33,591 nucleotides of DNA from a bacterium (GTDB taxonomy: Bacteria > Spirochaetota > Spirochaetia > Treponematales > Rectinemataceae): NCBI GenBank assembly GCA_021286735.1, contig JAJTBU010000002.1:1-33591 (forward strand), in the 5' to 3' direction. Positions within the stretch are counted from its first letter, which is position 1, and every line of letters starts with the position of its first letter. The notes beneath the pieces were generated by a model. The model was not told the origin of the DNA. It saw only the letters and a list, made by a program, of their open reading frames with translations, and did not search any database. Positions 1 to 33,591 of the stretch are shown here, in pieces. Both the position numbers and the translations under genes were made by a program.

Positions 1-148
1 CGTCGATGGCGCAGCCGCCGAACAGATAGGTCGAAAACTCGAACTCGTGGCCGAATTTCTCGGCGATCGCCTCCAGGACGAGCTTTCCCTGGGCGACGAC
101 GTCGGGGCCGATTCCGTCGCCGGGCAGAAGTGTTATCGCGTATCGCAT
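1..148 (-). CDS. leuB: 3-isopropylmalate dehydrogenase, N-terminal part (runs off the window)
   Basis: The minus strand from 148 encodes MRYAITLLPGDGIGPDVV and continues to ...FGGCAID at the window edge, with no stop. The opening LLPGDGIGPDV motif is the N-terminal nucleotide-binding strand and loop of isopropylmalate/isocitrate dehydrogenases, and FGGCAID matches the LeuB position. The family oxidatively decarboxylates 3-isopropylmalate in leucine synthesis. It also acts on the methylmalate intermediate of the citramalate route, which fits its place behind cimA. The start is set by TAGGAG six bases upstream, and the TAG of that Shine-Dalgarno is the cimA stop codon, so the two genes are translationally tight. 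Only about 49 codons are visible, so catalytic residues cannot be checked. Confidence 0.88.
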   Translation of the reverse strand, partial: MRYAITLLPGDGIGPDVVAQGKLVLEAIAEKFGHEFEFSTYLFGGCAID

Positions 149-157
149 TCGTTTCTC

Positions 158-1798
158 CTAGCGCCGCTCGGCGGCGTTCCGCTCCATGTCGCGGATCAGC
201 TTGTATTCGATGGAATCGACCAGAGCGGCGCGGCTCGCGTCGATGATGTCGGTGGAGACGCCCACGGTCGTCCAGGCCTCGGTCCCGTCGGTGGAATCGA
301 TCAATACCCTGACCCAGGCCGCGGTGGCGTCCTGGCCGTCGATCACGCGGACCTTGTAGTCCGAGAGGCGCACCCGGCTCAGCTCCGGGTAGAAGCGCTC
401 AAGGGCGCGGCGCAGGGCCTTGTCCAGGGCGTTCACGGGGCCGTCGCCCTCGGCGGCGGCCATTTCGGTGGCGCCGTCCACCAGGACCTTCACCCAGGCA
501 TTGGAGCAGGAGTCGGCGTCGGGGGCCGGGTGCTCGCTCACCACGCGGTAGCGTTCGATCGAGAAGAGGGGCGCGTAGCCGTCGAGCTCGCGCCTGACGA
601 GGAGCTCGAAGCTCGCGTCGGCGCCCTCGAACTGCCAGCCCTCCGCCTCCAGGCTCTTGAGCCGAGCGGCCACGGCGGCGGCCACGGGGCTGTCCTTCGT
701 TATGGAAGGGTCCACCTTCCTGGCCCTTTCGGCGATGGCCGAGCGGCCGCCCACCTCGGACATCAGGAAGCGCCGGTCGTTGCCCACGCGGGCCGGGTCG
801 ACGTGCTCGAAGGAGGCCCGCACCTTGAGGATGCCGTCGGCGTGCATGCCCGCCTTGTGGGCGAAGGCGCGTGCGCCGACATAGGCCATGCCCTCGGGGA
901 TGGAAACGTTGGCGATCTCGGCCACGCGCCGCGACAGGGCCGAGATCCGCTCGAGCCTGCCGGCGGGCAGGCAGCGCAGGCCCCGCTTGAGCTCGAGGCT
1001 CGGCACGATGGCCGCCAGAGCCGCGTTGCCGCAGCGCTCGCCGAAGCCGACGAGGGTGCCCTGGACTTGGGCGGCGCCCGCGTCGACGGACAGAAGGCTG
1101 TTGGCGATCGCCATGCCCATGTCGTCGTGGGCGTGTATGCCCACGATGCGGGCGGGGCTTCCCGGCGTCCGCGAGGCGCGCTCCGCCGCGAGGGCGATCG
1201 CCGCCCTCACCCCGTCCTGTATCTCGGCGGGGAAGGAGCCGCCGTTCGTGTCGCAGAGGACGATCCTATCGGCGCCCGCCTCCAGGGCCGCCTCGAGGGT
1301 GGCCATCGCGTAGCCGGGATTCGCCCGCCTTCCGTCGAAGAAGTGCTCGGCGTCGTAGATCACCGTCCGCCCCGCGTCCTTGCAGAAGGCGACCGTTTCG
1401 CGGATCATCGCGAGATTCTCCGCCAGGCTCACCCTCAAGACCTCTGTGGCGTGGAGATCCCAGCTCTTGCCGAAGAGGACAACCGCCTCGGTTCCCGCCT
1501 GGAGGAGGGAGAGAACGCTCTCGTCCCCCGAGGGGGTCGCGCCCTTTTTCCGGGTGGAGCCGCAGGCGCAAAGCTTGGAGGTGGTCAACCCGAGCTGGCC
1601 GGCCGCCTTGAAGAACTCCAGGTCCTTGGGGTTGGAGCCGGGATTTCCCGCCTCGATCCAGGCCACGCCGAGCTCGTCCAGCGCCTGGGCAACCGCCATC
1701 TTGTCGCGGACCGAGAAAGTTATCCCCTCGCCCTGGGCCCCGTCCCTTAGGGTGGTGTCGAATATCTCGATTTGGGGGACGAAGGGTTTTTCAGACAC
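158..1798 (-). CDS. cimA: (R)-citramalate synthase
   Basis: This encodes a 546-residue enzyme of the LeuA/HMG-CoA lyase-like family that condenses pyruvate with acetyl-CoA to citramalate, the first step of threonine-independent isoleucine synthesis. The N-terminus carries [20 protein letters not shown]; the GAQGEG form is characteristic of CimA, whereas leuA next door has GEQAPR. HAHDDMG (the metal-binding His region of the TIM barrel) and GFGERCGN follow. The last 150 or so residues form a LeuA-type regulatory domain (YKVRVIDG..ATAAWVRVLIDSTDG), so feedback control, probably by isoleucine, is inferred. The start is GTG at 1798, with GGAAGG about seven bases upstream. The gene overlaps the end of leuA by eight bases. 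The length is normal for the Leptospira/Geobacter-type enzyme. Confidence 0.93.
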   Translation of the reverse strand: MSEKPFVPQIEIFDTTLRDGAQGEGITFSVRDKMAVAQALDELGVAWIEAGNPGSNPKDLEFFKAAGQLGLTTSKLCACGSTRKKGATPSGDESVLSLLQAGTEAVVLFGKSWDLHATEVLRVSLAENLAMIRETVAFCKDAGRTVIYDAEHFFDGRRANPGYAMATLEAALEAGADRIVLCDTNGGSFPAEIQDGVRAAIALAAERASRTPGSPARIVGIHAHDDMGMAIANSLLSVDAGAAQVQGTLVGFGERCGNAALAAIVPSLELKRGLRCLPAGRLERISALSRRVAEIANVSIPEGMAYVGARAFAHKAGMHADGILKVRASFEHVDPARVGNDRRFLMSEVGGRSAIAERARKVDPSITKDSPVAAAVAARLKSLEAEGWQFEGADASFELLVRRELDGYAPLFSIERYRVVSEHPAPDADSCSNAWVKVLVDGATEMAAAEGDGPVNALDKALRRALERFYPELSRVRLSDYKVRVIDGQDATAAWVRVLIDSTDGTEAWTTVGVSTDIIDASRAALVDSIEYKLIRDMERNAAERR

Positions 1799-3374
1799 CG
1801 GCGCCTTCCTTGGTCGCCGCGGCCCTGGCCGCCGCGTCAGCGCTAAGATGCCCGCGCATGGCCGAAAGCTCCCACTCCATGGAGTTGATCGCGGCGATAT
1901 AGGCCAGGATCGAGGCCTCGACGATGTCGGTGGAGAGGCCGCGGCCGTTCCACTGCTGTCCCTCCATCGAGACCTTGACCGTCGCCTCGCCCTGGGCGTC
2001 CTCGCCGCCCGTGACCGCGCCCAGCTCGAAGGAGTCGAGATCGAGGTTCTTGCCGATCAGTCGGTCGATTGCCGAGAAGGCCGCGTCGATGGGGCCGTCG
2101 CCCACGGCGACCTCCTCGCGGAACTCGCCGCTCTTGTTTTTGAGCTTGATGGTGCAGGTCGAGCTCAGGGAAGAGCCCGAGTTGATCACCCAGCGGTCGA
2201 GGGTCCAAGTGTCGGGATGGGATTTGGTCGAGCCGACGACGAGGGCCTCGATGTCGCGGTCGCTCACGGTCTTCTTCTTGTCGGCCAGGACCTTGAAGCG
2301 CGCGAACAGCTCGTCGATGGCCAGGCCGGCGGGCTCGAAGCCGAGGTCCTTCAGCCGCTCCTCGAAAGCGTGCTTGCCCGAGTGCTTGCCTAGGACCATG
2401 CGGTTCGAGGGGAAGCCCACGGACTCGGGGGTCATGATCTCGTAGGTGGCCCGGTTGGCGAGCACGCCGTGCTGGTGGATGCCCGCCTCGTGGGCGAAGG
2501 CGTTCTCGCCCACGATGGCCTTGTTGGGCTGGACGCGCACGCCGGTCACCTTGGAGACGAGGCGGGAGGTGGCGTAAATCTGGGGCGTGACGATGCCGCA
2601 CTCGACGCCGAGCTCCTCCCTGCGCGTGGTCAGGATCATGGCGAGCTCCTCGAGGGAGGCGTTGCCGGCCCGCTCGCCCAGGCCGTTGATCGTGCACTCG
2701 ATCTGGTCGGCTCCGGCCTGGACGGCCGCGATCGTGTTGGCGACGGCTAGCCCCAAGTCGTTGTGGCAGTGCACCGAGATGGCGGCCTTCTCGATGCCCG
2801 GCGTGTGGGCCTTGATGTAGGCGACGAAGGGGCCGAACTCGCCCGGAAGGGCGTAGCCCACCGTGTCGGGGATGTTGAGGACCGTCGCGCCGGCCGCGAT
2901 CACCGCGCCGAAAACCTTGCAGACGAAATCGGGATCGCTGCGGAAGGCGTCCTCGGCGGAGAACTCAACCTCGGGGCAGCGTTCCCTGGCGTAGGACACG
3001 GCGTCGACGGCGCGCGCGAGCACCTCGTCGGGCGTCATCTTGAGCTTGAACTCCATGTGGATGGGCGACGTGGCGATGAAGGTGTGGATGCGCGGGCGTG
3101 CGGCGTTCGCAAGGGCCTCGAGGCCCGCGTCGATGTCGCCCCTGGACGCCCTGCAGAGGGCGGCCACCGTCGAAGCCTTGACGACCTCGGCCACCGCCCT
3201 CACCGCGGCGAGATCGCCGGGGCTGGCGGCGGGGAAGCCCGCCTCGATCACGTCCACGCCGAGGCGCTCCAGCTGCCTGGCCACCTCGACCTTCTCCTGC
3301 AAGTTCATGCTACAGCGCGGCGCCTGTTCGCCGTCCCTGAGCGTCGTATCGAATATCTTCACCGTGCGGGCCAT
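1791..3374 (-). CDS. leuA: 2-isopropylmalate synthase
   Basis: This encodes 527 residues. It catalyses the first committed step of leucine synthesis, condensing acetyl-CoA with 2-ketoisovalerate. The N-terminus reads [20 protein letters not shown], the classic LeuA signature with the catalytic Arg and metal-binding Asp. [14 protein letters not shown] supplies the metal-binding His pair, and [14 protein letters not shown] is the second family signature. From about residue 390 a LeuA dimerisation/allosteric domain follows (leucine feedback in the family). The ATG at 3374 lies ten bases after the leuD stop and has a strong GAGGAGGGG ribosome site, part of which follows the leuD TGA directly. The 3' end overlaps cimA by eight bases. 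The sequence is clearly distinct from cimA, so the two are ancient paralogues rather than a recent duplication. Confidence 0.96.
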
Positions 3375-3384
3375 GAGCCCCTCC

Positions 3385-3915
3385 TCAATATCGGTCGGCG
3401 GCGAACTGAACCCAGCCCCCCGCCCGCACCATCGCCATCTCGAAATCGCCGAGGACGAAGGGCACCGTCAGCTGGTTCCCGCCGTCCCGCGCCGCGAAAC
3501 GCAAGGTCCTGTGCTCCGCGTCGAAAACCAGGTCGGCCGGGGCGCCCGAGAAGCGCTCGAACACCTCGGCGATCGTGGCCTTCGGCAGCTCCACCGCCAC
3601 CATGCCGCAGTTGAACATGTTCTGGCGGAAGATGCGCGCGAAGCTTTCGGCCACCACGATGTTGATCCCGTTGGCCTCGAGGGCCCAGGGCGCGTGCTCC
3701 CGCGAGCTGCCGCAGCCGAAGTTGGCCCTCGAGATCACCGCCCCCTTGCCAGAAAGGTCGGCCGCGCGGTCGAAGCCGCGCAGCGAAAGGTCCTCGAAGC
3801 AGAAGGGCCCGAGCGCCTCCCTGGAATCCTCGTTCAGGTAGCGCGCCGGAATGATCTCATCGGTGTTGATGTCGTCGCGATCGAGAAAAAGCAATGGGCC
3901 GCCTAGGGTCTTCAT
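3385..3915 (-). CDS. leuD: 3-isopropylmalate dehydratase small subunit
   Basis: This encodes 176 residues, the swivel-domain subunit that pairs with LeuC to isomerise 2-isopropylmalate to 3-isopropylmalate (and citramalate to the methylmalate in the cimA route). DDINTDEIIPARYL at the N-terminus and the loop NFGCGSSREHAPWAL are diagnostic for aconitase-superfamily small subunits. The latter supplies substrate-binding Ser and Arg. IFRQNMFNCGM is also family-typical. The ATG at 3915 is preceded by AAAGGAGG at about nine bases. The 102-base gap to leuC contains a large hairpin, listed separately, so leuD expression could be set independently of leuC within the same mRNA. Confidence 0.95.
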   Translation of the reverse strand: MKTLGGPLLFLDRDDINTDEIIPARYLNEDSREALGPFCFEDLSLRGFDRAADLSGKGAVISRANFGCGSSREHAPWALEANGINIVVAESFARIFRQNMFNCGMVAVELPKATIAEVFERFSGAPADLVFDAEHRTLRFAARDGGNQLTVPFVLGDFEMAMVRAGGWVQFAADRY

Positions 3916-3951
3916 GGTGGCGATCCTCCTTTCCTTTCGTGATGTCGGTGC

Positions 3952-4020
3952 CCGCGAGGCGGGGCGGCGTTCCGCCGCCCCGCCTCGCGGAAGCAGCCCC
4001 CCAATCAGGGGCCGCTCCTA
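3952..4020 (-). repeat. REP-like double hairpin between leuC and leuD
   Basis: Bases 3952-3969 and 3973-3990 are perfect 18-base inverse complements around a 3-base loop (TTC on plus), giving an almost pure G/C stem. Next to it, 3994-4016 forms a second hairpin, CAGCCCC against GGGGCCG with one G-U wobble on the RNA. Read on the minus strand, the element opens at the leuC stop as CTGTAGGAGCGGCCCC. That resembles the TGTAGGAGCGGC heads of REP elements in GC-rich proteobacteria. No U-tract follows, so it is not a standard terminator. A role in mRNA stability or in balancing LeuC and LeuD, or status as a mobile REP/REPIN copy, is inference. Confidence 0.6.
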
Positions 4021-5304
4021 CAGGGCTGGCGTTATGTGGCCGGCGACAGCCGTCGCGGCCGCCGTGGCGGGGCTCATCAGGTGGATCATGCCGCCCTTGC
4101 CCATGCGCCCGTTGAAGTTCCTGTTCGTGGTCGACGCGCAGATCTCGCCGGAGGCGAGGACGCCGTTCGACATGCCGAGGCAGGCGCCGCAGGTGGGGTT
4201 CGTCACGCAGAACCCCGCGTCCAGGAAGGTCTGTATGATCCCCTCCCTCAGCGCCTGGGCGTAGACCGCCGGCGTGGCGGGCGAGACGATGCCCCGCACC
4301 CGCGGCGCGATCCGTTTGCCCGCCAGCACCGCCGCGGCGGCCCGCAGGTCCTCGATCCTGCCGTTGGTGCAGGAACCGATGTAGACCTGGTCCACGGCCA
4401 CGCCCGAGAGCTGCGCGGCGGGCATCACCTGGTCGGGCTTGTAGCCCACCGTCGCCAGCGGCTCGACGGAGGCGCAGTCGATCGAATAGGTCGCGTCGTA
4501 GGCGGCGTCCTCGTCGGATCGCCAGCGGGCGTAGTCGGCCAATGCCTCCGCCTTCGTCGCGTAGAGCTTCTCGCCCTCGGGCCCGATGAAGGGCCAGAGA
4601 TAGTCGACGGTCGTCGCGTCGGGCATGCAGACGCCGCTCGTCGCTCCGGCCTCCACGGCCATGTTGCAGAGGGTCATGCGCCCCTCCATGCTCATCGCGT
4701 CCACGGCCGGGCCGCGGAACTCGAGCACTTTGGCGGTGGCGCCGCCGACGCCCAGCACCGAGATCGCCTTGAGAATGAGGTCCTTGGGGAAGACGCCCGG
4801 CCTGGGCAGGCCTTCAAGGTTGAGGCGGATGGTCCCCGGCCGGCGGAAGGCGCAGACGCCTTTGAGCACCGCGATCTCGATGTCGGTGGTCCCGACGCCG
4901 GCGGCGAAGGCTCCGAAAGCCCCGTGCGTGCAGGTGTGGCTGTCGCCCATCACCAGGGCGTAGCCCGGCCTCACGTAGCCCTTCTCGGGGAAGAGGGCGT
5001 GGCATACGCCGTTGCGCCCGATGTCGAAGAAATCGACGATATTCTGGCGGCGCGCCCAGCGGCGCAGCGTCGCGCCCTGCTCGGCCGTCTTGGAGTCCTT
5101 GGCGGGCGAGACGTGGTCGATCACCGCCTTGATCCTGGCCGGGTCGAAGACGCGGTCCATGCCCCGGCGTTCGAGATCGTCGATCGCGATGGGCGTGGTG
5201 ATCTCGTGGCAGAAGACCGCGTCGAGCTTGAGGACCCAGGTGTCGGGAAAGGGCATGTCGATGAGGTGGGTCTCGAATATCTTTTCTGCGAGCGTCTTGC
5301 CCAT
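4018..5304 (-). CDS. leuC: 3-isopropylmalate dehydratase large subunit
   Basis: This encodes 428 residues (MGKTLAEKIFETHL...), the Fe-S-containing aconitase-family subunit. The 4Fe-4S ligands are visible as the Cys in YIGSCTNGR and the two in NPTCGACLGM. VMGDSHTCTHGAFGAFAAGVGTTD is the family signature. The length near 420 fits the short LeuC type, which pairs with a separate LeuD. The open frame extends upstream to 5877, but that part is a shadow of the regulator gene. ATG 5304 is chosen because it starts the conserved N-terminus and has AAAAGGAG seven bases upstream. It begins two bases after the regulator stop, so the two genes are co-transcribed. Confidence 0.95.
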   Translation of the reverse strand: MGKTLAEKIFETHLIDMPFPDTWVLKLDAVFCHEITTPIAIDDLERRGMDRVFDPARIKAVIDHVSPAKDSKTAEQGATLRRWARRQNIVDFFDIGRNGVCHALFPEKGYVRPGYALVMGDSHTCTHGAFGAFAAGVGTTDIEIAVLKGVCAFRRPGTIRLNLEGLPRPGVFPKDLILKAISVLGVGGATAKVLEFRGPAVDAMSMEGRMTLCNMAVEAGATSGVCMPDATTVDYLWPFIGPEGEKLYATKAEALADYARWRSDEDAAYDATYSIDCASVEPLATVGYKPDQVMPAAQLSGVAVDQVYIGSCTNGRIEDLRAAAAVLAGKRIAPRVRGIVSPATPAVYAQALREGIIQTFLDAGFCVTNPTCGACLGMSNGVLASGEICASTTNRNFNGRMGKGGMIHLMSPATAAATAVAGHITPAL

Positions 5305-5306
5305 GG

Positions 5307-5885
5307 TCAGCTCCTTTTCGGCATTTCGTTCTTGGGAGGGGTGATCACCCAGAACACCCGCAGGGGCTTCTCGCCCGCGTTGCGGAGGATGTGGGGATAG
5401 TCGGAGGCGAAGCTTGCCGAGTCGCCTGGCTCGAGCGCGTGGACCTGGCGGCCTATGCTCAGCTCGGCGCGGCCCTCGACCACGAGGCCCAGCTCCGAAC
5501 CCTTGTGTCCGTACTGGTCGCTCCCGGTCTGGGCGCCGGGCTGGAGGGTGATCTCGTAGGCCTCGATGCCGTCGATGCCGGGCACCAGGCCCTCGAGCTG
5601 GGCGAGGCGCTCGTAGAGGACGCCCGGCCGGGAGAGCGAGGAGCGCTGCCCCGCCTTGACCACCTGGACTTCCCGCTCGCGGCGGTAGTCCGAGAACAGG
5701 TATTCTAGATCGATGTCGAGGGCGTCGGCGATCGAGAGCAGCGTGTCGATGGCGGGCGAAACCTTGTTCCGCTCGATCTGGGAGACCAGGCTCTCGCTGA
5801 CGCCCGCCTTTTCGGCCACTTCCCTGAGGGTGAGCGAGCGCTTGTCCCGGACCGCCCGGATCTTGTCCCCGAACCAATATTTCAT
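5307..5885 (-). CDS. HTH-cupin transcriptional regulator heading the leu/ile operon
   Basis: This encodes 192 residues. Residues 4-62 are an XRE-type helix-turn-helix (IRAVRDKRSLTLREVAEKAG, then VSESLVSQIERNKVSPAIDT). Residues 110-180 are a cupin_2 barrel (HKGSELGLVVEGRAELSIG, with LEPGDSASFASDYPHILRN as the second cupin motif). Proteins of this XRE-cupin class sense a small ligand or metal through the cupin. Because it is the first gene of the operon and ends two bases before leuC, autoregulation and control of leucine/isoleucine synthesis are inferred; its ligand is unknown. It does not resemble LysR-type LeuO/IlvY or Lrp. The ATG at 5885 has GAAGG upstream and is the only plausible start. 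Confidence 0.85.
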   Translation of the reverse strand: MKYWFGDKIRAVRDKRSLTLREVAEKAGVSESLVSQIERNKVSPAIDTLLSIADALDIDLEYLFSDYRREREVQVVKAGQRSSLSRPGVLYERLAQLEGLVPGIDGIEAYEITLQPGAQTGSDQYGHKGSELGLVVEGRAELSIGRQVHALEPGDSASFASDYPHILRNAGEKPLRVFWVITPPKNEMPKRS

Positions 5886-5896
5886 CGCAGCCTTCT

Positions 5897-5933
5897 TTAT
5901 TTATACTAAAGGTGCTGAAATATATATTCAGAA
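5897..5933 (-). promoter_or_regulatory. Promoter and dyad operator of the leu/ile operon
   Basis: Within an AT-rich patch between the btuD-like gene and the regulator, the minus strand carries TATAAA at 5905-5900 as a likely -10. It lies about 15 bases before the ATG. Upstream, bases 5915-5931 form CTGAA-N7-TTCAG, a perfect 5-base dyad with an all A/T centre. It covers the place where a -35 box would sit; no good -35 match is visible, which is usual for activator-dependent or tightly repressed promoters. It is the obvious candidate binding site for the adjacent XRE-cupin regulator. Confidence 0.5.
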
Positions 5934-5949
5934 GATTGGCGCTGTCAAC

Positions 5950-6840
5950 TCACTTGGCGCGAAGCCACTCCGGATCGAGGATAATGTGGGGCACGGCGCC
6001 CGAGGGATGGGGCTCGACGATGACCCTGGCGCCGTAGGCGGCCCGGATCACCTCGGGGGTGAGGACTTCCGCGGGCTTTCCCTGGGCGGCGATCCGCCCT
6101 TCGGCGATCAGGACGACCTCGTCGGCGATCATGGCCGCCAGGTTCAGGTCGTGGACGGAGAAGGCCACCGCCTTGCCGGAGCGCGCCAGCTCCCTCAGCG
6201 TGCTCAGCGTCTCGAGCTGGTGCGCCATGTCGAGGTCGGCCGTCGGCTCGTCCAGGAGGAGGATGTCGGGGTCCTGGGCCAGGGCGCGCGCGATCACCAC
6301 CCTGCGGAACTCGCCGCCGGAGAGTTCGGTGACGAGGCGCCTGGCGAGGCCGGCGATGCCCATGCGCTCGAGGCTCGCGGCCACGACGCGGCCGGCTCCG
6401 GCGGCGTCGCGGCGGAACCAGCCCTCGGAGGCGAAGAGGCCCGCCTCCACGTAGTCGGCCACGGGCACCGGCCAGGCGGGCTGCTCACTCTGGAGCACCC
6501 GCGTCACGTAGAGGGCGCGGCGCCGCGGCGAGAGGCGGTGGAGATCCTGGCGCGAGCCGGGGAACTCGCCCTCGATGGTCAGGCGGACCCTGCCGTCCAG
6601 GAGGGGAAGCTCGCCGGAGAGGGCGCGGAACAGCGTTGTTTTGCCGGCGCCGTTGGGGCCTATCACCGCCAGCACCTTTCCCCGCTCGAGGTGGAGGAAG
6701 ACCTCGCGCAGGACGGGCTCGCCGGGGCGGTAGCCCACGGTGATCCCCTCCGCGAGGAGGATGGGGAGGCTTCCGGACGCCTTGGCCGCGGCGTCGAGCG
6801 CCCCGCCCGCGCGCTTGCCCCATTTGGACGCGGCGCTCAC
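5950..6840 (-). CDS. btuD: Corrinoid (BtuD/HmuV-type) ABC transporter ATP-binding protein
   Basis: This encodes 296 residues. Walker A is GPNGAGKTT, the signature is LSGGE, Walker B is ILLLDEP, and the H-loop His lies in SVHDLNLAA. The A-loop (GYRPGEPVL), FPGSRQDLHRLSPRRRALYVTRVLQ and the overall order place it in the FecE/BtuD/HmuV group, which powers uptake of vitamin B12, haem or siderophores. B12-type substrate is inferred from cobT and the riboswitch at the operon head. It begins with GTG, overlapping the permease stop as GTGA. An extension of about 26 residues rich in Ala/Lys precedes the usual N-terminus; a later start is possible but less well placed. Confidence 0.88.
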   Translation of the reverse strand: MSAASKWGKRAGGALDAAAKASGSLPILLAEGITVGYRPGEPVLREVFLHLERGKVLAVIGPNGAGKTTLFRALSGELPLLDGRVRLTIEGEFPGSRQDLHRLSPRRRALYVTRVLQSEQPAWPVPVADYVEAGLFASEGWFRRDAAGAGRVVAASLERMGIAGLARRLVTELSGGEFRRVVIARALAQDPDILLLDEPTADLDMAHQLETLSTLRELARSGKAVAFSVHDLNLAAMIADEVVLIAEGRIAAQGKPAEVLTPEVIRAAYGARVIVEPHPSGAVPHIILDPEWLRAK

Positions 6841-7871
6841 AGGGACCTCCCCTCGCGCGAGGTGGCGAGGAGGCGCAGGAAGACCGGCGCGCCGATGATG
6901 GCGGTGACGATGCCCACCGGCAGCTCGAGGGGGGCGGCCACGGAGCGGGCGACCGCGTCGGCGAGGAGGAGGAGGATGGCCCCGGCGGCGGCCGAGGCCG
7001 GAATCAGCCTGCGGTGGAGGGAGCCGACGATGAGCCGGGCGAAGTGCGGGCCAAGGAGGCCCACGAAGCCGATCACGCCGCCGGCCGCCACGGCCGCGGC
7101 CGCGCCGAGGGAGGACGCCGCCACCGCCAGCACCCGCAGGAGGCGCAGGTCCAGACCGAGATTGCCCGCCGCCTCCTCGCCGGCGCCCAGGATATCGAGG
7201 GGCCGGGCCAGCGCCAGGGCGCCTGCGAAACTGAGGACCGCGGCGGGCAGGGCGGTGGCCAGGTCGTGCCAGCCCTTGCCGCCGAAGCCGCCCAGCATCC
7301 AGAAGAAGACGGCGTGCAGGTCCTTGCCGTTCAGGGTGACGATCAGGGAGACGAAGGCCGAGAGAAAGGAGCCGATGGCCGTGCCCGCCAGCAGGAGGGC
7401 CGCGGTGGGCGCCGTCCTGCGGTTGATGGACGCGACGGCGTAGACCAGGGCCCCGGCCGCGATCGCGCCGAAGAAGGCGGCCGTCTCGGTGGCGCCGGGG
7501 AAGGACAGGCCCACCGCGGGGCCGAGCGCGATCGCGGCCACGGCGCCCAAGGAAGCGCCCGAGGAAACCCCGAGCGAATACGGATCGGCGAGAGGATTGC
7601 GGAAAAGCCCCTGGAGGACGACGCCCGAAGCCCCGAGTGCTGCCCCGGCCACGGCGGCCAGCAGGGTCCGCGCCAGGCGCAGCTCCCAGACGATCGCCAC
7701 CGTCACCGCGTCGACGTTCCGGCCGGCACCGAAGGCCGGCCCCAGGAGCTTGGCGCCCAGCGCCTCGGCCACCTGGGCCGGCGACAGCGTGACCGAGCCG
7801 GCGCAGAGGCTGCCGAAGAGGGCGGCGATGGCTCCCAAAACGAGGGCCGTCGCCGCAATGGCTTTTCTCAA
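6837..7871 (-). CDS. btuC: Corrinoid ABC transporter permease (FecCD/BtuC family)
   Basis: This encodes about 344 residues with eight to ten hydrophobic segments typical of FecCD permeases. The family hallmark ELRLARTLLAAVAGAALGASG is followed by VVLQGLFRNPLADPYSLGVSSGASLG, where the coupling region and PLADP loop are conserved. The C-terminus GFVGLLGPHFARLIVGSLHRRLIPAS is also diagnostic. The open frame continues far upstream across the binding-protein gene; that part is a shadow. The start is placed at TTG 7871, which overlaps the preceding stop as TTGA and begins right before the first membrane segment. GAGG lies about nine bases upstream. The substrate is inferred from context, not from the sequence. 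Confidence 0.87.
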   Translation of the reverse strand: MRKAIAATALVLGAIAALFGSLCAGSVTLSPAQVAEALGAKLLGPAFGAGRNVDAVTVAIVWELRLARTLLAAVAGAALGASGVVLQGLFRNPLADPYSLGVSSGASLGAVAAIALGPAVGLSFPGATETAAFFGAIAAGALVYAVASINRRTAPTAALLLAGTAIGSFLSAFVSLIVTLNGKDLHAVFFWMLGGFGGKGWHDLATALPAAVLSFAGALALARPLDILGAGEEAAGNLGLDLRLLRVLAVAASSLGAAAAVAAGGVIGFVGLLGPHFARLIVGSLHRRLIPASAAAGAILLLLADAVARSVAAPLELPVGIVTAIIGAPVFLRLLATSREGRSL

Positions 7872-8800
7872 GGGAAATACCTCGGATACAGGGCTTTCGC
7901 GGCCGCCAGGACCCCGTCGGCCACGCGCGGGCCCGGATTGGACACGAGCCCCGTGGGCAGGAGGATGAGCCTGCGGGCGCGCACCGCGGGCACCAGGCCC
8001 CAGCCCGGCCGCGCCGCGAGCCCCGCCAGGGTCAGCTTGTCGCCGTGGTCGTCGGCCGCCATGATCGCCTGGGGCGCGCGCCTGATCACTTCCTCGACCG
8101 ACACCATCGGCCAGGAGCCGGGCAGGTCGGCGAAGACATCGATCCCGCCCGCCGCCTCGACGATGGCGTGCTGGAAGGTCGCGGCTCCGCAGGTCATCAG
8201 CGGCTCGTCGTAGACCTCCCAGAACACCGAGAGGCGCTCCGCGGCGGGAATGGCTGCCACGGTCTTCCTCACTGCGGCGATCCTGTCCTGCATGGCCTTC
8301 GCGACGAGCTTGGCGGCATCCTGTCTTCCCGTTAGCTTTCCCATCTCCACGATGGCGGAAGCGATGGCCTCGAAGCTGCCCGGATCGTAGGCGAAGGTCG
8401 GGACGCCGTAGCGCGCCAGCTCGTCGGTGATGGGCCTGTGTATCTTGCCGTTCGACACGACGAGGTCGGGCTTGAGCGAGAGTATCTTCTCGAGCGACAT
8501 CGAGTCGGCCGAGAAGCCGCCGACCTTGGCCACGCGCTCGGCCTCGGGCGGATAGACACAATAGGTCGTATCGCCCACGACGTTCGCCCCGATGGCGAAG
8601 AGCACTTCAGTCGAGGCGGGCGCCAGGGACACCACGCGGGTTGCCGGCTTGGCGAGCTTCAGCGCCGTCCCTGCCGTGTCCACGCCCTGGACGGCGCTCT
8701 GACCAAAGGCGGGGAAAGCGCCCAGGCAGAGGAGCGCCGCGGCCAAGGCTGCCAGCCTCGCCGCCCGATTCGTCGCGTTCAGTATTGCAGATGTTTTCAT
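7868..8800 (-). CDS. btuF: Periplasmic corrinoid-binding protein (BtuF-like)
   Basis: This encodes 310 residues. Residues 1-34 form a Sec signal (positive start, long Ala/Leu core, ending AFPAFGQ-SA) without a lipobox Cys, so a soluble periplasmic protein is expected. The mature part is a two-lobed class III binding protein: TRVVSLAPASTEVLFAIGA begins lobe 1, LEKILSLKPDLVVSNG is the standard connecting strand, and the second lobe ends near the C-terminus. Family members bind B12, haem or siderophores. YCVYPPEAERVAKVGGF and the B12-controlled operon favour corrinoids. The ATG overlaps the cobT stop as ATGA, so the two are translationally coupled. Confidence 0.87.
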   Translation of the reverse strand: MKTSAILNATNRAARLAALAAALLCLGAFPAFGQSAVQGVDTAGTALKLAKPATRVVSLAPASTEVLFAIGANVVGDTTYCVYPPEAERVAKVGGFSADSMSLEKILSLKPDLVVSNGKIHRPITDELARYGVPTFAYDPGSFEAIASAIVEMGKLTGRQDAAKLVAKAMQDRIAAVRKTVAAIPAAERLSVFWEVYDEPLMTCGAATFQHAIVEAAGGIDVFADLPGSWPMVSVEEVIRRAPQAIMAADDHGDKLTLAGLAARPGWGLVPAVRARRLILLPTGLVSNPGPRVADGVLAAAKALYPRYFP

Positions 8801-9855
8801 AGCTTCTCGCTCACTCCGGCCGACTCGAAGGTGGCCATCTCGTTCAAGACCGCGCAGGCGGCCGCGCAGAGCGGCATCGCCAGGGCGGCGCCGGTCCCCT
8901 CTCCCAGCCGCATGCCCAGGCGCAGCAGAGGCTTGAGCCCCAGGAATTCCAGCATCAAAGCGTGTCCGGCGTCGCCCGAGACGTGCGTCCCGATCATGTA
9001 CGCCCTGGCCAGCGGACAGAGCGCGGCGGCCAAGAGCGCGGCCGCCCCCGAGATATACCCGTCTATCAGCACCGGGACCCGCCGGGCGGCCGCCGCCAGC
9101 ACGACCCCCGCCAGGGCGCCGATCTCGTAGCCTCCCACCGCCGCCAGCACGCCGATGGGATCGGAAGCATCGGGATTGTGCAGGGCGAGCGCCGCCTCGA
9201 TCACCGCGATCTTGCGCGCCAGGCCCGCGTCGTCCACGCCTGTGCCCCGACCGACCAGCTCGGGCACGCCGCGGCCGGTGAGGACAGCCGCCATGGCCGT
9301 GGAGGCGGTCGTGTTCCCTATGCCCATGTCCCCCGTCGCCGCGATGCGGAAGGGCCGCGCCGCGAACTCCTCCTCGAAGACCTCGATGCCGGTCTCCAGG
9401 CTCCGGACCGCCTGGTCGCGCGACATCGCCGGCCCCCGGGCGAAGTTGCCGGTGCCCCTGGCGATCTTGCGGTGGTGGATGGGCAATGCCGGGTCGAAGT
9501 CGCCGGCCACGCCCGCGTCCGTCACCACGACGCGCGCCCCCGCGCGGCGGGCCAACACATTGATCGCCGCCCCGCCGGCGACGAAGTTGAGCACCATCGC
9601 CTTGGTCACATCGGCCGGATAGGCGCTAACGCCCTCGGCGCAGACTCCGTGGTCGCCCGCCATCACGAAGACGGCGCCCGGCTCCGCGCTGGGGGCGGCG
9701 CTGCCCTCTATGCCCGCGATCCGCACCGACAGGTATTCCAGGTCGCCCAGACTGCCAGCGGGCTTGGTCAGAGCGGCCTGCCGGCGCGCCGCCGCCTCGG
9801 CGGCCTTCCGATCCGTCGGGATGATCGAGGCTATCGTCGCCTCAAGTTTTGTCAT
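8797..9855 (-). CDS. cobT: Nicotinate-nucleotide--dimethylbenzimidazole phosphoribosyltransferase
   Basis: This encodes 352 residues, the usual length. It transfers phosphoribose from nicotinate mononucleotide to a lower-ligand base, giving the alpha-ribotide for cobamide nucleotide-loop assembly in the cytoplasm. The N-terminal LTKPAGSLGDLE is the most conserved CobT segment. GDHGVCAEGVSAYP, ATGDMGIGNTT and the C-terminal RLGEGTGAALAMPL follow, the last with the catalytic Glu at about 319. It is first in an operon with the BtuFCD-like importer and lies behind a cobalamin riboswitch, so it is made when B12 is low. The ATG at 9855 has AAGGAA eight bases upstream. cobU and cobS are found on the opposite strand about 7 kb away. 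Confidence 0.96.
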   Translation of the reverse strand: MTKLEATIASIIPTDRKAAEAAARRQAALTKPAGSLGDLEYLSVRIAGIEGSAAPSAEPGAVFVMAGDHGVCAEGVSAYPADVTKAMVLNFVAGGAAINVLARRAGARVVVTDAGVAGDFDPALPIHHRKIARGTGNFARGPAMSRDQAVRSLETGIEVFEEEFAARPFRIAATGDMGIGNTTASTAMAAVLTGRGVPELVGRGTGVDDAGLARKIAVIEAALALHNPDASDPIGVLAAVGGYEIGALAGVVLAAAARRVPVLIDGYISGAAALLAAALCPLARAYMIGTHVSGDAGHALMLEFLGLKPLLRLGMRLGEGTGAALAMPLCAAACAVLNEMATFESAGVSEKL

Positions 9856-9876
9856 GGTCGGGTTCCTTGTGCATTC

Positions 9877-9994
9877 GACGCGGTGTTGGCAGACCTATCG
9901 CAGCCCGCTTTAGCGGACGGAGAATGAGGACAAGAGGTCTGCGGTTGGGGAAAATGGAAGCGTGGGCTTCATTATTCAACACCCAGTGAATAAT
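9877..9994 (-). promoter_or_regulatory. Riboswitch expression platform with competing hairpins
   Basis: This is the leader between the riboswitch and cobT. Three local hairpins can be drawn: 9971-9978 with 9987-9994 (perfect 8-base arms); 9957-9961 with 9966-9970, followed on the minus strand by CATTTTCC; and an outer 8-base pair, 9889-9896 with 9935-9942, enclosing CCGC/GCGG at 9905-9916. In addition, GGTGTTG (minus, 9983-9977) is complementary to CAACACC (minus, 9888-9882). That pairing would exclude the first hairpin. It ends about 27 bases before the start codon. This looks like a switchable platform; which form is ON or OFF cannot be decided by eye. Confidence 0.45.
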
Positions 9995-10021
9995 TGGACG
10001 ATGTCCGCGCTCAAGGCGCGG

Positions 10022-10180
10022 CCGCGCGGTCGGTCTCCTGGCTCGAAAGCATTCCTCCGGAATCCCGCGGCCTTCCCGCTTTTCGCAGTGGCCTTGGACG
10101 TGGTTCTTCGCTTCCTTACAGTGCCTGGGGGCGCGCCGGTGTCGCACCGGCTTCCCGATTAAGCCCATTGGCGCCGCGAC
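10022..10180 (-). ncRNA. Cobalamin (AdoCbl) riboswitch aptamer
   Basis: On the minus strand, conserved B12-aptamer elements appear in order. GGGAAGCCGGTGCGACACCGGC is split here as GGGAAGCC and GGTGCGACACC. It is followed by GCGCCCCCAGGCACTGTAAGG, a G/C helix region with GCCACTGCGAAAAGCGGGAAGG, and finally the B12 box GAGCCAGGAGACCGACC at 10044-10028. Order, spacing and box sequences are those of the cobalamin riboswitch class. It lies 170-330 bases upstream of cobT, so it should repress cobT and the importer when cobalamin is plentiful. The limits are approximate, because the closing P1 helix is not clear-cut. Confidence 0.93.
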
Positions 10181-10186
10181 AGGGAA

Positions 10187-10215
10187 ACTATAAGGTCAGC
10201 CGGCGCCCCTGTCAA
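10187..10215 (-). promoter_or_regulatory. Sigma-70-type promoter of the riboswitch operon
   Basis: The minus strand has TTGACA (10215-10210), a 17-base spacer and TATAGT (10192-10187). This is nearly consensus. Transcription would begin around 10180, right at the 5' edge of the riboswitch aptamer. Confidence 0.85.
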
Positions 10216-10261
10216 CGTGGCGCCTCCTGTGCGATACTCGAGGCCAGGACGGGAGACCAGC

Positions 10262-10627
10262 ATGATACAGGTTTTCGGGACGAAAAAATGCCGGGACACG
10301 CAGAAGGCTCTCCGCTTTTTCAAGGAGAGGGACGTGCGGATCCAGTTCCGCGACATCGACGAGAAGGCTCCGAGCCCCGGCGAGCTCGACGACATGGCGG
10401 GAGCCCTGGGCGGCTTCGAAGCCCTCCTCGACTTGAAAGGCCGAGCCGCGGCGGCCCGAGGCCTCGCCTTCATGGCCTACGACGCGCGCGAGGAACTCCT
10501 CGCCGATCCCGCCCTCCTCCGCACGCCCCTCGTGCGCGCCGGCAGGGGCCGAGCCGCCGCCGGCCCCGACGAGAAAGCCTGGAAGGAGTTCGCGAAAGCC
10601 GACCTCGCGGCGAATAAGGGGAGTTGA
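10262..10627 (+). CDS. ArsC/Spx-family thioredoxin-fold protein
   Basis: This encodes 121 residues. MIQVFGTKKCRDTQKALRFF is the beta-alpha opening of the ArsC/YffB/Spx family, with the single Cys at residue 10. The C-terminal LLRTPLVRAGRGRAAAGPDEKAW matches the RP-hvxxG...G motif of the family. There is no second Cys, so a Cys-dependent arsenate reductase using glutaredoxin, or a YffB-like protein of unknown reaction, are both possible. No ars genes are nearby, so arsenic function should not be assumed. Start ATG 10262 has GGGAG eight bases upstream; TGCGATACT just before it could be an extended -10. It ends seven bases before the HAD gene starts. Confidence 0.8.
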   Translation: MIQVFGTKKCRDTQKALRFFKERDVRIQFRDIDEKAPSPGELDDMAGALGGFEALLDLKGRAAAARGLAFMAYDAREELLADPALLRTPLVRAGRGRAAAGPDEKAWKEFAKADLAANKGS

Positions 10628-10629
10628 GC

Positions 10630-11427
10630 ATGGAGATGAACGACATCAAGAACCTCGAGACGATCCGCGGCAAAGCCGCCTTCATCATCGACATGGACGG
10701 CGTGATCTACCACGGCAACCGGCTCCTGCGCGGCGCGGCCGAGTTCGTCGCCTGGCTCCAGGCGAAAGGCAAGCGCTTCCTCTTCCTGACCAACTCCAGC
10801 GAGCGCTCGCCCATCGAGCTTTCGCAGAAGCTCGAGCGCCTAGGCATCGACGTCGAGCCCGAGCACTTCTACACGAGCGCCCTGGCCACCGCGGGCTTCC
10901 TGTCGAGCCAGCGCCCCGGCGGCTCGGCCTACGTGATCGGCGAGCCCGGCCTGATCAACGCGATGTACGAGGCCGGCTACACGATGAACAACGTCAACCC
11001 CGACTACGTCGTCGTCGGCGAGGCGCGGTCCTACAACCTCGACGCGATCGAGCGGGCGGTCAAGCTCGTCCTGGGCGGCGCCCGCCTCATCGGCACCAAC
11101 CCCGACCTCACCGGCCCGGCCGAGGGCGGCCTCGTCCCCGCCTGCGGCGCCCTGGTAGCGCCCATCGAGCTGGCCACGGGGCGCAAGGCTTACTTCGTGG
11201 GCAAGCCCAACCCCCTCATGATGCGCCACGCCCTCATCAGGCTGGGCGCGCGCCGCGAGGAGACCGCCATCGTCGGCGACCGCATGGACACCGACATCAT
11301 CGCCGGCATCGAATCCGCCATGGAGACCGTCCTCGTGCTCTCGGGCGTCACGACCCGCGAGGAGCTCGCGCGCTTCGCCTACGGCCCCAGGCACGTCCTC
11401 GAGGGCGTCTTCGAAATCCCCGACTGA
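10630..11427 (+). CDS. HAD-IIA family sugar-phosphatase (NagD-like)
   Basis: This encodes 265 residues. HAD motif I is DMDGV at 21-25 with Asp nucleophile 21 and acid/base Asp 23. Motif II is FLTNSS at 52-57, motif III is the Lys in VGKPNP, and motif IV is IVGDRMDTDI. The cap domain between motifs II and III (YVIGEPGLINAMYEAGYTMN...YVVVGEARSYN) marks class IIA, which includes NagD, phosphoglycolate and 4-nitrophenyl phosphatases. The physiological substrate is unknown. ATG 10630 is preferred over the in-frame TTG at 10624 because AAGGGGAG then lies six bases upstream. It probably forms a two-gene operon with the ArsC-like gene. Confidence 0.88.
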   Translation: MEMNDIKNLETIRGKAAFIIDMDGVIYHGNRLLRGAAEFVAWLQAKGKRFLFLTNSSERSPIELSQKLERLGIDVEPEHFYTSALATAGFLSSQRPGGSAYVIGEPGLINAMYEAGYTMNNVNPDYVVVGEARSYNLDAIERAVKLVLGGARLIGTNPDLTGPAEGGLVPACGALVAPIELATGRKAYFVGKPNPLMMRHALIRLGARREETAIVGDRMDTDIIAGIESAMETVLVLSGVTTREELARFAYGPRHVLEGVFEIPD

Positions 11428-11434
11428 TCCGCAT

Positions 11435-11479
11435 CCTGTTGCGGATTAGTCTTGACTATTCCGCAACAGGCTGCATACT
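11435..11479 (+). promoter_or_regulatory. 36-base palindrome around the promoter of the AAA/DUF4143 gene
   Basis: Bases 11435-11451 (CCTGTTGCGGATTAGTC) and 11454-11470 (GACTATTCCGCAACAGG) are inverted complements over 17 bases with one mismatch (T/T at 11446/11459) and a two-base centre. The centre overlaps TTGACT (11452-11457). With CATACT at 11474-11479 (16-base spacer), this makes a plausible promoter whose -35 lies exactly in the dyad. Transcription would start at or within a base or two of the ATG at 11487. A repressor site, probably for self-control or for an unlinked regulator, is inferred. Confidence 0.65.
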
Positions 11480-11486
11480 TGTCATT

Positions 11487-12641
11487 ATGAAACGATCTCA
11501 GAGCGATAAGATTCTTTCGGACCTCAGGCGCAAGATGGTGTTTCTGTCGGGACCGCGCCAAGTGGGGAAATCCTGGCTTGCGCGAGAGCTGGCGGGCCAG
11601 TTCGAGAAGCCGCTCTACCTCAACTGGGACAATCGGCAGGACCGCGAGATCATCCTTCGCCAAGCCTGGCCAGGAGAGTCAGACCTTCTCGTCTTCGACG
11701 AAATCCATAAGATGCCGGAATGGAAGAACTACCTGAAGGGCGTCTATGATACGAAGCGAGCGGCTACGGCCATCCTCGTCACTGGGAGCGCGCGGCTAGA
11801 GACTTTCAGGCAGTCCGGAGACAGCCTTGCCGGAAGGTATTTCCACCACAGGCTGCTGCCCATAAGCCCTTCCGAAGCGATGCAGGCCGGCGAATCCAGG
11901 GACCTCGCGCATTTTCTCGAACGAGGCGGTTTCCCGGAACCCTTCCTCGCCGAGGATGCCGCGGATGCCGGGCGCTGGCGCCGATTTTACCTCGATGGGC
12001 TGATCCGCGAGGACATTCTTAGCTTCGAGAATATCAGGGAGCTGCGGGCCATGAATCTCCTCGTGGAATTGCTGCGCAGCCGCGTCGCCTCGCCCTTGAG
12101 CTACCAGAGCCTCTCCGAAGATATCGGCGCCGCGCCGAATACCGTAAAGCGCTATATCGAGATACTCGAGGCGCTCTACATCGTGTTCCGCATCTATCCG
12201 AACAGCCGTTCCGTGGCGCGAGCCCTCGCGCAGCAGCCCAAACTGTATTTCTACGATACCGCCCTCGTGGAGGCCTCAGGCGCGCGGCTGGAAAACCATG
12301 TGGCGCTCGCGCTCTTGAAAGAGCTTTATCGCAGGGAGGACGCTGATGGCGTCCGGCGTCAGCTCGGCTATCTTCGTACCAAGGAAGGCAGGGAGACTGA
12401 TTTCCTGATATCTGTTGAGGATACACCTCGCCTTGCCGTGGAAGTGAAAACGAGCGATCGCGATATCAGTCCTGGCCTTGCGTATTTCTGCTCCAAATAT
12501 GACATGCGGGGGCTGCAGTTGGTGGGCGACCTGCGCCTGGAATACGATCAAGACAATATCGAAGTTCGAGAGGTCCAGGGCTGGCTAGGGAAAATTGAAA
12601 CGTATCAAGAAATAGATTACATTAAGAAATTCTCAAGATAA
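11487..12641 (+). CDS. AAA ATPase with DUF4143 domain
   Basis: This encodes 384 residues. Walker A is GPRQVGKSW (22-30) and Walker B is DLLVFDEIHKM, followed by VTGSARLETFRQSGDSLAGRYF, the sensor region of AAA_14 ATPases. The C-terminal half is DUF4143. It includes a winged-helix-like segment (LSYQSLSEDIGAAPNTVKRYIEILEALYIVFRI) and a PD-(D/E)XK-like end (GRETDFLISVEDTPRLAVEVKTS). These orphan ATPases are common and mobile in bacteria and archaea, with no settled function; a nuclease-like or toxin/defence role has been speculated. No Shine-Dalgarno is visible before ATG 11487, and the promoter predicts a leaderless mRNA. Base composition is lower in GC than neighbours and drops sharply at the 3' end. 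Confidence 0.85.
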   Translation: MKRSQSDKILSDLRRKMVFLSGPRQVGKSWLARELAGQFEKPLYLNWDNRQDREIILRQAWPGESDLLVFDEIHKMPEWKNYLKGVYDTKRAATAILVTGSARLETFRQSGDSLAGRYFHHRLLPISPSEAMQAGESRDLAHFLERGGFPEPFLAEDAADAGRWRRFYLDGLIREDILSFENIRELRAMNLLVELLRSRVASPLSYQSLSEDIGAAPNTVKRYIEILEALYIVFRIYPNSRSVARALAQQPKLYFYDTALVEASGARLENHVALALLKELYRREDADGVRRQLGYLRTKEGRETDFLISVEDTPRLAVEVKTSDRDISPGLAYFCSKYDMRGLQLVGDLRLEYDQDNIEVREVQGWLGKIETYQEIDYIKKFSR

Positions 12642-12834
12642 TATCAAGAATATAGAAAAGATGGGCAAAAAATATACTGTTTAGGGTAGAGAGAAAACCA
12701 AGTGAAGTGTATCAAAAACTACATTGTTGTGTATGGGGCATGTAAGCCATTTTCGAAGGGTTTTCTTCTTTTTAATTCTTGTGAACAGTTCAATAATAAT
12801 CTAATATAATAAGAAACTATAACAGAAGGGAAAA
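12642..12834 (+). promoter_or_regulatory. AT-rich gap with lipoprotein promoter
   Basis: These 193 bases are strongly AT-rich, unlike the rest of the window. Just before the lipoprotein gene are TGAACA (12782-12787), a 17-base spacer and a perfect TATAAT (12805-12810). AAGGG lies five bases before the ATG. I see no other gene, tRNA or repeat in this gap. Confidence 0.55.
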
Positions 12835-13983
12835 ATGAAAAAGCTTTTACTGATAATGATTATTATGTTAACGCTTCTTCTAGCGGGATGTCAGTGGTTT
12901 CATTATCCTGTATCTACAACAACAACTTTATTGAATAATAGCCCAGCTACAACAACTTCTAGTTCAACAACCACCTCAACAACTACAACTACAACACTTC
13001 CCAGGGCTCCTGCACCAATATTTTCAATAACCGGTGGCGAGTATGAATCTCCGGTACAGATCAGCTTATCAACGGTGGTTAGTGATGCAACAATAAGATT
13101 TACACTAGATGGTACAGATCCCGTAGGTGGAAATGGTATTGTATATACTAACCAACTTATACGATTAAGTGAACCGAGAAATACAATAAATGCTCGTACA
13201 TATAAAGCAGGAATGTCAGTATCAGATTTAGCAACAAATGAATACATAATTACAAGTGCTGTCTACGAACCAACCTTCAATGTTCCTTCAGGCTTTTATG
13301 AAAGTGGCCAAAAAATTATTTTTGAAACTCTAACTGTCGATGCAGAGATAAATTACTCGATAAATAATGGCGCGTCGATAAAATATTCTGGACCATTCGA
13401 TATGCCTTTTGGAATACCTACACGTATAACTGCGGTAGCATCAAAAAATGGAGTTGTTTCTCCAACTATATCGAATTTATATTGGACAGCTACAGAAGAA
13501 GGATGCATCATTTTTTATGATAAAGGTTTTTATTCGGATGGCTGGCGCTACCTTGAAACAATACCCAACGATAGAATTCCCTGCCCTCATGGTTGGCAAA
13601 TTACGCGAATACCATGGGGGGGCAAGGGAATATATATTGGAGCAAATAATTCTTCCATGGGAGGAGGAAGGCTTAATACAAGCATAATTGTTAATACTTT
13701 AGGCGAGGGAAAGTATGCTGCAAAATTATGTTATGACCTTGTATATGGTGGACATGATGATTGGTACTTGCCAAATCGGAATGAAGTAAAAGCTCTTTAT
13801 CATAATCTATATGAGTATGGCTACTCAGATTTATGCAAATTTGGGTATTGGACTTCTGAAGAATACAACGCAGATAAAGCATACTACAATCATTTCATAA
13901 AATATTATTATACAGAAGATTGGGAACGAAATGAAGATAAGAACAGCGATTATTTTGGCGCTTGGCCAGTGAGACAATTTTAA
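12835..13983 (+). CDS. AT-rich lipoprotein with chitobiase-C-like repeats and a DUF1566/Lcl-type C-terminal domain
   Basis: This encodes 382 residues. Residues 1-18 form a type II signal ending LLLAG before Cys19, a clear lipobox. Residues 25-58 are a Thr/Ser stalk (runs of STTT). Two tandem beta-sandwich repeats of the chitobiase/hexosaminidase C-terminal kind follow, the first IFSITGGEYESPVQISLST..ATIRFTLDGTDP, the second FNVPSGFYESGQKIIFET..AEINYSINNG. The C-terminal 130 or so residues resemble DUF1566/Lcl domains: AKLCYDLVYGGHDDWYLPNRNEV, then YWTSEEY and a final AWPVRQF. Such proteins are surface-exposed, but the ligand is unknown. Codon use is AT-rich throughout, in contrast to all neighbours except the adjoining flanks, so recent transfer is likely. 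The function is not recognised. Confidence 0.83.
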   Translation: MKKLLLIMIIMLTLLLAGCQWFHYPVSTTTTLLNNSPATTTSSSTTTSTTTTTTLPRAPAPIFSITGGEYESPVQISLSTVVSDATIRFTLDGTDPVGGNGIVYTNQLIRLSEPRNTINARTYKAGMSVSDLATNEYIITSAVYEPTFNVPSGFYESGQKIIFETLTVDAEINYSINNGASIKYSGPFDMPFGIPTRITAVASKNGVVSPTISNLYWTATEEGCIIFYDKGFYSDGWRYLETIPNDRIPCPHGWQITRIPWGGKGIYIGANNSSMGGGRLNTSIIVNTLGEGKYAAKLCYDLVYGGHDDWYLPNRNEVKALYHNLYEYGYSDLCKFGYWTSEEYNADKAYYNHFIKYYYTEDWERNEDKNSDYFGAWPVRQF

Positions 13984-14053
13984 AAAAACTTTAGCATATG
14001 CTGTGAGAGGAATGTCCAGGGGGAATATCAAAAATGTAAAAACTGCTTTTATT

Positions 14054-15367
14054 TCAAGCGCCGCCCTCGATCAGCCGCGGCCACCCCCGCCCCGCGCCGC
14101 TCCCGTCGCCGACGCCCGCCGAGCTCCCTGCGCTGCCCAGCCGCAGGATCGCGCTGTAGCGCGGCTTTTTTGCCTCGCGCAGGCTCTCGTACGAGGCGTA
14201 GCGTTCCAGGCGGAACTCGCCCTCCTCCAGCTTCTCCCAGCGGAAGAAGGGCGCCTCGGCCTTGGCTTTCCGGCAGGCCGCGAGGGTCGCCGCGAACCAG
14301 TCGCGGAAATCGGGATCGCCCGAGGCCCAATCGACCGGATCCTTCTCGAAGAGGTCGGGCTTGCGCGCGATTGCGGATTCCTGCCCCATGTAGCAGAAGC
14401 CCAGGCCGGGGATGAAGTGCGAGAGAAGGGTCCATGAGGCGAGCAGCGCCCGGTCGGCGAAGCGGCCCGCCGCCCGCGGCTGGTCGTGGTTCTCGAGGAA
14501 GCGCAGCTTGAGCGCTTTGGCCGGGTAGAGGGCGCGCTGGGTGTCGAGGTACTCGAGGTACTCCTCGGGCCCGCTCCCGCCCTTCCAGGCGCGCTCGAGC
14601 CGCTCCCAGCCGTCGTAGTCGTAGCTCGCGTCGAAGGCGGCGTGGAGCTCGGGCTCGGACCAGGCGCCGAAGCCTTCGTCGCGCATGCGGAGGAGGAAGC
14701 CCGGGTGGACCGACTCGGCCAGCCAGGCCAGGGGATGGCGCTCGCTCCGGAGCCCCGGGTCGTACTGGTTCACGCGCTGGCGCGCCTGCTTCCAGAAGTC
14801 CACCGGCACGAGGGAGGCCACGTCGCAGCGGAAGCCGTCCACGCCCTCGTCGCGCCACTGCCGCAGCGTCGAGATCAGCTCCATCCAGAGCTCTGGCGAC
14901 GACGAATAGTCGAAATCGACAACGTCCGACCAGTCCGCGCACTTGCGTCCCAGGCGCGCTCCCGCGGGCGGCGCCTCGAGCTCGCCCCGGGCGGAGGCCG
15001 GCCCCAGCCCCTCCAGCATGAACCATTCGGGATGCTCGCGGGCCAGGACCGAATCGGGCGCCGCGTGGTTGTAGACCACGTCCATCATCACCTTGAGGCC
15101 GAGCCCGTGCGCCGCGGCCAGGAAGGCGCGAAAATCCTCGATCGTCCCCAGCGCGGGATCGACCGCCTTGTAGTCGGCGATGGCGTAGGGGCTCCCCATG
15201 CCGCCCTTGCGGGCGGTCACGCCGATCGGGTGGATGGGGGTCAGGTAGATCCAGTCGCAGCCCAGGGCGGCTATTCCCGCGAGCCGCGGGATGGCGGCGG
15301 CGAAGGTGCCCTCGGGCGTAAAGTTTCGCGGGAATATCTGATAGATGGCGCTGGTATCGCTGATCAT
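14054..15367 (-). CDS. GH13 alpha-amylase-family glycosidase, cytoplasmic
   Basis: This encodes 437 residues starting MISDTSAIYQIFPRNFTPEG. The four GH13 signatures are present: DVVYNH (96-101), GFRCDVA with nucleophile Asp182, WLAES with acid/base Glu218, and FLENHD with transition-state Asp295. There is no signal peptide, so it should act on internal or imported alpha-glucans or oligosaccharides. Exact specificity (amylase, maltodextrinase, trehalose- or sucrose-type) cannot be read from the motifs. It lacks the long N-terminal domain of neopullulanases. ATG 15367 with GAGGA eight bases upstream is favoured over the in-frame start 48 bases earlier. It faces the lipoprotein gene convergently and has no partner gene beside it. 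Confidence 0.87.
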   Translation of the reverse strand: MISDTSAIYQIFPRNFTPEGTFAAAIPRLAGIAALGCDWIYLTPIHPIGVTARKGGMGSPYAIADYKAVDPALGTIEDFRAFLAAAHGLGLKVMMDVVYNHAAPDSVLAREHPEWFMLEGLGPASARGELEAPPAGARLGRKCADWSDVVDFDYSSSPELWMELISTLRQWRDEGVDGFRCDVASLVPVDFWKQARQRVNQYDPGLRSERHPLAWLAESVHPGFLLRMRDEGFGAWSEPELHAAFDASYDYDGWERLERAWKGGSGPEEYLEYLDTQRALYPAKALKLRFLENHDQPRAAGRFADRALLASWTLLSHFIPGLGFCYMGQESAIARKPDLFEKDPVDWASGDPDFRDWFAATLAACRKAKAEAPFFRWEKLEEGEFRLERYASYESLREAKKPRYSAILRLGSAGSSAGVGDGSGAGRGWPRLIEGGA

Positions 15368-15496
15368 CGCTTTCGTCCTCGCGGACCGCGCATCGAGCCG
15401 CGGCGGCCGCGGCACCAGTATAAGGCCGAAGGGCGACCCGAGTCACGCGGCCCCGCTCCCGCGCGCGAGCCCCCGAGTCGCGGCGGGCTTTTATCG

Positions 15497-15525
15497 CTTT
15501 GCTTTTATATATTTATTTTTATATA
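15497..15525 (+). promoter_or_regulatory. Promoter of the LUD gene
   Basis: TTGCTT, then a 17-base A/T-only spacer, then TATATT, in a sharply AT-rich patch inside GC-rich DNA. It sits about 35 bases before the LUD start codon. The AT patch also separates it from the divergent GH13 gene, for which no equally good promoter is visible. Confidence 0.6.
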
Positions 15526-15558
15526 TTATGTTCATCATTTGATTGCAGGAGCGACACT

Positions 15559-16185
15559 ATGGAAAATAAATGGAACGAACTGGCCTCAGACGCGAGCGTC
15601 GAGAGAGCCGCCGCAGCCCTCGCGGCCAATGGTTTCGAGGTGGCGATCGTCGAGAACGCCGCGGCCGCAAAGGCCAAGGCCCTCGAATGGATCCCCGCGG
15701 GCGCCGAAGTTTTCACCATGGTCTCGGCGACGGTCGATTCGATCGGCCTCTCGGCGACGCTCAACGGATCGGGCGGCTACGCCTCGGTCCGCGCCTCCCT
15801 GGGCGCCATGAACGGCGCCACCCAGGGCCGCGAGATGCGCAAGCTGGGCGCCGCCCCCGACGTGTCCGTCGGCTCCGTCCACGCGCTCACGGAGGACGGC
15901 AAGTTCCTCGTGGCGTCGCTCACCGGCAGCCAGCTTCCCGCCTACGCCTACGGCGCCGGCACCGCTATTTTCGTCGTAAGCACGAAAAAGATCGTCAAGA
16001 ACTTGGACGAGGCTTGGAACCGCCTGGTCGAACACGTCGTGCCCAGGGAAAGCGTCCGCGCGCGCAAAGCCTACGGCCTGCCCGAGAGCTTCAGCACCTA
16101 TCCTTCGAAAGTGCTGATCTTCAACCGCGAGATCCAGCCCGGCCGCGTCAAGGTCATCCTCCTCAAGGAAGACGCGGGATTCTGA
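15559..16185 (+). CDS. LUD-domain protein (LutC/DUF162 family)
   Basis: This encodes 208 residues that are essentially one LUD domain. Typical segments are FTMVSATVDSIGLSATLNGSGGY near the start, VGSVHALTEDGKFLVASLTGSQLPAYAYGAGTAIFVV in the middle, and the closing KVLIFNREIQPGRVKVILLKEDAGF. LutB/LutC proteins take part in lactate utilisation, but stand-alone LUD proteins like this one, without LutA/LutB Fe-S partners nearby, have no established reaction. ATG 15559 has AGGAG upstream and its own promoter. A separate promoter lies before the next gene, so it is probably monocistronic. Confidence 0.85.
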   Translation: MENKWNELASDASVERAAAALAANGFEVAIVENAAAAKAKALEWIPAGAEVFTMVSATVDSIGLSATLNGSGGYASVRASLGAMNGATQGREMRKLGAAPDVSVGSVHALTEDGKFLVASLTGSQLPAYAYGAGTAIFVVSTKKIVKNLDEAWNRLVEHVVPRESVRARKAYGLPESFSTYPSKVLIFNREIQPGRVKVILLKEDAGF

Positions 16186-16234
16186 CGGGAGCGCGGCGCG
16201 GCCGCACCCAGTCGAGCGCGGCGCGGGTCCAAGG

Positions 16235-16264
16235 TTGACCATGGCGGCGCGGAAGCGCTACTCT
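16235..16264 (+). promoter_or_regulatory. Promoter of the flavin reductase-cobU-cbiR-cobS run
   Basis: TTGACC (16235-16240), an 18-base spacer and TACTCT (16259-16264), with the start codon 32 bases further on. A 13-base direct repeat, GAGCGCGGCGCGG, lies just upstream at 16189-16201 and 16214-16226. No cobalamin riboswitch is visible here, in contrast to the cobT operon. Confidence 0.6.
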
Positions 16265-16296
16265 TTGGACAAGACCACACGCAGGGGGCCGCCGCC

Positions 16297-16821
16297 ATGG
16301 AACGTTCACCGATCTCGCTCGAGGATTTCCGCTTCGATCAGTCCATCATCGCCAAGCGCTGGATGCTGCTCACCGCCGGCGCCTTCTCGCCCGGCGCCTT
16401 CAATTCGATGACGATCTCCTGGGGAAGCGTCGGCCAGATCTGGAACAAGACCTTTTTTCAAGTCGTCGTGCGCCCAACCCGCCATACGATGACTTTCCTC
16501 GAGGCCGGCGACGCCTTCACGCTCTGCGTCTTCCCCGAGAGCCGCAAGAAAGCCCTGTCTCTCCTCGGCGCGAAGTCCGGCCGCAACGGAGACAAGATCG
16601 CCGAGTCGGGGCTCACGCCGGTTCCATCGACTCGCGTGGCGACGCCGGGCTTCGACGAGGCCGAACTCATCGTCGAGTGCCGCAAGATGTACTGGCAGGA
16701 TCTCGATCCCTCGCACTTCCTCGAGCCGGAGATCATGGACAACTATCCCAAGAAGGATTTTCACCGCGCCTACTTCGGCGAAGTGCTTGCGGTGAGCGGC
16801 ACCGACGCCTACCGCGCCTAA
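16297..16821 (+). CDS. Flavin reductase-like FMN-binding split-barrel protein
   Basis: This encodes 174 residues of the flavin reductase-like domain. RWMLLTAGAFSPGAFNSMTISWGSVGQIWNK is the FMN-contact strand-loop-strand, VVVRPTRHTMTFLEAGDAFTLCVFP is the typical second half, and the C-terminal DFHRAYFGEVLAV is also characteristic. Members bind FMN and use it for reduction of diverse substrates. Because it leads a run of cobamide genes, a role in corrin cobalt reduction or reduced-flavin supply is possible but only inferred; near-identical domain proteins occur in many contexts. The start is ATG 16297, with an AGGGGG ribosome site. It ends 11 bases before the next gene. Confidence 0.82.
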   Translation: MERSPISLEDFRFDQSIIAKRWMLLTAGAFSPGAFNSMTISWGSVGQIWNKTFFQVVVRPTRHTMTFLEAGDAFTLCVFPESRKKALSLLGAKSGRNGDKIAESGLTPVPSTRVATPGFDEAELIVECRKMYWQDLDPSHFLEPEIMDNYPKKDFHRAYFGEVLAVSGTDAYRA

Positions 16822-16832
16822 GGGAGGTGCCT

Positions 16833-17231
16833 ATGGACGCGCTTCTCAAAAAGCTCAATTACAAGGGCGGGATGATAGTGGCGCTCAACGCGCCGGACGA
16901 ATTCGCCCCGATCGCCGAGGGTTGGAAGCGCGAAGCTCCCGTATCCGAGGCGCTCCGGGAAGACGGCGCCTCCTTCCTTCTCGTTTTCGCCAGGAGCGCG
17001 GCCGAGGTCGCCTCCATCGTCGCCCCCGCGATAGGCCGGCTGGCGCCGGACGCCGTCTTCTGGGTCGCCTTTCCCAAGCAGACCTCGAAGCGCTACGCGT
17101 CCGACATCAACCGCGACAAGCTCTGGCCCCTCCTGGCCGAGATGGGTTTCGCGCCTTGCCGCAACATCGCCGTCGACGAGGACTGGTCGGCGCTGCGATT
17201 CTCCAGGATCAAGGAAGGGAAGCGGGCATGA
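16833..17231 (+). CDS. DUF3052-like small protein
   Basis: This encodes 132 residues. The layout matches DUF3052-type proteins: KKLNYKGGMIVALNAPDEF at the N-terminus, a central FLLVFARSAAEVASIV, then FWVAFPKQTSKRYASDINRDKLWPLLAEMGF and a closing NIAVDEDWSALRFSR. No catalytic motif or membrane segment is visible, and the function of the family is not known to me. The ATG at 16833 has GGGAGG seven bases upstream. The gene ends as ATGA with cobU, so it is translationally coupled to the cobamide genes. Confidence 0.62.
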   Translation: MDALLKKLNYKGGMIVALNAPDEFAPIAEGWKREAPVSEALREDGASFLLVFARSAAEVASIVAPAIGRLAPDAVFWVAFPKQTSKRYASDINRDKLWPLLAEMGFAPCRNIAVDEDWSALRFSRIKEGKRA

Positions 17232-17731
17232 GGACCCTCGTAACCGGCGGCGTCAAGTCGGGGAAGTCGGGCTACGCCCTCGTCCTCGCCGAGGAGTTCG
17301 CCGAGCCCCGCTTTTTCCTCGCCACCGCCGAGGCCTTCGACGACGAGATGAAAGCGCGCATCGCGAGGCATTGCGAGGATCGCGCGGGCCGCTTCACGAC
17401 CGTCGAGGAGCCGCTCGCGATCCAGGACAAGTTGTGCGAGCGCATGCTCCTCGACTGTGTGCCGCTCTGGCTCAACAACATGCTCTACTACGGCCGCGAG
17501 GCGCAGGTGGAAGGCGCGGTCACGGAATTCATCGAAAGGCTGCCGCGCGACATCGTCATCGTGACGAACGAGATAGGCTGGGGCTTCATCCCCGCCGATC
17601 CCCTGTCGCGCCGCTACGGCGACCTGCTCGGGCTGGTCAACGCGCGCCTCGCATCCGCCTGCGACCGCGTCGTCCTGATGGTCGCGGGGATCCCCCTCGC
17701 GGTGAAGGGCCCGCCCGGACCGGCGCGATGA
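17228..17731 (+). CDS. cobU: Adenosylcobinamide kinase / adenosylcobinamide-phosphate guanylyltransferase
   Basis: This encodes 167 residues. CobU phosphorylates adenosylcobinamide and then adds GMP, giving AdoCbi-GDP for CobS. The P-loop GGVKSGKS lies at residues 7-14. The family-typical VTNEIGWGFIPADPLSRRYGDLLGLVNARLASACDRVVLMVAGIPLAVKG is present at the C-terminus, with the TNE(V/I)G and GxxNxxxA segments. The protein is slightly shorter than CobU of enterics but within range. It starts with an ATGA overlap from the DUF3052-like gene and ends with an ATGA overlap into cbiR. It works with cobS two genes downstream and with cobT of the riboswitch operon. Confidence 0.93.
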   Translation: MRTLVTGGVKSGKSGYALVLAEEFAEPRFFLATAEAFDDEMKARIARHCEDRAGRFTTVEEPLAIQDKLCERMLLDCVPLWLNNMLYYGREAQVEGAVTEFIERLPRDIVIVTNEIGWGFIPADPLSRRYGDLLGLVNARLASACDRVVLMVAGIPLAVKGPPGPAR

Positions 17732-18447
17732 CGATAGCGGCGCCCTCCTGGCAGGTTCCCGGCACCTGGCTCGAGAACCTCGACGCGTTGGCCGACATCG
17801 ACTGGGTAAGGGGCGTGGAGCTTCTCTTTTTCTCGTACGACAGGGAGGCGCGCCGCGATTTCGCCGCCGAGCGCGATCGGATCGCCGCCTGCGTTGACCG
17901 CTTCTCCTTCAGCCTGCATCTGCCCGACCCCTTGAGCCCTGAGGCGCTCGACCTCGTCGCCGAGACGGAAGCTTTCGTCGGCCTCTACGTCTTCCACCCC
18001 TATTCCGCCGAGGCCGGCGCGGGCGACGCCGGAAGCGGCGCGATCGGCGGCATCGAGGAATGGGCGCGGACCGTCGAAAAGTTGTGCGATTTATATGGCG
18101 AGGCAAGGTTCGCGATGGAGTACACGGGAGCCTCGGCGTTCGCGCGCGGGCTGGAGCGCCTTTCCCGCGCTCGGCGCGCGCCGGCAATCTGCGCCGACAC
18201 GGGGCGCCTCGCCCTGGACGGCGCCGACCCGGCGGCGTGGATTCAAAATCGCGCAACGTCAATCGCCGAGCTGCACTTGCACGCGGCGCGCGGAGGCAAA
18301 GACCACTTCCCCCTCGGCGCCGAAGATTTATGGCTTCCCGCGGTCGCCGCCGAGGCGGCGGCGCGGAACTGGCGCGTCGTCCTCGAGACCTTCTCGCTCG
18401 AAAGGACGCGCGCTTCCTACGATTGCCTCGAAAGGTGGCTGCGATGA
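17728..18447 (+). CDS. cbiR: Cobamide-remodelling phosphodiesterase CbiR (TIM-barrel, AP-endonuclease-like)
   Basis: This encodes 239 residues of xylose-isomerase/AP-endonuclease-2-like fold. The opening PSWQVPGTWLENLDAL and VRGVELLFFSYDRE match the CbiR family described from Akkermansia muciniphila. That enzyme hydrolyses the phosphodiester of the cobamide nucleotide loop, so the lower ligand can be exchanged. Candidate metal ligands are placed as expected for the fold: His64 (SLHLP), His90 (HPYS), Glu131 (MEYTG), Asp157 (CADTG), His183 and His185 (ELHLH), Asp192/His193 (GGKDHFPLG) and Glu220 (LETFS). It sits between cobU and cobS with 4-base overlaps on both sides, which strongly supports a cobamide role. 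A generic sugar isomerase is the alternative. Confidence 0.8.
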   Translation: MTIAAPSWQVPGTWLENLDALADIDWVRGVELLFFSYDREARRDFAAERDRIAACVDRFSFSLHLPDPLSPEALDLVAETEAFVGLYVFHPYSAEAGAGDAGSGAIGGIEEWARTVEKLCDLYGEARFAMEYTGASAFARGLERLSRARRAPAICADTGRLALDGADPAAWIQNRATSIAELHLHAARGGKDHFPLGAEDLWLPAVAAEAAARNWRVVLETFSLERTRASYDCLERWLR

Positions 18448-19253
18448 AAAACAAGCAGGGCGCGGACAGGTTCCTGACGGTCTTCACGCTCATGTCGCGC
18501 GTTCCGGTGAAGCGCGCCTTCGAGGCCGACTTCTCGCGCGCCGATTTCTGGATCCCCGCGATATCGCCCATCGTCTCCATCGCGGCGATAGGTGGCTTCG
18601 CCGCGGGGCTGGCGCTGTCGGGAAACCTCGCGCTGGCCGCCGCGGCTTCGATCGCGGTCCAGTACTTCTGCTTCAACCTCTTCCACTTCGACGGCCTCGT
18701 AGACACCGCCGACGCCATGCTCCCCGCCGCCCCGCCCGAGCGCCGCCTCGAGATACTCAAGGACCCGCGCGTCGGCACCTACGGCTTCTTCTGCGGCGCC
18801 CTGGCGCTCGGCCTGCGCGCGGGGGCGATTGCAGTGCTCGCCGAGGGCGGCGTCCTCTTCTCGGCTCTCGTCGCCGGCCTTCTGGCGGCGCCGGCGGCTG
18901 GCAGGCTCGCCTGCGCCCTCGTGCCCCTCGCCGCGAAACCAGCCAAGCCCACCGGCCTCGGCGCCCTCATGGGAGGCTTCTCTAAAAAACGCGTCGCGGC
19001 GGGAGCGGCGCTCGCCTTCCTCCCCGCCCTCGCCTGGAGCGCGGCCGCCGGCGGCTGGCTCCTCCCCGCCCTCGCCATCGCCTCGGCCCTCGCCTCGGGC
19101 TTCGGCGCGGCCCTCTTCGTCTCGAAGCTCTATTCCGCCAAAGTCGGCGGCTTCACCGGCGACGCGTTGGGCGCCGCCGTGGAGTTGGGCGAGATCGCCG
19201 CGCTGCTGCTCCTGGGCGTCGCCGTGCGGTTTATAGGATGGCTGCCCGCCTAG
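18444..19253 (+). CDS. cobS: Adenosylcobinamide-GDP ribazoletransferase (cobamide synthase)
   Basis: This encodes 269 residues, an integral membrane enzyme that joins AdoCbi-GDP to alpha-ribazole(-phosphate) to complete the cobamide. FHFDGLVDTADAML is the conserved acidic metal-binding motif, and LKDPRVGTYGFFCGALAL is the second family signature. Several Ala/Leu-rich membrane helices fill the remainder. The N-terminus TVFTLMSRVPVK resembles the F-T-R(I/V)P motif of CobS. ATG 18444 overlaps the cbiR stop as ATGA; the longer open frame upstream is a shadow of cbiR. It ends 19 bases before the convergent DMT gene, with a GAGCCC/GGGCTC hairpin (19257-19274) between them. Confidence 0.94.
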   Translation: MKNKQGADRFLTVFTLMSRVPVKRAFEADFSRADFWIPAISPIVSIAAIGGFAAGLALSGNLALAAAASIAVQYFCFNLFHFDGLVDTADAMLPAAPPERRLEILKDPRVGTYGFFCGALALGLRAGAIAVLAEGGVLFSALVAGLLAAPAAGRLACALVPLAAKPAKPTGLGALMGGFSKKRVAAGAALAFLPALAWSAAAGGWLLPALAIASALASGFGAALFVSKLYSAKVGGFTGDALGAAVELGEIAALLLLGVAVRFIGWLPA

Positions 19254-19272
19254 CGGGAGCCCGCGCGGGGGC

Positions 19273-20169
19273 TCAGGCCGCGCGCCGCCGCTCGGCCAGC
19301 ACGGCGTAGACGATGCCGCCGACGATGAGGGCCGCGCCGACCGCGAAGCCCAAGTCGAGCTTCTCGCCCAGCGCGAGGGCGCCCATCGCGGCCGCCACGA
19401 CAGGCTGGATCGGGTAGAAGAGCGAGCAGGTGCTCGCTTCTATGAGGGAGAGCCCCTTGTTCCAGAGGAAATTCGGCAGCGCCGTGGCCAGGCTCCCCAG
19501 ATAGAGCACACAGAGCAGGTTCGTCGCCGAGAAAAGCCCGCCGTGCGGGACCAGCGCGAGTTCCACGCCCGCCGCGGGCAGGGCGCAAGCGGTCGCGATG
19601 AAGACCGCCAGGGCCGTGACGGAGAGCGGATCGTATCGGCGCATGATCCCCCGCACGTACACCGAGACGAAGGCCCATATCAGCACGGAGACGAAGGAGA
19701 AGGCCACGCCGAGGGCCGTGCCCGGATTCCCCGCCCCGCCGAGGACCACGTAGGTCCCGGCCAGGCTCGCCGCAGTGGCCACCGCCTTGCTCAAAGTGAA
19801 TTTTTCGCCGGCGAAGAGCACCGCGAAGAGCGTGATGAAGACAGGGTTCGTCGCGTTGATCAGGGAGGCGGTCGACGCCCCCGCGTACTTGGTGCCGAGG
19901 ATGTTCGCCGCGACCGCGAGGAAATACCCCACCGCGCCGATGAAGAGGAAGGCGCCGCGGTCCGCCCGCTCGATCCGCAGGCTCTTCCGGCCGGCGCGCG
20001 CCATGGCGTAGAGCGAGGCCGAGGCGACCGCGTAGCGCAGGAAGAGCAGGGTGACGGGCGGGATCGTCTCCAGCGCGATCTTCGTTACGACGTAGAGACT
20101 TCCCCATATGGCCGTCGTGAGGGAAAGGTACAGATAGGCGGCGCGGCGCCCGGCGGAACCAACAACCAT
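19273..20169 (-). CDS. DMT-superfamily (EamA) permease
   Basis: This encodes 298 residues with ten hydrophobic segments arranged as two EamA repeats. Repeat 1 includes LTTAIWGSLYVVTKIALETIPPVTLLFLRY, and AGASTASLINATNPVFITLFAVLFAGEKFTLSKAVA closes it. Repeat 2 ends with STCSLFYPIQPVVAAAMGALALGEKLDLGFAVGAALIVGG. Such carriers export or import amino acids, nucleotides or other metabolites; the substrate cannot be deduced. ATG 20169 is chosen because GGAGGAG lies ten bases upstream; an earlier in-frame ATG has poor spacing. It is divergent from the copper operon and convergent with cobS, with no operon partner. Confidence 0.87.
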   Translation of the reverse strand: MVVGSAGRRAAYLYLSLTTAIWGSLYVVTKIALETIPPVTLLFLRYAVASASLYAMARAGRKSLRIERADRGAFLFIGAVGYFLAVAANILGTKYAGASTASLINATNPVFITLFAVLFAGEKFTLSKAVATAASLAGTYVVLGGAGNPGTALGVAFSFVSVLIWAFVSVYVRGIMRRYDPLSVTALAVFIATACALPAAGVELALVPHGGLFSATNLLCVLYLGSLATALPNFLWNKGLSLIEASTCSLFYPIQPVVAAAMGALALGEKLDLGFAVGAALIVGGIVYAVLAERRRAA

Positions 20170-20246
20170 GCTTCGAACACTCCTCCGGATGAGCATACCT
20201 CCGCGCGGGGAAGTTGTCCTAGTGCGCGGACGCTGCATTGCCCCCC

Positions 20247-20318
20247 TTGCCGCGCGGCGAGGATAGTTGTATATTCACCACGAAAGTTCTTACCCCACCC
20301 CACCAGGGTAGGGATAAG
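20247..20318 (+). promoter_or_regulatory. csoR-copA promoter and CsoR-type operator
   Basis: TTGCCG (20247-20252), a 17-base spacer and TATATT (20270-20275) form the promoter. Downstream, 20289-20318 contains an imperfect dyad with arms CTTACCCCACCC and GGGTAGGGATAAG. CsoR proteins recognise G/C-tract inverted repeats with TAC/GTA flanks, so this is the probable operator. Its place just past the start site would block elongation or open-complex formation. Confidence 0.6.
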
Positions 20319-20357
20319 GATAGCATGAACAGCCAAGAAACCGAGAGGAGCCCTACC

Positions 20358-20633
20358 ATGAACCACTGCAGCGCCGAGAGCCAAAAGGCGCTCACGCTTT
20401 TGAAGACCGCCCGCGGGCAGGTGGACGCCGCCATGAGGATGATCGACGAAGACCGCTACTGCATCGACGTGTCCAAGCAGGTCCTGGCGGCGGCGGCCCT
20501 GCTCAAGAAGGCGAACCTCGTCGTCCTCCGGCAGCACATCGACACCTGCGTGAAGGACGCCGTTAACACCGACAAGGGCCAGGAGAAGATCGAGGAGATC
20601 GCGATGATCCTGGAGCGCTACTTAGGAGACTGA
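20358..20633 (+). CDS. csoR: Copper-sensing repressor CsoR
   Basis: This encodes 91 residues of the all-helical CsoR/RcnR family. The Cu(I) ligand triad is in place: Cys35 (RYCIDV), His60 and Cys64 (RQHIDTC), which marks copper rather than nickel or formaldehyde sensing. In the family, copper binding releases the operator and turns on copA. ATG 20358 has GAGAGGAG seven bases upstream and gives the usual N-terminus. An in-frame ATG at 20325 has a closer, weaker site and would add 11 residues. The stop lies two bases before the copA start, so the repressor and pump are co-transcribed and self-controlled. Confidence 0.93.
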
Positions 20634-20635
20634 CG

Positions 20636-22966
20636 ATGATCAAGACTGAAACGCTCGAGCTGCGGGGCATGACCTGCGCGTCCTGCGCCGCCGCCAACGA
20701 GCGGGCGGTGCGAAAGGTGGCCGGCGTGGCGGAGGCCTCGGTGAACCTCGCGACCGAGACGCTCAAGGTGAGCTTCGACGACGCCGCGGCGAACCTCGAC
20801 GACATAAAGGCTGCCGTGAAGAAGGCGGGCTACGAGGCCGTGGAGCGGGCGGCTCCGGCGGCGCAGAAAGCCAGGGCGACAGGGGCTGGGGCCGCCGGCG
20901 GCGCCGCCGCGCCAGGAATGACAGCGTCCGCAAACCCCGACGACGAGCACCAAGCCGCCAAGGAGAGGGAGATTCGGAGCATGAAGGCGAAGCTCGCCGT
21001 ATCGGCCGCCTTCTCGCTTCCCCTCCTCTATATCGCCATGGGACACATGCTGGGCTGGCCCCTGCCGGCCGCCCTCCACCCGATGGAGCACCCCGTCCTC
21101 TTCGCCCTCATCCAGCTCGCCCTCGCCCTGCCCTCCGTCGCGGCGGGTTGGCGCTTCTATGCGGTCGGATTCCGGTCGCTTTTCCACGGCGCGCCGAACA
21201 TGGACAGCCTCATCGCCATGGGAACGAGCGCCGCGATGCTCTACAGCCTCCACTCGGTGGCGCGGATACTCGGGGGCGACCACGCCGCCACGAACGCCCT
21301 CTATTTCGAGACGGTGGGCATGATCATCACCCTGATCCTCTTGGGCAAGACGCTCGAGGCGATCAGCAAGGGCCGAACCTCGGACTCGATAAAGAAACTG
21401 ATGGGCCTGAGGCCCAAGACCGCTGCCGTGCTCCGCGACGGCATCGAGGTGGAGACGCCGATCGACGATGTCCAGGTCGGCGACGTCATCCTCGTGCGCC
21501 CCGGGGAGCGCGTGCCGGTGGACGGCTCGGTGCTCTCCGGCGAGGGCGCCGTCGACGAATCCATGCTGACCGGCGAGAGCCTGCCCGTCGACAAGGCGCC
21601 GGGCTCGGCGCTGACGGGCGGCACCATCAACAAGAACGGGGCGCTGACCTTCCGCGCCGAGCGCGTCGGCGCCGACACGGCCCTGGCGCGCATCATAGCG
21701 CTGGTTGAGGAGGCGCAGGGCTCGAAGGCGCCCATCGCCCGGCTCGCGGATACGGTTTCGGGCATCTTCGTGCCGGCGGTCTTCGCGATCGCGGTGGTTT
21801 CGGCCGCGGCCTGGCTCCTCTCCGGGCAGACGGCGGTGTTCGCGCTGACGATCTTCGTGGCGGTGCTGACCATCGCCTGCCCCTGCGCCCTTGGCCTCGC
21901 GACGCCGACCGCCATCATGGTCGGCACGGGCGCCGGCGCCGAGATGGGCATTCTCTTCAAGTCGGGCGAGGCGCTGGAGACAGCGCACAAGGCCAAGGTC
22001 GTGGTTTTCGACAAGACGGGCACCATCACCGAGGGCAAGCCGGTCATGACGGACTTGGTCCCCGCCGAGGGCGTGGACGAGTCCAGGCTCCTCGCGCTGG
22101 CCGCCGCGGCCGAGAAGGCCTCGGAGCACCCGCTGGGCGAGGCGGTGGTGGCGGCCGCGGCCGACCGGGGCCTCGCGCTCCCCGCAGTGGAGCGTTTCCA
22201 GGCCCTGCCCGGCCGCGGCATCGAGGCGCTGGTCGCGGGGGAGGCCTTCCTCCTCGGCAACGCCAGGCTGATGGCCGAGCGGGGCGTGGATGCCAGAGCC
22301 CTCGACGGCGCGGCCGCCCGCCTCTCCGGCGCCGGCAAGACCCCCATGTACGCCGCGGCGGGCGGCCGCCTCCTCGGCCTCATCGCCGTCGCCGACGTGG
22401 TCAAGCCGAGCAGCGCCGCCGCCATCGCCCGCCTCAAGGCCATGGGCATCGCGACGGCGATGATCACCGGCGACTCCCGGCCCACGGCCGAGGCCATCGC
22501 CCGCGAGGTCGGCATCGACCGCGTCCTCGCCGAAGTGCTGCCGAGCGACAAGGCGGCCGAGGTCGCCGCCTTCCAGAAGACCGGCGCCGTCGTGGCCATG
22601 GTAGGCGACGGCATCAACGACGCCCCCGCCCTCGCCCAGGCCGACGTCGGAATCGCCATCGGCTCGGGCACCGATGTGGCCATCGAGAGCGCCGGCATCG
22701 TCCTCATGCGCGGCGACCTCACCGACGTGGCCGCGGCGCTCGACCTTTCGCGCCACGTGATCAGGAACATAAAGCAGAACCTGTTCTGGGCCTTCGGCTA
22801 CAACGTCCTGGGCATCCCCGTGGCCGCCGGCGTCCTCCACGCCTTCGGCGGCCCCCTGCTCTCGCCGATGATCGCCGCCGCCGCCATGTCGATGAGCTCT
22901 GTGTCGGTGGTCTCCAACGCGCTCAGGCTCAGGCGATTCCGCCCGGCCCGCGCCGTCAAAACATGA
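20636..22966 (+). CDS. copA: Cu(I)-exporting P1B-type ATPase
   Basis: This encodes 776 residues. There is one N-terminal heavy-metal domain with [10 protein letters not shown] (Cys14, Cys17), then a low-complexity Ala/Gly linker (about 75-100). Eight membrane helices are expected. TGES lies at 312-315 (actuator), the transport motif CPC at 415-417, the phosphorylation site DKTGT at 459-463, the HP motif in SEHPLGEA, and [11 protein letters not shown] at the hinge. FGYN in helix 7 and MSMSS in helix 8 are the Cu(I)-specific residues of subgroup P1B-1. It pumps cytoplasmic Cu(I) out across the inner membrane. ATG 20636 has AGGAG eight bases upstream and follows csoR immediately. Confidence 0.97.
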
Positions 22967-22969
22967 ATC

Positions 22970-22997
22970 TTGCACTGTGTCGATAATTTCTTATAGT
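22970..22997 (+). promoter_or_regulatory. Possible separate promoter for copZ
   Basis: TTGCAC (22970-22975), 16 bases, then TATAGT (22992-22997), in the AT-rich gap after copA. It would allow chaperone expression without read-through from csoR. No CsoR-type dyad is visible here, so it would be copper-independent. Confidence 0.45.
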
Positions 22998-23018
22998 TCA
23001 AGATGAGAAGGAGTTTTT

Positions 23019-23228
23019 ATGAGAAAGCTTTTGAAGATCGAGGGAATGTCCTGCGGCCACTGCGTGATGCATGTCCAGTCCGCCCTCGAGGATGTTCCCG
23101 GCGTGACGTCGGCCAAGGTCGACCTCATGGAACGCTCGGCCATGGTCGAGGGCGAGGCCCTCAGCGACCAAGCCCTGCGCGCCGCCGTGGCGGACGCGGG
23201 CTATAAGGTCGTCTCGATCATGCCCTGA
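23019..23228 (+). CDS. copZ: Copper chaperone CopZ
   Basis: This encodes 69 residues, a single HMA domain. The metal site is GMSCGHCVMHV with Cys12 and Cys15. The ferredoxin-like fold follows: IEG..strand, helix VQSALEDVPGV, strand SAKVDL, and the closing helix DQALRAAVADAGYKV. It carries Cu(I) to CopA in the cytoplasm. The Gly-His between the two Cys is the CopZ form; mercury chaperones and general HMA proteins differ there. ATG 23019 has AAGGAG seven bases upstream. The gene ends 19 bases before the end of the convergent dnaJ. Confidence 0.94.
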   Translation: MRKLLKIEGMSCGHCVMHVQSALEDVPGVTSAKVDLMERSAMVEGEALSDQALRAAVADAGYKVVSIMP

Positions 23229-23252
23229 GGCGCGCCGGCCCCGGGCCTCAGG
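23224..23252. terminator. Shared hairpin between convergent copZ and dnaJ
   Basis: CCTGAGGC (23224-23231) pairs with GCCTCAGG (23245-23252), with further G/C pairing inside the loop. The stem covers both stop codons. No T-run follows on either side, so factor-independent termination is uncertain. Confidence 0.4.
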
Positions 23253-24390
23253 AACTCGCCACCTCGGAGAGCTTGACGGCCTGGGGCTCGAGATTCTCGC
23301 CTTCGACGCCGCGCAGCTCCTCCAGGAGCTCGCGGCCGCGGCGGGACAGGCGCTGCGGCACCTGCACGAGCACCTTGACGTAGAGGTCGCCCTTGCGGCC
23401 GCTGGAGCTCGGCACACCCTCTTCCTTGACGCGGAGGAGCTTGCCGTGCTGGGTTCCGGCGGGAATGGCCATCTTGACCCTCTTGCCGTCCAGCGTGTTG
23501 ATGGCGACGTCGCCGCCCAAGGCCGCCGTCGCCAGATCGATGCGCACCGCGCAGTAGAGATCCTGCTCGTGGCGTTCGAAGAACTCGTGGCTGCGCACGT
23601 GGATGAACACATAGAGGTCGCCCGGCGCGCCCGCGTTGGGTCCCGCGTCGCCCTGGCCGGGGATGGTCACGCGCTTGCCGTCGTCCACCCCGGGCGGAAT
23701 CGTAACCTTGATCTTCTGTTTCTTTTTCGAGATTCCCGTGCCCGAGCAGTCGCGGCAGGGTTTCTCTATCACGGAGCCTTCGCCGTTGCAGGTCGGGCAG
23801 GGCTGCGAGATGGAGAAGAAGCCCGAACTCCGCCTGATCTGGCCGGAACCCTTGCAAGTGCCGCAGACTTTGCGGCCCGAGCCGTCCAAGGAGCCCGATC
23901 CGCCGCAGGTCTTGCAGGTGTCGTCCTTGGAATAGGCGATCTCCACCGTGGTGCCGTAGATGGCCTTCTCGAAGGGCAGCTCGATATCGTAGCGGAGGTT
24001 GGATCCGCGGCGCGGCCTGTCGGAGCCCGAGCCACGGCGATCGCCGCCGAAGCCGCCCTGGTTGCCGAAGATCGAACCGAAAATCGATGAAAAATCGCCG
24101 AAGCCGCCGAAGATGTCCTCGAAGTCGCGGAATATGGTGGTGTCCTGCTGGCCGCCGCCCATGCCCTCGACGCCGGCGAAGCCGAACTGATCGAAAGCCT
24201 GCCTCTTCTGGTCGTCGCCTAGAACCTCGTAGGCTTCGGTCGCTTCCTTGAACTTCTCCTCGGCCGCCTTGTCGCCCGGATGCTTGTCGGGGTGATATTG
24301 AATGGCTAGCTTTCTGTACGCGCGCTTGATGTCGTCCTTGGTCGCGTCGCGCTGGACGCCAAGGACCTCGTAGTAATCTCGCTTCGCCAC
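23248..24390 (-). CDS. dnaJ: Hsp40 co-chaperone DnaJ
   Basis: This encodes 380 residues, a full-length class A J-protein. The J-domain HPD is at 33-35 ([10 protein letters not shown]). A Gly/Phe-rich region follows ([23 protein letters not shown]). Four zinc-finger repeats are present ([32 protein letters not shown]), then the two substrate-binding barrels. It delivers unfolded clients to DnaK and stimulates its ATPase. The start is GTG at 24390 with AAGGG close upstream, placed by the conserved N-terminus [10 protein letters not shown]. It follows dnaK by 169 bases that contain two strong hairpins, so its level may differ from dnaK. Confidence 0.97.
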
Positions 24391-24419
24391 TTTCCCTTAC
24401 CCTCGCCCTAAAAGAATTG

Positions 24420-24456
24420 AGGCGCCTCTCCGGCACGGGGCCGGAGTCAGGCGCCT
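24420..24456 (-). terminator. Second dnaK-dnaJ intergenic hairpin
   Basis: The outer arms AGGCGCCT (24420-24427 and 24449-24456) pair, and inside them CTCCGGC (24428-24434) pairs with GCCGGAG (24440-24446) around a five-base loop. On the minus strand the stem is followed by CAATTCTTTTAGGG, a weak U-tract, 30 bases before the dnaJ start codon. It may be an attenuator or an mRNA-processing or stabilising structure. Confidence 0.5.
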
Positions 24457-24521
24457 GTCCGACCGGCGCAATCGTCCGCCGGCCGGCCGCGCCGCGCGGT
24501 TTTCACCCCGCCTGCGCGGAC

Positions 24522-24550
24522 AAAAGCGTGGCGCTCCGAGGAGCGCCACG
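24522..24550 (-). terminator. Hairpin terminator or attenuator just after dnaK
   Basis: CGTGGCGCTC (24527-24536) and GAGCGCCACG (24541-24550) are perfect 10-base arms around a four-base loop. The structure starts nine bases past the dnaK stop. On the minus strand it is followed directly by CTTTTGTCC. It fits a partial Rho-independent terminator that would limit dnaJ relative to dnaK. Confidence 0.65.
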
Positions 24551-24559
24551 TACGTCGTT

Positions 24560-26482
24560 CTATTTCTTGTCCTCGTCGTCGACCACCTTGTAGTCGACAT
24601 CGTCCGCGCTCTTGGTGCCGCCGTCGGAGGGCTCGGCGCCTCCAGCCTGGCCGCCGAAGCCCGGCCCGGGCCCCTGCTGGCCGCCGCCCTGGGAACCCTG
24701 CTGGGACTGGGCGGCCTTGTAGATCTCCTCGGAGAGCTTGTAGGAGGCCTGCTTGAGCGCCTCGGTCTTCTGCTTGATGGCCTCGAGGTCGGAGCCTTCC
24801 ATGGCCTTCTTGAGATCCTTCATGGCGGTCTCGATGGTCTGCTTGTCGCCGGGGCCCACCTTGTCGCCGTAGTCCTTGAGGGCCTTCTCGGTCTGGTAGC
24901 AGAGGGCGTCCGCCTCGTTCTTGGCGTCGACCCGCTCGCGCTCCTTCTTGTCCTCTTCGGCGTGGGCCTCGCCCTCGCGCACCATCTTTTCGATATCGGC
25001 CTCGTTCAGGCCGGAGGAGGACTCGATGCGGATCTTCTGCTCCTTGCCCGTGCCGAGGTCCTTGGCGGAGACGTGGACGATGCCGTTCGCGTCGATGTCG
25101 AAGGTCACCTCGATCTGCGGGATGCCGCGCGGCGCGGGCGGCAGGCCCACGAGGTCGAAGCGGCCGAGCGTCCTGTTCTGCGCCGCCATCTCGCGCTCGC
25201 CCTGGAGGACGTGGATGGAGACGGCGGTCTGGCCGTCGGCGGCCGTGGAGAAGATCTGGCTCTTGCGGCAGGGGATCGTGGTGTTGCGCGGGATCAGGCG
25301 CGTGAAAACGCTGCCCAACGTCTCGATGCCGAGCGAGAGCGGGGTGACGTCGAGGAGGAGGACGTCCTTGACGTCGCCGCCGAGGATGCCGCCCTGGATG
25401 GCGGCGCCGACGGCGACCGCCTCGTCCGGGTTGACGCCCATGACGACCTGCTTGACCTTGGGGGTCCTGGTGGAGCCGCCGACGAGGATGACCTCGTCGA
25501 TCTGCTCGACCGTGAGGCCGGCGTCGGCGATCGCCTTGCGGCAGGGCTCCCTGGTGCGCTCGAAGAGGTCGGCGCACATCTGCTCGAACCTGGCCCTGGT
25601 GAGGGACTTCTGCAGATGCTTGGGCCCCGAGGCGTCGGCGGTGATGAAGGGCAGGTTGATCTCCGCCTGCTGCACGTTGGACAGCTCGATCTTGGCCTTC
25701 TCGGCCGCTTCCCTCAGGCGCTGCAGGGCCATGCGGTCCTGGGACAGGTCGATGCCCGTGTCGCGCTTGAACTCGTCCACGAGCCACTTGGTGATGATGA
25801 CGTCGAAGTCGTCGCCGCCCAAGTGGGTGTCGCCGTTCGTGGACTTGACCTCAAACACGCCCTCGCCCAGCTCGAGGATGGAGATATCGAAGGTGCCGCC
25901 GCCGAGGTCGTACACGGCGATGGTGCGCTCCTTCTTCTGGTCCTTGTTGAAGCCGTAGGCGAGGCTGGCCGCCGTGGGCTCGTTGATGATGCGCTTGACT
26001 TCGAGGCCGGCGATCTTGCCGGCGTCCTTGGTGGCCTGGCGCTGGGAGTCGTTGAAGTAGGCCGGAACCGTGATGACTGCCTCGGTGACCGCTTCGCCGA
26101 GATAGTCCTCGGCGGTCTTCTTCATCTTCTGGAGGATGAAGGCGCTGATCTCCTGGGGGCTGTACATCTTGCTGGCGATATCGACGCGGACGTCGTTGCC
26201 GTTGTCGGCGACCTTGTACGGGACCATCTTGATCTCGGACTGGACTTCCGCGTAGCGGCGGCCCATGAAGCGCTTGATCGAGAACACGGTGTTCTCGGCG
26301 TTGGTGATCATCTGGTTCTTGGCCGGCTGGCCGACGACGCGCTCGCCCTTGGAGGTGAAGCCGACGATGGAGGGGGTGGTGCGCTGCCCCTCGGAGTTCG
26401 CGATGACGATCGGCTCGCCGCCTTCCATGACCGCGACGCACGAGTTCGTAGTTCCCAGATCGATGCCTATGATTCTGCCCAT
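24560..26482 (-). CDS. dnaK: Hsp70 chaperone DnaK
   Basis: This encodes 640 residues. The N-terminal ATPase opens with [21 protein letters not shown] (phosphate loop 1). [18 protein letters not shown] and [12 protein letters not shown] are the other Hsp70 signatures. The substrate domain carries [13 protein letters not shown], and the C-terminus is a Gly/Gln-rich tail ending [13 protein letters not shown], close to the classic EEVD-like acidic end of bacterial DnaK. ATG 26482 is chosen over an in-frame ATG 18 bases upstream because AAGGAG then lies eight bases before it. It is co-transcribed after grpE (30-base gap). Confidence 0.97.
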
Positions 26483-26512
26483 ATTATTTTCTCCTTCCAA
26501 ATACTTTCAAGA

Positions 26513-27244
26513 TCAGGCCTGTCCGGCCGCGCCGTCGGGCGCCGCTTTCTTCGCGCTTGGCGCCTGCGGGGCGCCGGGGATCCTCACCCTCACCTTGGCC
26601 GTCCTCAGCACCCTGTCGTGGAGCGCGTAGCCGGGGAGGTAGACCTCCGAGACCATCGGCTCCTCCACGTCGGAGGGTTCCGCAAAGAGGGCCTCGTGGC
26701 GGTTGGGGTCGAAGGGTTTCCCCTTCGGCTCGAACCTCTGTAAAGCATACTTATTTTCGAGCATCTGCGACAACTGTTTCCTGATCATCACCACGCCCTC
26801 GTGGAGCTGGTCGAAGCTCTTCGAGACGTCGGAGGACGAGATGCCGCGGTCGAAATCGTCCAGTATGGGGATGAGGTCGCCGAGGAGGGAGGCGACGGCG
26901 TATTTCTGCGTCTCTTCCTTCTCCCTGGCCATGCGCTTGCGGAAATTGACCTCGTCGGCGAGCTTGCGCAGGTATTTTTCGTTAAGCTCGGCCACTTCGG
27001 CGCGGAGCGAGGCGATCTCGCCCTTGGCCGACTCGAGTTCGGCGGCGACGGCCGCTGAAACCGCGGGCTCGGCGGCCGCGTTCTCGCGCGCGTTTTCGCG
27101 AGCGCCCTCGGGCACGGGCGAAACGGCGGCCGCGGAAACTTCCTCCGCCTGGGGAGGAACCGGACCGGACTCGGGAACGCCGGCCGCGGCGGCTGGCGCG
27201 GCTTGCCCCTCCTGCGCCTTGAAATCGTGCTTGTGCTTGGACAT
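26513..27244 (-). CDS. grpE: Nucleotide exchange factor GrpE
   Basis: This encodes 243 residues. A long Ala/Glu/Pro-rich N-terminus (1-90) of low complexity precedes the coiled coil (LESAKGEIASLRAEVAELNEKYLRKLADEVNFRKR). The core has LIPILDDFDRGI and FDPNRHEALFAEPS, and the end is VSEVYLPGYALHDRVLRTAKVRV, the hallmark GrpE C-terminal motif. GrpE releases ADP from DnaK. ATG 27244 has AGGTAGGA upstream; a longer in-frame opening to 27361 would cross the promoter and is rejected. It is first in the grpE-dnaK-dnaJ operon; no hrcA precedes it here. Confidence 0.95.
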   Translation of the reverse strand: MSKHKHDFKAQEGQAAPAAAAGVPESGPVPPQAEEVSAAAVSPVPEGARENARENAAAEPAVSAAVAAELESAKGEIASLRAEVAELNEKYLRKLADEVNFRKRMAREKEETQKYAVASLLGDLIPILDDFDRGISSSDVSKSFDQLHEGVVMIRKQLSQMLENKYALQRFEPKGKPFDPNRHEALFAEPSDVEEPMVSEVYLPGYALHDRVLRTAKVRVRIPGAPQAPSAKKAAPDGAAGQA

Positions 27245-27290
27245 CTTCCTACCTTGGGAATTTCTAGTTTTCGAACGGAGATACCTGAAT

Positions 27291-27341
27291 AAAGTAATAA
27301 GACTTGGGGAAACCGTCAATCTCCCGTATCGATTTCGGGAG
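27291..27341 (-). promoter_or_regulatory. Probable grpE operon promoter region
   Basis: On the minus strand TTGACG (27319-27314) is followed after 17 bases by the weak TACTTT (27296-27291). Immediately upstream is CTCCCG-N9-CGGGAG (27321-27341), a 6-base dyad. The CIRCE element (TTAGCACTC-N9-GAGTGCTAA) is absent. Whether the dyad has a role in heat-shock control is unknown. Confidence 0.45.
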
Positions 27342-27427
27342 CACGGTTGTTTTACGCTCACGCCCCGAGGGGGCGCGAGCCGCGGAGGATCGCCGCGGGG
27401 CCGCGCTGGAAACAGCCCCCGCTTGTA

Positions 27428-27455
27428 TTGACAATCTGGGATTGTACCTTACATT
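27428..27455 (+). promoter_or_regulatory. Promoter of rpoN
   Basis: TTGACA (27428-27433), 16 bases, then TACATT (27450-27455), and 21 bases on to the GTG start with its GAGGAG site. The rest of the 231-base grpE-rpoN gap holds GC-rich short hairpins (for example CGCCCC-GAG-GGGGCG at 27361-27375) and no gene. Confidence 0.7.
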
Positions 27456-27475
27456 TTAGGGGTGAGGAGACTTTA

Positions 27476-28855
27476 GTGCAGGCACAACGACCGGTCCTGG
27501 TCGCCGAACAGCGTCAGAAACTCAACCCCCGCATGCTGCAGTCAATCAAGATACTCGCCATGCCGGTCGCCGAGCTGACCGAGGAGATCCAGGCCGAGAT
27601 CGAGGCCAACCCCGCGCTGGAAGTGCTGGACGACCATTCCGAAGTCTCCCTCGAGTCCTATGCCGAAGACAAGGCGGACGGCCCTTCCGATTCCTGGGAG
27701 GACGAGAACGCCGATTTCAGCTACACGAGCGCCTCCCCCGACGACGACTCGAAGCGCAAGTTCCTCGAGGGCGCCATCGCCCTGCCGGAGTCCCTCCAGG
27801 AGCACCTTCTCGCCCAACTCCGCATGCTGGCCCTGAGCCCCGCCGCGCGCGAGCTCGGCGAGCGGCTCATCCAGAACCTGGACGAGGCCGGTTTCCACAC
27901 GACGGACCCCTACGAGCTCTGCGCCGGCTGCCCGCGGGAGGCGATCGACGAGGCCATGGCCGCCGTCAGGGCCCTGGACCCCTGCGGCACCTGCGTGGCC
28001 GACTACCGGGAGAGCCTCCTCGTTCAGGCCATGCTCGACCCCGAGGCGCCCGAGGGCGCCGTCGAAGTCCTGCGCGAGCACCTGGAGGATCTCGAGAAGG
28101 GCCGCAAGGCCGAGGTCCGCAGGGCGCTCAGGCTCAGGGAAAGCCAGTTCGAGGCGATCCTCGCCTATGTGAAGACCCTCTCGCCCTTCCCCGGCAGGCT
28201 CTTCTCCACCGAGCGGACCCGCTACGTCGTCCCCGACCTGGCCATCCGCGTCGAGGACAACGAGTTCATCATCGAGCTGAACGACGAGATCATCCCCGTG
28301 CTGGGCATCAATCCCTTTTTCGCCGAGCTTTCCTCGCGCAAGGCGGGCGCCAAGGAAGTCGAGGCATTCGTCAAGGGGAACATCGAGAAGGCGAAATTCT
28401 TCATCGGCAGCATCCAGCAGCGCAACGCCACGCTCGTCAAGGTGGCGCGCGCCATCGTGAAGTTCCAGCCGCGCTTCTTCCTGGAAGGGCCGCGGGCGAT
28501 GCAGCCGCTCACGCTCAAGGACGTGGCCGAGGAGGTGGGCGTGCACGAGACGACGGTCTCGCGGATCGCCAACGGCAAGTACGTCCAGACCGAGTGGGGC
28601 ATCATGGAGCTGCGGCGCTTCTTCACCAACGCCGTGCCCTCCACCGCCTCGAGCGCCGACCAGCACTCGAAGGAGGGCGTCAAGGCCGTCCTCAAGGAGA
28701 TCCTCGAGGCGGAGAAGGGAGGGGACGGCGCCCTCTCAGACCGCGAAATTGTGGATATTCTCGCCGGGCGCGGCATCAAGATTGCCCGCCGGACGGTGGC
28801 GAAATATCGCGGCGAGCTGGACCTGGATTCGTCCTTCAGCCGCCGGAAGCATTGA
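27476..28855 (+). CDS. rpoN: RNA polymerase sigma-54 factor
   Basis: This encodes 459 residues. Region I, the Gln/Leu-rich activator-interacting domain, is EQRQKLNPRMLQSIKILAMP, then VAELTEEIQAEIEANPALE. An acidic region II follows, then the core-binding domain. The DNA-binding part has the HTH LTLKDVAEEVGVHETTVSRI and, at 437-445, the RpoN box ARRTVAKYR that contacts the -24 element. Sigma-54 needs AAA+ enhancer-binding activators, none of which is in this window. The start is GTG 27476, with GAGGAG seven bases upstream. It leads the run rpoN-hpf-hprK-ptsH, an order also familiar from other Gram-negative bacteria where nitrogen and carbon signals meet. Confidence 0.96.
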   Translation: MQAQRPVLVAEQRQKLNPRMLQSIKILAMPVAELTEEIQAEIEANPALEVLDDHSEVSLESYAEDKADGPSDSWEDENADFSYTSASPDDDSKRKFLEGAIALPESLQEHLLAQLRMLALSPAARELGERLIQNLDEAGFHTTDPYELCAGCPREAIDEAMAAVRALDPCGTCVADYRESLLVQAMLDPEAPEGAVEVLREHLEDLEKGRKAEVRRALRLRESQFEAILAYVKTLSPFPGRLFSTERTRYVVPDLAIRVEDNEFIIELNDEIIPVLGINPFFAELSSRKAGAKEVEAFVKGNIEKAKFFIGSIQQRNATLVKVARAIVKFQPRFFLEGPRAMQPLTLKDVAEEVGVHETTVSRIANGKYVQTEWGIMELRRFFTNAVPSTASSADQHSKEGVKAVLKEILEAEKGGDGALSDREIVDILAGRGIKIARRTVAKYRGELDLDSSFSRRKH

Positions 28856-28892
28856 TGGCGGCGGGCAAGCCGCGCGACCACAGGAGGCGCAC

Positions 28893-29186
28893 ATGAATAT
28901 CGACGTTCGGTCCGTACATTTCGATCTCAGCGAGGCGAGCAGGCAGTATCTGGCTAACAGGCTTGAGAGGATCGGGTACGCGAAGGACATGATCGTCGAT
29001 CTTCTCTTCGTCTTCACCAAGGACGCGAAAAGCTACAAGCTCGAAGTGACCGCCAACCTGCGGTGGGGCACCCAATTCCATCTGCTGGAGACCTCCTTCG
29101 AGGTCAATCCGGGCATAGACCTGCTCATGGACAAGCTGGACCAGAAGATGACGAAGGAGAAGGAAAAGGTCCAGGAGCGAAAATAA
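28893..29186 (+). CDS. hpf: Short ribosome hibernation-promoting factor
   Basis: This encodes 97 residues of the S30AE/HPF/RaiA family. The protein folds as beta-alpha-beta-beta-beta-alpha and binds the decoding site of idle 30S subunits in stationary phase. MNIDVRSVHFDLSEASRQYLANRLERI is the opening strand-helix, DLLFVFTKDAKSYKLEVTANL the central strands, and the C-terminal helix is Lys/Glu-rich (LMDKLDQKMTKEKEKVQERK). The short length means no C-terminal dimerisation domain, so it is HPF/YfiA-like rather than long HPF. ATG 28893 has AGGAGG five bases upstream. Its place after rpoN is a conserved arrangement. Confidence 0.88.
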   Translation: MNIDVRSVHFDLSEASRQYLANRLERIGYAKDMIVDLLFVFTKDAKSYKLEVTANLRWGTQFHLLETSFEVNPGIDLLMDKLDQKMTKEKEKVQERK

Positions 29187-29192
29187 GGCGGC

Positions 29193-29256
29193 GCGCCTGA
29201 GCAGGAGGGGCTTTCCGAGAGCCTGGACTTCGGCGCCGCATCCCCCGCTCAGGCGC
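29193..29256 (+). promoter_or_regulatory. Large stem-loop between hpf and hprK
   Basis: GCGCCTGAGC (29193-29202) is the exact inverse complement of GCTCAGGCGC (29247-29256). The next bases inward, GGAGGGG and CCCCC, can extend the stem. The enclosed loop is about 35 bases. The stem ends in ATTTACC, so termination is possible but not convincing. It lies seven bases after the hpf stop and 37 bases before hprK. It may be a terminator, an mRNA-processing site or a small regulatory RNA domain. Confidence 0.5.
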
Positions 29257-29293
29257 ATTTACCTCGCCTAAGCCTTCGTAGTACACTGCTTCC

Positions 29294-30289
<996 letters not shown>

Positions 30290-30312
30290 TCCTGAAAAAC
30301 CGGAGCAAAGCC

Positions 30313-30585
30313 ATGGTTGAGCTGGAAACGACGATAAAAAACAGGGCGGGTATCCATGCGCGGCCTTCCGCGCTGATCGCGCAGACGGCGGTGAAATTCG
30401 CCTCGAGGATCTTCCTCGAGAAATCGGGCAACAGGATCAACGCCAAGTCGATCATGGGGATAATCACCCTCGCCGCCAGCTTCGGCTCCAAGATCAAGAT
30501 CATCGCCGAGGGCACGGACGAACAGGCCGCAGCCGACGCCATCAAGGTCCTCTTCGAGTCCGGCTTCAACGAAGAGCTGGGCTGA
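30313..30585 (+). CDS. ptsH: Phosphocarrier protein HPr
   Basis: This encodes 90 residues. The EI-dependent phosphorylation site His15 is in GIHARP and the HprK-dependent site Ser46 in NAKSIMGIITLA. The remaining sequence follows the open-faced beta sandwich of HPr. Having both sites means it can act in phosphotransfer and in Ser-P signalling. No EI or EII gene is near, so a mainly regulatory PTS is possible. ATG 30313 has GGAG nine bases upstream. A GGGGCGC/GCGCCCC hairpin (about 30596-30618) after the stop may end the transcript. Confidence 0.95.
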   Translation: MVELETTIKNRAGIHARPSALIAQTAVKFASRIFLEKSGNRINAKSIMGIITLAASFGSKIKIIAEGTDEQAAADAIKVLFESGFNEELG

Positions 30586-30663
30586 GCGGAGCCTGGGGCG
30601 CTCGATTCGGGCGCCCCGTCAGGGTATTTCCGGGCCGATTATCCCTTTTCGCGAAATTTCCCC

Positions 30664-30712
30664 TTGCAATTCTCCTCGTTTGATGGATTATACTACACAT
30701 AAGGATAGTATT
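30664..30712 (+). promoter_or_regulatory. lexA: lexA promoter with 22-base dyad (candidate SOS operator)
   Basis: TTGCAA (30664-30669) and TATAC/TATACT (30688-30694) form a loosely spaced promoter. Overlapping the -10 and the start site, 30690-30711 is a perfect ATACTA-N10-TAGTAT dyad. Its arm spacing equals that of CTG-N10-CAG LexA boxes, but the arms are different from the enteric and Gram-positive boxes. Autorepression by LexA at this site is the natural reading. Confidence 0.6.
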
Positions 30713-30718
30713 TCGGCG

Positions 30719-31318
30719 ATGAAGCAACTTACCACGCGACAGCAGGAGATCTTGGACTTTCTCACCGGCTATATCGAGAAGAACTCATATCCTCCCACCG
30801 TGCGCGAGACCGCCAAGGCCTTCTCCATCTCCATCAAGGGCGCCTACGACCACATCAAGGCCCTGGAGAAGAAGGGCTTCATCAAGCTCCAGGAGAACAG
30901 GTCGCGGGCGCTGGAGGTCGTGTCGCGCCGCGAGAGCGACTCCTCGGTGGCCGAGATACCCCTTCTGGGCGCCATCGCCGCCGGCGCGCCGATCCTGGCC
31001 GAGGAGAGCTGGGCGGGCACGGTGAAGATTCCCGCCGATTACGCGAGGTCGGGCGCCTGCTTCGCGCTCCGCGTCCAGGGCGACAGCATGAGGGACGCGG
31101 GCATCCGATCGGGCGACCTGGCCATCATCGAGCAGCGCCCCACCGCCGAGAACGGCGAGATCGTCGCCGCCCTGATCGAGGACTCGGCCACCTTGAAGCG
31201 CTTCTTCCGCGAGAACAACCGCATACGGCTCCAGGCCGAGAATCCGGACTACGCGCCCATCTTCACCCAGGACGTGCGCATCCTGGGGAAGCTCAAGGCC
31301 ATCATCAGAAGGTACTGA
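30719..31318 (+). CDS. lexA: SOS repressor LexA
   Basis: This encodes 199 residues. The N-terminal winged helix is LTTRQQEILDFLTGYIEKNS, with recognition helix around SISIKGAYDHIKALEKKG. The cleavage site is Ala88-Gly89 (IAAGAPI), the catalytic Ser123 lies in GDSMRDAG, and Lys160 in SATLKRFF; all S24 peptidase residues are present. RecA filaments trigger self-cleavage and induction of repair genes. ATG 30719 is used because an in-frame ATG at 30680 would lie upstream of the -10 box. The ribosome site is weak (AAGGA 13 bases away). The recognition helix SIKGAYDH differs from the E. coli form, matching the unusual dyad. Confidence 0.95.
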   Translation: MKQLTTRQQEILDFLTGYIEKNSYPPTVRETAKAFSISIKGAYDHIKALEKKGFIKLQENRSRALEVVSRRESDSSVAEIPLLGAIAAGAPILAEESWAGTVKIPADYARSGACFALRVQGDSMRDAGIRSGDLAIIEQRPTAENGEIVAALIEDSATLKRFFRENNRIRLQAENPDYAPIFTQDVRILGKLKAIIRRY

Positions 31319-31325
31319 AACCCCG

Positions 31326-32360
31326 ATGCCGCCCTCCGCCCCCGCACCCGCCTACCTCCTCGCCGGCCCCGAAATCGGAAGGCGCGAAGCCTTCGTGAAG
31401 GAGCTCATAGGCTCCATGGCCAAGAAGGACGGCGCGCCGCCAGAATACTCGCGGCTCTACGCCCAGGACGTCACGGCCGAGCAGCTGGTCGGGCTGCTGC
31501 AGAACGCCTCGCTCTTCTCGGCCCGGCGCGTGCTCGAATACAGGGGCGCCGAGGCCCTGACCACGAAGGCGGCGATCTCGGCGATCGAGATCTACCTCAA
31601 GAACCCGGCCGACGACGCCGTGCTCCTCCTGGTCACCGAGGGCTACGGCCTGGCCAAACCCCTCGAGGTCGCGGTCGGCGCGGCCAACAAGAAAATGTTC
31701 TGGGAGCTGCGCGATTCCGAGAAGCCGGCCTGGATAAGGGAGAAGCTGGCCGCCGACCGCCTCTCCGCCGACCAGGAGGCCGTCGACGCCATCCTCGAGC
31801 TGGTGGAGAACGAAACTTCGGCGCTGGAGTCGGCTTGCCTGACCCTGGCCGCCTGCTACCCCGCTGGGACGAGGCTCGGCGCCGACGAGGTCGAGGCCGC
31901 CCTGTCCAAGTCGCGGCAGGAGGATGCCTTCAGCCTCTTCGACCGCATGGCCGGCGCAGACCTCGACGTCGCCCTGAGCGTGCTGGACACCCTCCTGGCC
32001 GACAGGCAGAGCGAGCCTGCGCAGATCATGGCCGCGCTGATCTGGAGCTTCCGCAAGGCGGAGCGGCTGCAGCGCCTCGCTGCCGAGGGCCTCTCGCCCG
32101 ACGAGCTTTTCCGCGCGGAAAAGGTGACCAGCAAGACCGGGCAGAAAAAATTCCGCACCGCCATGTCGCGCTACTCCGCCGAGGACTGCGAGCGAATCGT
32201 GCGCGCCGCCTCGGAGACCGAAGCCCTGCTGCGCGGCGGCTACCCGCAATCCTTCGCGCGCCCCCTCCTCCACCTCTTCGTGCGCTCGGCCATGACGCAG
32301 AAAGGCCGGGGGCTCATCTTGTCGGGATGGAAGGAACAAGAGTATTATTCCGCCCATTGA
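31326..32360 (+). CDS. holA: DNA polymerase III delta subunit
   Basis: This encodes 344 residues. HolA is the clamp-opening subunit of the replisome clamp loader. Family features include AYLLAGPEIGRREAFVKELI at the N-terminus (degenerate AAA+ start), SLFSARRVLEYRGAE (the usual SLF..RRVV/LE motif), RLSADQEAVDAILELVENE, and the C-terminal collar domain AALIWSFRKAERLQRLAAEG, then YPQSFARPLLHLFVR. Identity between species is low, but the SLFS-RR motif and overall size agree. It starts seven bases after the lexA stop, with no strong ribosome site, so coupled translation is likely and the gene may be SOS-influenced. Confidence 0.85.
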   Translation: MPPSAPAPAYLLAGPEIGRREAFVKELIGSMAKKDGAPPEYSRLYAQDVTAEQLVGLLQNASLFSARRVLEYRGAEALTTKAAISAIEIYLKNPADDAVLLLVTEGYGLAKPLEVAVGAANKKMFWELRDSEKPAWIREKLAADRLSADQEAVDAILELVENETSALESACLTLAACYPAGTRLGADEVEAALSKSRQEDAFSLFDRMAGADLDVALSVLDTLLADRQSEPAQIMAALIWSFRKAERLQRLAAEGLSPDELFRAEKVTSKTGQKKFRTAMSRYSAEDCERIVRAASETEALLRGGYPQSFARPLLHLFVRSAMTQKGRGLILSGWKEQEYYSAH

Positions 32361-32376
32361 CTCCCAAGGATACGCG

Positions 32377-33555
32377 ATGTCGAACACCATCAAGAAGATA
32401 GCGCTTTCGGGACGGACCATCGTCCTCATCGGGACCGCCCATATCTCGCGCGAGAGCGTGGCCGAAGTCTCGGCCATCATCGGCCAGGAAAAACCCGGAC
32501 GCGTCTGCATCGAGCTGGACTCCACCCGCATGCAGTCGCTGACCCAGGGCTCGCACTGGGAAAACCTCGACATCGGCAAGGTCCTCAAGGAAGGCAAGGG
32601 ATTCTTCCTCCTGGCGAACCTGGCCCTCTCGGGCTTCCAGAAGCGCATGGGATCGGGCATCGGCGCCAAGCCGGGCGAGGAGATGCTGGCGGCGGTGAAG
32701 GCCGCCGAGGAAGCCGGCATTCCCTGGTCCTGCTGCGACCGCGACGTTCAGGTGACGCTGAAGCGGGCCTGGGCGCGCTCCAATTTCTGGAACAAATCGA
32801 AACTCATGGCCAGTCTGGTGAGCTCGGCCTTCTCGAACGAGAAACTCACCGAGGCCGAGATTGAGCAGCTCAAGGACAGGAACGAGCTCGAGCAGATGAT
32901 GAACGAACTCGCCGACTACCTGCCCTCGGTCAAGGAAGTGCTGATCGACGAGCGCGACCGCTACCTCGCCTCGAAGATATTCGAGGCCAAGGAGGAGCTG
33001 GTCGTGGCCGTGGTCGGCGCCGGCCATATGGCGGGCATCGAGCGCTGGCTGCAGAAGCTCGATTCCGGCGAGATCGACGGCGACGTCTCCTCGATCGACA
33101 TCGTCCCGCCTCCCTCGAGGCTGGCGAAGTCGGCCGGCTGGATAGTCCCCGCCATCATCGTCGCCCTGATCGCGGTGGGCTTCCTGCGCTCGGGCACTGA
33201 GGCCAGCCTGAGCCTGATGCTGCGCTGGATCCTCCTGAACGGCTCCCTGGCGGCGATCGGCTCGGCGCTCTGCCTGGCCCATCCCGGCACGATCGCGGTG
33301 TCCTTCCTGATGGCCCCGATCGCCACGCTCAACCCCTTCGTGGGCATCGGGCTCTTCGCCGGCGTGGCGGAAGCCTACCTGCGCAAGCCGACGGTGCAGG
33401 ACTTCGAGCGGCTCTCCGACGACGTGATGAGCGTCAAGGGCTTCTATCGGAACAAGGTCACCCACATACTCCTGGTCTTCTTCCTGTCCAGCATCGGCGG
33501 CATGATCGGCAACTTCATCTCACTGCCCTTCCTGGCCTTCGGGGCGATCAGGTAA
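32377..33555 (+). CDS. TraB/PrgY (TIKI-like) family protein with C-terminal membrane domain
   Basis: This encodes 392 residues. The N-terminal 230 or so residues are the TraB/GumN catalytic-like domain: IVLIGTAHISRES (GxxH motif), VCIELDSTRMQSL (conserved Glu/Asp), ERDRYLASKIF and VVAVVGAGHMAGIERWL (GxxH second motif). Residues 245-390 hold four hydrophobic helices with AHPGTIAVSFLMAPIATLNPFVGIG and LSSIGGMIGNFISLPFL. Relatives include plasmid PrgY (which reduces pheromone signals) and the metalloprotease-like TIKI; a peptidase activity is inferred, not shown. ATG 32377 has AAGGA seven bases upstream. It ends the lexA-holA run. Confidence 0.85.
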   Translation: MSNTIKKIALSGRTIVLIGTAHISRESVAEVSAIIGQEKPGRVCIELDSTRMQSLTQGSHWENLDIGKVLKEGKGFFLLANLALSGFQKRMGSGIGAKPGEEMLAAVKAAEEAGIPWSCCDRDVQVTLKRAWARSNFWNKSKLMASLVSSAFSNEKLTEAEIEQLKDRNELEQMMNELADYLPSVKEVLIDERDRYLASKIFEAKEELVVAVVGAGHMAGIERWLQKLDSGEIDGDVSSIDIVPPPSRLAKSAGWIVPAIIVALIAVGFLRSGTEASLSLMLRWILLNGSLAAIGSALCLAHPGTIAVSFLMAPIATLNPFVGIGLFAGVAEAYLRKPTVQDFERLSDDVMSVKGFYRNKVTHILLVFFLSSIGGMIGNFISLPFLAFGAIR

Positions 33556-33563
33556 GGCCGCGC

Positions 33564-33583
33564 CGGGCGCTCGAGGGCGCCCG
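33564..33583 (+). terminator. Hairpin after the traB-like gene
   Basis: CGGGCGC (33564-33570) pairs with GCGCCCG (33577-33583). It is followed by CAAAAAAG, so the T-run needed for plus-strand termination is missing. An A-tract on plus is a T-tract preceding the hairpin on minus. It may be only a G/C hairpin that ends the operon with help of other factors. Confidence 0.35.
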
Positions 33584-33591
33584 CAAAAAAG

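Follow-up and report, generated by a model that had tools for sequence, protein, structure and literature searches.

Does a CbiR-type protein that lacks one of the metal ligands of its superfamily still open the nucleotide loop of cobamides? The question is raised by a gene that lies between cobU and cobS in a spirochaete metagenome-assembled genome (MAG) of 2.54 Mb and 76.8% completeness. The stretch of DNA analysed here (33,591 nucleotides, referred to as the window) is one entire contig of this MAG, and those relatives that bear names are nearly all Spirochaetes MAGs. In the literature searched, CbiR is known essentially from one study of one enzyme. The A. muciniphila CbiR converts AdoCbl to AdoCbi-P and alpha-ribazole; it needs conditions that are both anoxic and reducing, and EDTA inhibits it (Mok et al. 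2020, PMC7733943). Many single mutations at its conserved residues abolish the activity, and the study settled neither its metal content nor how many metals nucleotide-loop opening takes (PMC7733943). A preliminary description of the window, made from its letters alone, had proposed a compact remodelling operon with a CbiR that carries a full set of metal ligands.

Results

Organization of the locus

Five closely packed genes occupy positions 16297-19253 of the forward strand. They encode a flavin-reductase-like protein (16297-16821), a 132-residue protein of no known family (16833-17231), CobU (17228-17731), the CbiR-like protein (17728-18447) and CobS (18444-19253). The last four are coupled by 4-base ATGA overlaps at 17228-17231, 17728-17731 and 18444-18447, the latter two of which tie the TIM-barrel gene to cobU and cobS, as had been described. 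The label cobU-cbiR-cobS, given earlier to the whole region, fits 17228-19253 and does not extend to 16297-17231, where the two genes are not cob genes. The predicted adenosylcobinamide kinase / adenosylcobinamide-phosphate guanylyltransferase CobU matches PF02283 far above the gathering threshold (166 bits, threshold 27), contains the P-loop GGVKSGKS and scores slightly below the cut-off of NF004469 (150.7 bits, cut-off 161). The product of cobS, a predicted adenosylcobinamide-GDP ribazoletransferase detected as a single copy genome-wide, is above the gathering threshold of PF02654 (125.5 bits, threshold 23.2) and below the cut-offs of the NCBIfam equivalog models (TIGR00317, 90.4 bits, cut-off 110).

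The flavin-reductase-like gene (PF01613, 38.6 bits) is probably the first of the operon. The nearest solved structure to its product is flavoredoxin 2d5m (E 1.2e-5), and the gene is kept upstream of cobU in five genomes, with 59-66% identity in the other four (L039-L042). The 132-residue product has no match in Pfam or NCBIfam; its gene is preceded by aagggagg 5' of the start, and is translationally coupled to cobU, and L040 and L041 carry homologues at the corresponding position. The broad PF01613 family includes a corrinoid reductase (PMC4083273). As an idea only, the flavin-reductase-like protein may keep the corrinoid reduced or supply a corrinoid or flavin reductant.

The remaining cobamide genes of the window are on the reverse strand. 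The cobT product (8797-9855), a nicotinate-nucleotide--dimethylbenzimidazole phosphoribosyltransferase, passes the equivalog cut-off of TIGR03160 (429 bits, cut-off 319). It is accompanied by a BtuF-like corrinoid-binding protein (7868-8800; PF01497; top NCBIfam match NF002894 (BtuF), 129 bits, cut-off 234), a BtuC-like permease (6837-7868, start approximate; PF01032, 283 bits; top NCBIfam match NF007081 (BtuC), below cut-off) and a BtuD-like ATPase (5950-6840; PF00005, 86.5 bits), for which ABC ATPase models for corrinoid, heme and F420-0 lead, all below their cut-offs. A cobalamin riboswitch lies upstream of these genes (10011-10193, reverse strand; RF00174, 91.3 bits, gathering 31.5). For the cobU operon, a sub-threshold Rfam search of 15000-19400 (E up to 1) found no riboswitch. 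The genes for the four functions and for the importer, said to lie within 10 kb, span about 13 kb (5950-19253) instead.

Cobamide metabolism of the genome

The genome encodes methylmalonyl-CoA mutase, MeaB, a MetH-like protein and a PduO-type adenosyltransferase. Neither a corrin-ring methylase nor CbiC, CbiB or CbiZ was found in the 77%-complete MAG, and by inspection the matches to PF00590 are RsmI-like proteins only. The search for BluB gave weak nitroreductase-type matches, all below cut-off. Among 30 genomes of the family, one has CbiC, four have CbiB and none has CbiZ. The absence of ring genes agrees with this pattern and is provisional, because the MAG is incomplete. The uptake and remodelling of foreign cobamides, suggested in the preliminary description, is well supported by the riboswitch-led cobT-btuFCD cluster and by the presence of cobamide-dependent enzymes in a genome where no ring-building genes were found.

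Dozens of genomes from the same taxonomic order share the arrangement cobU-cbiR-(cobT)-cobS, so that the linkage of cobU, cbiR and cobS is more than chance. The commonest arrangement among the relatives is cobU-cbiR-cobS or cobU-cbiR-cobT-cobS, and in a distant relative (L023) cobU and cbiR are apparently in one open frame.

A variant of CbiR

NF041277, the model for the cobamide remodelling phosphodiesterase CbiR, is the sole NCBIfam match of the 17728-18447 product (E 6e-24). The alignment is full-length, with residues 1-235 on positions 1-248 of the 249 of the model. The search against CbiR models that had been proposed thus returns the expected family as the only curated match, at a score below the equivalog cut-off (84.9 versus 105 bits). 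In the Pfam search there was no match. The NF041277 score by itself is insufficient for the identification, because another TIM barrel of the same genome, encoded in the vicinity of genes for a sugar ABC transporter and a LacI-type regulator, also matches the model with 67 bits. A tree was built from 76 CbiR and seven other TIM-barrel proteins after removal of the variable active-site columns; the A. muciniphila CbiR is not among them. It places the window protein inside a CbiR group of 61 rows (SH-aLRT 99), with the seven other TIM barrels as an outgroup on long branches (support 83).

The AlphaFold2 model is an eight-stranded TIM barrel (mean pLDDT 94.9, pTM 0.92), in agreement with the fold assigned earlier. 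A phmmer search of the PDB found no relative, a profile search reached uncharacterised TIM barrels only, and no solved CbiR structure was among the results of the PDB searches. With Foldseek, the best matches are superfamily members that act as sugar isomerases or epimerases (TM about 0.6-0.7); aldo-keto reductases and numerous other unrelated TIM barrels are matched as well. The Foldseek result for the model backs the fold, and not the function. Sugar isomerases do not emerge as the best match from the sequence comparisons, as Pfam gives no match, NCBIfam gives CbiR only and the tree separates the groups. The cobU-cbiR-cobS reading is well supported by the NF041277 match, the position in the tree and the conserved operon context. 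The variant relatives L040, L046 and L058 are also under the NF041277 cut-off (86-97 bits), whereas the canonical neighbour L053 passes it (112.8 bits). For this reason the 17728-18447 product is best read as a CbiR-type protein that is a variant rather than a standard member.

Arg160 in place of a metal ligand

In the model, His64, His90, Glu131, Asp157, His183 and Glu220 sit where strands 3-8 end on their C-terminal side, or immediately beyond. The profile alignment to E. coli endonuclease IV pairs Glu131 with Glu145, Asp157 with Asp179, Arg160 with His182, His183 with His216, His185 with Asn218, His193 with His231 and Glu220 with Glu261; it is weak (hhalign probability 49%), and the pairing rests on the shared motifs. 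In a trinuclear relative, zinc is held by a corresponding set of residues, Asp179 and His182 among them (PMC7076025). In the window protein, the His of the DxGH motif, which corresponds to His182, is replaced by Arg160 (codon cgc, 18205-18207, forward strand). E. coli Nfo holds three zinc ions, and we take this position to belong to its third metal site, formed by His182, Asp229 and His231. Because Arg160 pairs with a zinc-ligand position, the window CbiR is predicted to be without one ligand of the third metal site and to keep sites 1 and 2. The full set of metal ligands claimed in the preliminary description is thus not found: one ligand is missing in the alignment, at Arg160, a position absent from the initial list, and His185, which that list included, aligns with Asn218, a non-ligand.

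Signatures among CbiR proteins

In an alignment of 98 distinct CbiR proteins, three covarying active-site signatures are present. The DxGH His is found in 88 of the proteins, and the other ten have Arg (six), Cys (two) or Val (two) at this position. These ten come from the window and from nine further genomes in its GTDB family. Each of them carries Tyr132, where nearly all other proteins have Asn. Together with L049 from the same family, they make up a group with an SH-aLRT support of 100, and all ten genomes retain cobU-cbiR-cobS.

The second variant signature (DxAH, HxN) combines Ala159 and Asn185 with the replacement of Asp192 by Gly, Ala, Ser or Glu. It is present in eight proteins and in three places, namely L049, L168 and a clade of six rows, for which no cobU was found adjoining cbiR. 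A single origin is marginally rejected (AU p 0.04), with the caveat that L168 is on a long branch, and three separate lineages are fairly but not strongly supported. The sign test for joint changes has three independent pairs only and cannot reach significance.

The predicted ligands of sites 1 and 2, His64, His90, Glu131 and Asp157, are invariant in all 98 proteins. His183 is kept in all readable rows, and Glu220 in every row that reaches this position. Since the predicted site-1 and site-2 ligands are invariant throughout, both signatures rearrange the same predicted third metal site, with sites 1 and 2 retained. Among the variants, dN/dS is 0.15-0.43 where defined, synonymous sites being saturated or undefined, and purifying selection is weakly supported.

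Discussion

The operon and CbiR themselves are already known in kind. The clade-wide replacement of a metal ligand with a covarying neighbour, together with the repeated second rearrangement, looks new as a variant; in the openly available literature that was searched, nothing on CbiR active-site variants or on spirochaete CbiR was found. We consider it likely that this locus serves the salvage and remodelling of cobamides, and that its CbiR variant still hydrolyses cobamides with two metals. The genes and their order, the homology, the covariation and the predicted fold are what the sequences show; we infer every enzymatic step, the hydrolysis as well as those of CobU, CobT and CobS, by analogy with the A. 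muciniphila CbiR. The BtuFCD-like proteins would import foreign cobamides, and CbiR would open the nucleotide loop by hydrolysing the phosphodiester, to give AdoCbi-P and an alpha-riboside. AdoCbi-P would be guanylylated directly by CobU, the preferred base would be activated by CobT, and CobS would join both halves to a cobamide that methylmalonyl-CoA mutase and MetH can use. As CobU takes AdoCbi-P onward, an importing cell without ring synthesis or CbiB would gain from the direct production of this intermediate. In the variant enzyme, the two metals would be held by His64, His90, Glu131, Asp157, His183 and Glu220, while the third site of the sub-clade would be without its His, and Tyr would take the place of Asn beside the bridging Glu. 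Against this explanation are the score below the cut-off, the missing superfamily ligand, the losses of activity in the A. muciniphila mutants, and the 77% completeness of the MAG.

The main alternative to two-metal hydrolysis is a change in specificity. The altered clade could have kept the fold and the operon position, with a changed reaction or substrate, for instance one specific lower ligand, a different corrinoid phosphodiester, or binding without hydrolysis. The replacement occurs where 88 of the 98 proteins have His and is tied to Tyr132, a second and different rearrangement occurs in three lineages, and none of the sampled variants reaches the CbiR equivalog cut-off, as this proposal would lead one to expect. 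We nevertheless regard it as unlikely, since all other active-site residues and the cobU and cobS partners are kept, which fits an unchanged chemistry. We also put forward, tentatively, that the third metal site of CbiR may be evolutionarily labile, with its His lost in one clade and the DxAH arrangement arising in at least three lineages. The variants would then either cut a different range of cobamides, with another lower-ligand specificity, or work by a two-metal mechanism that sets them apart from their trinuclear relatives.

The protein might also be a CbiR with another role. It may mainly turn over or repair cobamides that the cell already owns, or recycle incomplete corrinoids that are taken up, rather than swap the lower ligand of imported cobamides. 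That no BluB above cut-off was found as a candidate source of the preferred base would suit such a role, as would G297, which holds a variant CbiR despite CbiC and CbiB. The riboswitch-led importer beside cobT and the apparent lack of ring synthesis favour imported cobamides, however. We rate this role as slightly less probable still than a changed reaction or substrate. It is very improbable that a sugar isomerase, an epimerase or another enzyme of the AP-endonuclease-2 family lies in the cob operon by chance. The superfamily isomerases and epimerases are the best structural matches, and NF041277 weakly matches such paralogues too, but the PDB searches yielded no solved CbiR structure, the tree sets the other sampled TIM barrels apart, and dozens of genomes keep the gene at this place in the operon. 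Finally, Arg160 could stem from an assembly or sequencing error in the MAG, for which one transition, cac to cgc, is enough. We reject this explanation as hardly credible, because the His is also missing, in favour of Arg, Cys or Val, in nine other genomes of the family, with Tyr132 in all of them.

These proteins are natural variants that rearrange one and the same predicted site and keep the operon, and with them one could readily test which metals are important and whether the site sets the lower-ligand preference. Because they score under the curated cut-off, annotation that relies on NF041277 would overlook the remodelling capacity of spirochaetes from these environments.

Among known systems, E. 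coli endonuclease IV (Nfo) shares the superfamily and five alignable residues (E131/E145, D157/D179, H183/H216, H193/H231 and E220/E261), and differs in acting in the repair of AP sites in DNA, in having His182 instead of Arg160 and in the absence of a cob operon. In the pathway of the amidohydrolase CbiZ, too, remodelling starts with an opening on the side of the nucleotide loop. In contrast to CbiR, CbiZ cuts another bond, and its pathway needs CbiB for the rebuilding. With CobR, a corrin reductase, and flavoredoxin, the 16297-16821 product shares the flavin-reductase-like family (PF01613), and it is nearest to the flavoredoxin structure, not to CobR. The closest parallel is the A. muciniphila CbiR (Amuc_1679; NF041277), likewise an AP-endonuclease-2 TIM barrel by cobU, cobS and cobT, which the window protein resembles in the full-length match to the family model and in the predicted site-1 and site-2 ligands. 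The window protein differs from it in the score below cut-off, in Arg160 instead of the DxGH His and in Tyr132 (EYTG, followed by DTGR) instead of the Asn of the ENT motif, and the locus differs in its Spirochaetota host and in the order cobU-cbiR-cobS with 4-base overlaps.

In the cobU neighborhood of the window, the gene immediately upstream (16833-17231) overlaps cobU by 4 bases and encodes a 132-aa protein with no family match, which is conserved in the relatives' loci L040 and L041. It is preceded by a flavin-reductase-like gene (16297-16821). Five family genomes (the window's own and those of L039-L042) conserve this gene ahead of cobU, and it is a candidate for a role in corrinoid reduction. 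Elsewhere in the window, a gene for a CsoR-like metal-sensing repressor (20238-20633) directly precedes one that on inspection reads as a copper-type P-type ATPase (20636-22966), an ordinary pair.

Among the relatives, a single open reading frame apparently spans cobU and cbiR in the distant L023 (949-2235), and another, on the reverse strand of L016 (locus coordinates 2255-3697), matches both cobU and cobS. The former is possibly a natural fusion, and the latter may be a CobU-CobS fusion.

A second CbiR active-site signature, with DxAH, HxN and loss of Asp192, is seen in L049, L058, L064, L111, L114, L115, L123 and L168. It occurs at three separate positions in the tree, and the six-row clade that carries it has cbiR-cobS with no adjacent cobU.

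A variant CbiR is still present in a family member (L044, genome G297) that encodes CbiC and CbiB, which suggests ring synthesis there. Another genome of the family (G343, L130) has a canonical CbiR resembling those from another family of the order, reflecting either transfer or a binning error. Spirochaete-type CbiRs in MAG records titled Acidobacteriota and Accumulibacter (L121, L122) similarly point to either mis-binning or transfer.
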